Below, one piece after another: positions 1-64,000 of a stretch of 64,000 bases of DNA. The notes beneath the pieces were generated by a model. That model was given only the letters and a program-made list of their open reading frames with translations. It was not told the DNA's origin and searched no databases. Each line of letters starts with the position of its first letter. The first letter of the stretch is position 1. The DNA lies in contig NZ_QWKI01000019.1 of the NCBI RefSeq assembly GCF_009911645.1, positions 1-64,000 of the forward strand, in the 5' to 3' direction. The position numbers and the translations under genes are program-made. The stretch is from Pseudoflavonifractor sp. 60 (GTDB lineage Bacteria > Bacillota > Clostridia > Oscillospirales > Oscillospiraceae).

Positions 1-1
1 C

Positions 2-133
2 CTGTCCGGCCACCTGCTGGAGGTCAATCCCTTCAACCAGCCCGGCGTGGAGGCCTACAAGAAGAATATGTTCGCCCTGCTGGGCAAGCCCGGCTACGAG
101 GACCTGCGGGCCGAGCTGATGGCCAAGCTGTAA
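2..133 (+). CDS. pgi: glucose-6-phosphate isomerase, C-terminal fragment
   Basis: Only the last 43 codons lie in the window; the gene begins before position 1. The visible tail contains the [20 protein letters not shown] stretch, typical of the C-terminus of bacterial phosphoglucose isomerase, including the conserved Lys of the VEAYKKN helix. The enzyme interconverts glucose-6-phosphate and fructose-6-phosphate in the cytosol. The gene ends at a strong hairpin terminator that it shares with the convergent ycsI-like gene. The identification rests on a short but characteristic stretch. Confidence 0.85.
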
Positions 134-142
134 GCAGTCAAT

Positions 143-186
143 AAAAAATCCGGGGCCCGTTCCTTCGAACGGGTCCCGGATTTTTT
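143..186. terminator. bidirectional intrinsic terminator between pgi and ycsI
   Basis: The arms ATCCGGG-CCCGTTC and GAACGGG-CCCGGAT enclose a CTTC-type loop. An A run precedes the hairpin and a T6 run follows it, so it can terminate both the plus-strand pgi transcript and the minus-strand oxoproline operon. Confidence 0.9.
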
Positions 187-197
187 GGATTCAGGGC

Positions 198-1025
198 TCA
201 AGAATTGCGCTGTTTTTTGGCCTCCAGGTAGTCGTTGAGCTGGGTGTTCAGGATATCGGTAATGAACATATGGCCGGGGGCGTGGGTTATGACAATGGGG
301 GGCTTGGCGTTCTCCACGGCGGCCTGGGGCGTGACCCCGCAGGGCCAGAAGACGGTGATCTCGCTGGGATAGATATCCACCGCCTCGCCGTAGTCGGGCT
401 TCATCACGTCGGCCACACCCACCTCCGCCGGGTCGCCCATGTGGACGGGAGCGCCGTGGACGTTGGGCATTTTCACGGTGATATCGTAGGCCTTTTTGGC
501 GTTCTCCGGGGTCATGGGCCGCATGGAGCACACCATGGGTCCCTCAAAGGGGCCGGCCTTTACCGTCTGGATGTTGGTCTTGAACATGGGCACGTTGCGG
601 CCCTGGGCGATGTGGCGCACCTCGATGCCCTCCCGGATCAGCGCCTCCTCGAAGGAGAAGGAACAGCCGATGAGAAAGCCCACATAGCCCTCCTTCCAGT
701 ACTCGGTGGCGTCGGTGAGCTCCCTGGTGAACACGCCGTTCTCATACACCCGGTACCGGGGGATGTCGGAGCAGATGTTGCCCCCCTCTCCCATGTCGTG
801 GGTCTCGGGGGTCCCCTTGATGATCTCCAGGATGGGGCAGGGGAAGGGATTTTTCCTGGCGTACTCCTCAAAGTCGGCGGCGTACTCCGGGGGCAGGATG
901 ACCAGGTTGGCCTGGGCGTAGCCCCGGCACATACCGGCGGTGGGGAAGTCGATGACCCCTTCCCGGATAAGCTGGCGCACCTCGGAGGGCTTTTTGTCGA
1001 TATAGGGGGTTATATCAAAGGCCAT
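198..1025 (-). CDS. ycsI: YcsI-like DUF1445 protein (putative hydro-lyase / D-glutamate cyclase family)
   Basis: This 275-residue protein matches the DUF1445 family over its whole length, with the family's RGYAQANLVILP, GCSFSFEEAL, MRPM and FWPCGVTPQ segments. DUF1445 includes Bacillus YcsI and relates to the D-glutamate cyclase domain of mammalian DGLUCY, which forms 5-oxo-D-proline. The start at 1025 has a strong AAGGAGGT site. It is the last gene of the pxp operon, 12 bases after pxpC. This repeats the ycsF-ycsG-ycsI-kipI-kipA association of Bacillus. A role in glutamate / 5-oxoproline metabolism is inferred from family and context; the exact reaction here is not shown by the sequence. Confidence 0.85.
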   Translation of the reverse strand: MAFDITPYIDKKPSEVRQLIREGVIDFPTAGMCRGYAQANLVILPPEYAADFEEYARKNPFPCPILEIIKGTPETHDMGEGGNICSDIPRYRVYENGVFTRELTDATEYWKEGYVGFLIGCSFSFEEALIREGIEVRHIAQGRNVPMFKTNIQTVKAGPFEGPMVCSMRPMTPENAKKAYDITVKMPNVHGAPVHMGDPAEVGVADVMKPDYGEAVDIYPSEITVFWPCGVTPQAAVENAKPPIVITHAPGHMFITDILNTQLNDYLEAKKQRNS

Positions 1026-1037
1026 GGTCGGACCTCC

Positions 1038-1979
1038 TTATGAATTGATTTTGCTCAGCGCCTTCAGGGCGGAGCGTTGGGACAGCAGCAGGTACTGGGC
1101 ATACTCCACCGGCACCTGGACAAACCGCACCTTGTCCCCCGCCTTCAGCTGGGCCAGGACGCGGAAGTCGGCGGTGATGACGGCGGCGATCTTGGTGTAG
1201 CCGCCGGTGGTCTGGCGGTCGGCCAGCATGATGATGGGGGTCCCCGCCGAGGGCACTTGGATGGCGCCGAAGGCGATGCCGTCGGAAATAATGTCGCCGC
1301 TGTCCCTGTGGGCGATGGCGGGGCCGTCCAGACGGCAGCCCATGCGGTCAAACTCGGGGGTCACGGTGTAGGTCTCGCTCAGGAAGGTCTGGAGGCCCGC
1401 ATCGGTAAAGGCGTCGTCTTGGGGCCCTATTACAACCCGGAGGGTCTGCACCGGCCTGGGGACGAACTCGGGGGACAGGCGGCGGTCCTCCATGCGGGGC
1501 AGGGTCTCCACCGGGGCGCGGAAGCCAATCTGGTCCCCCTTCTCCAGCTTGCGGCCCTGGAAGCCGCCGATTTTGGCTTTCATATAGGTGGACCGGCTGC
1601 CCATGGTCAGGGGGATATCCAGCCCGCCGGCGAAGGCGATAAAGCAGCGGCACCCCGCCTTGGGGGCGGTAAATTTCAGTAGCTGTCCCGCCCGGACGGC
1701 CACGGCCTGATAGCCGGGGAGGGGCTTGCCGTCCAGCGTGGGGCCCAGGTCGCCGCCGGTGATGGCCACCACGTTGGCCCGGTCAAACCGGAGCTGGGGG
1801 CCCATCATGGTACACTCCAGCACCGCCTCCCCCTGGTCGTTGCCCGCCAGGATGTTGGCCAGAGCGGCGGACCGGGGGTCCATCACGCCGGACACCGACA
1901 CGCCGAACTGCTGGTAGCCGGTGCGGCCCTGGTCCTGGACGGTGGTGAGCAGGCCGGGATTCAGTACGGTGATACTCAT
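1038..1979 (-). CDS. pxpC: 5-oxoprolinase subunit PxpC (KipA-like)
   Basis: This 313-residue protein of the biotin-dependent carboxyltransferase-like / allophanate hydrolase subunit 2 family starts with the conserved ITVLNPGLLTTVQDQGRTGY segment. The family motifs SGVMD, AFAGGLDIP and GTPIIMLADRQTTGGY follow. Together with PxpA and PxpB it should form the ATP-dependent 5-oxoprolinase that opens 5-oxo-L-proline to L-glutamate in the cytosol. Its ATG overlaps the stop of pxpB (ATGA), indicating translational coupling. Length is normal for the family. A KipA-like regulatory role is the alternative name from Bacillus, but linkage to pxpA and pxpB supports the enzyme role. Confidence 0.93.
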   Translation of the reverse strand: MSITVLNPGLLTTVQDQGRTGYQQFGVSVSGVMDPRSAALANILAGNDQGEAVLECTMMGPQLRFDRANVVAITGGDLGPTLDGKPLPGYQAVAVRAGQLLKFTAPKAGCRCFIAFAGGLDIPLTMGSRSTYMKAKIGGFQGRKLEKGDQIGFRAPVETLPRMEDRRLSPEFVPRPVQTLRVVIGPQDDAFTDAGLQTFLSETYTVTPEFDRMGCRLDGPAIAHRDSGDIISDGIAFGAIQVPSAGTPIIMLADRQTTGGYTKIAAVITADFRVLAQLKAGDKVRFVQVPVEYAQYLLLSQRSALKALSKINS

Positions 1980-2716
1980 TTTCCGCCCTCCTTCCTGGGG
2001 TGGCGCTTGACGGTGTAGCCCCCCGCCGCCTCCTGAGCGGCGATTTTGTCAAACTCCTTCTGGTCGATGGCGTAGAATTTGATATACTCCCCCGCCTGGG
2101 GCAGGATGGGGGTCTCCCGGCTGGCGTCGTACATCCGCACAGGGGTTCGGCCAATGAGCTGCCAGCCCCCCGGGGAGTCGATGGGGTACACCCCGGTCTG
2201 GGACCCGGCGATGCCCACCGAGCCGGCGGGGATCTTAACCCGGGGGGTCTTCAGCCGGGGGGTTGCGATGGCGTCGCTCATGCCCCCCAGGTAGGTAAAG
2301 CCGGGGGTAAAGCCCAGCATGTAGATCAGGTACTCGGTGGAGGTGTGGATTTTGATGACCTCCTCCTCCGTCCTGCCGCTGTGCTCCGCCACGAATTTCA
2401 GGTCGGGACCCATCTCCTCCCCGCCGTAGAGGACGGGGATCTCCAGCACGTCGCTGGGGGGGATCTTCACCTTGTCCAGCTGGCCCAGCAGGCCCTGGAG
2501 CCTGTCCATCAGGGGGGCGCAGCGGATGACCTCTGGGTCGTAGTGGACCATGAGGGAGCGGTAGGTGGGCACTGTCTCCGTAATGCCGGGGATATCGCTG
2601 CCGCTGAGGGCGATGTTGAAGGCACGAATCTGGGCGTTGATGGCCTCGCTGATCTCGTTGCCGAACTCCACGCACACAGAGGTATCGCCCGTCAGCAGAA
2701 ATCTCACGTCTGCCAT
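1976..2716 (-). CDS. pxpB: 5-oxoprolinase subunit PxpB (KipI-like)
   Basis: This 246-residue protein belongs to the KipI / allophanate hydrolase subunit 1 family. It carries the typical N-terminus (GDTSVCVEFGNEI), the central TPGFTYLGGM motif, KIPAGSVGIAG and YPIDSPGGWQLIGRT. It pairs with PxpC in the PxpABC 5-oxoprolinase. The ATG at 2716 was chosen because an AAAGGAGA site sits just upstream and the family N-terminus begins there; the longer open frame runs back into the transporter gene. The gene overlaps pxpC by four bases. Confidence 0.93.
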   Translation of the reverse strand: MADVRFLLTGDTSVCVEFGNEISEAINAQIRAFNIALSGSDIPGITETVPTYRSLMVHYDPEVIRCAPLMDRLQGLLGQLDKVKIPPSDVLEIPVLYGGEEMGPDLKFVAEHSGRTEEEVIKIHTSTEYLIYMLGFTPGFTYLGGMSDAIATPRLKTPRVKIPAGSVGIAGSQTGVYPIDSPGGWQLIGRTPVRMYDASRETPILPQAGEYIKFYAIDQKEFDKIAAQEAAGGYTVKRHPRKEGGK

Positions 2717-2739
2717 AGAAAGTCTCCTTTCGTCTGGAT

Positions 2740-3996
2740 TTACTTGAAGAGATTCAGAATGTTGGGCACCGACTGGACGCCGGAGTACAGGGCGATGGCC
2801 ACCACCACCACGCCCAGGACGATCATCCAAATGGGGTGCTGGTAGCTCTCGCCCACGATCCGCTTGCTGCGGCTGGCAATGAGCATCACGCCCAGGGTTA
2901 TGGGGAGGATCAGGCCGTTGAAAGCGCCGGCCACGATCAGCAGCTGGGCGGCGTTGCCCACGATGACCATCATCAGCGTGGAGAAGGCGATGAAGCCGAT
3001 GACGCACTGGCGCTCATACTTGGCGATAACGGGGTGCAGGGTCTTCAGGAAGGAGACGGAGGTGAAGGCCGCGCCCACCACGGAGGACACCCCCGCGGAG
3101 AACAGGCACAGGCCGAACAGCCGGTAGCCCAGGTCGCCGGCGGCCAGCCGGAAGGCCTCGGCGGCAGGGTTGCCCCCGTTGGCGGCGTCGGTGATGATCT
3201 TGGCGTTCTCGGCGACCCAGGTGGTGCCCACGGTGCAGGTGCCCAGCACGGCCAGGAACAGCAGGATACGCACCAGGCCGGAGGTGCCGCAGCCCTGGAT
3301 CACGGAGCGGCGGACGTGGCCCACGTTCTCGGGGCCGGAGATGCCGGCGTCCAGCAGGCGGTGGGCCCCGGAGAAGGCGATGTAGCCGCCGCAGGAGCCG
3401 CCCAGGATGGTGGTCAGGGCGGTGAACATCTTGGTCTCGCTGTCGAAGAGCTTGTCAAAGCTGCCCAGGCCCTTCACCACCTCCCCCATGGGGGGCTGGG
3501 ACTTGATGGCCACCACCAGCACGGTGAGGAGGATGACGGCGGCCAGCACAGTGGCCACCTTGTCCATAATGGTCTTGGCGTTCTTGTTCACGAAAATGAG
3601 GATACCCAGGCAGCCGGCGATGACGGCGCCCACCTTCTGGTCCAGGCCCAGCATGGCGTTGAAGCCCAAGGCCACACCGCCCACGTTGCCCACATTGAAG
3701 GCCAGGCCGCCGATTGCCACCAGAATGGCGATGACCACGCCCAGGCCGGGCAGCAGCTTATTGGCCACGTCCTGGGCCCGCATACCGGACACAGAGACCA
3801 CCGACCAGATGTTCATCTGGGCGGTAATATCCATCAGAATGACCAGCACGATGACCAGGGCCAGGGCCGCGCCGTGCTGGGCGGTAAAGGTAGAGGTCTG
3901 GGTGAGGAAGCCGGGGCCAATGGCCGATGTGGCCATCAGGAAGGCCGCGCCGAACAGGACAGAGCGGCTGGGCTTGGCGGCGGGTTGATTACTCAT
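2740..3996 (-). CDS. ycsG: NRAMP-like transporter (YcsG type) of the oxoproline operon
   Basis: This 418-residue integral membrane protein has about eleven hydrophobic segments and an NRAMP / APC-superfamily fold signature. Classical NRAMP metal transporters have DPGN in helix 1 and MPH in helix 6. Here helix 1 reads AIGPGFL (residues 25-31), and the helix-6 region reads GGYIAFSGAHR, so the metal ligands are absent. The gene lies between pxpA and pxpB, as ycsG does in Bacillus. Import of 5-oxoproline or a related organic acid is therefore more likely than metal transport; that substrate is an inference. Confidence 0.82.
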   Translation of the reverse strand: MSNQPAAKPSRSVLFGAAFLMATSAIGPGFLTQTSTFTAQHGAALALVIVLVILMDITAQMNIWSVVSVSGMRAQDVANKLLPGLGVVIAILVAIGGLAFNVGNVGGVALGFNAMLGLDQKVGAVIAGCLGILIFVNKNAKTIMDKVATVLAAVILLTVLVVAIKSQPPMGEVVKGLGSFDKLFDSETKMFTALTTILGGSCGGYIAFSGAHRLLDAGISGPENVGHVRRSVIQGCGTSGLVRILLFLAVLGTCTVGTTWVAENAKIITDAANGGNPAAEAFRLAAGDLGYRLFGLCLFSAGVSSVVGAAFTSVSFLKTLHPVIAKYERQCVIGFIAFSTLMMVIVGNAAQLLIVAGAFNGLILPITLGVMLIASRSKRIVGESYQHPIWMIVLGVVVVAIALYSGVQSVPNILNLFK

Positions 3997-4042
3997 AAGA
4001 ATACCTCCATAAGTTCAGTTTCTCTCTTCTTTTCCCGGGGAA

Positions 4043-4810
4043 TTACACAATCTGAGCAATGGGCGCAATGGCGACCCCCTCGGCCTCCAGGCGGGCGCGG
4101 ATGTTCTTCACAAACTCCACCGCAGAGGGGTTGTCGCCGTGGACGCAGATGGAGTGGGCGTCAATGGAGACCTCCTCGCCGGTAATGGCGGTGACCTTGC
4201 CCTCGGTGACCATGCGGATGGTGCGGGCAATGGCCTCGTCCTTGTCGTGGATCACCGCCCCCGGCTTGGAGCGGGGGACCAGGGAGCCGTCGGCCTGATA
4301 GGCCCGGTCGGCGAAGACCTCGCTGGCAACTCTCAGGCCCGCCTGCTTTCCCGCCTCCAGCATCTTGCTCCCCGCCAGACCCAGCAGGATCACCTCCTTG
4401 TCCACGCTGGCAATGCCCTCGGCGATGGCCAGCGCCAGGTCCATGTCCTTGCCGGCCATGTTGTACAGGGCGCCGTGGGGCTTCACGTGCTGGAGCTTCA
4501 CGCCGTGGGCGGCGGTAAAGGCCAGCAGAGCCCCCATCTGGTACTGGATATAGGCCTTGGCCTCCTTGGGGGTACAGACCATGTTCCGGCGACCGAAGCC
4601 CATCAGATCGGGGAAGCCGGGGTGGGCCCCCACCGCCACGCCGGCGGCCTTGCAGGCGGCCACTGTCTGGTCCATCACCAGGGGGTCTCCGGCGTGATAG
4701 CCGCAGGCCACATTGGCCGAGGAGACATGGGCAATGACCGCCTCGTCCATGCCGATGGTATAGGCGCCGAAGCTCTCGCCCAGGTCGCTGTTGAGATCTA
4801 CCTTGTACAT
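4043..4810 (-). CDS. pxpA: 5-oxoprolinase subunit PxpA (LamB/YcsF family)
   Basis: This 255-residue protein begins [17 protein letters not shown] and carries [35 protein letters not shown] and VHGDNPSA, which are hallmark motifs of the LamB/YcsF (PxpA) family. PxpA contributes one of the catalytic steps in ATP-dependent hydrolysis of 5-oxoproline to glutamate by PxpABC. It is the first gene of its operon, with a strong AAAGGAGGA ribosome site. A sigma-54 promoter lies about 40 bases upstream of the start codon. Confidence 0.95.
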
Positions 4811-4850
4811 ATTGGGTTCCTCCTTTTATCACAAACTCACATTATAATAA

Positions 4851-4866
4851 AGCAAGCCGCGTGCCA
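4851..4866 (-). promoter_or_regulatory. sigma-54 (-24/-12) promoter of the pxp operon
   Basis: Read on the minus strand the sequence is TGGCAC-GCGGC-TTGCT. It matches the sigma-54 consensus TGGCAC-N5-TTGCW at every defined position, with the GG and GC pairs spaced correctly. Transcription would start near 4840, about 30 bases before pxpA. The operon just upstream encodes a sigma-54 activator of the NtrC type, which makes chance occurrence unlikely. Confidence 0.9.
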
Positions 4867-4956
4867 ACTTTGAAATCAAAATATTGTGCCCGGTTTGGGG
4901 CCTTTTCCCCCCTTTTCCACACCTTTCAGCTATCATGCACAAAATCCGCCAGGTGC

Positions 4957-4995
4957 AAAAACGCCCACCTGTGCAAATTCGCACAAGCGGGCGTT
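4957..4995 (-). terminator. intrinsic terminator of the symporter-kinase-regulator operon
   Basis: Minus-strand arms AACGCCC-CTTGTGC and GCACAGG-GGGCGTT form a long hairpin around GAATTT, with a run of T residues after the 3' arm. It starts only eight bases past the stop codon of the response regulator. Confidence 0.85.
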
Positions 4996-5002
4996 CAGAT
5001 TT

Positions 5003-6373
5003 TCACCTCTCCTCCCCGGACTCCAGCCGGCGCTTCAGGGTAAAGCGGGTCGCTCCCAGCAGCTGGGCCGCCTGGGACAGGTTGCCCCCGGTGAGCTCCA
5101 TAGCCTGCCTGATATAGGCCATTTCAAAGGCGTCCACCTCCCGCCGCAGGTCGATGCTCCCCTGGCGCAGGTCGTAGATGGGGAAGGTCCCCCGCTCCTC
5201 CGCCCTCCGGCGCACCGGCGCGGTCAGGGACAGGCCGGCCTCCTCCCCGGTGAGCAGCTCCCCGTCGCTGAACAGCACGCAGCGCTCTATTACATTGCGC
5301 AGCTCCCGCACGTTGCCCTGCCAGCCCCGGCGCTCCATGGCGCTTAAAAACTCCGGGTCAATGTCCCGGAGGGACTTTTTCAGCTTCCGGTTGAAGTGGT
5401 CCAGGTAGAACCGGCACAGCTCGGGGATGTCCTCGGGCCGCTCCCGCAGGGGCGGGATGTGGACCTGCATCACGTTCAGCCGGTAGTACAGGTCCTCCCG
5501 GAAGGTCCCCTTCTCCACCTCCTCCTCCAGCCGGCGGTTGGTGGCGGCGATAATGCGGACGTTGACCTCGATATCCCGCAGGCCCCCAACCCGCTTGAAG
5601 GAGCGGTCCTCCAAAAAGGTGAGCAGCTTGGCCTGCATGGACATGGGGAGCTCCCCCACCTCGTCCAGAAAGACGGTCCCCCCGTTGGCCAGCTCCATCA
5701 GACCCTTCTTGGTCTTGCCCGCCCCGGTAAAGGCCCCCTTCTCATAGCCGAAGAGCTCCGACTCCAGCAGGGTCTCGGGGATGGCCCCGCAGTTGATCTT
5801 CACCAGAGGCTTGTCCCGGCGGGCGCTGCCGTCGTGGATGTTGTTGACCACCACCTCCTTGCCGGTGCCCGTCTCCCCCAGGATCAGCACGTCCACATTG
5901 TCGTTCTCCGCCAGGATCCGGATGTTCTGCCTGATCCGCTGAATGGCGGGGCTGACCCCGATGAGGGCCCGGTTGGGGCGGCGCATCAAGGCCACGGTGC
6001 GCCGGTTGGTCAGCTGCTCCATGCCCCGGCGGATAATCAGGTCGATTTCCTCCAGGTCAAAGGGCTTGAGCACATAGTTGCTGACCCCCAGCTTCATGGC
6101 CTCCACCGCCTGAGACACCGAACCGTAGGCCGTCATCAGAATGACCTGCACTTCCTCGTCCAGCTGCCGGAAGTCGGCGATGTGGTCCATCCCCCGGTCG
6201 CTGCCCAGACGGTTGTCCAGCAGCACCGCATCGGGGTGGAAGCTCTCCGCCAGCGCCAGGCCCTGGCGGATATCCGGGGCGGTCTCCACCTGGTAGCCCC
6301 GGTCGGAGAGGCCGCTCTCCAGGGTCATACGCAGCAAAAATTCGTCGTCAACCACCAAAACCTTATACTTCAT
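5003..6373 (-). CDS. NtrC-family sigma-54-dependent response regulator
   Basis: This 456-residue three-domain activator has a receiver domain (1-115; acidic pair D9/D10, phospho-acceptor D53, K103), a sigma-54-interacting AAA+ domain and a C-terminal Fis-type helix-turn-helix (about 410-456). The AAA+ domain shows Walker A GETGTGKE at 166-173, the sigma-54-contact loop GAFTGA at 213-218, and Walker B VFLDEVGE. Phosphorylation should trigger ATP-driven opening of sigma-54 promoters. It overlaps the kinase gene by 11 bases and has its own AGGAGGAG site. The likely target is the adjacent pxp operon, which has a perfect -24/-12 promoter. Confidence 0.94.
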   Translation of the reverse strand: MKYKVLVVDDEFLLRMTLESGLSDRGYQVETAPDIRQGLALAESFHPDAVLLDNRLGSDRGMDHIADFRQLDEEVQVILMTAYGSVSQAVEAMKLGVSNYVLKPFDLEEIDLIIRRGMEQLTNRRTVALMRRPNRALIGVSPAIQRIRQNIRILAENDNVDVLILGETGTGKEVVVNNIHDGSARRDKPLVKINCGAIPETLLESELFGYEKGAFTGAGKTKKGLMELANGGTVFLDEVGELPMSMQAKLLTFLEDRSFKRVGGLRDIEVNVRIIAATNRRLEEEVEKGTFREDLYYRLNVMQVHIPPLRERPEDIPELCRFYLDHFNRKLKKSLRDIDPEFLSAMERRGWQGNVRELRNVIERCVLFSDGELLTGEEAGLSLTAPVRRRAEERGTFPIYDLRQGSIDLRREVDAFEMAYIRQAMELTGGNLSQAAQLLGATRFTLKRRLESGEER

Positions 6374-8018
6374 GGTCTCCTCCTGTTCCGTGGAAGGTCA
6401 AAATGGCCCGGGTCCCCTGGCCGGGGACGCTTTGAATGTTCAGGCTGCCGCTGTTCTGCTCCAGCAGGCGCTGGACAATGGACAGGCCCAGGCCCCCCTC
6501 CTGGCCGCTCAGGACCCGGCGCACCTTCTCCGCCGTCATGCCGGGGCCGCTGTCCTCCACCGTCACCTCGACCCCGTCGCTGGCCGCCCGGCCCGTCAGG
6601 GTGACCCGTCCGCCGTCGGGCATGGCCTTGATGCTGTTGTTAATCAGGTTAATGAGGATCTGCCGCAGCTGCTGCTCGTCGGCAAAGAGCCACAGCTCCC
6701 CCTCCATCTCCACCGACAGGTCAATGCCCTTGTTCTCCGCCACCTTGAAGTAGAGCATCATCAGCTCGTCCCCTAGGGCGCTGAGGCTGACGGTGGTCTT
6801 CTCGCTCTCCCGCTGGCGGGACAGGTTGAGCAGGTTCTCAATGAGCAGATTGACCCGGTCCACCTCCCGCACCATCTCCCGGCACAGCATGGCGTCCCGC
6901 TCCTGGGTCAGCTTGGGGGAGATGACCTGGAGCCCCGCCCGGATACCAGCCAGGGGGTTGCGGGCCTCGTGGGCCACGTCGGCGGCCAGGCGGCCGGTGT
7001 AGGCCAGCTTCTCCTCCCGGTTCAGCTTCTCCTCCATCAGCTTTTTATAGGTGACGTCGTCAATGGTACACAGGGTCCCCCAGCTGTCCCCCTCGGCGCT
7101 GTGGAGGGTCCAGGCCCCCAGCTCGCAGTCCCGGGCCCGCCCCGAGGGGTCCCGCAGCCGCACCGAGGAGGGCAGGACCGGGTCCCGCCGCACCAGCTCG
7201 GCCAGCAGCTGGCTCAGGTCCCGGCCCTGGCTGTCCCGCTCCTCCTCCCGGCGCAGCAGCCCGTCGGCCTGGAGATTCTGGAGGACGACCTGCCCCTCCT
7301 GGTCGTAGACCACGACCCCCAGAGGCAGGTTGGCCACAATGCTCTCGTTGAGCACCTTCACCTGGGTCAGCTCCCGGGTGTACCGCCGCTGACTGTTCAG
7401 CATGGCCTGGAAGGCGGAGGCCAGCTGGCCCGCCTCGTCCCGGCGGCTGGTGTACTCCACCGCCAGGTCCTCCGACGCCCCCGGGTCCCGGCTCACCAGG
7501 GTACACACCTTGCTCAGCTGCCGCAGAGGGGCGGAGATGTTGTAGGCGATGAACACGCTGGCCTGCACAATAATCAGCAGCATGGCCACCGCCGCCAGAA
7601 TCATGTACCGCTGCTCCTCGATGAACTCCGTCTGCACCGCCCGCTGGTCCAGGGCGTAGAGGACCCGCCAGCTCAGGCGGTTGTCCCGGCTGTCCTCCAG
7701 GGCCAGCTCCCGGTCCCCCAGGGGCCGGCGGCTGAAGAGCAGATTCCCCTGGGCGTCGTAGAGGAACAGGCTGTCCCCCCGGTAGCCGTTGGCGTACTTC
7801 TCCAGCAGCTCCCCGGGGGAGCGCCAGTGCTCCCCCGCGTCGATGTCGGCGTTGATGTACTCCACCAGGGCCTGGGCGTTGAGGGTCTCGGTGCGCAGCT
7901 TCACGTCGTACTCCGTCCGGTACAGAATGCCGCAGAAGCAGAGCACCGTGACCATGCTGATGCACACAAAGGGGAAGAGTATCTTGTTTTCAATGGTGGA
8001 GCTAACCCGCCACTTCAT
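6363..8018 (-). CDS. membrane sensor histidine kinase
   Basis: This 551-residue protein runs TM helix 1 (about 15-35), an extracytoplasmic sensor loop, TM helix 2, a HAMP-like linker, a PAS-like domain, HisKA (LAADVAHEARNPLAG with the phospho-His) and HATPase_c. The HATPase boxes are INLINNSIKAMPDGG, VEDSGPGM and GGLGLSIVQRL. The start at 8018 has a GGGGGAGGACC site and gives an N-terminus leading straight into TM1; the longer frame overlaps the symporter gene. It overlaps the symporter gene by 17 bases and the regulator gene by 11. The ligand is unknown; context suggests 5-oxoproline, glutamate or a related compound. Confidence 0.92.
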   Translation of the reverse strand: MKWRVSSTIENKILFPFVCISMVTVLCFCGILYRTEYDVKLRTETLNAQALVEYINADIDAGEHWRSPGELLEKYANGYRGDSLFLYDAQGNLLFSRRPLGDRELALEDSRDNRLSWRVLYALDQRAVQTEFIEEQRYMILAAVAMLLIIVQASVFIAYNISAPLRQLSKVCTLVSRDPGASEDLAVEYTSRRDEAGQLASAFQAMLNSQRRYTRELTQVKVLNESIVANLPLGVVVYDQEGQVVLQNLQADGLLRREEERDSQGRDLSQLLAELVRRDPVLPSSVRLRDPSGRARDCELGAWTLHSAEGDSWGTLCTIDDVTYKKLMEEKLNREEKLAYTGRLAADVAHEARNPLAGIRAGLQVISPKLTQERDAMLCREMVREVDRVNLLIENLLNLSRQRESEKTTVSLSALGDELMMLYFKVAENKGIDLSVEMEGELWLFADEQQLRQILINLINNSIKAMPDGGRVTLTGRAASDGVEVTVEDSGPGMTAEKVRRVLSGQEGGLGLSIVQRLLEQNSGSLNIQSVPGQGTRAILTFHGTGGDHEV

Positions 8019-9468
8019 GGTCCTCCCCCTCTCTTTTCCGGTCCCAGGCAGAGACCAGCACCATGGCCCCGGCGGCCAGAGGCACTCCGAACATGGCCGG
8101 GTGGGCGGTGAAGGCCCCCCGGTAGTAGAGGGGGTAGAGCACCGCAATGGACGCGCCCCCTGTGATGATGCAGGCCCAGACCCCCCGCCGGGTGAGCCGG
8201 TTGGTGAGCAGGGTCCCGTAGAGGGGCGGGAAGAGGAGGATACCCAGCAGGCCCCACACGTCGCCCCCGTAGGACAGGGTGAAGTCGGGGGGATTCAGGG
8301 TCAGGAGCATGGCCAGGGTCCCGCCCCCCAGCACCGCCAGCCGCCCCAGATTCACGACCCGGCTGGCGGACAGCTCCCGGCGGGAGAGGCCCTTGGCCAG
8401 GTCGTAGGAGAAGGAGGAGGCGATGAGCAGCAGCTGGGAGTTGGCGGTGGAAATACAGGCTCCGAAGACGGCAAAGAGGAAAAATCCGCTCCAGGGGCCA
8501 TAGAGCTCGTTGTTAATCAGCTGGATAATGATCCCATCGGTGTCCACCGGCTGGGCCAGCTCAGGCACCAGGGTCCGCATCCCCAGACCGATGTGGACAA
8601 GGGCGAAGTAGATGGCGAAGAGGAGCACCAGGGAATAGAGCACCGTCCTGCGGGCGTCCCGGCCGCTGCTGGCCCCCAGCATCCGCACCAGATACTGAGG
8701 ATTGGCGGCCAGGCCCAGCCCCCAGCCCCAGAACATGCTCAGGCTGATGACCGGGGTGTACCGCTCACTGAAGGGGACCAGCAGGGGGGCGCGCCCCGCC
8801 GTCAGCCGGGCGGCGGAGTAGCAGGTCAGCTGTCCGGCCTGGCGGTACAGCTGGCCCAGGCCCCCCACCCGGCTCACCACCGACCCCATCAGCACCACCA
8901 GCCCCACCACCAGCAGCACCAGGTTGAAGACGTCGGTGCGTACCACCGAGCGGTAGCCGCCAAAGGTGGTGTACAGGATGAAGAGGTAGACCATCCCGAC
9001 CCCCACCGGGTATGGGATGTTGAACAGGGCGGCGGAGATCATGCCGAAGCCCTTGTACTGGGACACCAGGTAGAACACGTAGACCAGGATGATGACGGCG
9101 GCATAGACCCCCTGGAGCGCCTTGGAGCCGTAGCGGGTCCGGAACAGCTCCGGAATGGTGATGATCCCGTTGTCATACAGCCGCCGGGCCACCAGGGCCA
9201 GCAGAAAGGCCCCCAGAAACCAGGGGATCACCGAGTAGAACAGCACCGCCAGCCCGTCCTCGTAGACGCTGCCCGTCAGGCTGAGGATGGTAATGGCCGA
9301 CACCCAGGTGCCGGTAAAGGTACACACGCTCTGGGCGACCCCCACCTTCCGCTCACAGATGAAGTAGTCCTCCGGCGTGCTCCCGTCCCGCAGGCTGCTC
9401 TTGCCGATGATCAGCAGCACCAGCGAGTACAGGCAGAAATATCCCAGATACAAAATCGTCTTGCTCAT
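8002..9468 (-). CDS. sodium:solute symporter (SSS family)
   Basis: This 488-residue protein has about 13 transmembrane segments and SSS-family features: an N-terminal YFICERKVG-type segment, TGTWVSAITILSLTGSVYEDG in the first core helix, a GGYRSVVRTDVFN segment and FGACISTANSQLLLIASSF in the sodium-site region. The family imports organic solutes (proline, pantothenate, sugars, acids) with Na+. It is the first gene of an operon with a sensor kinase and a sigma-54 activator. It may bring in, or help sense, the compound that induces the neighbouring oxoproline operon; the substrate is not readable from the sequence. Confidence 0.9.
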   Translation of the reverse strand: MSKTILYLGYFCLYSLVLLIIGKSSLRDGSTPEDYFICERKVGVAQSVCTFTGTWVSAITILSLTGSVYEDGLAVLFYSVIPWFLGAFLLALVARRLYDNGIITIPELFRTRYGSKALQGVYAAVIILVYVFYLVSQYKGFGMISAALFNIPYPVGVGMVYLFILYTTFGGYRSVVRTDVFNLVLLVVGLVVLMGSVVSRVGGLGQLYRQAGQLTCYSAARLTAGRAPLLVPFSERYTPVISLSMFWGWGLGLAANPQYLVRMLGASSGRDARRTVLYSLVLLFAIYFALVHIGLGMRTLVPELAQPVDTDGIIIQLINNELYGPWSGFFLFAVFGACISTANSQLLLIASSFSYDLAKGLSRRELSASRVVNLGRLAVLGGGTLAMLLTLNPPDFTLSYGGDVWGLLGILLFPPLYGTLLTNRLTRRGVWACIITGGASIAVLYPLYYRGAFTAHPAMFGVPLAAGAMVLVSAWDRKREGEDHEVAG

Positions 9469-9509
9469 ACGCTCTCCTCACAGGGCCGGTTTCCTTGTCT
9501 TGCAGTATC

Positions 9510-9538
9510 AGCCTACTATGCCGGGGGCGGAAAGTCAA
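9510..9538 (-). promoter_or_regulatory. candidate promoter of the symporter operon
   Basis: On the minus strand TTGACT is followed after 17 bases by TAGGCT. The -35 box is good and the -10 box weak. It lies about 40 bases upstream of the symporter start. Confidence 0.4.
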
Positions 9539-9615
9539 GCGGTCTTTCCCCCAAAACCGCCCTCGTCCGCCTTTTTCTGCCGTTTGTCCGGTTTGAGGGG
9601 CATTTTGCCAAAGTT

Positions 9616-9646
9616 TTGTGGACAGCGCCCCCGTACTATGTATACT
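9616..9646 (+). promoter_or_regulatory. weak candidate promoter of the lipoprotein pseudogene
   Basis: TATACT at 9641-9646 is a good -10 box. The best -35 candidate is TTGTGG at 9616-9621, with a long 19-base spacer. The pseudogene start codon follows 46 bases later behind a GAGGAGGAGAGG site. Confidence 0.3.
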
Positions 9647-9692
9647 ATCATTAAAAAGCGGCGCTGTCCGGGCCGAGGAGGAGGAGAGGACC

Positions 9693-10151
9693 ATGAAAAA
9701 AAGGCGTCTGCTGCCGCTGCTCTGCCTGCCCATGCTTCTGCTCTGGAGCTGTGGGGCCACCGGTTCCCCCTCCGGCCCCGGAGCGGAATCCTCTGTCATA
9801 TCAACCACAACAGGAGATGATACTGCGGCCAGACCTACACCGCCTATGTGGAGGCGGAGGGGGAGGACTACGCCTGCTCCGACAACTACTATGAAAAATA
9901 CCTTCAGCCGACGAGTTTATGAAGAAGTACGCCGACCAGATCACCGCCCGCCAGTCCCGCATTGAGAACCTCAACGTGGACTACGACTATGTGAACCCGC
10001 TGCTCAACGACGTGGGCGAGTCCACCTTCTACAAGGGCCACGACTAGGGATCCGGCAGATGTCCAAGCGGGCCGGCCAGATGGGGAACTCCCTGGCGGCC
10101 ACTGCGGGCAAATACGAGGAGACCGAGGCGCTGATTGTCTCCTTCCTCTAA
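9693..10151 (+). pseudogene. frameshifted small lipoprotein gene
   Basis: A good ribosome site precedes MKKRRLLPLLCLPMLLLWSC, a clear lipoprotein signal peptide with an LLWSC lipobox. The frame then breaks. Coding-like sequence continues in a second frame from about 9824 (GQTYTAYVEAEGEDYACSD), in a third from about 9910 to a stop at 10047 (FMKKYADQITARQSRIENLN), and returns to the first frame from about 10050 to a stop at 10151 (KRAGQMGNSLAATAGKYEE). At least three indels are needed to rebuild one lipoprotein of about 150 residues. The family was not identified. Several separate frameshifts argue for decay rather than a single sequencing error. Confidence 0.75.
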
Positions 10152-10178
10152 GCTCCACATAACATCCCTGGAAACCCG

Positions 10179-10210
10179 CCAGGCGGAAATGTTCCGCCTG
10201 GTGTTTTTTT
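10179..10210 (+). terminator. intrinsic terminator after the pseudogene
   Basis: A perfect 10-base hairpin, CCAGGCGGAA / TTCCGCCTGG, is followed by TGTTTTTTT. Confidence 0.92.
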
Positions 10211-10216
10211 GCTCCC

Positions 10217-10245
10217 TTGACGCTGGGGACCCAATGCTCTATAAT
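10217..10245 (+). promoter_or_regulatory. promoter of the TerB-ATPase-helicase operon
   Basis: TTGACG is followed after 17 bases by TATAAT, 11 of 12 consensus positions, 35 bases before the first start codon. This is a strong vegetative (sigma-A type) promoter. Confidence 0.88.
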
Positions 10246-10280
10246 AATACCGAACATTTGAACGAGAGAGGAGGAGACCG

Positions 10281-11723
10281 ATGGACCCGAGAAAGGTATC
10301 CGCCCAGTGGCTGCGCACCACCGTCTTCCAAGAGGAGGCCATCCAGCCCAAGGCCCCCCGGCCCGCGGAGCGTCTCCCCTCCCTGCTTCTGGCCGCCCGC
10401 TCCCTGGAAAACGGCCCCCGCCAGCGCTGGCAGTCCAAGGAGACCGTCTTTTTGAAGCAGGCCAGGCTGCTGGCCAACTACGAGGACGACTATGACTACC
10501 AGGGCAGCGCCATTCACTACTACCCCACCTACCAGGACCTGACCGCCCCCCAGCTGCGGGGCTACTTCTCCTGGCGCACCAGACTGCGGGGGGGAGAGCT
10601 CCAAAAGACCTCCCTGACCTTCGCCTTTCTCTATATCTACGAACTGCTGAACCAGGTGGGCGCCGCCGGTCCGCTGGACGGGTACCAGAAGCTGGCCGCC
10701 TTCCGGGACGGCTACGGCCAGATAGACCAGGGCATCCTCCCCTACCTGAACCGGTGGATGGCCGACTATGTGGTCTACTACAACCTGGACCCAACTCTGC
10801 TGAGCGGCCCCTCCCCCATCCACCGGGACAGCGCCATCGCGGTGCTGGAACGCGTCCAGGAGGCGGAGCCCCAGGCGGTGATGGAGGCGGTGAGGGGGCT
10901 GTCCTCCTGGCTGGACCGCTCCAGATTTTACCGGGAGCACCAGGCGGACATGGACGCGGTGGTCCTCCAGGCGCTGCGGCGGGTCTCGGCCTACTGCGCC
11001 GCCCACCACAAAAGGACCATGACAGAGCAGTATTTCGGCCCCGTCCTCCTCCAGCAGTACTGGATCTTTCAGTCCGCCGTCTTCTGCAACCCTCTGAAGC
11101 GGAAGAACTACTCCTACGATGCCGGGGGGCAGCGGGTCTACGCCTGTGAAAATGGAATTTGGACCCTCCGCGCCCGGGATCCCACCCATTCCGGCGACCG
11201 GCTGGGGACCCTGCTGAAAACCATCGACTGCGTGATGCGCCGGGAATTTGGGTACGGCCATCCCGTCAAGCTCGGGCTGAGCACCAAATGGGTCCTCCAG
11301 ATCATCCAGGAGGAGACTGAGCGGCGGCTGGCCCAAAACCGGGCGGCGGAGGAGCGCAGGATCACCATTGACTACAGTCAGCTGGGCCAGATCCGCCGGG
11401 ACGCCGCCATAACCCAGGAAAAGCTGACGGTGGAGGAGGAGATGCCGGAGGAGGACGTGCCGGAGCTCCGGACCATACCGGAACCGCCCCAGCCCTCCGG
11501 CGGCGGGGACTGTCCCCTGGCCCCCCAGGAACTCCGCCTGCTGCAATGCCTGCTGTACGGCGGGGACACCGGCTGGGTCCAGGCCCAGGGACAGCTGCTG
11601 TCGGTGCTGGCGGACGGCATTAACGAAACCCTGTACGACCTCTTTTCAGACTGTGTTCTGGACGGAGAATGTCAGCTGATCGAGGACTATATTGACGACT
11701 TGAAAGAGATGGTGCGCCCATGA
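10281..11723 (+). CDS. TerB_N / TerB_C domain protein
   Basis: This 480-residue soluble protein has a TerB_N-type region (about 60-250) with the diagnostic YPTYQDLTAPQLRGYFSWRT stretch. A charged linker follows, then a C-terminal region (about 340-475) resembling TerB_C, ending in helices like LLQCLLYGGD. Such proteins are named for a domain shared with tellurite-resistance and stress clusters and often sit beside ATPases and helicases; no enzymatic function is established. The start at 10281 has a GAGGAGGAG site. Its stop overlaps the start of the next gene (ATGA), so it should be made in step with the ATPase. Confidence 0.85.
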   Translation: MDPRKVSAQWLRTTVFQEEAIQPKAPRPAERLPSLLLAARSLENGPRQRWQSKETVFLKQARLLANYEDDYDYQGSAIHYYPTYQDLTAPQLRGYFSWRTRLRGGELQKTSLTFAFLYIYELLNQVGAAGPLDGYQKLAAFRDGYGQIDQGILPYLNRWMADYVVYYNLDPTLLSGPSPIHRDSAIAVLERVQEAEPQAVMEAVRGLSSWLDRSRFYREHQADMDAVVLQALRRVSAYCAAHHKRTMTEQYFGPVLLQQYWIFQSAVFCNPLKRKNYSYDAGGQRVYACENGIWTLRARDPTHSGDRLGTLLKTIDCVMRREFGYGHPVKLGLSTKWVLQIIQEETERRLAQNRAAEERRITIDYSQLGQIRRDAAITQEKLTVEEEMPEEDVPELRTIPEPPQPSGGGDCPLAPQELRLLQCLLYGGDTGWVQAQGQLLSVLADGINETLYDLFSDCVLDGECQLIEDYIDDLKEMVRP

Positions 11724-13033
11724 AAATACCCAGACGGATTGCCCAAGCCCTGATCAACTCCCTGAAAGGGGGCGTTGTGCCCCGGGTGGGACTGCCCTAT
11801 GTCACCGTGGGCCGGAAGGCCGAAATTGACGCTCTGCTCCGGGACGTGGATATGATTGCCGACGGCGGGGCCTCCTTCCGCTTCATCGTAGGCAAGTACG
11901 GCAGCGGCAAGAGCTTTCTCCTGCAAACCATCCGCAACTATGTGATGGACAAAAATTTCGTGGTGGTGGACGCCGACCTGTCCCCGGAGCGCCGCCTTCA
12001 GGGGACCCGCGGCCAGGGGCTGGCCACCTACAAGGAGCTGATCCGCAATATGTCCACCAGGACCCGCCCGGAGGGGGGTGCGCTGTCCCTGATTTTGGAC
12101 CGGTGGATCAGCAGTGTACAGCAGGAGGTCATGGCCGCCCAGGGCCTCAGCGTCACCGACCCCCGCCTCGCCCCCCTGGTGGAGCAACGGATCTCCGCCG
12201 TCATCGCCTCCCTCAGCGAGATGGTCCACGGCTTTGACTTCGCCCGGCTGCTGACCCTCTACTACCGCTCCTATCTGGCCGGGGACGACCAGACCAAGGC
12301 CAAGGTACTCAAGTGGTTCCGGGGGGAGTACGCCACCAAAACCGAGGCCCGGCAGGAGCTGGGGGTCAACATTGTCATCACCGACGACGACTGGTACGAA
12401 TATCTGAAGCTGTTCGCCGCCTTTTTAAAACAGGCCGGCTACGCCGGTATGCTCATCCTCATTGACGAGCTGGTGAACATCTACAAGATCCCCCACGCCG
12501 TGACCCGTCAGTACAACTACGAGAAGATTTTGACCATGTATAACGACACCATGCAGGGCAAGGCCCAGCACCTGGGCATCATCCTGTGCGGAACGCCCCA
12601 GTGCATGGAGGACCCCCGCCGGGGCGTCTACAGCTACGAGGCGCTGCGCTCCCGGCTGGCGGAGGGGCGCTTTTCCGGAGACCACAAGGACCTGCTCTCC
12701 CCGGTGATCCAGCTCCAGCCCCTGACCCCGGAGGAGATGCTGATCCTGGTGGAGAAGCTGGCGGATATCCATGCCGGCCTGTATGAGTACGCCCAGATCA
12801 TCACCCAGCAGGATATGGCGGACTTTATTCAAATCGAGTTTGGGCGCATTGGCGCGGACGCCCACATAACTCCCCGGGAGGTCATCCGGGATTTTATCCA
12901 GGTGCTGGACATTGTCTTCCAGAATCCCGGCGTGCAGGTGGCGGCCCTGCTGGGCAGCGAAGGATTTTCCTACGCCCAAAACCCGGTCCAGGAGGCGGCC
13001 GTCCAGGACCAGTTCGCGGAATTTGACCTGTAG
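11720..13033 (+). CDS. BrxD-like ATP-binding protein (DUF2791 family)
   Basis: This 437-residue P-loop ATPase has Walker A GKYGSGKS at about 58-65, a Walker B-like ILIDELVNIYK near 250, and the family feature of a long helical insertion between them. It resembles BrxD, the ATP-binding protein found with BrxHI helicase in some BREX phage-defence loci. It overlaps the TerB gene and is followed after 10 bases by an Lhr-like helicase, so the BrxD-BrxHI pair is kept. Here the pair occurs without PglX methylase, PglZ or BrxC, so it is a stand-alone form. An anti-invader or DNA-repair role is inferred. Confidence 0.82.
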   Translation: MKIPRRIAQALINSLKGGVVPRVGLPYVTVGRKAEIDALLRDVDMIADGGASFRFIVGKYGSGKSFLLQTIRNYVMDKNFVVVDADLSPERRLQGTRGQGLATYKELIRNMSTRTRPEGGALSLILDRWISSVQQEVMAAQGLSVTDPRLAPLVEQRISAVIASLSEMVHGFDFARLLTLYYRSYLAGDDQTKAKVLKWFRGEYATKTEARQELGVNIVITDDDWYEYLKLFAAFLKQAGYAGMLILIDELVNIYKIPHAVTRQYNYEKILTMYNDTMQGKAQHLGIILCGTPQCMEDPRRGVYSYEALRSRLAEGRFSGDHKDLLSPVIQLQPLTPEEMLILVEKLADIHAGLYEYAQIITQQDMADFIQIEFGRIGADAHITPREVIRDFIQVLDIVFQNPGVQVAALLGSEGFSYAQNPVQEAAVQDQFAEFDL

Positions 13034-13043
13034 GAGGGGGGCT

Positions 13044-15275
13044 ATGGGTATCTTCGAGCACTACGCCCCCTTTGTCCAGGAGTACATCTATCAAAACCGG
13101 TGGGAGAGCCTGCGGGCCATTCAGGTAGCTGCGGCCAACGCCATCTTCAACACGGAGGACCACGTGCTGCTCACGGCATCCACCGCCTCGGGCAAGACGG
13201 AGGCGGCCTTTTTTCCCATTATCACTCTGTTCTCCGAGGACCCGCCGGCCTCGGTGGGCTGTCTCTACATCGGCCCGCTGAAGGCGCTGATTAACGACCA
13301 GTTCCTCCGCCTCAACGACCTGTGCGCCCAGGCGGACATCCCCGTGTGGCATTGGCACGGCGACGTGGCCCAAAGCCACAAGGCCCGGCTGCTGAAGCGG
13401 CCCTCCGGCATCCTCCAGATCACCCCGGAGTCCCTGGAGGCCATGCTGCTCCACAAGCATGCCGCCATCCCTCATCTGTTCGGCGATCTGCGGTTTGTTG
13501 TCATTGACGAGGTCCACTCCCTCCTGCGGGGGGACCGGGGCGGGCAGACCCTGTGTCTCATTGAGCGGCTGTCCCGGCTGGCCGGCGTAAATCCCCGGCG
13601 CATTGGACTGTCCGCCACCATGGGCGACCCGGAGCGCACGGGGGAATTTCTGGCTGCGGGCACAGGCAGGGGGACCATCATCCCCAAAATCGACGCCAAG
13701 GGGGCCAAGTGGAGGCTGAGCATGGAGCACTTCTATGTAAAGGACGTCCAAGCCGGGGAGGACCGCACCGGCGTGGACGCCCTGCCAGCGCTGGATGAGA
13801 AGACCGACCAGGCCCCGGCCAGCGCCGACCCCGGCCTGGGCTACATCTTTGAGCACACCAGGGACAAGAAGTGTCTGATTTTTGTCAACTCCCGGGAGGA
13901 GTGCGAGACGGTCACCGCGACCCTGCGCCAGTACTGCGAGCGCAGCCACCAGCCCGACCGCTTCCTCATCCACCACGGCAACCTCTCCGCCTCCTACCGG
14001 GAGACGGCGGAGCAGCTGATGAAGGATGAGACCCAGTCTATGTCCACCGTCACCACCGCGACCCTGGAGCTGGGCATTGACATTGGGCGGCTGGAGCGGG
14101 CCTTTCAGATCGACGCCCCCTGGACGGTGTCCTCCTTCCTCCAGCGCATGGGCCGCACCGGGCGGCGGGAGCTGCCCCAGGAGATGTGGTTCGTTATGCG
14201 GGAGGACGAGCCGGAGGCCAGAGCCATGCTGCCCGCCACCATCCCCTGGAAGCTGCTCCAGGGCATTGCGCTGGTCCAGCTCTACCTGGAGGAGCGCTGG
14301 GTGGAGCCGCCCCGGCTGGACCGCCTGCCCTACAGTCTGCTCTACCACCAGACCATGTCCACCCTGGCCTCCTGCGGCGAGCTGTCCCCCCGGGCCCTGG
14401 CGGAGCAGGTGCTGGGCCTGCACTACTTCCACCGCATCTCCCAGGAGGACTACAAGATTCTGCTGCGCCATCTGGTGGACGCCGACCATCTCCAGCGCAC
14501 CGAGCAGGGCGGCCTGATCGTGGGCCTGGCCGGGGAGCGGGTGGTCAGCTCCTACAAATTCTACGGCGTGTTTCAGGAGAATGAGGAGTACACCGTCCGC
14601 AGTGAGAACCAGGAGCTGGGCACCGTGGTCCTGCCCCCGCCGGTGGGGGAGAAGCTGGCCATTGCGGGCCACGTCTGGCGGGTCCTGGACATTGACCGCA
14701 AGCGGCACCTGGTGTACTGTGAACAGGTGAAGGGCAGCATCCCCGCCTACTTCGGCCAGTGCCCCGGGGACCTGCACACCAAAATTCTGCGCCGGATGCG
14801 TCAGGTCCTCCAGGAGGACAGGGGCTATCCCTACCTGATGAAAAACGCGGCGGTCCGGCTGGAAAACGCCCGGTTTACTGCCGGCCAGTCCGGCGCGGCC
14901 AGGACCCCTCTGCTCAACCTGGGCGGGACCATGTGGTGTCTGCTCCCCTGGGTCGGGACCTACACCTTTCTGGCGCTGGAGCGGTTTTTGAAGATCAAAT
15001 GCGGACGCCGCCTGGGGCTGAAAAACCCTGACTCCGCCCGGCCCTACTATGTGCAGTTCTCCATGGAGGCCGATGAGAAGACCTTCTTCCGGGTCCTGGC
15101 CGAGGAGATCCGCCGGCCCATAGACCCGCTGGAGCTGGTGTACCCCAAGGAGCTGCCCCTGTTCGACAAATACGACGAGTACCTCCCGGAGGAGCTGGTG
15201 CGCAAGGGCTTTGCACTGGGTGTGCTGGATTTGGAGGGGCTGCGGGAATGGGTCTTGGAGCACGCCCGGGAGTAA
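13044..15275 (+). CDS. Lhr-like DEVH superfamily 2 helicase (BrxHI type)
   Basis: This 743-residue helicase carries motif I TASTASGKT (44-52), motif II DEVH (155-158), motif III SATMGDPE, motif IV/V NSREECETV and TTATLELGIDIG, and motif VI QRMGRTGRR. The C-terminal half contains the winged-helix and DUF1998-like regions expected of Lhr-type enzymes. The start at 13044 was chosen because TAGGAGGGGGG lies just before it; the longer frame is buried in the previous gene. It is the last gene of the TerB-BrxD-BrxHI operon. ATP-driven nucleic-acid unwinding or remodelling is well supported; the biological target is unknown. Confidence 0.88.
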   Translation: MGIFEHYAPFVQEYIYQNRWESLRAIQVAAANAIFNTEDHVLLTASTASGKTEAAFFPIITLFSEDPPASVGCLYIGPLKALINDQFLRLNDLCAQADIPVWHWHGDVAQSHKARLLKRPSGILQITPESLEAMLLHKHAAIPHLFGDLRFVVIDEVHSLLRGDRGGQTLCLIERLSRLAGVNPRRIGLSATMGDPERTGEFLAAGTGRGTIIPKIDAKGAKWRLSMEHFYVKDVQAGEDRTGVDALPALDEKTDQAPASADPGLGYIFEHTRDKKCLIFVNSREECETVTATLRQYCERSHQPDRFLIHHGNLSASYRETAEQLMKDETQSMSTVTTATLELGIDIGRLERAFQIDAPWTVSSFLQRMGRTGRRELPQEMWFVMREDEPEARAMLPATIPWKLLQGIALVQLYLEERWVEPPRLDRLPYSLLYHQTMSTLASCGELSPRALAEQVLGLHYFHRISQEDYKILLRHLVDADHLQRTEQGGLIVGLAGERVVSSYKFYGVFQENEEYTVRSENQELGTVVLPPPVGEKLAIAGHVWRVLDIDRKRHLVYCEQVKGSIPAYFGQCPGDLHTKILRRMRQVLQEDRGYPYLMKNAAVRLENARFTAGQSGAARTPLLNLGGTMWCLLPWVGTYTFLALERFLKIKCGRRLGLKNPDSARPYYVQFSMEADEKTFFRVLAEEIRRPIDPLELVYPKELPLFDKYDEYLPEELVRKGFALGVLDLEGLREWVLEHARE

Positions 15276-15329
15276 GCGATCAACAGCCGATTTCGGGGGT
15301 CAAATTTGCCGAATGCCCCTTTGTATTTC

Positions 15330-15358
15330 TTGACATCAGGGCAGAAATGTACTATTGT
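15330..15358 (+). promoter_or_regulatory. promoter of the hybrid kinase operon
   Basis: TTGACA is followed after 17 bases by TATTGT. Because this promoter covers the upstream in-frame ATG codons at 15306 and 15363, the kinase must start further down, at 15414. Confidence 0.8.
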
Positions 15359-15413
15359 TAATATGGAAAAAATTACGGCGCCCGGAATGGGACGCCGGGG
15401 GCAGGGGGCAAAA

Positions 15414-18287
15414 ATGGTAAACTTTGTCATCGGCTTGGAGTGTTTTGGCATATGTATGACCTTTGTCGCCCTGATTCTTCTCCTCAACGGAGACGGGGCC
15501 CGGGAGCAGAAGCTGCTGATTTTCATCATGTGCGGCTCGCTGGTCCAGAATGTGGGCTACCTTCTGGAGCTGACCGCCCCCACGGTGGAGGCGGCAATGG
15601 CGGGAATCAAGGTGGAGAACGTGGGCTCTGCCTTTGCCCCCCTGTGCTACTGCTGGTTTATTTACATCTACTGCTACGCGACCCCGCCCAAGACCCTGCT
15701 TCGGACCCTCACTGCCATCAGTTTTTTTGTTCTGCCCACGGTGTTTTTCAACTGGAACGGCCTGTTTTACCGGGACATCCAGTGGCTGACGGCCCCCGAC
15801 GGCTATCACTATGTCAGCATTGCTTACGGCCCGCTGTATGTGCTCTTTTTAATCAGCCGCATCCTCATTCCCTATGCGCTGTGTATGCTGACCCTGGTGC
15901 GGGCGGTCCGCTCCCGCTCCGACCAGGAGGTCAACCGCCAGTATTGGACCATCTTCGTCATCTCGACCCTGCCGGTGGTGGTGCTGATCGCCTACGTGTT
16001 TAAGCTGACTGCGGTGTTTGACCTTACGCCGGTGACTATGGCCATCGCCATGTCCATGGTGGTGATTGTGGTGTGGAGCCGCCGCAACTACGACTTCCGC
16101 TATCTGGCCGCAGAAAAGGTGCTGGAGAGCCTGGGGGATGGGGTCATCGCCCTGGACGACCACGACCGGCTAGTCAGCTATAACCGGGCCGCCGCCCACA
16201 TCTTCACCAGCCTGCCCGCCCACAAGCTGGGGGAAAATATCCGGGTCGTGGAGGACTTTCGGGAGGAGATGCTCAACGAGGACATCCCCTGGAGCTTCTC
16301 CATCAGCGGCCAGCACTACGAGAGCCACAGCAAGCAGATCAGGGACGAGAACGGCCGGAAACAGGGCTGCGTCATCCTGATTCTGGACATGACCGATATC
16401 AAGGCCTACATCAACGAGATCAAGCGGGTGCGGCAGCAGGCGGAGAAAGCGAACATTGCCAAGAGCGAGTTTTTGGCCAATATGTCCCACGAGATCCGAA
16501 CCCCCATGAACGCCATCATCGGCCTCAACGACATTATTATGGAGGAATGCTCCGACCCCAAGATCTACACCCACGCCAAGGATGTGCAGTCCGCCGCCAG
16601 GAACCTGCTGGCCATTATCAACGACATTCTGGACCTGTCCAAGGTGGAGGCCGGGAAGATGGAGCTGGTATACACCGACTACCACCTGAAAACCGTGGTG
16701 GGCGAGGTGGTGGGCATGATGGACATGGCCGCCTCCAAGCGGGGCCTGCTTTTGAAATACGAGTGCGACGAGTCCCTTCCCTGCCGCTACACCGGCGACG
16801 AGGGGCGGATCAAGCAGATTTTGATCAACATCCTCAACAACGCCATAAAGTTTACCAAGGAGGGCGGCGTGAAGGTCTGCGTCTCCGGCCAGCCGGGCGG
16901 ACCAGATGAGGAGCTGATCACCTTCCGGATCGAGGACACCGGCTGCGGCATCCGGGAGGAGGACCTGGAAAAAATCTTTGAGGACTTCCGCCAGGTGGAC
17001 TCCAAGAAGAACCGGAGCGTGGAGGGCACCGGCCTGGGACTGGCCATTGTCAAGCACCTGGTGGAACTGATGGGGGGCAGGATCAAGGTGGAGAGCGTAT
17101 ACGGCCAGGGAACTGTGGTCTCCATCTCCATTCCCCAAAAGATCGTGGACCGGCGGCCCATCTCTCAGGTGTCCGAGGCCGTTCAGGCGGAGCTGGAGCA
17201 CATCGAGACCTTTACCGCCCCCGATGTGAAGATACTTATTGTGGACGACAACGTGATTAACCGCAAGGTGGCCAAGGGACTTTTAAAGAGCTACGCCTTC
17301 GACCTGACCGAGGCCGAGAGCGGACCGGAGGCCATAGAGCTGTCCCGGAACAACCGGTATGACATTATTTTTATGGATCACATGATGCCCGTGATGGACG
17401 GCATTGAGGCGGCGGAGATCATTCGCAGAGACTGCGGCGAAAACGGGGCCGCTCCGGCCATCATCGCTCTGACCGCCAACGCCATGGAGGGGATGCGGGA
17501 GCAGTTTCTGAGCCACGGCTTTCAGGATTTCATCGCCAAGCCTCTGAACCGGAAGGAGCTGGGGCAGCTGCTGGCACGCTGGATCCCGGAGGAGCGCCGC
17601 CGGGCCGCCGGAGGAGAGGTGGAGGCCCGCAGCGCCCTTGACCCAAAAGCTTTCCCCATTGAGGGTATCGACCTGGAGGCCGCCTCCCGCTACTACGCCG
17701 GCGACGAGGCGGGCTTTGCCAACCTGCTGGAGCTGTACCACATGGACGGCCAGCGCAAGGCCAAGCTGCTGTACGAGCTGGCGCGTTCTGATGTCGCCCG
17801 CTACTGTGTGGAGGTCCACGGACTCAAAAGCGCCTCGGCCAACATTGGGGCGATGAAGGTCTCCGATATGGCCCGCGCCCAGGAAAACGCCGCCTCCAAG
17901 GGCGACACTGAGTTTATTGAACGGCAGCTCCCCACACTGCTGGAGGCCTATGAGGCCCTGCTGATGAATATCGGCCTGTTCCTGGAGCGGCGGCACCAGA
18001 ACGACCCCCAGGAGGGAAAACGCCCCTCCCTGCCCCCCCGCGCACTGGCGGAGCGGGTGGAGACGGCCCTGCACGAGCTGGAAAATTTCCGTTCCCAGGC
18101 CTGCGCCGGTATGGTGGATGAGCTTCTGCACCACGCGCTGTCCCGGGACACGGTGGAACGCCTGCGGGAGATTCAGGGACAGCTGAAGCTGTTTGAGGAC
18201 GACAACGCGGAGATGCTGTTGGGCCAGCTTTTAAATAAACTGAAACAGGAGGAAGGCGAAGATGATGAAACCGAAAAAGGGAATTGA
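15414..18287 (+). CDS. hybrid sensor histidine kinase with receiver and Hpt domains
   Basis: This 957-residue protein has seven N-terminal transmembrane helices (about 1-220, histidine-kinase N-terminal 7TM type), then a PAS-like domain and HisKA (FLANMSHEIRTPMNAIIGL). HATPase_c (ILNNAIKFTKEGG, IEDTGCGI, GTGLGLAIVKHL), a receiver (VDDNVINRKV, IIFMDHMMPVMDG) and a C-terminal Hpt domain (VHGLKSASANIG) follow. This is a complete internal His-Asp-His relay that could pass phosphate to the free receivers encoded next. The start has a GGGGGCAGGGGG site and follows the mapped promoter; upstream ATGs fall inside the promoter. The signal is unknown. Confidence 0.92.
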   Translation: MVNFVIGLECFGICMTFVALILLLNGDGAREQKLLIFIMCGSLVQNVGYLLELTAPTVEAAMAGIKVENVGSAFAPLCYCWFIYIYCYATPPKTLLRTLTAISFFVLPTVFFNWNGLFYRDIQWLTAPDGYHYVSIAYGPLYVLFLISRILIPYALCMLTLVRAVRSRSDQEVNRQYWTIFVISTLPVVVLIAYVFKLTAVFDLTPVTMAIAMSMVVIVVWSRRNYDFRYLAAEKVLESLGDGVIALDDHDRLVSYNRAAAHIFTSLPAHKLGENIRVVEDFREEMLNEDIPWSFSISGQHYESHSKQIRDENGRKQGCVILILDMTDIKAYINEIKRVRQQAEKANIAKSEFLANMSHEIRTPMNAIIGLNDIIMEECSDPKIYTHAKDVQSAARNLLAIINDILDLSKVEAGKMELVYTDYHLKTVVGEVVGMMDMAASKRGLLLKYECDESLPCRYTGDEGRIKQILINILNNAIKFTKEGGVKVCVSGQPGGPDEELITFRIEDTGCGIREEDLEKIFEDFRQVDSKKNRSVEGTGLGLAIVKHLVELMGGRIKVESVYGQGTVVSISIPQKIVDRRPISQVSEAVQAELEHIETFTAPDVKILIVDDNVINRKVAKGLLKSYAFDLTEAESGPEAIELSRNNRYDIIFMDHMMPVMDGIEAAEIIRRDCGENGAAPAIIALTANAMEGMREQFLSHGFQDFIAKPLNRKELGQLLARWIPEERRRAAGGEVEARSALDPKAFPIEGIDLEAASRYYAGDEAGFANLLELYHMDGQRKAKLLYELARSDVARYCVEVHGLKSASANIGAMKVSDMARAQENAASKGDTEFIERQLPTLLEAYEALLMNIGLFLERRHQNDPQEGKRPSLPPRALAERVETALHELENFRSQACAGMVDELLHHALSRDTVERLREIQGQLKLFEDDNAEMLLGQLLNKLKQEEGEDDETEKGN

Positions 18288-18693
18288 TAAAAAGCGTATT
18301 TTAGCCATAGACGACGCCGCCATCGTTTTGAAGCGGATTACCGACGCGCTGGAAGAGTACTACGACGTAGTGACGGTCAACACCGGCTCCCGCGCCCTGC
18401 GGTACCTGGAGACGGAAAAGCCCGACCTGATTCTGCTGGATATCCGCATGATGCCCAAGGACGGCTTCGAGACCTTGCAGGAGATCCGGGCGATGGAGGG
18501 CCGGGCCGATATCCCGGTGATTATGCTCACCGGCGTGGAGGACAAAAACGCGGTGATGGAGAGCATCAAGCTTGGAATCTGCGACTACATTCTGAAGCCC
18601 TTTTTCCCCGACGACCTTCTGGAGCGAATCCGGCAGGTCCTGGAGCCCGGCGAGGAAACCCCCACGCTGCTGGACAAGGCGGAGGAGTCTTGA
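18262..18693 (+). CDS. stand-alone receiver-domain response regulator
   Basis: This 143-residue protein consists of a CheY-like receiver (ILAIDDAAIV, phospho-acceptor in ILLDIRMMPKDG, VIMLTG, LKPFFPDD) with only a short tail, so it has no DNA-binding output domain. It begins inside the 3' end of the hybrid kinase gene (26-base overlap) behind AGGAGGAAGG. It probably takes phosphate from the kinase Hpt domain and acts by protein contact. Confidence 0.9.
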   Translation: MMKPKKGIDKKRILAIDDAAIVLKRITDALEEYYDVVTVNTGSRALRYLETEKPDLILLDIRMMPKDGFETLQEIRAMEGRADIPVIMLTGVEDKNAVMESIKLGICDYILKPFFPDDLLERIRQVLEPGEETPTLLDKAEES

Positions 18694-18696
18694 TTT

Positions 18697-19200
18697 ATGA
18701 ATACTGCAATCAGCCAGGAAGAGCTTGCGCAGATCCTGGACCAGGCGCTCCAGGAGGTAACGGAGTATACCGCCGGCGTACGTCTGCACCAGGGCAGCCA
18801 GCCCCCGGGCGAGGACCTGTGTACCGTCCACATCACCTTTGACAAGGGCTTCAGCACCAGCCTGACTCTGTGCGCCGACAAGAGTCTGCTGGCCCGCATG
18901 GCCTGCAACTCCTTCCACGAGGAGTCGGTGACTCCGGCGGACCTGGAGGAGTTCAGCAAGGAGTACCTCAACGTGCTCTGCGGCAAGGTGACGGGGGCAA
19001 TGTACCAGGCGACACAGATCCCGGCCCACTTCAGCCAGCCTGTGTTCTACCACGGGCGCTACGAGCCGGAGGGGCAGGAGGCGCAGTTTATCCTTACATA
19101 TTCCGACGAGCACTGCGAGGGCGCGCAGCTGATTCATCATGTGCCCCGTACCGGCGAGGACGGGGCCGTTCCGGTGGAGATCGAACAGAAGGGAGTATAA
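18697..19200 (+). CDS. CheX-like phosphatase-family protein
   Basis: This 167-residue protein is similar to the CheX / CheC-type chemotaxis phosphatase fold. It has the helix EEFSKEYLNVLCGKVTGAMY, resembling the catalytic ExxN helix (E..xxxN with following G). CheX dephosphorylates CheY-P. Placement three bases before a CheY-like gene and after a receiver gene fits a phosphate sink role. No chemotaxis or flagellar genes are in the window, so the pathway may control something other than motility. Confidence 0.78.
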   Translation: MNTAISQEELAQILDQALQEVTEYTAGVRLHQGSQPPGEDLCTVHITFDKGFSTSLTLCADKSLLARMACNSFHEESVTPADLEEFSKEYLNVLCGKVTGAMYQATQIPAHFSQPVFYHGRYEPEGQEAQFILTYSDEHCEGAQLIHHVPRTGEDGAVPVEIEQKGV

Positions 19201-19203
19201 CAA

Positions 19204-19569
19204 ATGAGCAGGCGAATCATGGTGGTGGACGATTCCCGGCTGGTCAAGGTCCAGCTGGAGGACACTCTGCAGGGGACGGGCTATGAGATTGCGGCGTACT
19301 GCCGCAGCGGCGAGGACGCCATTGCCCAGTATGACGCGGTGATGCCCGACCTGGTGACCATGGACATTATCATGCAGGGGATGGACGGGCTGGACGCCGC
19401 AGAAATCATTTTGAAGCAGCATCCGGACGCCAGGATCGTAATCATCTCCTCTCTGGCGTACAAGGACACCTTTGACCGGGCAAAGACCATTGGGACCCGG
19501 GGCTTTATTGACAAGCCCTTCCACCGGGAACAGCTGCTGAGCGTATTTGAGCAGGCGCTTCAGCCATAA
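19204..19569 (+). CDS. CheY-like single-domain response regulator
   Basis: This 121-residue receiver has the acidic pair in MVVDDSRLV, the phospho-acceptor aspartate in LVTMDIIMQGMDG, the switch residues in IVIISS and the lysine in FIDKPF. It is the last gene of the kinase-receiver-CheX-CheY operon and is followed by a terminator. It is probably the output or balancing receiver that CheX dephosphorylates. Confidence 0.9.
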   Translation: MSRRIMVVDDSRLVKVQLEDTLQGTGYEIAAYCRSGEDAIAQYDAVMPDLVTMDIIMQGMDGLDAAEIILKQHPDARIVIISSLAYKDTFDRAKTIGTRGFIDKPFHREQLLSVFEQALQP

Positions 19570-19580
19570 AAGGACAGCCT

Positions 19581-19627
19581 CGTCATCCCTCCCAATTCCG
19601 GGCGGAATGCGGGGCTGACGCTTTTTT
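19581..19627 (+). terminator. intrinsic terminator of the kinase-CheX-CheY operon
   Basis: Outer arms CGTCA-CCC and GGG-TGACG enclose a second stem, ATTCCG/CGGAAT, followed by CTTTTTT. It lies between convergent genes. Confidence 0.85.
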
Positions 19628-19676
19628 CCCTCCCCCTATGAGACACCAGCTGTCAATCATAGGGGGATTCTTGCTG

Positions 19677-22600
19677 TCACTGCCCGGCGGACAGATGCAG
19701 GTCCGCCAGCAGAACGGCGGTCTCGCGCTCCTCCTCCCGCCCCTTCCAGGCCACCACAAACCGCACGCTGGCGGAGACCGGGCGGTAGCCCCTGCGCCGC
19801 AGCTCCTCCAGCCGTCCGGCGCAGGCCCTGGAAAACTTTGCCGCCCGGAAGCTCCTCCCCTCCAGACTGGCGGTGAGATAGCCCGGCTCGATCCCCAGGG
19901 GGCCGCCGCTGCGCAGGCGCAGAATTTTCTCCTTTTTGTCCTTGAAAAAATCCAATACCACATCTCTGTGGGTCAGCTGCAAGGTGATCTCCTCCGGCGC
20001 GGAGCAGGTGCGGGAGTCCTGGACCCGCTCCACGTCCGGGACCTGGAGGGCGTCGAAGATCTCCGTGTTGCAGTGGATGAAGAGGTTGTCTCTGGCCCGG
20101 GTCATGGCCACATAGAGCTTGCGCCGGTCCTCGTCGCGCTCCACCGGAAACCGGTCCAGCAGCAGATAGACGCTGTCGAACTCCCGGCCCTTGGACTTGT
20201 GGATGGTGGAGACAAACATCGTCCCCCTGTCGTCGGAGTAAAAATCCTCATACCGGGACCCCCGAATAAACTCCTCCAGGTCGCTGCGGTACTTGCCATA
20301 GCTGTTGACCCGCTCAAAATCGGCGATGAGGTTCAGGCAGTTCTCCAGACAGGCGCTGCTGCTGTAGACCGTCTGAAGGCGGGCCTTCGCCTCCTCCCAG
20401 GCCTCGTCGCTGATGACCGGGGTGGGGCCCTGGGGCCGGTCCAGAATTTTCAGGAAAAAGCGCACCTCCGCCAGGTCGTACAGTCGGAAGCCGTCCATGG
20501 ACTGGATCAGCCTGGCCCGAATCTGGTGTTTGGTCAGCAGGCCCAGGACCCGCAGGGCCTCCTCGTTGGTGTTGGTCAGGACACAGGCCGTCTCTCCCCG
20601 GTGGGTCTGGAGGATCTCCTCCACAACGGGCTGCTCCAAATACCCGCCGGTGTGGCGCACAATGCGGACGGCGCCCGTCTCCTGCCGCACTGCGCGGATG
20701 TCCTCCCCCTTCATCCGCTCCCGGATGGAGTGGACAAAGGCGTTGGCCAGGGCCACAATATTCCGGCGGCTGCGGTAATTTTCGGTCATCTCATACTGGA
20801 CCGCCCCGAAGTCCTGGATCAGGGCCCCCATGTATTTGGAGTCGGAGCCCCGGAACTGGTAGATGTTCTGGTCGTCGTCCCCCACGGCAATGACCCGCAT
20901 CTCCTCGTTGCGCCTCATCAGGGCCCGAATCAGGCGGAACTCGTTCTCGTCCATGTCCTGGGCCTCGTCAATGACCAGCACCGTCTTGGCAATACGGTTG
21001 GGCTCCACGCCGCCGCTCTCAATCAGGGCGGCGGCGTTTTTCACCACGTCCTCCACCTTGTCCAGACTGCCGATTTTACCCAGCAGGTCAAAGCAGTAGG
21101 AGTGGAAGGTCTTGATCTCCACAAAATTGGCCGCGTTGCCAATCAGCTCCATCAGCCGCTTTTTAAACTCGGTGGCCGCCGCCCGGGAGAAGGTCACCAT
21201 CAGCAGCTGCTCGTGCTTCACGTCCTCCAGGGTCAGCAGCGAGGCCAGCTTGTGGACCAGGACCCGGGTCTTGCCGCTGCCCGGGCCCGCCGCCGCTACA
21301 ATGTACTTGGATCCGGCGTCCTGGATGATGCTGGCTTGGGTCTCCGACAGGTCTCCAAACAGCTGCCGGTACCGCTCCGGCGTCATGTTCCGGCTGATCT
21401 CCGCAGCCCGCTCCCCTTTGAAGTACTTAGCGATGAATTTTTTAAAGTCCATCTGAAAGTAGTCCTGGACAAATTGCAGGGCGGCGCTGTAATCCCGCAC
21501 CATCAGGTTGGCGTACTCGCCCACAATGTGGATCTGCTGAATTTTCTGCTTGTAATACTCGTTGAGGGCCCTGTAGTCCTCCTGCTTGTAGCGGATCTTA
21601 TTGTCCAGAATCAGCCGCTTGACCTCCATGCCGTTGTAGAGCACCAGAAAGCCCCCCTCCAGCCGCATAGCGCCGGTTTTGGACAGGTACAGCAGGGCGT
21701 CCTCCATGTCGGCCAGGGCCGTCTCCCCGGTCAGGAGCTTGCTGTACTCCTGGTGGAGGCCGTACAGGGAGAACTGCACCAAAGCCTGGTCGCTCTGGGC
21801 CCCGCCCCCCGGTGGGAGCTGGGCGTACAGATACTCCAGGATGAACCGGCACAGCTCCATCCGCCGGCGGTATTTTTCCAGCAGCTGGTCCTGCTCCATC
21901 AGGGGCGTGATCCGCACATACTGGCTGGCTCCGTTTTCCTGCTTGGCGATGCAGCCCTTGATGGTCCAGTAGTAGAGGACGGTGCGGATGCTGCGGACCG
22001 ACGTGTGGGGGACCCCCGCGTCCATGGCCGCCTCGTTCAGCTCCTTCAGGGCAAAGGCGCACTCCTGGCCGCCAATCTGGTCCAGGAGGAACTGCTCCAG
22101 CTTCCCGAAGCGGTTCAGGGTCTGCATAGAGCGGTTTTGCGTGTCCTGCTTATAGATATAGGCGGACATATCCATGGAGTCGGCCAGAAGGCCCTCCTGG
22201 CGCATCAGATTGACGCAGTCGATGACATCCCGCTTCTCCAGACCCAGGATATCCGCCAGGTAGTCGACCCGGGACTCCGCGTCGTCATTCCCGGCGTTGG
22301 CCACGCTGCGGCTGGAAATCAGGGACTGGATGATCCGCTTGGCCTTCCCCTTTCTCTCGCCGGAGAAGAGGCTGGACTGGTCAATGCGGCGGGCCGCCTC
22401 CTCCATGTTCCGCGCCCGGATGCTGTTGGCGTAGACCCGGGGCATATTCCGTCCCCGCTTCACGTAGCCCGCGTTCTCCAGCGCGGCGATGGCCGTTTTG
22501 ACCCGGGTCTCCATGTCGCTGCCCGAGTCGTCCCACCCCGCCTGCCGGGCGATCTCCAGGGGGGAGCAGCAGATGACGGCCCGATGCCGGGTCAGGTCCT

Positions 22601-24470
22601 TCATGGCCTTCCACACCTGCTGGATCTCGCTGATGCTCAGCTTGGTCTGGTTGAGCAGAATGAAGTGCTTGTCCAGGTCGCCGTCGTGGAAGAGGACATA
22701 GCACTCCGCCGTGATGGAGGGGTCCCGGCCGGCGCGGCCCGCCTCCTGGATGTAGTTCTCCAGGGAGTCGGAGATGTCGTAGTGGACCACCAGCCCCACA
22801 TCCTTCTTGTCGACCCCCATCCCGAAGGCGGAGGTGGCCACGATGATCCGCACCTCCCCCCGGATGAAGGCGTCCTGATTGGCCACCTTGTCCGCCGGGT
22901 CCATCTTCCCGTTGTAGGGCCGGGCGGGGAAGCCGTCGCTGGTCAGCTTCTCCGCCAGCTGCCGGGTCCGCCGGGTCCGGGAGACATAGACGATGGCGGG
23001 GCAGTCCCGCTGCTCGATGAGGGAGCGGAGCACGTTGTACTTGTCCCCCTCCGTCTCCTGGTGGAGCACCACATAGCGCAGATTTTCCCGGGAGGCGGAG
23101 GAGGTGAACAGCTCCAGCTCAACCCCCAGCTTGTCCTGGAAGTAATCCCGAATATCGCTGATGACCTTCTGCTTGGCGGTGGCGGTGAAGCAGGAGACGG
23201 GGATGGGAGCTGTCAGCCCCTTCTTGGCCTGCAATTCCCGGATGAAATCGCCGATGTACAGGTAATCAACCCGGAAATCCTGCCCCCAGGCGGAGAAGCA
23301 ATGGGCCTCGTCAATGACAAAGCGCACCACGTTCCGGGCCAGGAGGAGGGTCTCGATGGTACGGGAGCGCAGCTGCTCCGGGGAGATGTAAAAGACGGTG
23401 GCCAGCCCGTTGGCGACCCGCTCCAGGGCCTCGGCCCGCTCCACCGGGCTGAGCAGTCCGTTGACGGTGACGGCGTCCACCAGGCCGTGTTCGTTCAGGT
23501 TGTCCACCTGGTCCTTCATCAGGGACTGGAGGGGGGAGATGACCACCGTCAGCCCGTGCTCCGCCTGCCCCGCCATCAGGGCGGGCAGCTGGAAGGTGAC
23601 CGACTTCCCGCCGCCGGTGGGGAAGACCGCCAGCAGGGATTTCCCCTCCACCGCCGCCTGGGCCGCCCGCTCCTGGAGGGGCTCGCCGTCGTAGGAGCGG
23701 AACTGGTCGAAGCCGAAGAACTCCTTCAGCTTTCGGTGGAGCCCAAAGGCCTCCCGGCAGTAGGGACAGCCCTCCCGGCAGGGGCGGCCCCGCAGCCGCC
23801 GTATAACGTACTCGATCTTCGGGCGGGTCTTCACCAGCCACGGCGGGGTCACCGAGTGGCAGTCGCCGCACCCGATGAGGGCCAGGGCGTAAGCCAGCTC
23901 CATGGGCCAGCGGTCTATCAGCCCCCGCAGGTCCGCGTGCTGGCAGAGCTGGCCGGCAAACTCCCGCCGCACCGCCTCCTCCAGGTCGGGGCACTGGGGG
24001 CGGAAGCCCAGACAGGCAAAAAAGCCCTGAAACTCCTCAAAGGGGTTCAGCAGCCCGTAATAGAGCTCCTGCCGGGGGGCGGACAGCCGGGAGAAGGCGT
24101 TGACCTCGTCATAGAACAGCCTGCGGGCCTTCTCCGCATCGTTGAGGGGGTTGTTCAGCTCGTCCGACTGGAGCTTGTCGTCCTTCAGCAGGGCGTGGTA
24201 GGGGCGTTCCGGGAACAGCAGCGGCGACAGGTAGAGGGTATCCACCGCCTGGGCGGCCAGAGGCGTCCCCAGCAGCGGGCCCAGATAGCGCAGGTCGTGA
24301 TGTACAATGTTGTGTCCGCACAGAAAGGCGGCCCCGGCGATAAAGGCGGAAAACTCCCCCACGGAGGGGCCGTGAAACTGGCTCCCGTCCTCCTTCACCG
24401 CCCCCAAATCCAAAATCTTTTTGTCGGCTGTCCCGATCTCGCTGTCAATGAATACAATGGACTCCTCCAT
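19677..24470 (-). CDS. exonuclease - RecQ helicase - UvrD helicase fusion
   Basis: This 1597-residue protein joins three enzymes. Residues 1-110 form a DEDD-type 3'-5' exonuclease domain (FIDSE with D9/E11, CGHNIVHHDL, NNPLNDA). Residues of about 250-650 form a RecQ-family SF2 helicase (FPTGGGKS near 285, VIDEAHCFSAWG near 385, YIQEAGRAGRD). From about 1050 to the end lies a UvrD/Rep-type SF1 helicase (AAGPGSGKT near 1062, VIDEAQDMD, GDDDQNIYQFRG, STIHKSKGREF, YVAMTRARDN). Ordinary RecQ and UvrD are each 600-750 residues. DNA repair or attack on foreign DNA is plausible. It is transcribed away from the AAA+/Hsp70 operon. Confidence 0.9.
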   Translation of the reverse strand: MEESIVFIDSEIGTADKKILDLGAVKEDGSQFHGPSVGEFSAFIAGAAFLCGHNIVHHDLRYLGPLLGTPLAAQAVDTLYLSPLLFPERPYHALLKDDKLQSDELNNPLNDAEKARRLFYDEVNAFSRLSAPRQELYYGLLNPFEEFQGFFACLGFRPQCPDLEEAVRREFAGQLCQHADLRGLIDRWPMELAYALALIGCGDCHSVTPPWLVKTRPKIEYVIRRLRGRPCREGCPYCREAFGLHRKLKEFFGFDQFRSYDGEPLQERAAQAAVEGKSLLAVFPTGGGKSVTFQLPALMAGQAEHGLTVVISPLQSLMKDQVDNLNEHGLVDAVTVNGLLSPVERAEALERVANGLATVFYISPEQLRSRTIETLLLARNVVRFVIDEAHCFSAWGQDFRVDYLYIGDFIRELQAKKGLTAPIPVSCFTATAKQKVISDIRDYFQDKLGVELELFTSSASRENLRYVVLHQETEGDKYNVLRSLIEQRDCPAIVYVSRTRRTRQLAEKLTSDGFPARPYNGKMDPADKVANQDAFIRGEVRIIVATSAFGMGVDKKDVGLVVHYDISDSLENYIQEAGRAGRDPSITAECYVLFHDGDLDKHFILLNQTKLSISEIQQVWKAMKDLTRHRAVICCSPLEIARQAGWDDSGSDMETRVKTAIAALENAGYVKRGRNMPRVYANSIRARNMEEAARRIDQSSLFSGERKGKAKRIIQSLISSRSVANAGNDDAESRVDYLADILGLEKRDVIDCVNLMRQEGLLADSMDMSAYIYKQDTQNRSMQTLNRFGKLEQFLLDQIGGQECAFALKELNEAAMDAGVPHTSVRSIRTVLYYWTIKGCIAKQENGASQYVRITPLMEQDQLLEKYRRRMELCRFILEYLYAQLPPGGGAQSDQALVQFSLYGLHQEYSKLLTGETALADMEDALLYLSKTGAMRLEGGFLVLYNGMEVKRLILDNKIRYKQEDYRALNEYYKQKIQQIHIVGEYANLMVRDYSAALQFVQDYFQMDFKKFIAKYFKGERAAEISRNMTPERYRQLFGDLSETQASIIQDAGSKYIVAAAGPGSGKTRVLVHKLASLLTLEDVKHEQLLMVTFSRAAATEFKKRLMELIGNAANFVEIKTFHSYCFDLLGKIGSLDKVEDVVKNAAALIESGGVEPNRIAKTVLVIDEAQDMDENEFRLIRALMRRNEEMRVIAVGDDDQNIYQFRGSDSKYMGALIQDFGAVQYEMTENYRSRRNIVALANAFVHSIRERMKGEDIRAVRQETGAVRIVRHTGGYLEQPVVEEILQTHRGETACVLTNTNEEALRVLGLLTKHQIRARLIQSMDGFRLYDLAEVRFFLKILDRPQGPTPVISDEAWEEAKARLQTVYSSSACLENCLNLIADFERVNSYGKYRSDLEEFIRGSRYEDFYSDDRGTMFVSTIHKSKGREFDSVYLLLDRFPVERDEDRRKLYVAMTRARDNLFIHCNTEIFDALQVPDVERVQDSRTCSAPEEITLQLTHRDVVLDFFKDKKEKILRLRSGGPLGIEPGYLTASLEGRSFRAAKFSRACAGRLEELRRRGYRPVSASVRFVVAWKGREEERETAVLLADLHLSAGQ

Positions 24471-24517
24471 AGTGACCCCCCCCGGACCGCAGTTCCGCCC
24501 GTTTGACCTTTTTCCCC

Positions 24518-24546
24518 ATCATACCACAGTTTTCTTGTTTTGGGAA
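24518..24546 (-). promoter_or_regulatory. candidate promoter of the exonuclease-RecQ-UvrD gene
   Basis: On the minus strand TTCCCA is followed after 17 bases by TATGAT, about 50 bases before the ATG at 24470, which has a G-rich ribosome site. Confidence 0.5.
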
Positions 24547-24623
24547 GAAAGATGGCCCCAGCCTGCGCATTCTCTCCGCCCCGGGGAAATTCGGCAAACC
24601 GGTGCGGGATTTGTTCAAAACAG

Positions 24624-24652
24624 TTGAAAAGTGACCAGATAATTGATATGAT
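24624..24652 (+). promoter_or_regulatory. promoter of the AAA+/Hsp70/Sel1 operon
   Basis: TTGAAA is followed after 17 bases by TATGAT. The -10 box is embedded in a direct repeat ATGATACCCG (24648-24657 and 24661-24670) that could be a regulator site at the start of transcription. The first gene begins at 24710 behind AGAAGGAGAAG. Confidence 0.75.
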
Positions 24653-24709
24653 ACCCGTAATGATACCCGCAGGGAGGCAGGCACAAATCGACAGAAGGAG
24701 AAGTGAAGT

Positions 24710-27505
24710 ATGGATCGCACCTTTTCCAAGCCAAGCAAGGACCCCATGTCTCAGGACGGACGTACCGCACCGGCGGACGCCATCGTGTACCCCTTGGAGT
24801 CCCAGACCGTCCCGCCCGGGCTTTTTGACTCCGTCTGCGGCCTGGTCCACTACTTTGTGCGGCCCGAGGACGAGTTCGCGCTGAACTCCCTGGAACTGGT
24901 GGACGCCGACGCCTACCTCTACCGGCTCCTGCGGCGGGAGGGCTATGAGCGTGTCGCCTTTGTGGAGGTGGAGAGCACCAACTGCCAGATTTACGCCTAT
25001 GACCCGCCGTCCGGGGCCATTTTCCAGGCTGCCAGCGAAAAAAAGGGGCTGGATGACCTGACCCTCCGGCGGACCGCCCCCAAGGCGGCCTGCCCGACCC
25101 CGGCTGTTATAGGGAGGCGGATGGTCCAGAGCTTTTCCCAGGCGGAGCAGTTTCAGAAGAAGTTCGTCGCGGAGATCAACCACGCCCTGGAGGACGCACG
25201 CACCAAAACCGCCATTGTCATGCCCCTGTCCATCTTTGAGAAGGCGGGCTTCTTCTCGGACGCCATTATCAGCACTGTGAACCGGCTGGAGCGGATCAGC
25301 AACAGAAAAAACATTCTGGTGCTCACCATGCCCCGGCGGGACGACCTGCGCTGGTGCTTCGAGGGGAACCGAGCCCAGCTCCACGCCTGGGTCAACGCCA
25401 TTATGACCAATCCAGACCGCCTGAACATGGTCAAAGAGGCGCTGCACATCCTCAAATCCCTGGGGATCATCGTCCTGGCCGACGAGTACCAGGCGGACGA
25501 GATCGCCAATCTCCTGCTGCGCAAAAAGCACCTGGAGCAAAGCCCCCTTCTGGCCGCCGTTCCGGATACCGCCCTCTACCACCTGGCCGGCCAGCTGAGG
25601 GACCACTGCACCCAGGTCCAGGACCAGGGCTTTCAGCACATCCCCTACCTGGACCGGAGAGGGAACTGCATCCGGCAGCTGAACGCGCTGCTGGACCGGC
25701 CCCAGGTACAGGAGGAGCTGGCGGAGCGGGCCCGGAGACTCCCGGTGGGGACGACCCGCCTGGCCTATTCCCAGGATCTGGAGCCGCTGATGCTGGAGCG
25801 GGTCTGTCGTCTGGGCCTGCGGCGGTACGAGAGCAGCGGCACGCTGGACGAGATCATGGCGGAGCTTGACCGGCAGGTGGGTCCGGAGATGGAGCGGGTC
25901 AAACAGGAGATCCTTAACACCGTCCAGGCCATCTGTAGGAAGCGGGAGGACCCCGGCTACCTGAACATGGTCTTCTCCGGCCCTCCCGGCACGGGCAAGA
26001 CCACCATCGCCCGGCTTACCGCCCGTCTCCTCCACACCAAGCACATTCTGTCCTCCGACAAGACCGTGGAGGTATCCGCCCGAACGCTGGTCAGCTCTCA
26101 CATTGGAGAGACGGGGGAGAATATCCGGGCCGCCTTCGAGGAGGCGGAGGGGGGCGTTCTGTTTATCGACGAGTTCCATGGCTTTGACAACGCCCACCAG
26201 CACGGCAACCTGGCCCAGGAGGCAGTGGGGGCGCTGGTGGCCGGCATCAACGCCCACCGGACCTCCACCTGCGTCATCCTGGCGGGATATGAGGAGGGGG
26301 TCCGGCAGGTCCTCCGGGCCGACCCGGGGGCCTCCCGCCGGTTCCGGCAATACATCCACTTCCAGCCCTACTCCACCAATACGCTGCTGCTGATTTTGGA
26401 GTCCAATCTGAACCGGCAGGGGAGCGGCCTGGAGCCCGAGGCGGGCCGCCTGCTGCGCAGGGTCATAGAGTCGGACAAGGCGGTGCTGCGGGAGCAGCTG
26501 GGCAACGGGGGCTACGTGGAAAATCTGCTGAGCCGCCTGGAGGAGAGCCGTCTGGAACAGGACCCCTGCGTCTATACCCGGGAGGACGTTCTGCGCGCCT
26601 TCCCGGAGAAGAGCTGGGCCCTGAGCGGCGGCGAGGAGGCGGAGGAAATCCTGAACGAGTTCGACCGGCTGGCCGGGGCGCAGATGCAGCAGATCAAGGC
26701 GACAGTGAAGGAGACGGCGGACAGCTTCCTGGGCGAGATGGAGCGGGTCCAGCGGCTGAGGGAGCTGGGGAAGCAGGTATCCAGCGACGACCTGCCCTTT
26801 ATGAACATGAAGTTCCTCGGCCCCCCGGGGACGGGGAAGACCACGGTCGCCAAGCTGGTGGCCCGGTATTTCACCGCCAGAGGCATCCTCCACCACAGCC
26901 AGATGACCCAGCTTCAGGCCGTCAGCCTGGTGAGGGGAACGGTGGGCGGCACCGGAAAGGCCCTCCGGGAGGCGGCCCAAAATGCCAACGGCGGCGTCCT
27001 CATCATTGACGAGTTCCAGGCCCTGGCCAACTCCTTTACCGGCGGAAACACGGGGCTGGAGGCCATGCGCGCACTGGTGGCTACGGCCAACGAGTATCAG
27101 GGGTCCCTGTGCCTGATTGCGGCTGGCTATGAGGAGGAGGTGGAGGGTATCTTCCAGATGGACTCGGGGGCCAACCGCAGATTTCCCACTGTGGTCCACT
27201 TTGAACACTACGACCTCCCCACCCTGATGGCTATCTTTGACTCCCTCATCGGGGAGGAGACCCAGGGGATCGCGCTGCACCTGGAGCCCGATGCCAGAGC
27301 TCTGCTGGAGCGGGCCGTTCAGCGGGCCATGGACCGGGCGGGCCGGAGCTTTGGGAACGCGGGCGACATGAAGGATACCTTCCTGGCGGAGCTGCAAAAG
27401 AAGCGGCGGGTCCGGGACCCGGAGGATACCTCCTTCCGCAGGGCGGATGTTCTGGCGGCATTTCCGGGGCTGTTATCGGAAGAGAAGGAGAGAGTTTCAG
27501 AATGA
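24710..27505 (+). CDS. tandem CbxX/CfqX-type AAA+ ATPase
   Basis: This 931-residue protein has an N-terminal region (about 1-400) with no named domain that I recognise, then two AAA+ modules of the CbxX/SpoVK type. Module 1 has FSGPPGTGKTT near 425 and VLFIDEFHGFD; module 2 has FLGPPGTGKTT near 705 and VLIIDEFQALA. The family includes Rubisco activase CbbX and SpoVK, hexameric remodelling ATPases. It is the first gene of an eight-gene operon with coiled-coil proteins and an Hsp70-like ATPase, which suggests protein-complex remodelling. No Rubisco gene is in the window, so a CbbX role is unlikely. Confidence 0.88.
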   Translation: MDRTFSKPSKDPMSQDGRTAPADAIVYPLESQTVPPGLFDSVCGLVHYFVRPEDEFALNSLELVDADAYLYRLLRREGYERVAFVEVESTNCQIYAYDPPSGAIFQAASEKKGLDDLTLRRTAPKAACPTPAVIGRRMVQSFSQAEQFQKKFVAEINHALEDARTKTAIVMPLSIFEKAGFFSDAIISTVNRLERISNRKNILVLTMPRRDDLRWCFEGNRAQLHAWVNAIMTNPDRLNMVKEALHILKSLGIIVLADEYQADEIANLLLRKKHLEQSPLLAAVPDTALYHLAGQLRDHCTQVQDQGFQHIPYLDRRGNCIRQLNALLDRPQVQEELAERARRLPVGTTRLAYSQDLEPLMLERVCRLGLRRYESSGTLDEIMAELDRQVGPEMERVKQEILNTVQAICRKREDPGYLNMVFSGPPGTGKTTIARLTARLLHTKHILSSDKTVEVSARTLVSSHIGETGENIRAAFEEAEGGVLFIDEFHGFDNAHQHGNLAQEAVGALVAGINAHRTSTCVILAGYEEGVRQVLRADPGASRRFRQYIHFQPYSTNTLLLILESNLNRQGSGLEPEAGRLLRRVIESDKAVLREQLGNGGYVENLLSRLEESRLEQDPCVYTREDVLRAFPEKSWALSGGEEAEEILNEFDRLAGAQMQQIKATVKETADSFLGEMERVQRLRELGKQVSSDDLPFMNMKFLGPPGTGKTTVAKLVARYFTARGILHHSQMTQLQAVSLVRGTVGGTGKALREAAQNANGGVLIIDEFQALANSFTGGNTGLEAMRALVATANEYQGSLCLIAAGYEEEVEGIFQMDSGANRRFPTVVHFEHYDLPTLMAIFDSLIGEETQGIALHLEPDARALLERAVQRAMDRAGRSFGNAGDMKDTFLAELQKKRRVRDPEDTSFRRADVLAAFPGLLSEEKERVSE

Positions 27506-28866
27506 GCAGTTATTGGACCATCATCTCCTGCGCCGAGTGGGACCGGCTGAAGGAGAGCATTGCGACGGCGGACGCCTATGAGATCGAGAGCAGGGAGGAG
27601 ATCGCCCGCCTGCGGACCTTGGAGCAGGCGCGGCAGTGGGAGCTGGATCGACTCTGTCAGGAGACCCGGCAGCGCACCGAGGATTCCATCCACGCCCTGA
27701 CGGAGTCCTACCGCGCAGCGGCGGAGGGACTGGACCTCCAGGCCCGCGCCCGGCTGGCGGAGCAGGACCGCAGCTTTGCCGGACAGCTGGAGCAGCTGCG
27801 CGCCCAGGCGGCTCAGACGGGGACCAGGGCTTCCGCCCTCACCGAAGGGGCGGAGGCGGCGGCGCGGGAGTACAGCGCCGTACTGGAGCAGGCCCTGGCG
27901 GAGCACGCCAGAGGAGAGGAGCGGGCGAAGCGGACTCTGGAGGAGGTGGACCGGCTGCTGGAGCAGGTCCGCGCCCTCCACCCCTCCGCGTTCCTGCCGG
28001 CGGCGTACCCCTCTCTGGAGGCCATGCGGGCCTCCATCTCGGCCAATCTGGCGGCGGGGGATTTCCAGGCGGCCATGGTGGTGTCCCAGAACAGTATTTT
28101 AGAGGCCAGCCGGGCCCTGATCCAGCTGGTCCTCCTCCAGGAGCGGCACAGCCGCCGGAGCGAGCAGCTCCAGGAGCGGGGGGCGGCCCTCCAGACCAGG
28201 GCGGAGCGCCTCTCCGCCGGCGGCGGGACCCTCACGGTGGAGATGGACGGGGAGCCGGCCCAGCTCCCCTACTCCATCCAGTTCTGGTCCTATGGTGCCT
28301 TTGACGAGATCAACGGCCAGATCAGCGCCCTGAATCAGGAGCTGCGCCGGGAGGCGGACACGCCCACGGGTCTGGACCGGCTGGGGCGGCTGGAGGAGCA
28401 GCTGGCCCGGCTGGAGGAACGGCTGGAGGCCTGCGACCAGGAGGCCCGCCAGAGTCTGGCCGGGGCGGCGGCTGTGGAGAACACGGTGCAGCGGATCTAC
28501 AGCCGGCTGGATGAGCAGGGCTGGACGCTGGAGTCCTCTGGGCGGCAGGACGGGGACACCAGAAAGCCCTACTCCATGACCTACACCGACGGCGGGGGAA
28601 ACACGGTATCCATTGTGGTGGCCAGCGGAGAGCGGCCGGAGCGCCCCTCCTTCCTCTATGAGGCCTTCTCCCCCAGCGAGGGCATGGCGGCTATGGTCAA
28701 GGAGGACGTGGGCGCGGCGCTGAGAGAGGAGGGGCTGATCCCGAAACACACGGTGGAGCGGGATGACTGCGCCCTGAACGCCTCCCCCGACGTCTTCATT
28801 CGCCGCGCAGAGCAGGAGGCGGAGCAGCTCCGCCGCCGGGGCCGCCAGAGAGGGTGGGATCAATGA
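27502..28866 (+). CDS. coiled-coil protein of the AAA+/Hsp70 operon (paralogue 1)
   Basis: This 454-residue protein has no recognised family. Long helical, Glu/Arg/Gln-rich heptad-like stretches fill about residues 20-170 and 275-330. Between them is a segment with YPSLEAMRASISANLAAGDFQAAM, and near the end a beta-rich domain (SMTYTDGGGNTVSIVVASGE). The gene just downstream has the same architecture (coiled coil, a segment ending in ANGDYQAA, an IEFWS-like motif, C-terminal beta domain), so the two are diverged paralogues. Its ATG overlaps the AAA+ stop. A scaffold or client role for the AAA+ and Hsp70-like ATPases is inferred. Confidence 0.75.
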   Translation: MSSYWTIISCAEWDRLKESIATADAYEIESREEIARLRTLEQARQWELDRLCQETRQRTEDSIHALTESYRAAAEGLDLQARARLAEQDRSFAGQLEQLRAQAAQTGTRASALTEGAEAAAREYSAVLEQALAEHARGEERAKRTLEEVDRLLEQVRALHPSAFLPAAYPSLEAMRASISANLAAGDFQAAMVVSQNSILEASRALIQLVLLQERHSRRSEQLQERGAALQTRAERLSAGGGTLTVEMDGEPAQLPYSIQFWSYGAFDEINGQISALNQELRREADTPTGLDRLGRLEEQLARLEERLEACDQEARQSLAGAAAVENTVQRIYSRLDEQGWTLESSGRQDGDTRKPYSMTYTDGGGNTVSIVVASGERPERPSFLYEAFSPSEGMAAMVKEDVGAALREEGLIPKHTVERDDCALNASPDVFIRRAEQEAEQLRRRGRQRGWDQ

Positions 28867-30260
28867 GCGACGGGTATCTTCTGGTGGATGACGACTCTCT
28901 GAATGACCTGCGCTACCGCAGTCAGCTGGCGGAGCAGCGGCGATCTCGGGCGGAGCAGGACCTGCGGGAGGCCCACAGGCGGCTGGCGGAAACCGAGGCT
29001 GCCGCCAGCCGCCGCATCGACGGCGACCGGCAGCGGCTTCAGGCGGCCCTCCGGGCGGAGGAGGACAGGCTCTCCGGGGAGTTCAGCCGCCTCCAGTCCT
29101 CCCTGGACCAGGCCATTCAGCAGCAGAACAGGGAGCTGCACCGGCAGCTGGACGGGCTGCGCGGCGACTTGGCCCGGACGAACGCCAGGGTGGACAGCGC
29201 CGAGCAGCAGATCAAGGACCTCACAGACCGCTTTGACAGGGAGTTTCGCGCCATTGCAGACCGGTCCGCCGCCCAGCGGGAGCGGGCCCAGTGCTATCGG
29301 GACCAGCTGGACGGGCTGCTGCGGGGGATCGACGGCCTCCACCCGGAGCAGCTTGCGCCGGGGCAGGCGGAGCCCCTGCGTGACAGCAGGCGGTTCCTGG
29401 ACGCAGATCTTGCCAACGGGGACTATCAGGCGGCCATTGGCGTGGCCCAGAGCAATCTGCCGGCGGCCCTCCGCCTGCTGGGGGAGCTGGAACAGCGAAA
29501 CGGCGAGTATGACCGGCTGTCCGTCCAGGTCCGGGCCTCCATCCTCCAGGTCCGGCAGCGGATGCAGGAGCTGGAGGACCCAAAAGGCAACGCCGCAGTG
29601 GTCCAGTCCTCCGACCTGGAATTTTCCTATAACGGGGACATTGAGTTCTGGTCCGGCGGCCTGCTGGGCCAGCTGTGCGCCTCGTTTGACCGGGAACAGG
29701 GGCAGGTGGAGGAGTATTTGGCCGATATGGACCTGGAGAACCTGCGCATTGCGGTGGAGCGGATTCCCCAATACCTCCCCCGGCTGGACCTGTGCCGCCA
29801 GTTCGCCCGGGAGGAGTTTCACCTGTCCTGCGGCGTGCAGGAGCTGGCGCTGAACCTGCACGACGCGCTGACCGAGGACGGGAGCTGGGCGCTGACCCGG
29901 TCCGGCTTTCCGGAGGGCGACCCCCGCCGGTCCTACTGGGCGGTCTTCCAGGACCCCCTGGGACACACGGCGGCGGTGGTGGTCCAGCCAAACCGCGGCG
30001 GAGAGCCCCCGGCGGTCTTTTCCCTGGACGCCTGCGACGGGGACCAGGTTCGGAACGAGGGGCTGTGCGCCATCCTGCGGGACGGGGCGCTGGCCCGGCT
30101 GACCGACTGGGGCATCCCCCCGTCGGCCCTGGGCCAGGATAGGGGCTCCCGGCAGGGACAGGAGCCGGCCCAATTTATCTCCAGAGTGTGCGCAGACGGG
30201 GCCAAAAAGAGGCGGGCGCGTATCCAGGCGGTCCGCAGACTGATCGACTTGCAGACGTGA
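28863..30260 (+). CDS. coiled-coil protein of the AAA+/Hsp70 operon (paralogue 2)
   Basis: This 465-residue protein has an N-terminal coiled coil of about 150 residues rich in Arg, Glu, Gln and Ala. A helical segment with RFLDADLANGDYQAAIGVAQ, the motif YNGDIEFWSGG near 260, and a C-terminal mixed domain follow. It shares domain order and short motifs with the preceding gene. The start at 28863 is preferred because ATGA couples it to the upstream stop; the earlier in-frame candidate lacks a ribosome site. Family unknown; no catalytic motif seen. Confidence 0.75.
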   Translation: MSDGYLLVDDDSLNDLRYRSQLAEQRRSRAEQDLREAHRRLAETEAAASRRIDGDRQRLQAALRAEEDRLSGEFSRLQSSLDQAIQQQNRELHRQLDGLRGDLARTNARVDSAEQQIKDLTDRFDREFRAIADRSAAQRERAQCYRDQLDGLLRGIDGLHPEQLAPGQAEPLRDSRRFLDADLANGDYQAAIGVAQSNLPAALRLLGELEQRNGEYDRLSVQVRASILQVRQRMQELEDPKGNAAVVQSSDLEFSYNGDIEFWSGGLLGQLCASFDREQGQVEEYLADMDLENLRIAVERIPQYLPRLDLCRQFAREEFHLSCGVQELALNLHDALTEDGSWALTRSGFPEGDPRRSYWAVFQDPLGHTAAVVVQPNRGGEPPAVFSLDACDGDQVRNEGLCAILRDGALARLTDWGIPPSALGQDRGSRQGQEPAQFISRVCADGAKKRRARIQAVRRLIDLQT

Positions 30261-30273
30261 GGAGGAGAACAAC

Positions 30274-32025
30274 ATGAACAGCATCGGCTTGGATTTCGGC
30301 ACCACCTACTCGGTCATTGCGGCCCTCGGCCAGGACCTGACCCTGAACGCGGCCATGCTCAACGACGAGGACTGCTCCCCCTTCTACGACTCCCTGGTGG
30401 TGCGCAGGGCCGACGGGACCCTCTCCTTTGGCCGCCTGGCCCGCACGGAGATCTGGCAGCCGGGCTCCACCGTCTACAAGGGCTTTAAGCTCATGCTGGC
30501 CGAGGAGGACCCCCGCCTTCTCAAGGAACGGGGCTATGACAGCTCCACCACGCCGGAGGACGTGGTGCGGGGCTATCTGGCGGATCTGCTCAAGCGCTAT
30601 CAGAAGCGGTACGGGGAAATTGACCGGCTGGTCATCGGCGTCCCGGAGATATGGGTCGAGAACAGCGTGAAACAGCGGTGCTACGAGCGCCTCTATGACC
30701 TGGCGGCCGGGATGGGGCTGGCCCGGGAGGTCGTTCTGCTCAGCGAGCCCACCTGTGCCTGCGCCTATTATGTGGAGAAGTTTAAGGAGAAAAACGGCGG
30801 AGCCATCTTCCAGGGCAATGTGCTGATTGTGGACTACGGCGGCGGGACCCTGGACATCGCCCTGTGTCAGGTGGAAAACGAGAGGGGGACCCCCAAGGTG
30901 ACCGTACTGCACCGGTCGGGCGCCGGCGCTAACGAGGAGGGGGTCCTGGGCAAGGCGGGCTTCGCATTTATGGAGGAGATCGTGCGCCTGGCCCTGGCCG
31001 CAGGCGGGCTGTCTCCGGAGGAAATCAACTGCGAGGAGAACAAGGGGGCGCTGTACGAGTGCGTCTATACCCTGGAGGAGGTCTTTAAATCCCTGAACCT
31101 GACCGACAGCGGCAGGGACAAGCGCAAGCGGCTTCAGGAGATCCAGTTCAGCCTTGCCAGGGTCTACCAGGACCAAACGGAGTTTGCCCTTCTCAGCTTC
31201 CGCCGCCAGAAGGAGCTGGACGGCAGTCTGTACCAAATTTTAGAGCAGGTCACGGTAACCTACGGCATGGTGGCGCGGGCCTTTCAGGAAAAGATCGCGC
31301 CGGTGCTGAACAGCCGGCTGGACGACATGATCCGGTACATGAGGGAGCACCAAATTGCATACGGCCTGGGCGAGGACCACTTCAAGATCCAGCTGATTGG
31401 GGGCTTCTGCAACTTCTGCTGGGTCCAGTACGGGGTCAGAAAAAAGCTGGGCCTATCCGCTCTGGAGGACCGGCGCTACATTGGCGAGCTGTCCAACGCC
31501 GACGAACGGACCATGGCGGTGGCCTGCGGCGCGGCCCTGCTGGCCAATGAACAGACCCGATACGGCTTTGTGTCCCAGTACTCCATAGGACTGCCGGCCA
31601 AGTACCAGACGGCAGCCCGCACCCTCTGGGCCATCCGCCGGGATATGGAGCTGACCACCGGCCGCATCTACCTGTTCAAGTCTTCTGAACGTCACGCGGC
31701 CATCATCGGCGCAGACGGAATTGAGGAGCTGATTTACCAGGGGGATTGCGGTCCCGAGAGCGTCGCTCTGGACCCGCAGTACGCCGGCATGCTCCGCATG
31801 AACACCGAAAACATGAGCGGGTATATTATGGGCATATCCCAGGACCGCTCTAAAATCATCACCTTCCACTGGTGGGAGGTGACCCAGCTTGGGAAGATCG
31901 CCCGCCAGCTGGACCGGCTGGAGGAGCGCCTTGCCCAGGGAGAACAGGTGGAGGGGCTGGGCTCGGAGCACAGGGAGCGCCTGAACAAGGCCCTGCGGCT
32001 GGGGAACGCGGCCCTGGCCAGATAG
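30274..32025 (+). CDS. Hsp70-like actin-fold ATPase
   Basis: This 583-residue protein has the phosphate-1 motif GLDFGTTYSVIA at the N-terminus, phosphate-2 VDYGGGTLDIAL near 190 and an adenosine motif IQLIGGFCNF near 375, so the Hsp70 ATPase core looks intact. The last 180 residues differ from the DnaK substrate-binding domain and lack an EEVD-type tail, ending in a charged helix. It therefore looks like a specialised Hsp70-family ATPase rather than housekeeping DnaK. No J-domain or GrpE gene is nearby. In this operon it may cooperate with the CbxX-type AAA+ ATPase on the coiled-coil proteins. Confidence 0.85.
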   Translation: MNSIGLDFGTTYSVIAALGQDLTLNAAMLNDEDCSPFYDSLVVRRADGTLSFGRLARTEIWQPGSTVYKGFKLMLAEEDPRLLKERGYDSSTTPEDVVRGYLADLLKRYQKRYGEIDRLVIGVPEIWVENSVKQRCYERLYDLAAGMGLAREVVLLSEPTCACAYYVEKFKEKNGGAIFQGNVLIVDYGGGTLDIALCQVENERGTPKVTVLHRSGAGANEEGVLGKAGFAFMEEIVRLALAAGGLSPEEINCEENKGALYECVYTLEEVFKSLNLTDSGRDKRKRLQEIQFSLARVYQDQTEFALLSFRRQKELDGSLYQILEQVTVTYGMVARAFQEKIAPVLNSRLDDMIRYMREHQIAYGLGEDHFKIQLIGGFCNFCWVQYGVRKKLGLSALEDRRYIGELSNADERTMAVACGAALLANEQTRYGFVSQYSIGLPAKYQTAARTLWAIRRDMELTTGRIYLFKSSERHAAIIGADGIEELIYQGDCGPESVALDPQYAGMLRMNTENMSGYIMGISQDRSKIITFHWWEVTQLGKIARQLDRLEERLAQGEQVEGLGSEHRERLNKALRLGNAALAR

Positions 32026-32036
32026 GGGGCAGAAAA

Positions 32037-33074
32037 ATGGCATTTGAAAACATACGGGAGAACCTCGCTCTGCTGGAGACCCTGGACAGGCCGGTGCGCG
32101 CCGAGGAGCTGTACCAGCTGCTGTGCCTGGTCATGGATGAGATTTACGACGCCAGCGGCGTGCTGGACGCCTCTGAACTGGCCTGCGGGGACCCGGCGAA
32201 ATTGGCGCAGACGGTGCGCTATGTGCTGGGCGACGGGGCAAAGGCGGCTCAGGCCGGCATGGAGGGCATCCGGGAGCTGTCCGCCCAGAGTCAGCGGGAG
32301 TGCTATGACGCTGTGCGGGAGGCAAGGCAGGCGGGGGAGGCGCTGAACGAGGTACACCGTGCGCTGGAGGAGGCGGAGGCGCTTCGAGCCCGCCGGGAGG
32401 AGGCTTACCGCCGGCTGGCCCAGGAGAAGAGGGAGCTCCTGGAGGCCCAGACGGACTGCCGGAGGCTGGAGGGGGAGATCGCTCTGCTCAACGACGGGGT
32501 CCTGGAGGAGAAGCGGGCGGAGCAGTCACGGCTCCAGGCGGAGCTTGGGGCGCGGCGGGAGGCGGACTGCGCCCTTCAGCGGGAGCTGGACCGCCTCAAC
32601 GGGACCCTGGAGCACCTCCGCAAAGAGCTGAGCGCGGCCCAGGCGGAGCGGGAGGCGGCGGTATCCCGGCGCAGTCAGCTGGAACGCCGGCTGGCCAGCA
32701 CCCGGGAGGACATTGAGAGCGCGGAACAGCGGGCGGCGGAGATCAGCGCCCTTCTGGAGGGGCTGGGGGAGCGGGAGATCGCCCTCCTGGACCTGGCGGC
32801 CAGCTACACGGCGCTGTTCAACGCCCTGAACGCCGCCATGAACGAGCCCTTTCTCCGGGAGAACATCTTTCAGCTGTCGGGGAGCGGCAAACTGCTGGAT
32901 TGGACGGACAGCCCCGACCTGCGGGAGCTGGGGCGGCCCGTAAGCTCTGCGGAGGACCTGAAGGGGTGGATGGACTCCGTACAGGCCCGAATTGAGGCTC
33001 TCATCAGCGGGTATCAGACGGTACTGCGGCGGACGGCGGAGCTAAGCGGAACGCTGACGGCCCGCAGGGAGTGA
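32037..33074 (+). CDS. coiled-coil protein of the AAA+/Hsp70 operon
   Basis: This 345-residue protein is mostly one long coiled coil (about 85-250, rich in Arg/Glu/Leu with QLERRLASTREDIESAEQR). A short helical N-terminal region (about 1-85) and a compact C-terminal region precede and follow it. No family or catalytic motif was recognised. The start at 32037 lies 11 bases after the Hsp70-like gene with a G-rich ribosome site; the longer frame would run into that gene. It is probably a structural partner in the complex encoded by the operon. Confidence 0.75.
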   Translation: MAFENIRENLALLETLDRPVRAEELYQLLCLVMDEIYDASGVLDASELACGDPAKLAQTVRYVLGDGAKAAQAGMEGIRELSAQSQRECYDAVREARQAGEALNEVHRALEEAEALRARREEAYRRLAQEKRELLEAQTDCRRLEGEIALLNDGVLEEKRAEQSRLQAELGARREADCALQRELDRLNGTLEHLRKELSAAQAEREAAVSRRSQLERRLASTREDIESAEQRAAEISALLEGLGEREIALLDLAASYTALFNALNAAMNEPFLRENIFQLSGSGKLLDWTDSPDLRELGRPVSSAEDLKGWMDSVQARIEALISGYQTVLRRTAELSGTLTARRE

Positions 33075-33108
33075 AATACGGCTGTTTTGTGGAAGGAGAA
33101 GAGAGACC

Positions 33109-33627
33109 ATGGAAGAAAAAATTCCCTGTGCCTGCTGCGGGCATCCGGTCAGCGGGGAGAGCTGGCCCATGTGCGGCTACTGCGGATACGTCCATGTCGC
33201 CGTGGTGGGCAGCGCAACCCGGTATGACCGCCTGGCCCAGGAGCACCGGACGGAGGTAATCTCCAGGCTGACCGGCATCTCGGTACTGGCCTACCAGTAT
33301 GGCTGGAGCGAGGGAGAACAGCGCTACAAGCTCCTGGACAAGCGGGAGCTGGCGCTGGCCGACGGCCCCGCCTGTGACGGCGATGTCTTCTGGACCGGCC
33401 AGCGCTTCGGGCAAACTTCGCCCTTTTCCCTGGAGCTCAGCTACACCTATGACGGCAGCAGGCAGCGCGTCACGCGGAGCCTCCAGCCCCCGGCCTGCGC
33501 CGGCTATTGGGACCTGGGGCTGGAGATCAACTCCCACCTGGAGCTGGTGGTTCACCTGGGGGACAAACAGTCCTCCTCCAAAAGCCAGCCCATACCGTTT
33601 ATTCAGAAGGGGGGGGAAGCCGATTGA
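33109..33627 (+). CDS. zinc-ribbon protein of the AAA+/Hsp70 operon
   Basis: This 172-residue protein opens with a likely zinc-binding knuckle pair (PCACCGH with C7/C10 and MCGYCGY with C22/C25). A helical segment and a beta-rich C-terminal domain of about 80 residues follow (FSLELSYTYDG, LELVVHLGDK). The family was not recognised. Its TGA overlaps the TTG start of the next gene, which also begins with a zinc ribbon. A regulatory or adaptor role in the complex is a guess. Confidence 0.72.
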   Translation: MEEKIPCACCGHPVSGESWPMCGYCGYVHVAVVGSATRYDRLAQEHRTEVISRLTGISVLAYQYGWSEGEQRYKLLDKRELALADGPACDGDVFWTGQRFGQTSPFSLELSYTYDGSRQRVTRSLQPPACAGYWDLGLEINSHLELVVHLGDKQSSSKSQPIPFIQKGGEAD

Positions 33628-36251
33628 ACTGCGCAAAATGCGGCGGCGTGCTGCCCGCTGACGGCAAGTGCTCCTGCGGTTATCAGCTGAAAAAGGAGCG
33701 GACCTGGTTTCTCGCTCCCCTGACGGCGGAACAGCTGGCTCAGGCAAACCGGATGCTTCAGCCTCCGGCGCCAAATCCCGCTCCGCCCCCCGCGCCTCCC
33801 CGCAATGAGGACAGCGCCCCTCGGCGGCAGGACGCCAAAAAGGCCCCCCGGCTCAGCACCAGGGCCCTTGTCCTGGCCGCCCTGGCTGTGGTCCTCACTG
33901 GGGCGCTGCTGATATGGGGCGGAGCCTTCACCCAAATCATGGCCCGAACAGGGTCCCCGGGCGCACAAGTCCGGCTGGGGGACCGCTGCCGCGCCAGGGG
34001 CGACTACCAGCAGGCGGTGGAGTGGTACCGCATGGCCGCCGTTCAGGAGGACGGGGACGGACAGAACAAGCTGGGCGAGATGTACGAAAACGGGTATGGC
34101 CTGGAGCAGGACCACCAGGACGCCCTGAAGTGGTACCGGCTGTCTGCGGAACAGGGGAACGGCTGGGGCCAGAGCAATTTGGGGGCGATGTACTACCGGG
34201 GCCGGGGGACTCAGCAGAGCTATGAGGAGGCCCTCAAGTGGTTCCGCCTGTCTGCGGAGCAGGAGAACCCGGCGGGACAGAGCTGGCTTGGCATCATGTA
34301 CCAGAACGGCTATGGATTGGAGCAGGATTACCAGGAGGCCCTGAAGTGGTTCCAGCTGTCCGCAGACCAGGAGTACTCCAAGGGGCAGAATAGCCTGGGC
34401 GTCATGTACCAGCGGGGCCTCGGGGTCGAGCAGAATGATGAGATCGCCGTCAAGTGGTACCGTCTGGCCGCAAAGCAGGGGTATGAGCTGGGGCAACGCA
34501 ACCTGGCCTGGATGTATGAAAATGGCCGGGGAATCGAACAGGACTACGCCCAGGCGGCAAAATGGTACCGGCTGGCCGCAGAGCAGGGCAACGCCTTTGC
34601 GCAGAACCGCCTTGGTGCGCTGTACTGGAACGGGCAGGGTGTCACGCAGAGCGATGAGGACGCTGTACAGTGGTACCGGCTGGCCGCAGAGCAGGGCGAT
34701 GCTCAGGCCCAGTATATCCTGGGCTGGGCGTATGAAAACAGCCGGGGGCTTGAGCAGAATTTTGAGGAGGCGCTGAACTGGTACCGCCTGTCGGCCGCGC
34801 AGGGCAACGTCCAGGCCCAGGGCGCACTGGGGACTATGTACCACAACGGCAGAGGCGTGGTACAGGATAACCCGGAGGCGGTCGAGTGGTACCGGCTGGC
34901 CGCCGGGCAGGGCGACGCCTATGGACAGTGCAGTCTCGGTGTTATGTATTGTAATGGCTGGGGTGTGGAGCAAGACCTCAAACAGGCCGAAGCGTGGTTT
35001 CTCCTAGCCGCCGAACAGGAACACGCCAGTGCTCAATACAACCTTGGCGTGATGTACGAGAATGGCCGGGGCGTGGAGCAGAGCTATGAGGAGGCAGTCA
35101 AGTGGTACCATCTGGCTGCGGAGCAGGGTGATTCTGCCGCCCAGCGCAGCCTGGGACAGATGTACGAGAATGGCCGGGGCGTAGCACAAAGTGACGAGGA
35201 GGCGGTGAAGTGGTACCGCCTGGCCGCCGAGCAGGAAAATGCCCGGGCTCAATACAACCTTGGCATGATGTACGAGAATGGCCGGGGTGTGGAGCAGAGT
35301 TATGAGGAGGCAGTCAAGTGGTACCGTCTGGCTGCGGAGCAGGGTGATTCTGCCGCCCAATGCAACCTGGGATGGATGTACGCAAATGGCCGGGGCGTGG
35401 AGCAAGATGATGAGGAAGCGGTGAAGTGGTACCGCCTGGCCGCCGAGCAGGAAAATGCCCGAGGTCAGCGCAGTTTGGGCTGGATGTATGAAAATGGCCG
35501 GGGCGTGGAGCAAAATGATGAGGAAGCGGTGAAGTGGTACCGCCTGGCCGCAGAACAGGGCGACTCTGCCGCCCAATGCAGCCTTGGTGTGATGTACGCA
35601 AATGGCCGGGGTGTAACGCAAAATGACGAGGAAGCAATCCAGTGGTATCGTTTGGCCGCAGACCAGAGCTATTCTGACGCCCAGTGCAACCTGGGCTGGA
35701 TGTATGGGAATGGCCGGGGCGTGGAACAGAGCTATGAGGAGGCGGTGAAGTGGTACTGCCTGGCCGCAGAGCAGGGAAATATACGGGCTCAGCGCACCTT
35801 AGGGCGGATGTACGCAGATGGCCAGGCGATAGAGCAGGACTATGAGGAGGCAGTGAAATGGTACCGCCTGGCCGCAGAACAGGGCGACTCTAACGCCCAG
35901 TTCAATCTGGGGTGGCTGTATCATACTGGCTGGGGCGCAGAACAAAATTATGCAGAGGCAGTGAAATGGTACCGCCTGGCGGCGGAGCAGGAGAACGCCC
36001 AGGCTCAGGGTCTTTTGGGTACCATGTATGAGCAGGGTCAGGGTGTGGAGCAGAACGATAAATCAGCGGTGAAGTGGTACCGTCTGGCGGCGGAACAGGG
36101 CGACATCAACGGTCAGTACTATCTTGGCCGCATGTATGAGCGCGGGGCCGGCGTCCGGAAGAGCGCAAAAGAGGCGGTGAAGTGGTACCGTCTGGCCGCA
36201 GAGCAGGGCCACCCCAAGGCGCAGGAGGCTCTGGACCATCTGGAGTCATAG
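33624..36251 (+). CDS. membrane-anchored zinc-ribbon protein with about 20 Sel1 repeats
   Basis: With a TTG start overlapping the previous stop, this is an 875-residue protein. An N-terminal zinc ribbon (C3, C6, C16, C18) and a Pro-rich linker precede one transmembrane helix (about 81-99). Some 20 near-identical 36-residue Sel1-like repeats then run to the end (core WYRLAAEQGDxxAQxxLGxMY). Sel1 repeats form TPR-like solenoids for protein binding. The ribbon would be cytoplasmic and the solenoid outside if the helix is a type II anchor. The TTG start is supported by AGGGGGGGAAG and by the intact ribbon; the open frame further upstream lies inside the preceding gene. Confidence 0.85.
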   Translation: MNCAKCGGVLPADGKCSCGYQLKKERTWFLAPLTAEQLAQANRMLQPPAPNPAPPPAPPRNEDSAPRRQDAKKAPRLSTRALVLAALAVVLTGALLIWGGAFTQIMARTGSPGAQVRLGDRCRARGDYQQAVEWYRMAAVQEDGDGQNKLGEMYENGYGLEQDHQDALKWYRLSAEQGNGWGQSNLGAMYYRGRGTQQSYEEALKWFRLSAEQENPAGQSWLGIMYQNGYGLEQDYQEALKWFQLSADQEYSKGQNSLGVMYQRGLGVEQNDEIAVKWYRLAAKQGYELGQRNLAWMYENGRGIEQDYAQAAKWYRLAAEQGNAFAQNRLGALYWNGQGVTQSDEDAVQWYRLAAEQGDAQAQYILGWAYENSRGLEQNFEEALNWYRLSAAQGNVQAQGALGTMYHNGRGVVQDNPEAVEWYRLAAGQGDAYGQCSLGVMYCNGWGVEQDLKQAEAWFLLAAEQEHASAQYNLGVMYENGRGVEQSYEEAVKWYHLAAEQGDSAAQRSLGQMYENGRGVAQSDEEAVKWYRLAAEQENARAQYNLGMMYENGRGVEQSYEEAVKWYRLAAEQGDSAAQCNLGWMYANGRGVEQDDEEAVKWYRLAAEQENARGQRSLGWMYENGRGVEQNDEEAVKWYRLAAEQGDSAAQCSLGVMYANGRGVTQNDEEAIQWYRLAADQSYSDAQCNLGWMYGNGRGVEQSYEEAVKWYCLAAEQGNIRAQRTLGRMYADGQAIEQDYEEAVKWYRLAAEQGDSNAQFNLGWLYHTGWGAEQNYAEAVKWYRLAAEQENAQAQGLLGTMYEQGQGVEQNDKSAVKWYRLAAEQGDINGQYYLGRMYERGAGVRKSAKEAVKWYRLAAEQGHPKAQEALDHLES
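33959..36239 (+). repeat. 108-base tandem coding repeat (Sel1 array)
   Basis: About 20 copies of a 36-codon unit, marked by recurring AAGTGGTACCG words at 108-base intervals, make up most of the Sel1 protein gene. The central copies (about 35000-35640) are closest to identical, which suggests recent expansion or gene conversion. Confidence 0.9.
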
Positions 36252-36262
36252 GGGGAGGAGCT

Positions 36263-36871
36263 ATGGGAGAACGAATCCGCCTGCACAACATGGTGCTGCA
36301 CACAAGGGTCCTGGGCCCAGGGACCCGGGCTGCCATCTGGACCCAGGGCTGTGAGCGCCGCTGTCCCGGCTGCATGTCCCCCTCCTCCAGACCGCTGGAC
36401 GGGGGCTATTGGGTCGATGTGGACCTGATCATGAAGGAGCTGTCGGGCCTTGGGGATCTGGAAGGGGTCACCATCAGCGGAGGGGAGCCCTTTCTGCAAA
36501 TCAGACCGCTGCACTCGCTGCTGTGTGCGCTGCGGCGGGAGACAAAGCTGGGGATCATCCTCTACACCGGCTACACCATGGAGGAGCTGCGCAGTATGGA
36601 CCAGCCCCAGGTAGCGGACATTATCACCGGTCTGGCCGATCTCATCATTGACGGGCCCTACCTGGACCAGCTGAACGATGGGACCGCGCTGAAGGGCTCC
36701 GGGAATCAGGGCGTGAATTTTATCACAGACCGGTACCTTCCCTTCCAGGCGCTCTATCAGCAAAAGAAGCGGGAGATTGAAATCATTGCCGCAAAGGGGG
36801 AAATGTTTCTCATTGGAGTACCGGCAAAGGACACCCTGGAGGAGTGGCAGCGCATATTCCCGCCCTTTTAG
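36263..36871 (+). CDS. radical SAM activating-enzyme-like protein (NrdG-related)
   Basis: This 202-residue protein carries the radical SAM iron-sulphur motif GCERRCPGC (C30, C34, C37), the SAM-binding TISGGEPFLQ segment, and a YTGYTMEEL region. It has the size and layout of NrdG-type glycyl-radical activases and 4Fe-4S single-cluster proteins. No NrdD or other glycyl-radical enzyme is in the window. It ends the eight-gene AAA+/Hsp70 operon, starting 11 bases after the Sel1 gene behind GGGGGAGGAG. It may modify an operon protein instead; that is speculation from context. The longer open frame was rejected as it overlaps the Sel1 gene. Confidence 0.85.
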   Translation: MGERIRLHNMVLHTRVLGPGTRAAIWTQGCERRCPGCMSPSSRPLDGGYWVDVDLIMKELSGLGDLEGVTISGGEPFLQIRPLHSLLCALRRETKLGIILYTGYTMEELRSMDQPQVADIITGLADLIIDGPYLDQLNDGTALKGSGNQGVNFITDRYLPFQALYQQKKREIEIIAAKGEMFLIGVPAKDTLEEWQRIFPPF

Positions 36872-36926
36872 CCCCTGCCAGCCCAAGCGCCCCGCTCCGC
36901 CGCCAAAATTTCCCAGGAAATTTATC

Positions 36927-36956
36927 TTGACTTTTGGGCCCCCATAGTGCTATATT
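36927..36956 (+). promoter_or_regulatory. promoter of the MATE leader
   Basis: TTGACT is followed after 18 bases by TATATT. Transcription would begin near 36963, giving a leader of about 150 bases before the MATE start codon. Confidence 0.7.
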
Positions 36957-36963
36957 GACAGTG

Positions 36964-37014
36964 CAACGTGTAGCGTCACCGCATAAATCCGGTTGAACGC
37001 TGCACGTTGTTTTT
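36964..37014 (+). promoter_or_regulatory. terminator-like hairpin in the MATE leader (possible attenuator)
   Basis: CAACGTG-AGCGT pairs with ACGCT-CACGTTG, with an inner ACCG/CGGT stem, and is followed directly by TTTTT. It lies right after the predicted transcription start, so it would end transcription early unless prevented. It could also serve as the terminator of the upstream operon. Confidence 0.6.
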
Positions 37015-37036
37015 CTTTGTCCCAAAAATCAAAATC

Positions 37037-37090
37037 AGAAAGCGCGCGGCCAGAAGGCATAAGTCCAGCTCTTCTCGCCGTGCGCTTTCT
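37037..37090 (+). promoter_or_regulatory. second structured element in the MATE leader
   Basis: AGAAAGCGC pairs with GCGCTTTCT, with inner GCGGC/GCCGT and AGAAG/CTTCT pairings. It ends 10 bases before the AGGAGG ribosome site. No known riboswitch family was recognised. Confidence 0.55.
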
Positions 37091-37115
37091 CATGTGTAAA
37101 AGGAGGAACCCACCC

Positions 37116-38540
37116 ATGGAACAAAAAGCGAATACCTTTCTGGAAACCGAGCGGGTGGGCAAGCTGATGATGAAGTATGCCGTGCCCTGCGTCATCTCTC
37201 TGCTGGTGGCCGCCCTCTACAACATTGTGGACCAGATTTTCATCGCCAACGCGGACTATCTGGGCTTCTATGGCAACGCCGCCAACACGGTGGTCTTCCC
37301 GCTGACGGTGGTGGCGCTGTCCATTGCGGTGATGATTGGCGACGGCTGCTGCGCCTTTGTCAGTATCAGCCTGGGAGCCGGAAACCGGGACGCCGCTCAC
37401 AAGAGCATCGGCAGCGCGGTTCTGCTGTGCGCCGCCTCCGGTCTGGCCCTCACCGCCCTCTATCTGGCCTTTCAGGCTCCCATCCTGACCCTGTTCGGCG
37501 GACAGGTCAACGAGGAGACCCTTCGCCACGCCAGGGAATACTTCTTTTGGATCACCCTGGGGGTCCCCTTCTATATGTTCGGCCAGGCGATGAATCCCAT
37601 CATCCGCTCCAACGGCAGCCCGAAATTTGCAATGGCCTCCACCCTGGCGGGGGCGGCTGTCAATATCGTCCTGGACCCAATCTTTATCTTCGTGTTCCGC
37701 TGGGGGATGATGGGGGCGGCTGTGGCCACCGTACTGGGGCAGATCCTCACCGCCGCCCTGTCCGTCTGGTACCTGTGCCACATGAAGGCCGTCCGGCTGG
37801 AACAGGCCAGCTTCCGGCCCTACTGCTCCCTGGCAAAGAAATACCTGCCTCTGGGCATTTGCAGCTTCCTGTCCCAAATTTCCCTAGTCCTGGCGATGGC
37901 GGCCATTCAAAATATGACACTGAAATACAGCGCCCTTGACCCCATCTTCGGGCAGGCCCAGTATACCCAGATTCCCATGGCGGTGCTGGGGATTGTGATG
38001 AAGTTCTTCCTAATCGTTATTTCCATCTCTGTGGGCCTGGCGGCGGGGTGCATCCCGGTGGTGGGCTACAACATCGGCGCGGGGCGCAAGGACCGGGCCA
38101 AGTCCCTGTTTACCCGTCTGCTGGCGGCGGAGACCATTGTGGGGGCGGCGGCGCTGCTGATCGTGGAGCTGTTCCCCCGGCAGCTCATCGGGATTTTCGG
38201 CGCGGCCAACGAGAGCGTGTACTACACGGAATACGCGGTCAAGTGCTTCCGCGTCTACCTCTGCATGATGGTGCTGGCCACCGTGAACAAGGGCACGTTT
38301 ATCTATCTGCAATCCCTGGGCAAGGCCTTCGCATCCACTGCCATCTCCATGGTGCGTGAGGTGCTGTTCGGCGTGGGCTTTGCCCTGCTGCTCCCCCTGC
38401 GGTTCGGCTTGAACGGAGTTTTGTACTCCATACCGGTCTCCGATCTGCTGACCTTTGTGATCTGCCTGGCGGTCATCGTATACACCTACCGGACCCTGGA
38501 AGACGGCGGCTTAAAGGGCCTCAGACTCTGTGAAAATTGA
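37116..38540 (+). CDS. MATE family efflux transporter
   Basis: This 474-residue membrane protein has about 12 transmembrane helices and typical MATE features: PCVISLLVAALYNIVDQIFI in helix 1, MIGDGCCAFVSISLGAG, and the second-half GCIPVVGYNIGAG repeat of that motif. MATE proteins export drugs or cationic metabolites in exchange for Na+ or H+. The start at 37116 has AAAGGAGGA; the longer frame covers the structured leader. The substrate is not readable. Confidence 0.93.
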   Translation: MEQKANTFLETERVGKLMMKYAVPCVISLLVAALYNIVDQIFIANADYLGFYGNAANTVVFPLTVVALSIAVMIGDGCCAFVSISLGAGNRDAAHKSIGSAVLLCAASGLALTALYLAFQAPILTLFGGQVNEETLRHAREYFFWITLGVPFYMFGQAMNPIIRSNGSPKFAMASTLAGAAVNIVLDPIFIFVFRWGMMGAAVATVLGQILTAALSVWYLCHMKAVRLEQASFRPYCSLAKKYLPLGICSFLSQISLVLAMAAIQNMTLKYSALDPIFGQAQYTQIPMAVLGIVMKFFLIVISISVGLAAGCIPVVGYNIGAGRKDRAKSLFTRLLAAETIVGAAALLIVELFPRQLIGIFGAANESVYYTEYAVKCFRVYLCMMVLATVNKGTFIYLQSLGKAFASTAISMVREVLFGVGFALLLPLRFGLNGVLYSIPVSDLLTFVICLAVIVYTYRTLEDGGLKGLRLCEN

Positions 38541-38590
38541 GCCCCTCCCGGCAGATTCACCCGCCGCCCCATCCAGCCCTCCCCAAACGA

Positions 38591-38630
38591 AGAGGAGGCA
38601 TGAGCAGCTTCCGCTGTTCATGCCTCCTCT
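38591..38630. terminator. hairpin between convergent MATE and feoB genes
   Basis: AGAGGAGGCATGA pairs perfectly with TCATGCCTCCTCT, plus an inner CAG/CTG. The T tracts on both sides are weak, but the position between converging genes suggests a shared terminator. Confidence 0.7.
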
Positions 38631-38657
38631 GTGTATAGATGGCTTTGAGAATTCCGG

Positions 38658-40868
38658 TTACCTTGCGGCGGCGGCCACGGAGGTCAGCTGGCGGTGCTGC
38701 TCCTCCCCCTGATATCCCTTGCGGAACAGCAGGTAGAGGATGCCGGCCAGCAGGACCACCGCCACTGCGGTGCCAATGCCGAAGACCGCCTCGCCGGTGA
38801 CCAGCCCGCCCAGCTGGAAGACGATCAAGGATACCACATAGGCGAAGCCGCACATATAGCCGATGGCGGCCAGGGTCCACTTGGTGTTGTTCATCTCCCG
38901 CTTGATAGCGCCCATGGCGGCGAAGCAGGGGGCGCACAGCAGATTGAAGATCATAAAGCTGTAGGCCGCCATTGCCCCGAAGTCCGCGCCCACTGCGGCG
39001 TAGATGCCGCTGGCGTCGTCCATCAGGTCCGCCTCTCCGGCGTACTGGTACAGCACGCCAAAGGTGTTGACAACCTCCTCCTTGGCAATCAGGCCGGTGA
39101 CAGTGGCCACGGTGGCCTTCCAGGCCATGTCGCCAACCCAGCCGATGGGGGCAAAAATCCAGGCCACGGCGCTGCCGATGGAGGCCAGCAGAGAATCGTT
39201 GTTGTCCTCCACCGCCTGGAAGACTCCGTCCACAGAGCCATAGCCCTGGAGGAACCAGAGGACAATGGAGCTGAGCAGGATGATGGTCCCCGCCCGCTTG
39301 ATGAAGGACCAGCCCCGCTCCCAGGTGGCCCGCAGCACATTGCCGGCGGAGGGGGCGTGATAGGTGGGCAGCTCCATAACGAAGGGGGCGGGCTCCCCGG
39401 CAAAGGCCCTGAACTTTTTCAGCATAATGCCGGAGATGACCACGGCGGCAATGCCGATAAAGAAGGCGGAGACGGCCACCAGAGCGGACCCGCCGAACAC
39501 CGCGCCGGCAAACAGGCCGATAATGGGCATTTTCGCGCCGCAGGGGATAAAGCCGGTGGTCATAATGGTCATCTTCCGATCCCGGTCCTGCTCAATGGTG
39601 CGGGAGGCCATAATGCCGGGTACGCCGCAGCCGGTAGCCACCAGCATGGGGATAAAGCTTTTGCCGGACAGGCCGAAGCGGCGGAAAATGCGGTCCATAA
39701 TGAAAGCGACCCGGGCCATATAGCCCACGTCCTCCAGAATGGCCAGCAGCAGGAAGAGCACCAGCATCTGGGGCACAAAGCCCAGCACCGCCCCCACGCC
39801 GGCCACCATGCCGTCCTGGATCAGACCGTAGAGCCAGCCGCTGACGCCCAGAGAGGTGAGGATACCGTCGAAGAAGTCGGGGACGATCTCGCCGAAGAGC
39901 ACGTCGTTGGCCCAGTCGGTGCCAAAGGTACCCACGCCCACGCCGCCGTCTGCAATGGAGGTCCCCATGGCAATGGCATAGATGCAGAACATGATAACCG
40001 CAAAGATGGGCAGGGCCAGAATCCGGTTGGTGACGATCTGGTCGATTTTGTCGGAGACAGACAGGCTGCCCTTCGCCGCCTTCTTTTTCACCGCCTTGGT
40101 CACCACGGAGTTGATGTAGGAGTACCGCTGGTTGGTGATGATGGACTCCGCGTCGTCGTCCAGCTCCTTCTCGCAGTCGGCAATGTGCTGCTCCAGGTGG
40201 GCCTTCAGGTCCGGGGAGAGGTCCAGCTCCTCCAGCACCTTCTGGTCCCGTTCAAAGATCTTGATGGCGTACCAGCGCAGATAGCTGTCCTCCACCTTGT
40301 TCTGGATGGACTCCTCGATGTGGGCGATGGCGTGCTCCACACTGCCGGTGAACACGTGGGGCAGCTCCCCGGTCTGCTTCCTCTGGGCCTGGGCCATGGC
40401 TTGCTCGGCGGCTTCCATGCCCCCCTCGCCCTTCAGCGCGCTCATCTCCACCACCTGACAGCCCAGGGCGGCCCCCAGCTTGTTCAGGTCGATGGTGTCG
40501 CCGTTTTTCCGCACCAGGTCGATCATGTTCACCGCCACCACCACAGGCAGGCCCAGCTCGATCAGCTGGGTGGTGAGGTACAGGTTGCGCTCGATGTTGG
40601 TGCCGTCCACAATGTTGAGGATGGCGTCTGGCTTTTCCTTCACCAGATAGCTGCGGGCCACCACCTCCTCCAGAGTGTAGGGGGACAGGGAGTAGATGCC
40701 GGGCAGGTCCTGGATGACCACATCCTTGTGGCCCTTCAGCCTGCCCTCTTTTTTCTCCACCGTGACGCCGGGCCAGTTGCCCACATACTGGTTGGAGCCG
40801 GTAAGGGCGTTGAACAACGTCGTCTTGCCGCAGTTGGGATTGCCCGCCAGGGCAATTTTCAGGTCCAT
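38658..40868 (-). CDS. feoB: ferrous iron transporter FeoB
   Basis: This 736-residue protein has an N-terminal G domain (G1 GNPNCGKTT, G3 DLPG, G4 NMID) and a helical GDI-like domain. A C-terminal membrane domain with the Gate repeats follows (MLVATGCGVPGIMASRT and GFIPCGAKMPI with the conserved Cys). It imports Fe2+ across the cytoplasmic membrane. It is third in a feoA-feoA-feoB operon, preceded at about 20 bases by a GTTAG-N6-CTAAC palindrome and an AAAGGAG site. Length is normal. Confidence 0.97.
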   Translation of the reverse strand: MDLKIALAGNPNCGKTTLFNALTGSNQYVGNWPGVTVEKKEGRLKGHKDVVIQDLPGIYSLSPYTLEEVVARSYLVKEKPDAILNIVDGTNIERNLYLTTQLIELGLPVVVAVNMIDLVRKNGDTIDLNKLGAALGCQVVEMSALKGEGGMEAAEQAMAQAQRKQTGELPHVFTGSVEHAIAHIEESIQNKVEDSYLRWYAIKIFERDQKVLEELDLSPDLKAHLEQHIADCEKELDDDAESIITNQRYSYINSVVTKAVKKKAAKGSLSVSDKIDQIVTNRILALPIFAVIMFCIYAIAMGTSIADGGVGVGTFGTDWANDVLFGEIVPDFFDGILTSLGVSGWLYGLIQDGMVAGVGAVLGFVPQMLVLFLLLAILEDVGYMARVAFIMDRIFRRFGLSGKSFIPMLVATGCGVPGIMASRTIEQDRDRKMTIMTTGFIPCGAKMPIIGLFAGAVFGGSALVAVSAFFIGIAAVVISGIMLKKFRAFAGEPAPFVMELPTYHAPSAGNVLRATWERGWSFIKRAGTIILLSSIVLWFLQGYGSVDGVFQAVEDNNDSLLASIGSAVAWIFAPIGWVGDMAWKATVATVTGLIAKEEVVNTFGVLYQYAGEADLMDDASGIYAAVGADFGAMAAYSFMIFNLLCAPCFAAMGAIKREMNNTKWTLAAIGYMCGFAYVVSLIVFQLGGLVTGEAVFGIGTAVAVVLLAGILYLLFRKGYQGEEQHRQLTSVAAAAR

Positions 40869-40888
40869 TTCATTCTCTCCTTTCGAAT

Positions 40889-40904
40889 GTTAGCCACAGC
40901 TAAC
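40889..40904. promoter_or_regulatory. iron-box-like palindrome upstream of feoB
   Basis: GTTAGC-CACA-GCTAAC is a perfect inverted repeat sharing the GTTAG-N6-CTAAC pattern with two other sites upstream of the operon. The pattern resembles DtxR/IdeR-type boxes. It is internal to the operon, between feoA and feoB. Confidence 0.7.
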
Positions 40905-40941
40905 TTTTGACGCAAATGACAGCGGCCTCCGCCGCCTGAAT

Positions 40942-41163
40942 TTACTGCACTTCAATCATCTCCGCGTCGCCCTTGCGGACGGACAGCTCATAGCCCCGAA
41001 CGTTTAATTCCATGGGGTCGCCCAGGGGGGCCACTTTGCGCACAAAAATTTCCACGCCCTTGGTGATGCCCATGTCCATGATCCGGCGCTTCACCGGGCC
41101 CTCTCCGTGGAGCTTGACCACCGTGACCGTCTCCCCCACCTTCACGTCCTTCAGCGTTCTCAT
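40942..41163 (-). CDS. feoA: FeoA domain protein (second copy in operon)
   Basis: This 73-residue SH3-like FeoA protein carries the RRIMDMGITKGVEI motif and a C-terminal ELSVRKGDAEMIEV strand. FeoA is a small cytosolic partner needed for FeoB function. It has a GGAGGAG ribosome site and lies 24 bases after the first feoA. Confidence 0.93.
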   Translation of the reverse strand: MRTLKDVKVGETVTVVKLHGEGPVKRRIMDMGITKGVEIFVRKVAPLGDPMELNVRGYELSVRKGDAEMIEVQ

Positions 41164-41187
41164 ATTGCTCTCCTCCTTGTTGTTTGG

Positions 41188-41400
41188 TCAGAACATAATG
41201 CGGTTTGCCAGGGTTTTGTCCAGCGCGATCCGGCTGCTCTTCACTTGCACGATCAGGTTTCCACCAATTTCGTTGACCACTGTCACATCGCTGTCCACCA
41301 CAAAGCCCAGCTCCGCCAGATGCTGGCGCACCTCGTCCTTACCGGAAATTTTGCGAATGGTCACGCTCTCTCCCGACTTTGCCATTGTCAGCGGCATCAT
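41188..41400 (-). CDS. feoA: FeoA domain protein (first gene of feo operon)
   Basis: This 70-residue FeoA-family protein has the VRQHLAELGFVVDSDVTVV motif and the conserved SRIALDKTLANRI end. Two different FeoA proteins before FeoB are common in Clostridia. The ATG at 41400 has GGGGAGG eight bases upstream, directly below the operator-promoter region. Confidence 0.92.
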   Translation of the reverse strand: MMPLTMAKSGESVTIRKISGKDEVRQHLAELGFVVDSDVTVVNEIGGNLIVQVKSSRIALDKTLANRIMF

Positions 41401-41422
41401 TTCTTCGCCTCCCCGGCCAGGG

Positions 41423-41438
41423 GTTAGTAATTTCTAAC
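41423..41438. promoter_or_regulatory. iron-box-like operator in feo leader
   Basis: GTTAG-TAATTT-CTAAC is a 16-base palindrome located just downstream of the predicted feo transcription start. Confidence 0.75.
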
Positions 41439-41453
41439 CCCGAAATTGGATTT

Positions 41454-41482
41454 AGTTTACTATGACTAACCGAAAATGTCAA
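41454..41482 (-). promoter_or_regulatory. feo operon promoter with overlapping imperfect operator
   Basis: On the minus strand TTGACA is followed after 17 bases by TAAACT. The spacer and -10 box contain GTTTA-CTATGA-CTAAC (41455-41470), an imperfect copy of the operator. A repressor bound there would block RNA polymerase. Confidence 0.8.
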
Positions 41483-41512
41483 GCCCCTGAACTGAAAAAA
41501 TTTGTCCACGCA

Positions 41513-41528
41513 GTTAGAATTTACTAAC
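41513..41528. promoter_or_regulatory. iron-box-like operator upstream of feo promoter
   Basis: GTTAG-AATTTA-CTAAC is a 16-base palindrome about 30 bases upstream of the -35 box, matching the other sites in pattern. Confidence 0.75.
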
Positions 41529-41740
41529 TCGCGCACAGCGGCGCACCCCAAGGGGATTTTTTTGTCAGAATGCACAATCCCTGCACAGGGCAAAACCGTC
41601 CCCCGGGCAGACCCCATGGAGACGGTTCGGCAGTTCAAAGGCGGGCTGAGGATATCACGGCGTTTGGGAGGGCTTGGGTGGAACGAGATGAACGCTCCAC
41701 CCTCATGTTCCAGAAGCTATTCCGGGCTGCTGGGATGTGC
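41529..41740. other. intergenic stretch between feo promoter and the beta-galactosidase gene
   Basis: No gene or clear terminator is seen here. CCCCAAGGGG followed by ATTTTTTT (about 41546-41567) is a short hairpin with a T run on the plus strand, but no plus-strand gene precedes it. Confidence 0.5.
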
Positions 41741-44521
41741 TCAAAGAAATCTGAACCCCACCGAAAATTCCCGCTCCTCCGTTCCGCTGACCCGCCAGGG
41801 CTCCTCCACGTCCGAGCCCCAGCTGTCAATGCCCCCCACGCCCCGCATCGCTCCGCAGACGGTCACCACCGTGCGCACCGGGTCGGGCAGCTCCTCCATA
41901 TGGGCGGCCTGCTCCAGCTGCTGGGGGCTGTAGGGGAGGGCGGAGAAGGCAAAGGGCCGGTCCACCAGCTCCAGGGTCAGCGTCCTCCCCCCGGGGGCGC
42001 GCAGGAGCACCGCCCGGGTACCCGTGTGGCACCCGCACTCCTGGGGGAGCAGATAGGGGGGGATGTGGGGCCGCTCCCGGTGCCAGCCGAAGACGCCCCC
42101 CTTGTTCCGGTCGGGGTAGGTCTCGCCGGACAGCCCCAGCCACACCGTCTCCTCCACCGGCTCCGGCGTGGAGAAGCGCAGCCCAAACAGGGGCAAGCCG
42201 GGCCGGTCCGGGCCGCCATCGTAGTGGACAGCAGCAGTGATCGTACCTGTCCGTTCCACCGTGTAGGTCACTTCGGTGCGCAGGCCGGGCAGGGCGGGGG
42301 CAGTGTAGGCAAAGCGGATGGAGACCCGCTCCCCGCTCTCCTCCAGCACCTGAATATCCTCACAGGTCTGCCAGCCGTCCACCGCCGCCCAGATGGAGCT
42401 GCTGGCGGCAAAGCCGCTGCCCAGGTCGTTCTCGGTGGGGGCGCGCCAGTAGGCGGGGCGGGGGGCGCGCCACAGCCACTCCCTTCCTCCGCTGACCAGG
42501 GACACCGGCCCGCCCTCCGGATAGGAGAACAAAATCTCAAAATCCTCCCCCCGGACCCCCAGGGCCCCGTCCCCGTGGGCTATGCGCAGGGGGATTTTGT
42601 TTCCTCCGGCGGCGGGGAGGGCCAGGACCTGCTCCGCCCGGCGGTTGGCCTCGTCCTGCCGCGCCCGCTCCTGGGGGGAGGAATACCAGTACCGCACCTC
42701 CTGCATAGCGGGCTTCTCCCTGCCGTCGGCAAAGACAATGCCGTTGCCGCTGAAGGCGTAGTCGGTCTGCCGCTCGCCGAAGTCCCCGCCGTAGCCCAGG
42801 ACCCGGCGGCCATTCACATCGGTGCGCCACAGGGCCTGGTCCATGTAGTCCCAAATAAAGCCCCCCTGGTACTGGGGGAACTCCTCCCCCAGGCGGATGT
42901 AGTGCTCCATGCCCCCCAGGGAGTTGCCCATGTCGTGCATGTACTCGCACAGGAGAAAGGGCTTCTTCGGCCCACTCTCCAGATAGGCCCGGACCTCCCA
43001 GGGCGGGGCGTACATCCGGCTCTCCACGTCGGAAATGGCCTCAAATTCCCGGCAGTGGAACACCCCCTCGTAGTGGACCAGGCGGCTGGGGTCGTGTTGC
43101 CGGAAAAACTCCGCCATCGCCAGAATGTCCTCCCCGGCGTAGGACTCGTTGCCGCAGGACCAGAAGAGAATGGACACGTGGTTCTTGTCCCGCTCGAACA
43201 TGGATTTGGCCCGGTCCACCACACAGTCCCGCCACTCAGGGAGGCTGCCCGGCACGTTCCAGCTCGGCTCCACCCGCCCCAGCTTCTGCCAGGAGCCGTG
43301 GCTCTCCAGATTGGCCTCGTCCATCATGTAGATGCCGTGACCGTCGCACAGGTGGTACCAGAGGGTCTGGTTGGGGTAGTGGCAGGTGCGTACGGCGTTG
43401 ATATGGTTCCGTTTGAAGGTCTCCATGGCCGCTTCCATGGCCGCCGGTCCAATGGCGCGGCCCGTCTCCGGGTTCCACTCGTGTCGGTTGACCCCGTTGA
43501 GGACCAGCCGCCCTCCGTTGAGCAGCATGATGCCGTCTTTCAGCTCGAACCGGCGGAAGCCGATGTCATAGGGGACCGCCTCCGCCACTGTGCTGTCCGG
43601 GGTAGTGAGCGTGAGGGCGACGTGGTACAGCGCCGGGTCGTCGTGGTCCCAGGGGCGGATGTGTCCAAACCGGAAGGGCTGGCTGCGCAGGTATCTCCCC
43701 TCTGGGTTCAGCTCCAGCCCGCCGTCAAAGAGGGTCCCCCGGTTGGGGCCGGTGAGCCGCATATGGACCGCCGCCCCCGCCGTCTCCCCCTCCAGCAGCA
43801 GGCGGACGGACAGGGTCCCGGTGGTGTTGTCCTCCTCCAGCCCCGCCTGGAGCCACAGGTCGGCCAGGTGGAGTTTGGGCTTGGCGTACAGGAAGACAGA
43901 GCGGAAAATGCCGCTGAACCGGAAAAAGTCCTGGTCCTCGATCCAGGCGGCGCTGGAGCGCTTGTAGACCTCCACGCACAGCCGGTTGCCTTTTTCCCGA
44001 ATCCAGGGGGTCAAATCGAAGTCGGAGGGGGTGAAGCTGTCCTCGGCGTAGCCCACAAACTGGCCGTTGAGCCAGACATAGCAGGCCTGTTCCACACCCT
44101 GGAAGCTGACGCAGACCCGCTTCCCCCACAGGCCGGGGTCCAGGTCAAACTCCCGCACGTAGCTGCCCACCGGACAGTCCTCCCAGTCGATCTCCGGGGG
44201 GCGCAGCGCCCTGTGGCCGTCCCAGGGATAGAGAGTGTTGATATACTGGATCTGCCCGAAGCCCTGGAGCTCCATGTGGCCCGGCACCTGGATGGTCCCG
44301 AAGCCGGAGCCGTCAAAATCCGCCCGCCAGAAATCCGCAGGGCGGCTTGCCGGGCGTTTGCTCCAGGCAAAGCGCCACACCCCGTCCAGGGACTGGCGCA
44401 GGGAGCTCTCCCCCCGGGCCAGCTCCTCCTCCGAGGCGTAACACACATGGTCTGAGTGGGCCTCCAGGCGGTTTACCTGAAATACGGTGGGGTCGGTGAG
44501 CCAGTTGAGGTCAGCCTGCAT
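41741..44521 (-). CDS. lacZ: GH2 beta-galactosidase (LacZ type)
   Basis: This 926-residue glycoside hydrolase of family 2 has a sugar-binding N-terminal domain (DGVWRFAWSK, VPGHMELQGFG, WLNGQFVGYAEDSF) and an immunoglobulin-like domain. The TIM barrel carries acid/base Glu in MMDEANLESHG and nucleophile Glu in LLCEYMHDMGNS. A C-terminal LacZ domain 5 (WRAPTENDLG) follows. It should hydrolyse terminal beta-galactosides such as lactose in the cytosol; no signal peptide is seen. The start at 44521 has AAAGGGAG in the right place. No lac permease is adjacent. It is divergent from the P-type ATPase gene. Confidence 0.93.
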   Translation of the reverse strand: MQADLNWLTDPTVFQVNRLEAHSDHVCYASEEELARGESSLRQSLDGVWRFAWSKRPASRPADFWRADFDGSGFGTIQVPGHMELQGFGQIQYINTLYPWDGHRALRPPEIDWEDCPVGSYVREFDLDPGLWGKRVCVSFQGVEQACYVWLNGQFVGYAEDSFTPSDFDLTPWIREKGNRLCVEVYKRSSAAWIEDQDFFRFSGIFRSVFLYAKPKLHLADLWLQAGLEEDNTTGTLSVRLLLEGETAGAAVHMRLTGPNRGTLFDGGLELNPEGRYLRSQPFRFGHIRPWDHDDPALYHVALTLTTPDSTVAEAVPYDIGFRRFELKDGIMLLNGGRLVLNGVNRHEWNPETGRAIGPAAMEAAMETFKRNHINAVRTCHYPNQTLWYHLCDGHGIYMMDEANLESHGSWQKLGRVEPSWNVPGSLPEWRDCVVDRAKSMFERDKNHVSILFWSCGNESYAGEDILAMAEFFRQHDPSRLVHYEGVFHCREFEAISDVESRMYAPPWEVRAYLESGPKKPFLLCEYMHDMGNSLGGMEHYIRLGEEFPQYQGGFIWDYMDQALWRTDVNGRRVLGYGGDFGERQTDYAFSGNGIVFADGREKPAMQEVRYWYSSPQERARQDEANRRAEQVLALPAAGGNKIPLRIAHGDGALGVRGEDFEILFSYPEGGPVSLVSGGREWLWRAPRPAYWRAPTENDLGSGFAASSSIWAAVDGWQTCEDIQVLEESGERVSIRFAYTAPALPGLRTEVTYTVERTGTITAAVHYDGGPDRPGLPLFGLRFSTPEPVEETVWLGLSGETYPDRNKGGVFGWHRERPHIPPYLLPQECGCHTGTRAVLLRAPGGRTLTLELVDRPFAFSALPYSPQQLEQAAHMEELPDPVRTVVTVCGAMRGVGGIDSWGSDVEEPWRVSGTEEREFSVGFRFL

Positions 44522-44606
44522 ACAGAACGCTCCCTTTCTCGTCAAAGGTCCCCGCGCACCTCAGGGCTTTGAATCCATTCCTTGATCTTCACGGGGTTTC
44601 GCGCTA

Positions 44607-44635
44607 ATCCTACCATAAGGGTCAGAAAAACACAA
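44607..44635 (-). promoter_or_regulatory. candidate lacZ promoter
   Basis: On the minus strand TTGTGT is followed after 17 bases by TAGGAT, about 85 bases upstream of the start codon. The match is moderate. Confidence 0.4.
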
Positions 44636-44737
44636 GCCGTCCGGCGGCGGGATAAGATATTTTTTTCTCGCCCAATTTCGACGGAAAAGTGGACGAGCCT
44701 CTGCTAGACTGGAATAAACTGGAAAGGGAGTGGTGAT

Positions 44738-47371
44738 ATGGGCGACTGGCATAGCCGGCGGCTGGCTCAGGCAATGGAGGAGCTGGACAGCCGGCCCCAG
44801 GGACTGACCGAGCGGGAGGCGGCCCGGCGGCTGGAGGCGCACGGCCCCAATCAGCTGGCGCAGCCCCAGCCCCCCGGCCTGCTGCTGCGCATTCTGGGGC
44901 AGCTGAAGGACCCCATGATCCTGGTGCTGCTGGCGGCGGCGGGTCTGTCGCTGCTGGTCAGCAGGGGGGAGGACTGGCTGGACGGGGTCATCATTCTGGT
45001 AATTGTGGTGGTCAACAGCATCCTCTCCATAACCCAGGAGGACCACGCCCAGCAAGCCCTGGAGGAGCTGCGGCGTATGTCCTCCCCTCAGGCCAACGTG
45101 GTGCGGGAGGGGGTCCGCCGCCGGGTCGCCGCCGCCGCCCTGGTCCCCGGGGACGTCATTCTGCTGGAGGCCGGTGACCAGGTCCCCGCCGACGCCAGAA
45201 TTATGGAGTGCAGCCGCCTCCAGGCGGACGAGTCGGCCATGACGGGGGAGTCGGCTCCGGTGGAGAAGCAGGCGGCGGACACCCTGCCCCCCGACACCCC
45301 CCTGGGGGACCGAATCAATATGCTCCTGTCCGGGACCCTGATTACCGCCGGACGGGGGACCGCCCTGGTGACGGCCACTGGCATGGAGACCCAGATGGGC
45401 CAGATTGCCGGAATGCTGCTGGAGAGCGGCGCCGGAGAGACCCCCCTCCAAAAGCGGATGGGGGAGATCTCCAAGTCCCTGTCCTTCCTGTGTCTGGCGG
45501 TGTGCGCGGTGATGTTCGGGGTCGGGCTGTTTCAGGGGAAGGAAATTCTGGACATGTTCCTCACCGCCGTCTCGCTGGCGGTGGCTGCCATCCCCGAGGG
45601 CCTGCCCGCCATCGTCACCATTGTGCTGGCGCTGGGGGTCCAGCGGCTGGCTGACGGCCACGCCATTGTGAAAAAGCTCCCCGCGGTGGAGACCCTGGGC
45701 TGCGCCGGGGTGATCTGCTCCGACAAGACGGGCACCCTCACCCAAAACCGGATGACGGTGCAGCAGGTGTGGCTCACCCCCGATGCCCGACGGCGGGACG
45801 CCATGGTGGCGGGCTGTCTGTGCTCCGACGCCAGGCTCACCTGGAAGGCCGGGGCCCCCACCGCCTCCGGCGACCCCACCGAGGGAGCTCTGGTGGTGGC
45901 CGCCGCCCAGGACGGGGTAGACCAGAATCGTGAGCTGGAACATCTCCCCCGAACGGCGGACATCCCCTTCGACTCCAATCGCAAGCTTATGTCCACCATA
46001 CATACCCGGGAGGAGGGGGGCTGGACCGTCTACGTGAAGGGCGCCCCCGATATGCTGCTGGAGCGGTGTACCGATACCCCCAGAGGGCCCATGACTCAGG
46101 GGGACCGGGCCCGGATCTTGGCCGCCAACGAGGAGCTGGCGGGCCGGGCACTGCGGGTCATTGCGGTGGCCCGAAAGGAGCTGGACAGCCTGCCCAGACG
46201 GCTGGATTCGGGAAATGTGGAGCGAAATCTCACCTTTTTGGGCCTCTTCGGCCTGATGGACCCACCCCGGCCCGAGGTGAAGGAGGCGGTGGCCAAGTGT
46301 CACCTGGCGGGGGTCCGGCCTGTTATGATCACCGGCGACCACCGCGCCACCGCTCTGGCCATCGCCAAGGAGCTGGACATTGCCCGCCCCGGGGACTGGA
46401 CTGCCACAGGGGCGGAGCTGGACTTTATGCCCCAGGAGGTGCTGGAGGCGGACATTGAAAAATTTGCCGTCTTCGCCCGGGTGTCGCCGGAGCACAAGAT
46501 GCGCATTGTCCAGGCCTGGCAGAAGCGGGGCAAGGTGGTGGCTATGACAGGGGACGGGGTCAACGACGCCCCCGCCCTGAAGACCGCCGACATCGGCTGC
46601 GCCATGGGCAGAACGGGCACCGATGTGGCCAAGGGGGCGGCGGACATGATCCTCACCGACGACAACTTCTCCACCATTGTCTCCGCCATTGAGGAGGGCC
46701 GGGGCATCTACGCCAATATCCGCAAGGCGATCCACTACCTCCTCTCCTGCAACATCGGCGAAATTTTTACCATCTTCATCGCAACCCTCCTGGGGCTGGG
46801 CGCCATGCCCCTGGAACCGGTGCAGCTGCTGTGGCTCAACCTGGTTACCGACTCCCTGCCCGCCCTGGCCCTGGGGATGGAGCCGGTGGAGGAGGGGATC
46901 ATGGAGGAGCCCCCCCGGGACGCCAGCGCCGGCCTCTTTGACCGGGCCTTCTCCCTGCGTCTGGCCTGGCAGGGGCTGATGGTGGGGGGACTCACCCTGG
47001 CGGCCTACTTTCTGGGCCTGTTCGTCCTGGGGACGGAGGGCGGAACGGCCAACACCATGGCCTTCGCAACCCTGACCCTGTGCCAGCTGTTTCACGCCTT
47101 CAACGTGCGGGGGGAGGACCGCTCCCTCTTTGAGCAGGGGGTTTTGTCCAACCCCGCCATGAACCGGGCCTTTCTGGCGGGATTGGTGATGCAGCTGTCT
47201 GTGCTGCTCATCCCGCCCCTCCAGGGGGTGTTCTCGGTGGTCCCTATGAATCCGCCCCAGTGGCTGGCCGTGCTGGCTCTGGCCGCCGCCCCCATCCCCA
47301 TCTGTGAGTGGGCCAAGGCCGCGGGCCGGAGTCGTGCCGCACAGCTCCCCGAGAATGCGACCGTTAAATAG
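44738..47371 (+). CDS. calcium-type cation-transporting P-type ATPase
   Basis: This 877-residue P2-type ATPase has the phosphorylation motif CSDKTGTLT with D329, the TGES actuator motif, and PEGLP in helix 4 (the P2 Ca-site motif). It also has KGAPDMLLERC for nucleotide binding, the GDGVNDAPALK hinge, and about ten transmembrane helices. It is similar to bacterial SERCA/PMCA-like Ca2+ exporters, so Ca2+ efflux is most likely; Mn2+ or other cations cannot be excluded. It stands alone between divergent lacZ and its own terminator. Confidence 0.92.
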   Translation: MGDWHSRRLAQAMEELDSRPQGLTEREAARRLEAHGPNQLAQPQPPGLLLRILGQLKDPMILVLLAAAGLSLLVSRGEDWLDGVIILVIVVVNSILSITQEDHAQQALEELRRMSSPQANVVREGVRRRVAAAALVPGDVILLEAGDQVPADARIMECSRLQADESAMTGESAPVEKQAADTLPPDTPLGDRINMLLSGTLITAGRGTALVTATGMETQMGQIAGMLLESGAGETPLQKRMGEISKSLSFLCLAVCAVMFGVGLFQGKEILDMFLTAVSLAVAAIPEGLPAIVTIVLALGVQRLADGHAIVKKLPAVETLGCAGVICSDKTGTLTQNRMTVQQVWLTPDARRRDAMVAGCLCSDARLTWKAGAPTASGDPTEGALVVAAAQDGVDQNRELEHLPRTADIPFDSNRKLMSTIHTREEGGWTVYVKGAPDMLLERCTDTPRGPMTQGDRARILAANEELAGRALRVIAVARKELDSLPRRLDSGNVERNLTFLGLFGLMDPPRPEVKEAVAKCHLAGVRPVMITGDHRATALAIAKELDIARPGDWTATGAELDFMPQEVLEADIEKFAVFARVSPEHKMRIVQAWQKRGKVVAMTGDGVNDAPALKTADIGCAMGRTGTDVAKGAADMILTDDNFSTIVSAIEEGRGIYANIRKAIHYLLSCNIGEIFTIFIATLLGLGAMPLEPVQLLWLNLVTDSLPALALGMEPVEEGIMEEPPRDASAGLFDRAFSLRLAWQGLMVGGLTLAAYFLGLFVLGTEGGTANTMAFATLTLCQLFHAFNVRGEDRSLFEQGVLSNPAMNRAFLAGLVMQLSVLLIPPLQGVFSVVPMNPPQWLAVLALAAAPIPICEWAKAAGRSRAAQLPENATVK

Positions 47372-47380
47372 CAAAGAGCA

Positions 47381-47419
47381 CAGCCCCGCCGGCAGACGCC
47401 TGGTGGGGCTGTTGTTTTT
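47381..47419 (+). terminator. intrinsic terminator after the P-type ATPase gene
   Basis: CAGCCCCGCC pairs with GGTGGGGCTG and is followed by TTGTTTTT. Confidence 0.88.
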
Positions 47420-47518
47420 GGAGGTCCGGAGTGTCTGCCTGTGATCCTCCGCCCCGGTGTGGGGTCTGCCCCGCAAATTTGGTCTGTTTTTCATTGAATC
47501 GCCTGCTTGGGCAGCATA

Positions 47519-47547
47519 TTGCATTTCAAGGCGGTCTGTGGTACTAT
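47519..47547 (+). promoter_or_regulatory. promoter of the Rpn-like nuclease gene
   Basis: TTGCAT is followed after 17 bases by TACTAT, 27 bases before the GTG start. Confidence 0.65.
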
Positions 47548-47573
47548 TGATAGTAAGCTGAAGGGGAAAGCGA

Positions 47574-48464
47574 GTGGCGCGTGTGACAGTCCAGGAACAG
47601 ATCGAACGCAAGCATCAGGAGGATCTACAGCGGCTGAGAGGATTCCGTCTGCTGGACGATGATTTTCTGACCAAATGCTTTGAAGAGGGGACGCAGTGTA
47701 TCCAACTGGTACTCAGGATCGTCCTGGAGATGCCGGACCTGGAGGTGGTCAGCGCACACACCCAGGTGTTTGTGGAAAATCTGCTTAACCGCTCCGTGCG
47801 GCTGGACGTTCTGGCCACCGACAGCGTTGGACGGAAAATCAATGTGGAAATTCAGCGCTCCGACAAGGGCGCTGGACGAAAGCGGGCAAGATATAACAGC
47901 AGTATGATGGACGCCAACCTTCTGGAGAAGGGGGAGGAGTTCAACACCCTGCCTGAGACCTATGTGGTGTTCATCACAGAGCGCGATGTACTGGGTAAGG
48001 GCAAGCCGCTGTATCGTATTGGCAGATATATTTTCGACACAGGCGAGCCCTTTGAGGACGGTTCTCATATCCTGTATGTCAACGGAGCCTATCGAGACGA
48101 CAGCCCCATCGGGAGGCTGATGCACGACTTTGCCTGTACCGACCCGGCGGATATGTACTATGATACCCTGGCGGAGCGAGTGAGATTTTTTAAGGAAAGC
48201 AAGGAGGGTGCTGCGATTATGTGCAAGGTAATGGAGGATATGAGAAGAACAGAGCGAGAAGAAGGTATCAGAGAAGGTATTGAGGTGGGTATCAAGGAAG
48301 GCATCAAGGAAGGTATCAAGGAAGGCATCAAGGAGGGCGTCAAGGAGGGCATTCAGACCATGGTGCTCCGGATGCTGGAGCGGGGAAGCTGTGCTTTGGA
48401 GGAGATAGCTCAGCTTTCGGGACTCTCCCTGGAGGAAGTGAAGCAGCTTCAGCAGAGTCTGTAG
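47574..48464 (+). CDS. Rpn/YhgA-like PD-(D/E)XK nuclease family protein
   Basis: This 296-residue protein belongs to the Rpn / PDDEXK_2 (transposase_31-like) family. It has the N-terminal LLDDDFLTKCFEE segment and the catalytic-core pattern VRLDVLATDSVGRKINVEIQ, with the Asp and the E-x-Q ending typical of this nuclease fold. The IGRYIF and LYVNGAY strands and a tail of GIKE repeats follow. Members are thought to promote DNA recombination or act as nucleases. The GTG start at 47574 follows AAGGGGAAAG. Despite the family's transposase label, no inverted repeats or other mobile genes were seen. Confidence 0.85.
   Translation: MARVTVQEQIERKHQEDLQRLRGFRLLDDDFLTKCFEEGTQCIQLVLRIVLEMPDLEVVSAHTQVFVENLLNRSVRLDVLATDSVGRKINVEIQRSDKGAGRKRARYNSSMMDANLLEKGEEFNTLPETYVVFITERDVLGKGKPLYRIGRYIFDTGEPFEDGSHILYVNGAYRDDSPIGRLMHDFACTDPADMYYDTLAERVRFFKESKEGAAIMCKVMEDMRRTEREEGIREGIEVGIKEGIKEGIKEGIKEGVKEGIQTMVLRMLERGSCALEEIAQLSGLSLEEVKQLQQSL
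48283..48357 (+). repeat. 12-base microsatellite coding GIKE repeats
   Basis: About six tandem 12-base units (GGTATCAAGGAA and variants) encode Gly-Ile/Val-Lys-Glu repeats in the tail of the Rpn-like gene. The duplicated copy downstream has fewer units, so the tract varies in length. Confidence 0.85.
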
Positions 48465-48501
48465 AAATATGGTGCAGGAATTGGGCAGGGTCCAGTTCAC
48501 C

Positions 48502-48728
48502 GCAAGGAGGGTGCTGCGATCATGTGCAAGGTAATGGAGGATATGCGAAGAGCAGAGCGAGAAGAAGGTATCAAAGAAGGTATTGAGGTGGGTATCAAGG
48601 AGGGCATTCAGACCATGGTGCTCCGGATGCTGGAGCGGGGAAGCTGTGCTCTGGAGGAGATCGCTCAGCTTTCGGGGCTCTCCTTGGAGGAAGTGAAGCA
48701 GCTTCAGGCGCGGCAGAGCTCCTAACAA
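48502..48728 (+). pseudogene. duplicated 3' end of the Rpn-like nuclease gene
   Basis: The 206 bases from 48502 repeat 48199-48452 almost exactly, except that 48 bases (four 12-base units) are missing from the repeat tract. The open frame from 48522 codes for MCKVMEDMRRAEREEGIKEG and the same C-terminal LEEIAQLSGLSLEEVKQLQ helix pair. It lacks the nuclease core. It could be translated as a 67-residue C-terminal fragment, with a GCAAGGAGGGTG site just before the ATG, so a small product is possible. Confidence 0.7.
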
Positions 48729-48742
48729 AACAGTTAAAAAAC

Positions 48743-48780
48743 AGCACGAGGACGCAGGTCCCCGTGCTTTCTTTTATTTT
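48743..48780 (+). terminator. intrinsic terminator between Rpn fragment and GH13 gene
   Basis: AGCACG-GGAC pairs with GTCC-CGTGCT around GCAG, followed by TTCTTTTATTTT. Confidence 0.85.
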
Positions 48781-50621
48781 AGAGCGAACACCGCCCCTGA
48801 CCTGGGGGGCAGGGTGATGGTGTAAGCGCCCTCCTCCAGCGTCAGCTCCGCCTGGCCCAGGACCAGCCGCGGAATACCCTCGTCACAGGGGAAGCTCTGG
48901 CTTGCGTCCCCGGCGTTAAAGGCGCACAGCAGCTGTTCCTCCTCCGTCTCCCGCAGGAAGGCCAACAGGGGTCCCTTGCCCAGGACATACCGGATACTCC
49001 CCCGCCGCAGGGGCTGATGCCGTTTGCGCAGGCGGCCCAGGGCGCGGTACCAGTCCAGCAGCTCCTGGTCCTCATAGCCCCAGGGATAGGTCTGGCGGTT
49101 AAAGGGGTCCTCAAAGCCCTCCATCCCCACCTCGTCCCCGTAGTACACCGTAGGGGAGCCGGGGAAGCAGAACAGCAGCAGGGCGGCGGCCTTCAGCAGC
49201 TCCCGGCCCCGGGCCAGCTGTTTTGGGGAGAGGGAGAAGTGGGCCCGCCACTCCTTGGACTGGTCCCGGTACTCGCTCCCCGCCCCCAGCAGGGTCAGCA
49301 GGCGGGGGGTATCGTGGGTATCCAGAGAGTTCATGGCGGAGTAGAAGGCGAAAGCGGGATAGTTCTCCCGAATGGTCTCCATCACCTTGACAAAGCTCTC
49401 CCCTCCCCCGCCCTGGAAAAAGGAGAGAATGGCGGAGCGCAGGGGATAGTTCATCAAGCCGTCGCAGTGGCCGCCCAGGATGTGCTTGCGCCGCACCCCG
49501 TAGGCGATTTTAGTGGAGCCGTCCTCCCACACCTCGCCGATGACCACCGCATCGGGCTTCTCCTCCCGGGCGGCCTGGTGGATACCCGCCACAAAGCTGT
49601 CGGGGAGCTCATCGGCCACATCCAGCCGCCAGCCGTCCGCCCCGGCCCGCAGCCAGCGCCGGACCACGCTGTCCGGGCCGCCGAAGATAAAGTCCTGATA
49701 GCCAGGGTCGTTCTCGTTGACGGCGGGCAGGGAGTAGATCCCCCACCAGCTGTCGTACTTGTTGGGCCAGTGGGAGAAGTGGAACCAGGAGCGGTAGGGG
49801 GAGTCCTCGCTCTGGCTGGCCCCGGGCTCGGGGTAAAAGCCGTCGCCATTGAAGTAGCGGCTGACGAAGCCGGTGTGGTTAAAGACCCCGTCCAGAATCA
49901 CCCGCATCCCGTGCTTGTGGGCCTCGGCGCACAGGCGGGAAAAGTCCTCGTTGGTCCCCAGCATGGGGTCGGTCCGGCTGTAGTCGGCGGTGCCGTAGCG
50001 ATGGTTCTCCGCCGCCTCAAAGATGGGGTTGAAGTAGAGGGTCTCCACCCCCAGGCTCTTCAGGTAGCCCAGCTTGTCAATGACCCCCTGGAAGTCGCCG
50101 CCAAAAAAGTCCCGGTTGCGGACCTCTCCCTTGTCGTCGGGGTGGTACTCGGGGAACTCCTCCCAGCTCTGATGGACGGTGCGCCCTCCCACCAGGCCCT
50201 CCGGGTCGGGGACGCGGCTGCGGGCAAAGCGGTCGGGGAAGATCTGATAGGTGACCCCCTCGCCAAACCAGCCGGGGACTGTCTCCTCCCCGTCGTACAC
50301 GGTGAGCTGGTAGGGCCCCAGGTCCTGCTTCAGCCCCTTAAACTGCTTCAGCTGGAAGGAGTACCACACCAACCCCACGTAGCCGGTGGTATCCAGCTCC
50401 GCAGAGAAGATGTCCTGCCCCTCCTCGTGGCCCAGCCAGGACATTTTCATCACCACGATCTGGTCGTTCCAGCTCTCAAACCGCGCGGTAAGGCTGGCAC
50501 AGGAGAAGCACTCCGTCCGGGGCGGGCGCAGGGTGAACTGTACCTGCGTCCCCGAGGCCACCGCGCCGTACGGGGTTTTATAGCGGCTGTCCCGGGAATC
50601 GTAGGTGGGTAAATATGGCAT
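48774..50621 (-). CDS. GH13 alpha-glycosidase (neopullulanase / cyclomaltodextrinase-like)
   Basis: This 615-residue protein has an N-terminal beta-sandwich domain (about 1-120), then a GH13 barrel with region I DGVFNHTG, nucleophile region GWRLDVADE, acid region VIGEVWED and region IV SLDTHDTPR. A small C-terminal beta domain follows. This layout fits GH13_20 enzymes that hydrolyse maltodextrins, cyclodextrins or pullulan. There is no signal peptide, so it probably acts in the cytosol. The ATG at 50621 has GGAG eight bases upstream; the GTG at 50630 overlaps that site. It is the last gene of an operon with two XRE regulators, hemZ and a kinase. Confidence 0.9.
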   Translation of the reverse strand: MPYLPTYDSRDSRYKTPYGAVASGTQVQFTLRPPRTECFSCASLTARFESWNDQIVVMKMSWLGHEEGQDIFSAELDTTGYVGLVWYSFQLKQFKGLKQDLGPYQLTVYDGEETVPGWFGEGVTYQIFPDRFARSRVPDPEGLVGGRTVHQSWEEFPEYHPDDKGEVRNRDFFGGDFQGVIDKLGYLKSLGVETLYFNPIFEAAENHRYGTADYSRTDPMLGTNEDFSRLCAEAHKHGMRVILDGVFNHTGFVSRYFNGDGFYPEPGASQSEDSPYRSWFHFSHWPNKYDSWWGIYSLPAVNENDPGYQDFIFGGPDSVVRRWLRAGADGWRLDVADELPDSFVAGIHQAAREEKPDAVVIGEVWEDGSTKIAYGVRRKHILGGHCDGLMNYPLRSAILSFFQGGGGESFVKVMETIRENYPAFAFYSAMNSLDTHDTPRLLTLLGAGSEYRDQSKEWRAHFSLSPKQLARGRELLKAAALLLFCFPGSPTVYYGDEVGMEGFEDPFNRQTYPWGYEDQELLDWYRALGRLRKRHQPLRRGSIRYVLGKGPLLAFLRETEEEQLLCAFNAGDASQSFPCDEGIPRLVLGQAELTLEEGAYTITLPPRSGAVFALK

Positions 50622-50651
50622 TGGTATCACTCCGAGTCTGCATCTGGAATT

Positions 50652-51590
50652 TTAGTGGTACTTGTAGCTTCCGCCCCCGATGAACTCCCGGAGGAGGGAA
50701 TTTTTCGCCACCAGGGCGGGGTCGATGGGGGCAAAGTGGTCAAAGGCGGCTACCAGCTCCAGCAGCTCACCCCGGCGCTCGTTGTCCTCGGGGACGCTCT
50801 GGAGGATGGGGAGGGCGTAGCTGCGCATGACGGACACCTCATAGGGCAGGGAGGAGTCAAAGACGATGTCCGCCTTGCCCTTGAAGGGGGATATGTACAG
50901 CTTTTCCCCCCGCCGCACGTTGGCCCACATATCCAGGGTACGGGCCACATCGGTGCCCCGGAAGCTGTAGTCCCGGACGGCCCGGCGGGTCAGCCGCATC
51001 CAGGTGCCCTTAAAGCGGAGGACGGCCCCCTCGTTGATGTTGGACCGGGCGGAGATGTACAGCTTGGTGGCCTCCGGGTGGCGGCCCGCCATATCGTCGT
51101 TCAGGGCGTGAATCCCCTCAAAGATGGCAATCTCGTTTTTTTCCAGCTTCAGGGGGGTTCCCAGGCTGTCGTTGCGCATCTGGCGGGCGAACTCATACTT
51201 GGGGATGAGGATCTCCTCCCCCTGGGACAGGGCGGTAAAGTGCTGGTCCAGCAGTTCCATGTCCAGGAACAGGGGGGACTCATAGTCCACCGTTCCCTCC
51301 GGGGTCCGGGGGGCGGTTTTGGGATCCAGGGTCACAAAGTAGTTGTCCATAGCCACCGCGTGGGAGTTGACCCCCCGGCGGCGCAGCTCCTCGGCAATTT
51401 TCATGGCCGTGGTAGTCTTGCCCGAGCCGGAGGGGCCGGACAGGAGCACAATGGGGCTGCGCTCCAGATTGGACAAAATCTTATCCGCCGCCAGCGAAAC
51501 CCGCTGGGCGTAGTTGTCATCGCACTCGGCCAGAAATTCCGTCACGTCCTTCTGAATACGCCGGTTGATCTCCTGTAATTGATAAGCCAT
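50652..51590 (-). CDS. uridine kinase / phosphoribulokinase family P-loop kinase
   Basis: This 312-residue protein has Walker A SGPSGSGKTTTA, the DNYFV motif and PLFLDMELL segment typical of uridine kinases, and IFEGIHAL as the Walker B-like strand. It is longer than housekeeping Udk (about 210 residues) because of an N-terminal helical region and a C-terminal extension. It resembles a Firmicutes group annotated as uridine kinase-like nucleoside kinase. The actual acceptor is unproven. It lies 30 bases upstream of the GH13 gene. Confidence 0.82.
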   Translation of the reverse strand: MAYQLQEINRRIQKDVTEFLAECDDNYAQRVSLAADKILSNLERSPIVLLSGPSGSGKTTTAMKIAEELRRRGVNSHAVAMDNYFVTLDPKTAPRTPEGTVDYESPLFLDMELLDQHFTALSQGEEILIPKYEFARQMRNDSLGTPLKLEKNEIAIFEGIHALNDDMAGRHPEATKLYISARSNINEGAVLRFKGTWMRLTRRAVRDYSFRGTDVARTLDMWANVRRGEKLYISPFKGKADIVFDSSLPYEVSVMRSYALPILQSVPEDNERRGELLELVAAFDHFAPIDPALVAKNSLLREFIGGGSYKYH

Positions 51591-51622
51591 TGTTATCACA
51601 CCCTTGCTGCAAATGGAGGCCG

Positions 51623-53137
51623 CTATTGCGTGGAAGCGGCGTAAAAGGTTTTGATCTGCGCCTTTTGGCCCAGCACCTTGTCAAAGCCGGACAGGTACTC
51701 CTGGGGGAACTTGGGATTGGTGAGCCGGAGGATGTTTCCCGGGGCGATGAGCTTGGTGACGCCCCCCGCCCCCAGGGAGACCACAGTGTGCAGCTCCTCC
51801 ATCATCACGATATTGTACAGGCTCTCCGTCCCCGGTTTGGCCCAGCCCACATTCTCCAGGGAGCCGGACATATACTTTTGCCGGTATAAATAATACGGAA
51901 TATAACCCTGGGTTATGAGCAGTTCCCGGGAGAAATCCAGCATAATGGCCACCTCGTCCCCGCTGGGGATGCGACCGCCCTCTTCCATCAGGCGGGAACC
52001 CTTTTTCAGTGCCAGGGTGTGGACAGTGATATTCTCCGGTCCCAGGGCCAGGACCCCCTCCAGCGACCGCCGGAAGCCGTCCACGGTGTCCCGGGGCAGG
52101 CCGGCAATCAGGTCCATGTTGATACAGTTGAAGCCCACCGCCCGGGCCAGCTCATAGGCCGCCCCAATGTCGCCGGCGGAGTGCTTCCGCCCGATGGCCT
52201 CCAGCACCTGGTCCTCCAGGGTCTGGGGGTTGATGGAGATGCGGCCGATGCCGTGCCGGGCCAGAACCTCCAGCTTCTCCCGGGTTATGGTGTCGGGCCG
52301 CCCCGCCTCCACGGTGAACTCGACGCAGCCCGCCAGGGGGAGACAGTCCTCACATTGGAACAGCAGCCGGTCCAGCTGCTCCGCGCTCAGGGTCGTGGGG
52401 GTCCCACCTCCCATGTAGAAGGAGTATACGGACAGCCCCGCCTCCTCCAGGACCCGGCCCGTCTCCTCCACCTCCCGGAGCAGCCTCTCCACATAGGGCT
52501 CCACCAGCTTCAGCGTCCGGCCCACGTCAGCGGAGACGAAGGAGCAGTAGGCGCAGCGGGTTGGGCAGAAGGGGATGCCGATGTACAGGGAGACCTGCCC
52601 CGGTTTCAGGGACCGCTGCGCCTCCACGCTGGCCTGGGCGCAGTCCACCGCCAGCTTTGCCCGGGCGGGCGTGACGAAATACTCCTTTTCCAGCTCCTTC
52701 TGGGCCTGCTTGGGGGTCTTTCCCGCCAGGAGCGCCCGGGCCGGCAGCTTCACAGGCCGTACCCCGGTGAGCGCCCCCCAGGGAGGCTGGGCGCCCAGCA
52801 GCGCGGTGCCCGCCTTGTAGAAGGCCAGCTTCAGGGCGTGCTGGACGGTGTGGTAGACCTGTTCCGGGGGCTCGTCCAGCTGTTCCGAGGGGAAACGGAC
52901 GACCCCGTTGTGATAGCCACAGGGCTGAAAGACCAGGGCGCTGACGTTGGTCTGCTTTTTTCCCCGGTGGAGCGTGAAAATCACCGCGTTTGTTTCACCA
53001 CTCATGTCCCTGGGCAGGGGCCCCTCCGGGTACTCGGGCCGCTCCCCCGGAAAAAGAGTCAGCATCATTTGCTCCGCCGTGTAGTGGTAGCGCTCCGGGC
53101 TCCAGGGGAAGTTGGAGGTCTCAAGCCAGAGCTTCAT
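51623..53137 (-). CDS. hemZ: coproporphyrinogen III oxidase-like radical SAM enzyme HemZ
   Basis: This 504-residue radical SAM protein has the cluster motif PFCPTRCAYCSF (C191, C195, C198), GGGTPT, EAGRPD and GRISINPQT motifs of the HemN/HemZ group. The N-terminal extension of about 180 residues is characteristic of HemZ. HemZ is named for oxygen-independent coproporphyrinogen dehydrogenation, but many Clostridia carry it without full heme synthesis, so the true substrate is uncertain. Its start overlaps the stop of an XRE regulator by four bases. In related genomes it usually follows the recJ-relA-dtd-glyoxalase-II run; here it is separated by the repeat region. Confidence 0.9.
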   Translation of the reverse strand: MKLWLETSNFPWSPERYHYTAEQMMLTLFPGERPEYPEGPLPRDMSGETNAVIFTLHRGKKQTNVSALVFQPCGYHNGVVRFPSEQLDEPPEQVYHTVQHALKLAFYKAGTALLGAQPPWGALTGVRPVKLPARALLAGKTPKQAQKELEKEYFVTPARAKLAVDCAQASVEAQRSLKPGQVSLYIGIPFCPTRCAYCSFVSADVGRTLKLVEPYVERLLREVEETGRVLEEAGLSVYSFYMGGGTPTTLSAEQLDRLLFQCEDCLPLAGCVEFTVEAGRPDTITREKLEVLARHGIGRISINPQTLEDQVLEAIGRKHSAGDIGAAYELARAVGFNCINMDLIAGLPRDTVDGFRRSLEGVLALGPENITVHTLALKKGSRLMEEGGRIPSGDEVAIMLDFSRELLITQGYIPYYLYRQKYMSGSLENVGWAKPGTESLYNIVMMEELHTVVSLGAGGVTKLIAPGNILRLTNPKFPQEYLSGFDKVLGQKAQIKTFYAASTQ

Positions 53138-53355
53138 GGCTGGCGCTCCCGGGTCTCGCTGCGGCCTACCATATAGTCCAGGCTGACATCATAAAAGTCA
53201 GCAAGCAGCAACAGTCTAGGGAACTCAGGGATATGGTGCCCCGATTCATAATACTGATATGCCCGCAGGGATTGCTGTAACAATTCCGCAAGCTCAGACT
53301 GTGTCATACGCCTTTCTTTTCGAAGTGCTTTCAGTCGTTCACCTAAAGTAGCCAT
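53134..53355 (-). CDS. XRE-family helix-turn-helix regulator (copy 2)
   Basis: This 73-residue protein is almost entirely an XRE/Cro HTH domain (LKALRKERRMTQSELAELLQ, AYQYYESGHHIPEF). It ends in the same LDYxVGRSETRERQP tail as its neighbour, so the two arose by tandem duplication. Its stop overlaps hemZ. It is probably a DNA-binding repressor. Confidence 0.88.
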   Translation of the reverse strand: MATLGERLKALRKERRMTQSELAELLQQSLRAYQYYESGHHIPEFPRLLLLADFYDVSLDYMVGRSETRERQP

Positions 53356-53373
53356 ATTAACCCCCTCCAGACT

Positions 53374-53595
53374 TTATGGCTGCCGCTCCCGGGTCTCGCT
53401 ACGGCCAACCAGATAGTCCAGGCTGACATTGAAGAAGTCCGCTAAGGCGAGCAGGTGGTCATACTCAGGGTGGCGGGTGCCCGCCTCATAATATTGATAT
53501 GCCCGCGGGCTTTGATTAAACTGTTTTGCCATCTCCACTTGCTTCAGGCCCTTTTCCTTTCTCAGCAGCTTCAGTCTTTCACCTAAATTGGCCAT
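53374..53595 (-). CDS. XRE-family helix-turn-helix regulator (copy 1)
   Basis: This 73-residue XRE/Cro-type protein (LKLLRKEKGLKQVEMAKQF, AYQYYEAGTRHPEY) shares a clear paralogous relationship with the next gene. The ATG at 53595 follows AAGGGGGATTTT. It is first in the hemZ operon and divergent from a small gene whose promoter overlaps its own. This suggests it represses both directions. Confidence 0.88.
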   Translation of the reverse strand: MANLGERLKLLRKEKGLKQVEMAKQFNQSPRAYQYYEAGTRHPEYDHLLALADFFNVSLDYLVGRSETRERQP

Positions 53596-53605
53596 AAAAT
53601 CCCCC

Positions 53606-53634
53606 TTGACACGAACACAACTTACGAGTATAAT
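53606..53634 (+). promoter_or_regulatory. perfect-consensus promoter of the small divergent gene
   Basis: TTGACA, a 17-base spacer and TATAAT match the sigma-A consensus at all 12 positions. CACGAACA occurs at 53610-53617 on the -35 box and again at 53641-53648 at the start site, 31 bases apart (about three helical turns). These are likely XRE operators. Confidence 0.92.
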
Positions 53635-53658
53635 GAGAGGCACGAACATAGATTGCAA
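53630..53658 (-). promoter_or_regulatory. candidate promoter of the XRE-hemZ operon, overlapping the divergent one
   Basis: On the minus strand TTGCAA is followed after 17 bases by CATTAT. The box overlaps the TATAAT of the opposite promoter, so both could be controlled from the same CACGAACA sites. Confidence 0.5.
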
Positions 53659-53675
53659 GTGAAAGGAGCAATACA

Positions 53676-53942
53676 ATGAACACTACTATACTACAAACTC
53701 TATTCCTTGACAACCCGGAAATTCCATCAGAAATCGCTAAATTCTGCAACACTTTGCCCGAATATGTCCAGGCGGAGCAGGATTATAACCGCGCCGCTCA
53801 GGAGCTGCGGGAGCTTATCGGCTTTGAGCGGTACAGCGCCTTTGAGTCGGTTCTGAATTGGCACCTGCGCTGTGAGCTCCAGGCCTGCTATCTCTTCGGC
53901 CTGGGACTGAAAAAGGACATCATCAGCGGGATCGTTCAGTAG
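53676..53942 (+). CDS. small helical protein divergent from XRE regulators
   Basis: This 88-residue protein is predicted to be all helical (VQAEQDYNRAAQELRELIG, CYLFGLGLKKDIISGI). It resembles in length and style the small helical proteins (DUF6809-like) often found beside XRE regulators in Clostridia, but this family call is weak. It has a perfect promoter, an AAAGGAG ribosome site, and probable operators for the divergent repressors. A tightly repressed effector is possible; no toxin motif is seen. Confidence 0.7.
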   Translation: MNTTILQTLFLDNPEIPSEIAKFCNTLPEYVQAEQDYNRAAQELRELIGFERYSAFESVLNWHLRCELQACYLFGLGLKKDIISGIVQ

Positions 53943-53985
53943 GACCCGCCGCCCCGGTTCTAATAGGTGTTGCTCTGCTGACGTA

Positions 53986-54141
53986 CAATCCCCCGCCCTC
54001 GCTTCGCTCGGGCACCCCCTTTCAAAAGGGGGCAAGCGGCTTCGCCGCTTGTGTGGCCCCGCTCCGCAGGGCCCATCCCTCGTCCCGCCCGCAGGCGGCC
54101 TGGTCCCTTTGAAAAGGGGCGGTGCGGTGCGGTGGGGATTG
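53986..54141. repeat. intergenic mosaic repeat, unit A
   Basis: The unit starts CAATCCCCC and ends GGGGATTG, so its ends are inverted. Inside are GGCGAAGC-like, CCCCCTTT/AAAGGGGG and AAGCGGCTTCGCCGCTT palindromes. The same order of blocks recurs in units B and C. Confidence 0.85.
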
Positions 54142-54195
54142 ACCTGCTGGCACCTTTTCTACCTAAAAGCTCAAATTGAAGCAGCTTTCCTAAGA

Positions 54196-54354
54196 CAATC
54201 CCCCGCCCTCGCTTCGCTCGGGCACCCCCTTTGCCAAAGGGGGCAAGCGGCTTCGCCGCTTGTGCGGCCCTGCGGAGCAGGGCCTATCCCCCGTCCCGCC
54301 CGCAGGCGGTCTGGCCCCTTTGAAAAGGGGCTCCGGCGAAGCCGGTGGGGATTG
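54196..54354. repeat. intergenic mosaic repeat, unit B
   Basis: This copy is about 85-90 percent similar by eye to unit A, with the same CAATCCCCC / GGGGATTG ends and internal palindromes, including a CTCCGGCGAAGCCGG block near its right end. Confidence 0.85.
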
Positions 54355-54445
54355 ACCATAAGAAGCAACTTTAAAGTCACGAAACTGTGCGCCATAGGAC
54401 GGCAATCCCCGCTCCAGTTCTAACAAGCGCTGCTCTGCTGACGTA

Positions 54446-54540
54446 CAATCCCCCGCCCTCGCTTCGCTCAGGGCCCCCTTTGCCAAAGGGGGCAAGCGGC
54501 TTCGCCGCTTGTGCGGCCCGGCGAAGCCGGGCCCATCTCC
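54446..54540. repeat. intergenic mosaic repeat, unit C (truncated)
   Basis: The left half of the unit is present and the right end is missing. The 20-odd bases before it (TGCTCTGCTGACGTA) also precede unit A, so the repeat has a shared left flank. Confidence 0.8.
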
Positions 54541-54557
54541 CGCTCCATTGCCGCTGG

Positions 54558-55181
54558 TCAGGGCCGCGTACCCTCCATACCCATACGCACGTAGGGGTTA
54601 TAGTTCCGCTCCTGCTCCAGGGTTGACGTTCCCTCGTGGCCGGGCAGGACGTGGAAATTGCCCTCCAGCCGTCCCAGCCGCCCCAGGGAGTTCAAAATCT
54701 CCTCATAGCTGCCCCCGCGCAGGTCAGTGCGGCCGCAGTTGCCCGCAAACATGGTGTCGCCGGTAAACAGGGCGTCCCCCGCTTTCAGGGTCACAGAGCC
54801 GGGGGAGTGGCCGGGGGTATGGAGGACCTTGATCTGGATGGACCCCAGGGCCAGAACGTCCCCCTCATCATAAAATTTCAGCCCATCCACCTCGCCCGCC
54901 AGGGGGAACAGCTTGCTGCCCGCCCCGTTGGCGTCGGCCTGGTGGATATAGATCTCCGCCTCCGGGTAGACCCGGTGGAGGGCGGGGACGGCGGTAGTGT
55001 GGTCGTAGTGGCCGTGGGTCAGGAGGATATACTTCACCTGAGCCCCAGTCTCCTCAATGGCCTCCTGGATCAGCTCCGGCTCGTCCCCCGGGTCGATGAC
55101 CGCCATCTGATTGCTGTCCGTGTCGATGAGAAAATAGCAGTTGGTGACAATGGGGCCCACCTGCATCATTTTGACCTTCAT
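54558..55181 (-). CDS. metallo-beta-lactamase fold hydrolase (glyoxalase II-like)
   Basis: This 207-residue protein has the MBL metal motif THGHYDH, followed by HTPGHSPGS, TGDTMF and a final LPGHEG, so all metal ligands for a binuclear site are present. It resembles the short GloB-like hydrolases found near relA and dtd in Firmicutes. The substrate is uncertain; glyoxalase II or another thioester/ester is possible. The ATG at 55181 is preferred because GGAGGA lies seven bases upstream; the ATG at 55187 is too close. Confidence 0.88.
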   Translation of the reverse strand: MKVKMMQVGPIVTNCYFLIDTDSNQMAVIDPGDEPELIQEAIEETGAQVKYILLTHGHYDHTTAVPALHRVYPEAEIYIHQADANGAGSKLFPLAGEVDGLKFYDEGDVLALGSIQIKVLHTPGHSPGSVTLKAGDALFTGDTMFAGNCGRTDLRGGSYEEILNSLGRLGRLEGNFHVLPGHEGTSTLEQERNYNPYVRMGMEGTRP

Positions 55182-55199
55182 AATCATTCCTCCAGCACA

Positions 55200-55580
55200 T
55201 TAAAAGAAGCTCTCATAGCCGGTCAGGTCCAGCGGCTTGCGCTGAAACGCCCGCTCAAATATGTCAATCACGGTGTCCAGGTCCTTCCAGTGGTAACACC
55301 GCTCCAGCAGCACCGGACCGCTCTCCCCGTTCCAGCCCACACCCACAATATAGTCGTCCTTGTTGGGCCCCTTCAGGGCAATGGCGCTCTGGATGAACCA
55401 GTAATGGCTCTCGTCGGCGGGGTCCTTCTGCTCCAGAATGATAAAGCTGTCGTTGTCGGGATAGAGCTCGGCCAGGTCGTATTCGATGTTTGCCCAGGTA
55501 AAATCCCGGAACAGATTCCCGCCCTCGCTGAGGGTCCAGGGCCACTCCGGGTTGGGCTGGCGGATTTTCTCAGGGTCCAT
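55200..55580 (-). CDS. uncharacterised protein, tandem paralogue 2
   Basis: This 126-residue protein begins MDPEKIRQPNPEWPW, nearly the same as the neighbouring gene, and shares PDxxSFxxLxQxxPxDxxxYWFIQ and the GPVLLERxYxxxxLxxV pattern. No family or catalytic motif was recognised. It lies 18 bases upstream of the MBL gene in the recJ-relA operon. The two copies presumably bind or measure something in the cytosol; function unknown. Confidence 0.72.
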   Translation of the reverse strand: MDPEKIRQPNPEWPWTLSEGGNLFRDFTWANIEYDLAELYPDNDSFIILEQKDPADESHYWFIQSAIALKGPNKDDYIVGVGWNGESGPVLLERCYHWKDLDTVIDIFERAFQRKPLDLTGYESFF

Positions 55581-55592
55581 TGGGAAGCCTCC

Positions 55593-56003
55593 TTAAATTG
55601 ATTGCACCGCCTGCCAGCTGCCGTCTGGCTGACGCAGAAATTGTGTAAAACCGGAAAAATCCACGGGTTCATACTCCAATGCCGGGTGGAACAGGGCAAA
55701 CACCGCTTCCAAATCCGGACAGTACCGCTCCAGGAGCACCTGGCCGCCGGTCTCCGCATAGCCGCACTGCACCACATACTGCCCCTCGCCGGGACCACAG
55801 ATGGAAATGAGACATTGGATAAACCAGTACTGCTCCGGGTCGTGGGGGGCCTCCTGACGCAGGCTGACGAAGCTCTTCCCGTCAGGACTCAGCCACTCCA
55901 GAGCCAGCTTGACGTGGCGGGCGGCGTCCTCCGGAGGATTGCCCCCCACTTCCATCATCCAGGGCCAGTCCGGGTTGGGCTGGCGGATTTTCTCAGGGTC
56001 CAT
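55593..56003 (-). CDS. uncharacterised protein, tandem paralogue 1
   Basis: This 136-residue protein is a paralogue of the next gene; the first about 42 bases of the two genes are almost identical, and the middle segments align. The C-terminal 15 residues are longer here. Soluble, no signal peptide, no recognised domain. It lies 12 bases downstream of dtd. Confidence 0.72.
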   Translation of the reverse strand: MDPEKIRQPNPDWPWMMEVGGNPPEDAARHVKLALEWLSPDGKSFVSLRQEAPHDPEQYWFIQCLISICGPGEGQYVVQCGYAETGGQVLLERYCPDLEAVFALFHPALEYEPVDFSGFTQFLRQPDGSWQAVQSI

Positions 56004-56015
56004 GGAAAGACCTCC

Positions 56016-56459
56016 TTAGGGTTTGTCCGTGTCAAAGAGGATGGTCACCGGCCCGTCGTTTACCGACGCCACCTGCATATCCGCGCCGAACTCCCCGTGC
56101 TCCACGGAAAAGCCCCGCCGGCGGCACTGGTCCAGGAAGCGCTCATACAGGGGGCCGGCCAGGTCGGGCTTGGCGGCGCGGGAGAAGCCGGGGCGGCGGG
56201 AGGAGGTGTCGGCATAGAGGGTAAACTGGGAGATCACCAGCAGAGCGCCCCCCACCTGCTCCAGGTTCAGGTTCATTTTGCCGTTCTCGTCCTCAAAGAC
56301 CCGCAGGTTGCACACCTTTTCCGCCAATTTATCGCACACGGCCTCGTTGTCCTCCGGGCCAACCCCCAGCAGCACCAGAAAGCCCCGCTCAATGGCCCCG
56401 TTCACTCTGCCGCCGATGGTAACGGAGGCGGAGGTCACGCGCGTAACGACCGCACGCAT
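56016..56459 (-). CDS. dtd: D-aminoacyl-tRNA deacylase
   Basis: This 147-residue protein carries the Dtd hallmarks MRAVVTRVTSASVTI, SQFTLYADT, RPGFSRAA and NDGPVTI. It removes D-amino acids and glycine mis-attached to tRNA, in the cytosol. It is part of the conserved recJ-relA-dtd neighbourhood. Length is standard. Confidence 0.96.
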   Translation of the reverse strand: MRAVVTRVTSASVTIGGRVNGAIERGFLVLLGVGPEDNEAVCDKLAEKVCNLRVFEDENGKMNLNLEQVGGALLVISQFTLYADTSSRRPGFSRAAKPDLAGPLYERFLDQCRRRGFSVEHGEFGADMQVASVNDGPVTILFDTDKP

Positions 56460-56510
56460 AGAATCACGTCCTTTGTTAAAAATGGATGGCCGGTATACAT
56501 AGCCTTTTGG

Positions 56511-56723
56511 TCATGCTGCCATAAAGATAAGGGATGTGAGTCCGCCCAGGATGATGGTGAAGGACAGGGCGGCCCAGAAAAGGGGCCAGTTGACCGGGGC
56601 ATTTTCCCCGTTCTTCGGGGGCTGGGGCTTGTGGTGGATGGCACTGACCAGAGTGCAGATGAACACAGGCGCCCAAATAAACCAGGTCCAGCCAAAGAAA
56701 ATGCCGAGAAAATTAAATACCAC
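56511..56723 (-). CDS. small two-helix membrane protein
   Basis: This 70-residue protein has two hydrophobic segments (IFFGWTWFIWAPVFICTLVS and LFWAALSFTIILGGLTSLIF) joined by a short charged loop. A GTG start at 56723 is preferred, with GGGGCGG seven bases upstream; TTG at 56729 would be too close. It sits between relA and dtd, where no membrane protein is usual. Function unknown. Confidence 0.65.
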   Translation of the reverse strand: MVFNFLGIFFGWTWFIWAPVFICTLVSAIHHKPQPPKNGENAPVNWPLFWAALSFTIILGGLTSLIFMAA

Positions 56724-56737
56724 AGACAACCGCCCCT

Positions 56738-58975
56738 TTATTTCCCGCTGGCCCGGGCTACGTGGTACACGCCCTGGATATTGTTCAGCTTGTTGATGAC
56801 CCCCTCCAGCTCGTCCTTGTCCTTCACCTCCACCACCATACTGATGGTGGCGTGACCGTCGGGCATGGCGCGGGCGGCCAGGGCGGACACCTTCACCTTC
56901 GCCGTGGACAGGGCCATTGCCACGTCCAGGGTCAGATTGTCCCGGTCCTTGGCGGACAGCTCCAGGGAGGTCTTGTAGTTGGGCAGCTTGCTCTCAACCC
57001 AGGAGACCTTGACCCACCGGTCGGCCTCCTCCGGCTTGCGCTTGTCGGGGGCGGCGTTTGGGCAGTCGCAGCGGTGGACCGACACCCCGTAGCCCCGGGT
57101 TATAAAGCCGATCACCGGGTCCCCGGGCACCGGGGTGCAGCACTTGGCGAACTTCACCAGGCAGTTGCCCAGCCCCTCCACGATAATGCCCGAGTCGGAG
57201 TGCCTGGGCTTGACGGGGCCGTGGGGGTCCGACGGGGCGGCGTTCCCCGGCATAATCACGCTCTCCTCCAGGGTGCGGGCGGCGGCTGCGGCCTTCTCCG
57301 CCTGGAGGCGGCCCAAACGCTGGAGCTCCTCCCGGATGCGGGCCACCGATTTGGAGGCGGTGGTCCCCCCGTAGCCGATGGAGGCATACAGCTCGTCCAG
57401 GGTTCCGCAGCGCAGCTTGCGCAGGATGTGGGGCAAGACCTCCTCACTGGTAATGGTGGCCAGGGTCATCTTGGCGTGCTTCAGCTCCGCGTCAAAGGCG
57501 GCCCGGCCGGTGGCGATGTTCTCCTCCCGCCGCTCCTTCTTGAACCACTGGCGGATCTTGTTCCGGGCCTCGTTGGACATACACAGCTTCAGCCAGTCCC
57601 GGCTGGGACCCTTGGCGTTTTTGGCGGTAATGACCTCCACAATGTCGCCGTTGGTCAGCTTGTAGTCGTAGGGGACCATCCGGCCATTGACCCGGGCCCC
57701 CACCATATGGTTGCCCACGGCGGAGTGGATGTTGTAGGCAAAGTCGATGGGGGTCGCCCCCTGGGGCAGGCTCTTCACATCGCCGTTGGGGGTAAAGACG
57801 AACACCTCGTCGGCGAAGAGGTCCACCTTCAGTGTGCTGACAAACTCCTCCGCGTCGGTGTCCTGCTGTCCCTCCAGCAGCTTGCGCACCCACTCGAACT
57901 CGTGCTCGGTGCCCAGCTTCCTGTTGGCCATCCCCTGCTTGTACTTCCAGTGGGCGGCGATGCCGTACTCGGCGGTCTGGTGCATCTCCCAGGTCCTGAT
58001 CTGGACCTCGAAGGGGATGCCCTCCCGGCCAATGACGGTGGTGTGGAGGGACTGGTACATATTGGGCTTGGGGGTCCCGATGTAGTCCTTAAACCGGCCC
58101 AGCACCGGCTTGAACATATCATGGATACAGCCCAGAACGTTGTAGCACTCCGGAATGTCGTTGACAATGACCCGGAAGGCGTACAGGTCGAAAATCTCAT
58201 CCAGCGTCTTGTTCTGGGTAAACATTTTCCGGTAGATGGAGTAGATATGCTTCACCCTGCCATAGATGGTACAGTGAATGCCCTCCTGGTGCAGGCGCTG
58301 CTCAATGCGCTGCTGAATGCCGGCCAGAAACTCCTCGTGGGCAGAGGAGCGGTCGGTCAGCTCCTCCACGATCTCCTTGTAGCCCACCGGGTCCAGGTAG
58401 CGCAGGGACAGGTCCTCCAGCTCCCACTTGATCTTCTGCATTCCCAGACGGTGGGCGATGGGGGCGTAGATCTCCATGGTCTCCAGAGACTTCTCCCGCT
58501 GCTTCCGGGGGGACTGGTACTCCATGGTGCGCATATTGTGCAGCCGGTCGCATACCTTGATGAGGATGACCCGGATATCCCGGCTCATGGCCATGAGCAT
58601 TTTCCGCAGATTCTCCATCTGCTCCTCTTCCTTGGTGACAAACTGCATCTTGGTCAGCTTGGTGACCCCCTCCACCAGCTCCGCCACGGTGGGATTGAAC
58701 TTTTTGGCAATCTCCTCGTGGGTGGAGGCGGTGTCCTCAATGCAGTCGTGGAGCAGCGCGGCCACCACCGCGTCCAGGTCCAGCTCCAGCTCGGCCACAA
58801 TTTCCGCCACCGCAATGGGGTGGATGATATAGGGCTCGCCGCTTTTGCGCAGCTGGCTGTGGTGGGCGGTGTCCGCGTAGGAAAAGGCGTCAAACAGCCG
58901 CTTGGTATCCAGTGTAGGAATATAGGACTGGACCTTTTTTTCCAGCGTATGATAGCGTTCCAAAATGGGGTCCAT
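56738..58975 (-). CDS. relA: bifunctional (p)ppGpp synthetase/hydrolase
   Basis: This 745-residue Rel protein has an HD hydrolase domain (HSQLRKSGEPYIIHP, LLHDCIEDT), a synthetase domain (YRKMFTQNK, YQSLHTTVIG, EVQIRTWEMH), a TGS domain (VFTPNGDVKSLPQGATPIDFAY), a zinc-finger-like region with CCTPVPGD and HRCDCPN, and a C-terminal ACT domain. It makes and degrades the stringent-response alarmone. It follows recJ after 39 bases and precedes dtd. Confidence 0.97.
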   Translation of the reverse strand: MDPILERYHTLEKKVQSYIPTLDTKRLFDAFSYADTAHHSQLRKSGEPYIIHPIAVAEIVAELELDLDAVVAALLHDCIEDTASTHEEIAKKFNPTVAELVEGVTKLTKMQFVTKEEEQMENLRKMLMAMSRDIRVILIKVCDRLHNMRTMEYQSPRKQREKSLETMEIYAPIAHRLGMQKIKWELEDLSLRYLDPVGYKEIVEELTDRSSAHEEFLAGIQQRIEQRLHQEGIHCTIYGRVKHIYSIYRKMFTQNKTLDEIFDLYAFRVIVNDIPECYNVLGCIHDMFKPVLGRFKDYIGTPKPNMYQSLHTTVIGREGIPFEVQIRTWEMHQTAEYGIAAHWKYKQGMANRKLGTEHEFEWVRKLLEGQQDTDAEEFVSTLKVDLFADEVFVFTPNGDVKSLPQGATPIDFAYNIHSAVGNHMVGARVNGRMVPYDYKLTNGDIVEVITAKNAKGPSRDWLKLCMSNEARNKIRQWFKKERREENIATGRAAFDAELKHAKMTLATITSEEVLPHILRKLRCGTLDELYASIGYGGTTASKSVARIREELQRLGRLQAEKAAAAARTLEESVIMPGNAAPSDPHGPVKPRHSDSGIIVEGLGNCLVKFAKCCTPVPGDPVIGFITRGYGVSVHRCDCPNAAPDKRKPEEADRWVKVSWVESKLPNYKTSLELSAKDRDNLTLDVAMALSTAKVKVSALAARAMPDGHATISMVVEVKDKDELEGVINKLNNIQGVYHVARASGK

Positions 58976-59014
58976 AAAATCACCTCGGTTTAGGGTTAAT
59001 CAGGGCCGCCGCCC

Positions 59015-61084
59015 CTACACACCATCCTCTAAAACGGCCCGCAGGCGGCGGATGATGGCGGACGCCTCCAAATCCACCTTATGCTCCACCTGGCACAAGG
59101 TGATCTGGATGCGGTCAACCCGCCGGTTCATGTTGATGAGCCCCCGCTCCTCCAGCACTTCCAGGCACAGCATGGTGCGGGCGGGGATCTCCCGCTGCCG
59201 GGTTGCCCGGGAGACGGCCCTAGCAATGCGGGCTGGGGTGTCCTCCACCACGGTACAGCCGGTGGACTGCCGCTTGAGCCAGCGGTACAAACCCACAAAG
59301 TCCTGCCGCTGGGGCAGAAGGAATTGGGCCTCCTCCCGGGTCAGCGCCTCCCCGGTGCGGTACTTGTCATAGATGGCCTGCTCCAGCTGAGCCCGGGAGG
59401 GGGCTAGGCACAGGTCCACCACCTGGAGCTGGACGGTGTGACTGCCCCGAAAATCATTGATCTGGGGGTAGAAGGCCACGTCGGCCCGACAGCCGGGGTA
59501 CAGGCCCAGCTCCGCCCCCTGGTTGGAGAAGAAAATGGCGTCCAGGGCCATCCCCCGGGACTCCAGCTTCAGCTTCAGGTGCCGGCCTCGCCCCACCTGG
59601 GCCATGGAGTGGACCTGGGCTCCCTGGAGGAGGAAGACCGGTCTGGGATTGCCGGTGCCGCAGGGCTCCAGCAGGTCCAGGGGCTCCACCGCCTCCGGCG
59701 TCAGCTGCTGGGGGGTCACGGCCAGATCGATCTCCAGCACTGAGGGCAGCGCCCTGCCCTGGCAGTGGCGGAGCACCGCCCGCCGCAGGGACCGGGCCAG
59801 GGCGGGGATGTTCTCCTCCCGCACGGTAAAGCCGGCGGCCAGGGCGTGCCCGCCGAAGTTCTCCAGCAGGGGGGCGCTGGCGGACAGCAGCTCAAAGAGG
59901 TTCACATCCCCCCAGGAGCGGCAGGACCCCTTGCCCAGACCGCCGTCCAGACAGATCATAAAACAGGGGCAGGAGTACTTCTCCGCCAGGCGGGAGGCCA
60001 CAATGCCCACAACCCCCTGGTGCCACTGCCGCCCCGCCAGCACGATAGCCCCCTCCTGGGGTTCCTCCTCCAGCTGCTGGACGCACTGCTGGAAAATCTC
60101 CCCCTCAATGCCCTGGCGCTCCCGGTTCAGCTCGCACAGCTGAGCGGCCAGCTCCTCGGCCCGGGCGGGGCTGTCGGTGAGGAAAAGCTCCACCGCCACC
60201 TCCGCCTGGCCCATGCGGCCCGAGGCGTTGATGCGGGGGGCCAGGGTGTAGCCCACCGCCACCGAGGTCACCGGCTTGTCCTCCAGCCCGGAGCTGCGGA
60301 TGAGGGCGGCCAGTCCCGGCCTGCGGGGGCGGTCCAGCTTGGCCAGACCCAGGCTGACAATGGCCCGGTTGGCCCCCATCATGGGCATTACGTCGGCCAC
60401 CGTTCCAATGGCGGCCAAGTCGCAGAATTCATCAAAGACGGCCCTGGCATTTTCCCGGCCCGCCACCGCCAGAGCCAGCATCAGGGCAACCCCCACCCCC
60501 GCCAGTCCCTTGAAGGGGTAGGGGCAGTCGGGCCGGTGGGGGTCCACTACCGCCTCGGCGGGGGGCAGCTCCTCCTTGCAGGCGTGGTGGTCAGTGATGA
60601 CCACGTCGATGCCCAGGCGGTTGGCCAGCCGGGTCTCCTCCACGGCGGTAATGCCGCAGTCCACGGTGAGGATCAGCGAGACCCCCTGTCCCGCCAGGGC
60701 CTGCACCGCCTCGGCGTTCAGGCCGTAGCCCTCCCCCAGGCGGCTGGGGATATAGGGGAGCACCTCGCCCCCGCGGGCGGTGAGAAACTGGGCCAGCAGA
60801 CAGGTGGAGGTGATGCCGTCCACGTCGTAGTCCCCGTAGACGGCGATCCGCTCCCTCCGCTCCAGGGCCAGCCGGACCCGCGCCGCCGCCCGGTCCATGT
60901 CCCGCAGCAGCAAAGGGTCCGGGATGGGCTCAGACGCCGGAGAGAGGAGACGCCGGGCCTCCTCCCCGTGGGTGATCCCCCGGGCGGACAGCAGGCCGGC
61001 CAGCAGAGGGGGCAGGCCCGCCTCCTCCAGGGCCCGCTGCCCTCTGGGACAGGGCGGGGCCACCTTCCACTGCTTGTATTTCAC
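59015..61084 (-). CDS. recJ: single-stranded-DNA-specific exonuclease RecJ
   Basis: This 689-residue protein has DHH motifs AVYGDYDVDG, TVDCGITA, ITDHHAC and the DHHA1-type FGGHALAAGF motif, followed by an OB-fold and C-terminal extension as in Firmicutes RecJ. It degrades single-stranded DNA 5'-3' in repair and recombination. The GTG at 61084 has GGGAGGGGGGACG just upstream; the longer ATG start overlaps this site. Confidence 0.95.
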   Translation of the reverse strand: MKYKQWKVAPPCPRGQRALEEAGLPPLLAGLLSARGITHGEEARRLLSPASEPIPDPLLLRDMDRAAARVRLALERRERIAVYGDYDVDGITSTCLLAQFLTARGGEVLPYIPSRLGEGYGLNAEAVQALAGQGVSLILTVDCGITAVEETRLANRLGIDVVITDHHACKEELPPAEAVVDPHRPDCPYPFKGLAGVGVALMLALAVAGRENARAVFDEFCDLAAIGTVADVMPMMGANRAIVSLGLAKLDRPRRPGLAALIRSSGLEDKPVTSVAVGYTLAPRINASGRMGQAEVAVELFLTDSPARAEELAAQLCELNRERQGIEGEIFQQCVQQLEEEPQEGAIVLAGRQWHQGVVGIVASRLAEKYSCPCFMICLDGGLGKGSCRSWGDVNLFELLSASAPLLENFGGHALAAGFTVREENIPALARSLRRAVLRHCQGRALPSVLEIDLAVTPQQLTPEAVEPLDLLEPCGTGNPRPVFLLQGAQVHSMAQVGRGRHLKLKLESRGMALDAIFFSNQGAELGLYPGCRADVAFYPQINDFRGSHTVQLQVVDLCLAPSRAQLEQAIYDKYRTGEALTREEAQFLLPQRQDFVGLYRWLKRQSTGCTVVEDTPARIARAVSRATRQREIPARTMLCLEVLEERGLINMNRRVDRIQITLCQVEHKVDLEASAIIRRLRAVLEDGV

Positions 61085-61131
61085 TGGCGTCCCCCCTCCC
61101 GCAGAGTGCATTACGACATATTAACTTTTCT

Positions 61132-61161
61132 ATTATAGCACAGGAACCGCCCCGGTTTCAA
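61132..61161 (-). promoter_or_regulatory. promoter of the recJ-relA-dtd operon
   Basis: On the minus strand TTGAAA is followed after 18 bases by TATAAT, about 48 bases before the recJ start. Confidence 0.8.
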
Positions 61162-61224
61162 GATAAAATCCACTCAAATTCCACGAAAAACCCATGGGAG
61201 ACTGACAGAAGGCGTCAAACTCCC

Positions 61225-61253
61225 TTGCAGATTCCGGTCCGCCGTGGTACAAT
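61225..61253 (+). promoter_or_regulatory. promoter of the small kinase-fold gene
   Basis: TTGCAG is followed after 17 bases by TACAAT, 31 bases before the start codon. Confidence 0.7.
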
Positions 61254-61283
61254 GGGCCGGAAAAAGGAGGGGAGGAGCGGCCT

Positions 61284-61829
61284 ATGGAGGATATTGCGCT
61301 GGAGGTCAACGCCGGGGCGTACCCCGTTCTCCGGCTGCTGGGCCGGGGCAAGGGGGGATACTCCTATCTGGTGGACGGCGGCGGAGGGCGGCAGCTGGTG
61401 TGCAAGCAGATCCACCACGAGCCCTGCGCCTACTACCAGTTTGGGGACAAGCTGGCCTCGGAGCTGGGGGACTATCACAAGCTGCAGGAACTGGGCGTCC
61501 CCCTGCCGGAGCTGCTGGAGACCGACCGGGCACGGGAGCGCATATTAAAAGAATACATCCCGGGGGAGACGGTCTATGGGCTGGTCCTGAGCGGCGCGCT
61601 GCCCCCCTGGTGCCTGGAGCAGGTCCGGACCATCAGCGCCCTGCTGCGCCCCGCCGGGCTAAACATCGACTGGTTCCCCACCAACTTCATCCCCTGGCAG
61701 GGGCGGCTGTACTACATCGACTACGAATGCAATCCCTACTCGGAGCAGTGGGATTTTGAGCACTGGGGGATCCGGTACTGGTCCAGGACCCCGGAATTTC
61801 TGCGCCACGTCCAGGAGCAGACCCCATAA
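61284..61829 (+). CDS. small protein-kinase-fold protein
   Basis: This 181-residue protein has a glycine-rich loop (LLGRGKGGYSYLV), a lysine strand (QLVCKQI), a catalytic-loop-like NIDWFPTNF and a metal-site-like YYIDYE. This pattern fits a compact protein kinase-like fold of the Bud32/RIO/KdoK kind. It is too short for a full eukaryotic-type Ser/Thr kinase. The HRD histidine is missing. Substrate unknown. The ATG has AGGAGGGGAGGAG upstream. Confidence 0.72.
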   Translation: MEDIALEVNAGAYPVLRLLGRGKGGYSYLVDGGGGRQLVCKQIHHEPCAYYQFGDKLASELGDYHKLQELGVPLPELLETDRARERILKEYIPGETVYGLVLSGALPPWCLEQVRTISALLRPAGLNIDWFPTNFIPWQGRLYYIDYECNPYSEQWDFEHWGIRYWSRTPEFLRHVQEQTP

Positions 61830-61867
61830 AAACGCGCCTCCCCCGGAGAGCCCGGTGGGAGGCGCGT
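61828..61867. terminator. terminator between kinase-fold gene and lepB
   Basis: ACGCGCCTCCC pairs with GGGAGGCGCGT. On the minus strand the hairpin is followed by a T5 run, so it chiefly serves lepB; on the plus strand it can also stop the kinase-fold transcript. Confidence 0.88.
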
Positions 61868-61872
61868 CAGAT

Positions 61873-62529
61873 TTATACGGGTCCGAAGCGGGAGACCGGC
61901 CACAGGGCCAGCACCGCCTTGCCCAGCACATAGCCGGTGTCGATGGGGCCCAGCCGGTCGTCCCGGCTGTCGGTGGAGTTGTTCCGGTTGTCCCCCATGA
62001 CGAAGATGGAGCCCTCGGGGACCTCCCAGTGGGTCTGCTGATAGGGGGGGTGGTACATCTCCTCCTTGATATAGGGCTCGTCCAGGGGCTGTCCGTCCAC
62101 GTAGACGGTGCTGGTGTCGTAGTCCACATCCACCGTCTGCCCGCCGGTAGCAATGACCCGCTTGACAATAGCCTGGGGCTCTACCCAGTCGGACAGGAGC
62201 ACATTAGTCTTGTTCAGCACCACAATGTCCCCCTGCTTGGGGGTGTAGCCCAGAGACCAGATCAGCATGATCTCCCCGTCCCGCAGGGTGTTGTCCATGG
62301 ACTGCCCGTCGACCCGGGTGAGCCGGGCCACACAGTTGAACAGCACCACCGCCGCCATTACACAGCCCAACAGCATCTGTACCCACTCGAAGAGACCCGC
62401 CCCGGGGCGGCGCTCCTCCTCTTGCTCTTCGTCCTCCTCCTTCCAGAGCGGACCGGTCTTCTCCTCCTGGTCCGGCGCGGCGGACTCGGGCTCCTCCCGG
62501 CTCTGGGGCAGGTCGTTGTATTCGTCCAT
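61873..62529 (-). CDS. lepB: signal peptidase I
   Basis: This 218-residue protein has an acidic cytoplasmic N-terminus (1-45), one transmembrane helix (about 48-68), the catalytic serine in VDGQSMDNTL (S77), the catalytic lysine in IVKRVIA (K123) and the GDNRNNSTDSR box. It cleaves signal peptides from exported proteins at the outer face of the membrane. The acidic tail is longer than in many homologues. Confidence 0.95.
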   Translation of the reverse strand: MDEYNDLPQSREEPESAAPDQEEKTGPLWKEEDEEQEEERRPGAGLFEWVQMLLGCVMAAVVLFNCVARLTRVDGQSMDNTLRDGEIMLIWSLGYTPKQGDIVVLNKTNVLLSDWVEPQAIVKRVIATGGQTVDVDYDTSTVYVDGQPLDEPYIKEEMYHPPYQQTHWEVPEGSIFVMGDNRNNSTDSRDDRLGPIDTGYVLGKAVLALWPVSRFGPV

Positions 62530-62561
62530 TGGGGTCCCTCTTTTCCTTGTGTCGTGGTGGT

Positions 62562-62590
62562 ATTATAACCGGTTTCGGGAAAAAATGCAA
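62562..62590 (-). promoter_or_regulatory. promoter of lepB
   Basis: On the minus strand TTGCAT is followed after 17 bases by TATAAT, about 32 bases before the start codon. Confidence 0.82.
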
Positions 62591-62619
62591 CCGTCTTTCT
62601 CGGGTGGGCGCCAAGTCCC

Positions 62620-64000
62620 CTACAGCCTGATCCGCATCACCCCGGGTACGCCGGCCAGGCTCTCCCCCTCCCGCCGCTGGCAGGTGAAGAGGATGATCTG
62701 CTGCTCCTCCGCCAGCTCCCGCAGCAGCTCCAGGGCCAGGGTCAGCCGCCGGTCATCAAAGGCGGTGAGGGCGTCGTCCAACACGATGGGGGGCCGCTCC
62801 GGCAGGCACAGCCGGCACACCGCCAGCCGGACAGCCAGATACAGCTGGTCCGCCGTCCCCCGAGACAGGCACAGGACGCTGCGGGGCAGGACCTCCTCCC
62901 GGGTCCGGACAAAGCCCTCCAGCTCCCGGGTCAGGCTGACGCTCTGGTACCGGTCCCCGGTGAGTCTGGCCAGATACTCCCCTGTCAAAGCGTTGAGCTC
63001 CGGGGAAAACCGCTCCTGGAGGCGGGTGTTGGCCTGGGTCAGGGCGTCCATAGCCAGATTCAGCGCCTCCAGCTCCAGCCTGCGCTGGGCCAGCGCCTCC
63101 TCCAGCTGTTCCCGCTGGGCGGCCAGCGCGGCGGGGTCGCCCATGTTTCGCAGGGCCCCCCGGGCCTGGTTGAGCCTGGCGTTCACTCCCTCCAGCCGCT
63201 CCCGGACCTCCTCGGAGACGCCCAGGGGCGGGGCCTGGACGCTCAGGTCCTCCAGCCGCCGCCGGCCCTCCCGGGCGCGCTGGCGGGCCAGCGCCAGGTC
63301 CCGGTCCTGACACAGCGCCCGGGACAGGGCGGCGGAGCAGCCGTACATATCCCTGGCCTCCGGGGCGAACTGGTGGACAAAGTTCAGCAGGGCAGACCGG
63401 ACGTCCTCCCGCTTGATTTGCCGCTCCACCACGGCGGCCCGGATGACCTCCACCTTGTGGGCGGCTTTCTCCGCCGTCTGGCAGCGCGCCTGGTAGTCCC
63501 GGGCCAGGGCGGTGAGCTCCTCCGGGGTGTCAACGCCGTACCGGGCCAGCAGGCTCCGGGCCAGCTCTCTGCTCCCCCGTTCCCGGCGGAAGGACCACAG
63601 ACTGAGGACCAGCAGCAGGACGGCGGCCCCGGCCAAGCCCCAGGGCAGGGCGGCGGGTCCCTCCAGGAGACGGGCCGTCAGCTGCCACCCCGCGGCGGCC
63701 AGGAGGGCCAGAACCAGAGACAGCCGGCCCCATTTTTTGGCCCGCTCCCCTTCGCGGACCGCCTCCTGCCAGCCGGCGGCCTCCTCTGCCGCTCGGACCG
63801 CCGCCTCCTCTCCGGTGAGGCCGGAGAAGTGTTCATCCTCCCGGGCCGCCTCGGCCCTCCGGACCTCCTCCTCCGCCTCTCCCAGGGCGGCGGTCCCCTG
63901 GCGCAGCTCCTCCTCCAGCACTCTGAGGTATTGCAGCTCCCCCTGGGCCCCTCTCAGCTCCTCCTGGCTGGGGAGGGCGGGGCCGGACTCCAATGCCTCT
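62620..64000 (-). CDS. large coiled-coil ATPase, C-terminal part (SbcC/Rad50/YhaN-like)
   Basis: The gene runs off the right edge, and about 460 C-terminal residues are visible. They hold long coiled coils, two adjacent hydrophobic helices in the middle (about 250-300 residues from the end), an ABC-type signature region (VLCLSRGTADQLYLAVRLAV) and a Walker B/D-loop (PPIVLDDALTAFDD). The end, QIILFTCQ, is typical of SMC-like ATPases. YhaN-type DNA repair ATPases with a central hydrophobic hairpin are the closest match. The Walker A part is outside the window. The start is not visible. Confidence 0.8.
   Translation of the reverse strand, partial: EALESGPALPSQEELRGAQGELQYLRVLEEELRQGTAALGEAEEEVRRAEAAREDEHFSGLTGEEAAVRAAEEAAGWQEAVREGERAKKWGRLSLVLALLAAAGWQLTARLLEGPAALPWGLAGAAVLLLVLSLWSFRRERGSRELARSLLARYGVDTPEELTALARDYQARCQTAEKAAHKVEVIRAAVVERQIKREDVRSALLNFVHQFAPEARDMYGCSAALSRALCQDRDLALARQRAREGRRRLEDLSVQAPPLGVSEEVRERLEGVNARLNQARGALRNMGDPAALAAQREQLEEALAQRRLELEALNLAMDALTQANTRLQERFSPELNALTGEYLARLTGDRYQSVSLTRELEGFVRTREEVLPRSVLCLSRGTADQLYLAVRLAVCRLCLPERPPIVLDDALTAFDDRRLTLALELLRELAEEQQIILFTCQRREGESLAGVPGVMRIRL

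Follow-up and report, generated by a model that had tools for sequence, protein, structure and literature searches.

What might a gut-type bacterium do with an operon that joins an Hsp70-like ATPase and an AAA+ ATPase to coiled-coil, zinc-ribbon, Sel1-repeat, and radical-SAM proteins? Such an operon lies in the window, the 64,000-nucleotide stretch of Pseudoflavonifractor sp. 60 DNA (contig NZ_QWKI01000019.1) that was analyzed here.

Layout and products of the operon

The operon consists of eight open genes, all on the + strand and no more than 34 bases apart, with a near-consensus promoter in front. The intergenic gaps, in gene order, are -4, -4, 13, 11, 34, -4, and 11 bases, and no additional gene of at least 40 amino acids (aa) was called between the eight. 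A scan of both strands from 24400 to 37200 found 8 promoter-like sites versus a shuffled mean of 1.7. The open frames, the gaps, and the promoter scan bear out the initial annotation, which had described an eight-gene + strand operon behind one promoter. Its gene identities also held, with SpoVK/CbxX-type, Hsp70, Sel1, Fer4_12, and Radical_SAM matches in Pfam and NCBIfam, as did its view of two of the coiled-coil proteins as paralogues. The features are as follows.

24624..24652, + strand: sigma-70/A-type promoter, TTGAAA-17-TATGAT, with TG before the second hexamer (consensus match only)
24710..27505, + strand: AAA, AAA+ protein, 931 aa (Pfam/NCBIfam profile matches; Walker A at residues 424 and 704)
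24812..25738, + strand: N-terminal AAA-like module of AAA, residues about 35-343, Walker-less; relative of the stand-alone protein of type A operons
27502..28866, + strand: CC1, coiled-coil adaptor-like protein, 454 aa
28468..28740, + strand: KA1/BamC-like alpha+beta C-terminal domain of CC1, residues about 323-413
28863..30260, + strand: CC2, CC1 paralogue, 465 aa (24% identity to CC1)
30274..32025, + strand: HSP, Hsp70-like ATPase, 583 aa (Pfam match, motifs, profile alignment)
32037..33074, + strand: CC3, helical/coiled-coil HSP partner (family CCg), 345 aa (HMM E 2e-15, model built without CC3)
33109..33627, + strand: ZR, zinc ribbon, 172 aa (HMM E 2e-34, ZR itself in the model; cysteines 7, 9, 10, 22, 25)
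33624..36251, + strand: SEL, 875 aa, TTG start; N-terminal zinc ribbon, one transmembrane segment, 21 Sel1 stretches
36263..36871, + strand: NrdG-like radical-SAM enzyme, 202 aa, with CxxxCxxC and GGEP

The AAA protein contains two SpoVK/CbxX-type AAA+ modules, each with a Walker A motif. It matched the NCBIfam SpoVK model (E 4.7e-73, 245.4 bits), the T7SS EccA model (E 1.2e-62, 212.3 bits), and the CbbX equivalog (182.5 bits), and it falls outside all three, below the curated NCBIfam cut-offs of 422.95, 466.65, and 459.25 bits, respectively. We also found a third AAA-like module at the N terminus, lacking Walker A, which adds to the earlier description; it is fused to the motor in the window and is a separate gene in type A operons. 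Homology of this module to Ycf46 was considered and is not claimed, as hhalign with two Ycf46-like proteins gave no match (probability 0.2%).

The Hsp70-like protein belongs to the Hsp70 superfamily, as it passes the Pfam HSP70 cut-off (23.2 versus 20.6 bits, E 2.5e-5) and contains the nucleotide-binding motifs DFGTTYS and DYGGGTLD. The HSP family profile (4-525) aligned with residues 7-494 of Hsc70 (1yuw), with just 7 bits after residue 300 against the best DnaK chain, so that the peptide-binding (SBD-beta) part of the window protein is predicted from a weak profile alignment. The adjoining CC3 is helical, with no GrpE match up to E 1 in the Pfam scan, and the Pfam families listed for the eight products include neither DnaJ nor GrpE.

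Of the eight products, SEL alone has a clear transmembrane segment, with a hydropathy of 2.45 at residue 81; its zinc-ribbon cysteines are residues 3, 6, 16, and 18. Zinc-ribbon proteins with Sel1 or other repeats recur near HSP genes, and the repeat type varies between loci (Sel1, DUF285, RCC1, or MORN), with profile family 10 being a mixture of Sel1 and DUF285/LRR proteins. By hydropathy, the transmembrane segment is absent from 9 of the 10 such proteins scanned, and the description of the system as envelope-linked is therefore weak, even though SEL itself has the segment.

The radical-SAM enzyme matched the Pfam families Fer4_12 (E 7.6e-24) and Radical_SAM (E 3.3e-8), has intact CxxxCxxC and GGEP motifs, and shows 41 to 60% identity among its relatives. 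It scored 85.2 bits against the NrdG model, below the cut-off of 126.1, and the Pfam scan of the eight proteins found no NrdD. The enzyme is not the housekeeping NrdG, because an NrdG-like gene adjoins an NrdD-like gene (the latter by eye and length) elsewhere in the genome, on contig C341.

Recurrence of two gene sets

Judged by sequence comparison, the operon joins two recurring gene sets. In set 1, the Hsp70-like protein is accompanied by a zinc-ribbon protein and by a partner of helical/coiled-coil type. Set 2 combines an AAA+ protein, which has an AAA-like module without Walker A at its N terminus, with the NrdG-like radical-SAM enzyme and a coiled-coil protein that ends in a KA1-like part. 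The scan gave 80 loci, 78 with a called HSP gene and 47 with at least 4 kb on either side (well-flanked). In these 47, CCg came directly after HSP in 45 and ZR lay near HSP in 40, counts that are partly circular as to membership, since the family HMMs derive from clusters of these very loci, and not as to gene order. A Walker-less-type module, alone or CbxX-fused, was present in 45 of the 47. The family model detected no ZR beside HSP in locus L095. By eye, the zinc-ribbon protein of L095 is FN3-like; at 0.01, Pfam gave no FN3 hit for it.

In type A relatives, a Cdc48/p97-like AAA+ protein (profile E 6e-96) accompanies an HSP of the same family. An ESCRT idea for these relatives had been prompted by alignment of the type A AAA profile with Vps4B over most of its length and by a weak EAP30/Vps36 match in one 215-aa protein (E 0.053); it was dropped on sequence tests, as none of 20 N termini matched MIT and the families shown for 25 F6 proteins did not include Snf7. 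Loci of type B are few, the CbxX protein being present in 4 of the 47 well-flanked loci, and some are on short contigs.

Set 2 together with HSP was found in the window, L060, L090, L147, L095, L164/L125, the L050/L166 genome, and the Calothrix plasmid L173, which include other Clostridia, a Brocadia, and Thiomargarita; the gene set thus occurs in Bacillota, Planctomycetota, Pseudomonadota, and Cyanobacteriota. One copy is on a mobilizable plasmid. L167 contains set 2 with no HSP within the locus's 20 kb, and no CCg or ZR was seen in L173. Homologues scattered without shared neighbors had been named as the outcome that would count against the initial annotation, and the gene order after HSP and the recurrence of set 2 across phyla show the opposite.

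The distribution is patchy. A long HSP relative was found in 5 of 199 other genomes of the family and in none of three sampled congeners, no HSP match at E 1e-5 was found among 50,697 phage records, and HSP-level matches occurred in six plasmid records, with set 2 in one (Calothrix) of the two contexts covered. A radical-SAM family model built from the window, L060, L090, and L095 gave E ≤1.3e-54 in 2 of 391 genomes of the class (the window genome and G478), both of which have this operon, and E 2.9e-62 or better in all six genomes reached via HSP loci, including three that had contributed to the model. Some loci in which no Hsp70 was detected also have radical-SAM relatives next to AAA+ and coiled-coil genes. 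No HSP, CC1, or AAA partner was seen for relatives on a Kovacikia plasmid and in two Planctomycetota, and a Paenibacillus relative has a different AAA gene alongside, with DUF1257 and DUF2997; gene context was covered for 8 of the 43 plasmid records. Phage matches to the radical-SAM enzyme (170 records) were taken as ordinary NrdG, the 20 listed showing 30 to 35% identity and either lacking annotation or being labeled hypothetical or the small subunit of anaerobic ribonucleotide reductase.

Many of these comparisons are based on metagenome-assembled genomes. In the HSP tree, L025 was entered twice and several long branches, the window's among them, make positions unsure. The custom gene caller apparently chose wrong strands on the GC-rich L025, L034, and L170; L025 was repaired, and L170 was rechecked with tblastn.

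The accessory parts change between loci. Trypsin_2 is fused to the AAA+ protein in L060, with His-Asp-Ser motifs in L090 and L147 as well, and NB-ARC/TPR is fused to it in L167. The L095 locus contains TIR, DO-GTPase2, and GAP1-N2, the last two of which also adjoin the gene set in L167, and the Calothrix plasmid set contains an NB-ARC-like/TPR gene (NB-ARC-like part by eye). The protease of the Clostridia relatives is not present in the window operon. The Shango defense system SngABC lies 9.4 kb upstream of the operon, with a helicase-type gene on the opposite strand and signaling-type genes (by eye) in between.

Possible functions

An ATP-driven protein-remodeling machine would be the natural reading of Hsp70 with AAA+. 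The initial annotation had proposed such a machine, linked to the envelope and serving stress or defense; the conserved neighbors support the machine, the envelope link is weak, and the changing parts and Shango tilt the choice toward defense. Our preferred reading, held tentatively, is of a two-part NTPase machine that would detect particular clients among proteins and process them; its most likely role would be in conflict, against phages or plasmids. The Hsp70-like ATPase would bind the client, with the zinc-ribbon and coiled-coil proteins steering, and hand it to the AAA+ ring, where it would be unfolded, the Walker-less module perhaps acting as docking platform. The output would be a module carried by the locus, in relatives the trypsin-like protease or NB-ARC fused to the AAA+ protein and in the window perhaps the membrane protein SEL. 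The probable substrate of the radical-SAM enzyme is one of the machine's proteins, and the coiled-coil adaptor is the first candidate. We counted in favor of a conflict role the recurrence of sets 1 and 2, the changing immunity-type parts, the patchiness, and Shango upstream, and against it the lack of a PADLOC match or a phage HSP match, set 2 without HSP in L167, the window's lack of a protease, L173 without CCg or ZR, the undetected ZR of L095, the weak SBD alignment, and the other genes separating Shango from the operon.

A bolder reading, possible but doubtful, is a cross-phylum immune/conflict class, as yet without a name, built on a three-gene core, in which the radical-SAM enzyme would activate or modify the KA1-tipped adaptor, coupled to the AAA+ motor with its AAA-like N-terminal module. 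Radical chemistry would then arm a defense that is driven by chaperones. Interchangeable sensor/output sets would then include Hsp70, CC3, and zinc ribbon (window), motor-fused trypsin or NB-ARC, TIR-WD40, GTPases with GAP1, kinase/FHA/phosphatase, and plasmid PIN plus AAA-domain genes.

A proteostasis (bichaperone) machine without a conflict role, in which Hsp70 and a tandem AAA+ ring work like DnaK and ClpB in anaerobes under protein or redox stress, is unlikely, if a serious contender. Hsp70 and AAA+ form the classic disaggregation pair, the Cdc48/p97-like pairing of type A relatives fits, quality control would suit the protease fusions, and genes that are sigma-factor-like and zinc-binding-like by eye come after the radical-SAM gene in L060 and L090; however, patchy presence, changing effector-like parts, and a mobilizable-plasmid copy would be unusual for housekeeping, and the eight proteins show no DnaJ or GrpE. 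An improbable alternative is a maturation machine: a target activated or cross-linked by the radical-SAM enzyme, in the manner of glycyl radicals or thioethers, would be loaded or remodeled by Hsp70/AAA+, as Rubisco is by CbbX. The enzyme's conservation and its AAA+ and coiled-coil neighbors in loci without detected Hsp70 agree with this, but the families listed for the eight proteins include no glycyl-radical domain, and no additional gene was called between the eight genes.

Still less probable is an envelope, secretion, or sporulation machine around the SpoVK/EccA-like AAA+ protein and the membrane Sel1 protein. The SpoVK and EccA matches, SEL's transmembrane segment, and a HerA-type ATPase in L060 (in L090 and L166 by length and start alone) point that way, but both scores fall below their cut-offs (245 versus 423 bits and 212 versus 467 bits), the eight proteins include neither WXG100 nor another T7SS component, and the transmembrane segment is not constant in the zinc-ribbon/repeat proteins. 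That the genes are together by chance or loosely linked, with no joint function, is very improbable; the fewness of type B loci, partly on short contigs, would allow it, but neighbor conservation and the same set in four phyla contradict it.

If the conflict reading is right, a chaperone-powered, radical-SAM-containing branch would be added to bacterial conflict systems, and Hsp70 plus AAA+ remodeling would be tied directly to immunity-type outputs (protease, NB-ARC, TIR). Such a link is familiar in eukaryotes and, to our knowledge, has rarely been tested in bacteria. It would also give a role to the NrdG-like "4Fe-4S single cluster" proteins that adjoin AAA ATPases on plasmids. The conserved set offers mutable handles in the two Walker A motifs, the radical-SAM cysteines, and the Hsp70 nucleotide site.

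Relation to known systems

Scanning the eight proteins with PADLOC, NCBIfam, and Pfam turned up no characterized system, and the full text of open-license papers yielded no published name for the operon, in line with the initial annotation, which knew of no named system with this set. Like the bichaperone of DnaK with ClpB, the operon combines helical cofactors and a tandem AAA+ ATPase with an Hsp70 ATPase. It differs in its CbxX/SpoVK-type modules, in showing no DnaJ or GrpE match, and in its added radical-SAM and KA1-tipped coiled-coil proteins. IetAS couples an AAA+ ATPase to a serine protease, which is subtilisin-like, and several relatives of the operon have such a coupling. The AAA protein gave an AAA-level match to IetA in PADLOC (E 3.1e-24), with the SpoVK model scoring far better; unlike IetAS, the window operon lacks a protease and has Hsp70, coiled-coil, and radical-SAM partners in addition.

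CoCoNuTs (eLife 2024, 13:RP94800, PMC11090510), whose type III-A has SpoVK and Hsp70-like parts, share with the operon, in the sections of that paper used here, coiled coils, an Hsp70-like NBD/SBD, a tandem SpoVK or HerA ATPase, zinc ribbons, and a predicted defense role. In contrast to CoCoNuTs, the operon has neither McrB GTPase nor McrC in the families listed for its eight proteins, and the CoCoNuT tandem ATPase, as described there, has Walker motifs in its C-terminal domain only, whereas both AAA+ modules of the window protein have Walker A.

The NTP-dependent conflict systems of Kaur et al. 2020 (eLife 9:e52696, PMC7159879) include a GAP1-N2 type with HSP70 and GrpE. In its main text, CbxX never occurs, and radical SAM occurs once, as effector in a MoxR-vWA system. 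GAP1-N2 (PF20013) was found in 2 of 7 genomes, G590 (Brocadia) and G591 (Thiomargarita), and not in those of four Bacillota relatives (G478, G588, G589, and G593) or in the window genome (96.7% complete); no GTPase family, including DO-GTPase, is shown for the eight operon proteins. As far as the main text of that paper describes these systems, the operon is like them in its Hsp70 beside a helical partner, zinc ribbons, membrane-linked parts, and interchangeable effectors such as TIR and trypsin. Because GAP1-N2 is absent from the window genome, the operon is not their GAP1-N2 system; it is probably a conflict system of the broad kind they describe.

Architecture of the operon and conservation of its neighbours

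The eight genes of the operon proposed in the initial annotation are all open, on the same strand, closely packed and as it listed them, and a near-consensus promoter precedes them (24624-24652). Searches of Pfam and NCBIfam identified two SpoVK/CbxX-type AAA+ modules in the AAA protein, as well as the Hsp70-like ATPase (HSP), coiled coils, Sel1 repeats and a radical-SAM protein resembling NrdG; the zinc ribbon was matched weakly and under the cut-off (E 0.05). Both AAA+ modules contain a Walker A motif, at residues 424 and 704, and an IDE Walker B motif (the second found by pattern search, the first by eye), and the radical-SAM protein contains CERRCPGC and GGEP. The Sel1 protein has cysteine pairs at its N terminus and the sole clear transmembrane segment among the eight proteins. 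In a PADLOC scan of all eight, none matched as part of a system; the matches were at the level of AAA domains, coiled coils and repeats.

Matches to HSP were found in 18 of 199 other genomes of the same family. Five of these contained long relatives (~30% identity across 440-530 residues), and in the other 13 the matches were limited to ~110-210 residues; a long relative was absent from all three sampled congeners. Based on the gene neighbourhoods of those five genomes, we scanned the GTDB species collection, which yielded 169 relatives, and took the best 80 further. Gene calling recovered HSP in 78 of the 80 loci, and 47 had at least 4 kb on either side of it. In these 47 well-flanked loci from the best 80 of 169, the family of the third coiled-coil protein (CCg) directly follows HSP in 45, the zinc-ribbon family (ZR) is near HSP in 40 and next but one in 37, and a module like the N-terminal, Walker-less part of the AAA protein occurs, separately or fused to a CbxX motor, in 45. 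The window proteins matched the family models at E 2e-15 (CC3), 2e-34 (ZR) and 2e-20 (N-terminal module of the AAA protein), with the window ZR inside its own training set and the window CC3 and AAA protein outside theirs. In the HSP tree, the window clusters with L060, L090 and L089 (SH-aLRT 98; long-branch warnings apply). In our view, the operon is almost certainly a conserved functional unit. The same HSP, CCg and ZR genes also occur at L103 amid kinase-, PP2C-, FHA- and vWA-like genes (by eye), a further recombination of this set.

Two operon types and the radical-SAM gene

The majority of scan loci, from Lachnospiraceae, Oscillospiraceae, Ruminococcus-type and other Clostridia, are of a type (A) in which the module is encoded as a separate protein with a Cdc48/p97-like AAA+ protein, the latter nearby in 40 of the 47 well-flanked loci. 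Most of L048-L127, from gut and rumen Clostridia, have this arrangement: HSP, CCg, ZR, the separate AAA-like module protein, families F5 and F6, and the Cdc48-like AAA+. Some also encode zinc-ribbon proteins of the RCC1, Sel1 or DUF285 kind, or have a gene of HerA type (family 8, in 16 of 85 loci clustered), and we met no published description of type A operons. The window is of the other type (B), with the module fused to the CbxX motor, one or two CC1-like proteins and a radical-SAM gene.

Type B loci outside the window
L060, L090, L147: Clostridia
L050/L166: one genome
L095: Ca. Brocadia; ZR not detected by the model
L167: second Brocadia copy, without HSP within its 20 kb
L164/L125: Thiomargarita
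L173/L178: mobilizable Calothrix plasmid; CCg and ZR not detected

Among 200 same-family genomes, no other protein matched the window AAA protein over its full length; the best match, a Sel1-CbxX protein, covered the two motor modules. At L152, in a same-family genome, eight Sel1 stretches are joined to a tandem CbxX protein, so that one protein combines two kinds of part seen in the window operon.

The radical-SAM protein is a member of the gene set. Its relatives at L060, L090 and L095 are 55%, 60% and 41% identical to the window copy, and these four sequences made up the search model. Matches at 1e-35 were found in 17 of 391 same-class genomes, among which only the window (1e-106) and G478 (1.3e-54), which carries a type B operon, stand out from the next match (1.7e-39). 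All six genomes reached via L060, L090, L095, L125, L116 and L050 matched at E 2.9e-62 or better, three of them having supplied the model; in Beggiatoa (L116) the gene is on a separate 4.5 kb contig. Three of 343 Planctomycetota genomes matched at 1e-40, at four places, two being the Brocadia loci; at the other two, HSP, CC1 and AAA partners were not found within 20 kb and 3.9 kb. Elsewhere in the window genome, a separate NrdG-like gene adjoins a 708-aa NrdD-like gene (L153), showing that the operon protein is a distinct paralogue.

Radical-SAM relatives also adjoin AAA+ ATPases and coiled-coil proteins where Hsp70 was not detected, at L148-L150 and on plasmids of Polaromonas, Moellerella, Leisingera (its genes identified by annotation only), Aristaeella and Geminocystis. 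In 8 plasmid contexts from 43 records, an AAA+ gene is nearby in 7 and a CC1-type coiled-coil protein in 6. In hhalign comparisons, eight coiled-coil proteins from loci where Hsp70 was not detected matched the KA1-like end of CC1 (probability 95, pairwise E 2.9e-8), and the N termini of six AAA proteins from such loci matched the module (profile comparison probability 88, pairwise E 3.3e-6). The Polaromonas, Moellerella and Leisingera plasmids (L180, L181, L185) share AAA-domain, PIN-domain, hypothetical (coiled-coil), AAA ATPase and 4Fe-4S/radical-SAM genes, which look like an undescribed mobile module. Coiled-coil proteins near radical SAM start with MSG at L095, L164, L167, L173, L179, L182, L148 and L149, and with MSS, MSD, MSI, MSR or MSK in the window, L060, L147, L150, L180 and L181; from sequence, the MSG start could hint at an N-terminal modification site.

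Changing output parts and genomic surroundings

Other parts change between loci. The AAA+ protein ends in Trypsin_2 at L060 (E 1.9e-21), His-Asp-Ser motifs also occur at L090 and L147, and the C-terminal piece of L050 matches too; at L089 a Trypsin_2 domain occurs in the absence of the motor, and a search for the catalytic serine motif in it found none. At L167 the AAA+ protein bears NB-ARC and TPR, and between HSP and the radical-SAM gene of the Calothrix plasmid lies a gene for a protein with an NB-ARC-like part, seen by eye, and TPR, matched in PADLOC. Extras at L095 are WD40 with TIR, DO-GTPase2, and GAP1-N2 with GAP1-M. An RCC1 protein with zinc-ribbon-like cysteines precedes HSP at L028, and MORN with a zinc ribbon follows radical SAM at L166. 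Ten proteins from HSP loci that cluster with the window zinc-ribbon/Sel1 protein carry Sel1 (3/10) or DUF285/LRR repeats (7/10), several with N-terminal CxxC pairs and some on the opposite strand; the window protein fits a recurring slot.

SngABC, a complete anti-phage system of the Shango type, was identified by PADLOC models at 10281-15275 (SngA E 5.2e-61, SngB 2.2e-194, SngC 1.1e-275). Between it and the operon are signalling-type genes (by eye) and one long opposite-strand gene.

19677-24470, minus strand: 1597-aa protein, directly upstream of the operon

Separate stretches of this protein match DpdF-type and GajB/UvrD-type helicases, and by sequence it looks like a RecQ-UvrD fusion. Shango and these neighbours are suggestive, though not proof, of a defence island. 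The window genome assembly (4.38 Mb, 394 contigs, 2.05% contamination; three sampled congeners, 2.4-2.9 Mb) is possibly a mixed bin. Elsewhere, an Hsp70-family gene flanked by two hypothetical genes on the conjugative Paenarthrobacter plasmid pA (L172) has DUF262, GIY-YIG, helicase and DNA methyltransferase genes in its vicinity, which makes it another Hsp70 in a setting of restriction type. A distinct Hsp70-like family (L030-L033) is partnered by long proteins with a J-domain-like start (by eye).

Proposed function and relation to known systems

What the sequences show directly is the gene content, the motifs of the ATPases and the radical-SAM protein, the conserved neighbours and the outputs that change between loci. 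Our tentative reading, which we rate at a little short of even, is that Hsp70 would pass clients to the AAA+ motor, the Walker-less module would serve as docking site, CC1 and CC2 may act as adaptors, the radical-SAM enzyme would perform a modification, and the whole would have a role in conflict. That the same operon instead serves proteostasis purely seems to us rather unlikely.

We found no published account of this gene set in the open-licence full texts searched, among them the 2024 CoCoNuT paper (PMC11090510). GAP1-N2 was not found in the window genome, which places the window operon outside the GAP1-N2 family as defined by Kaur et al. 2020 (PMC7159879). The HSP, CCg and ZR set may overlap the HSP70/GrpE theme of that paper, and the hallmark of its conflict systems, parts swapped about a constant NTPase core, is seen likewise here.
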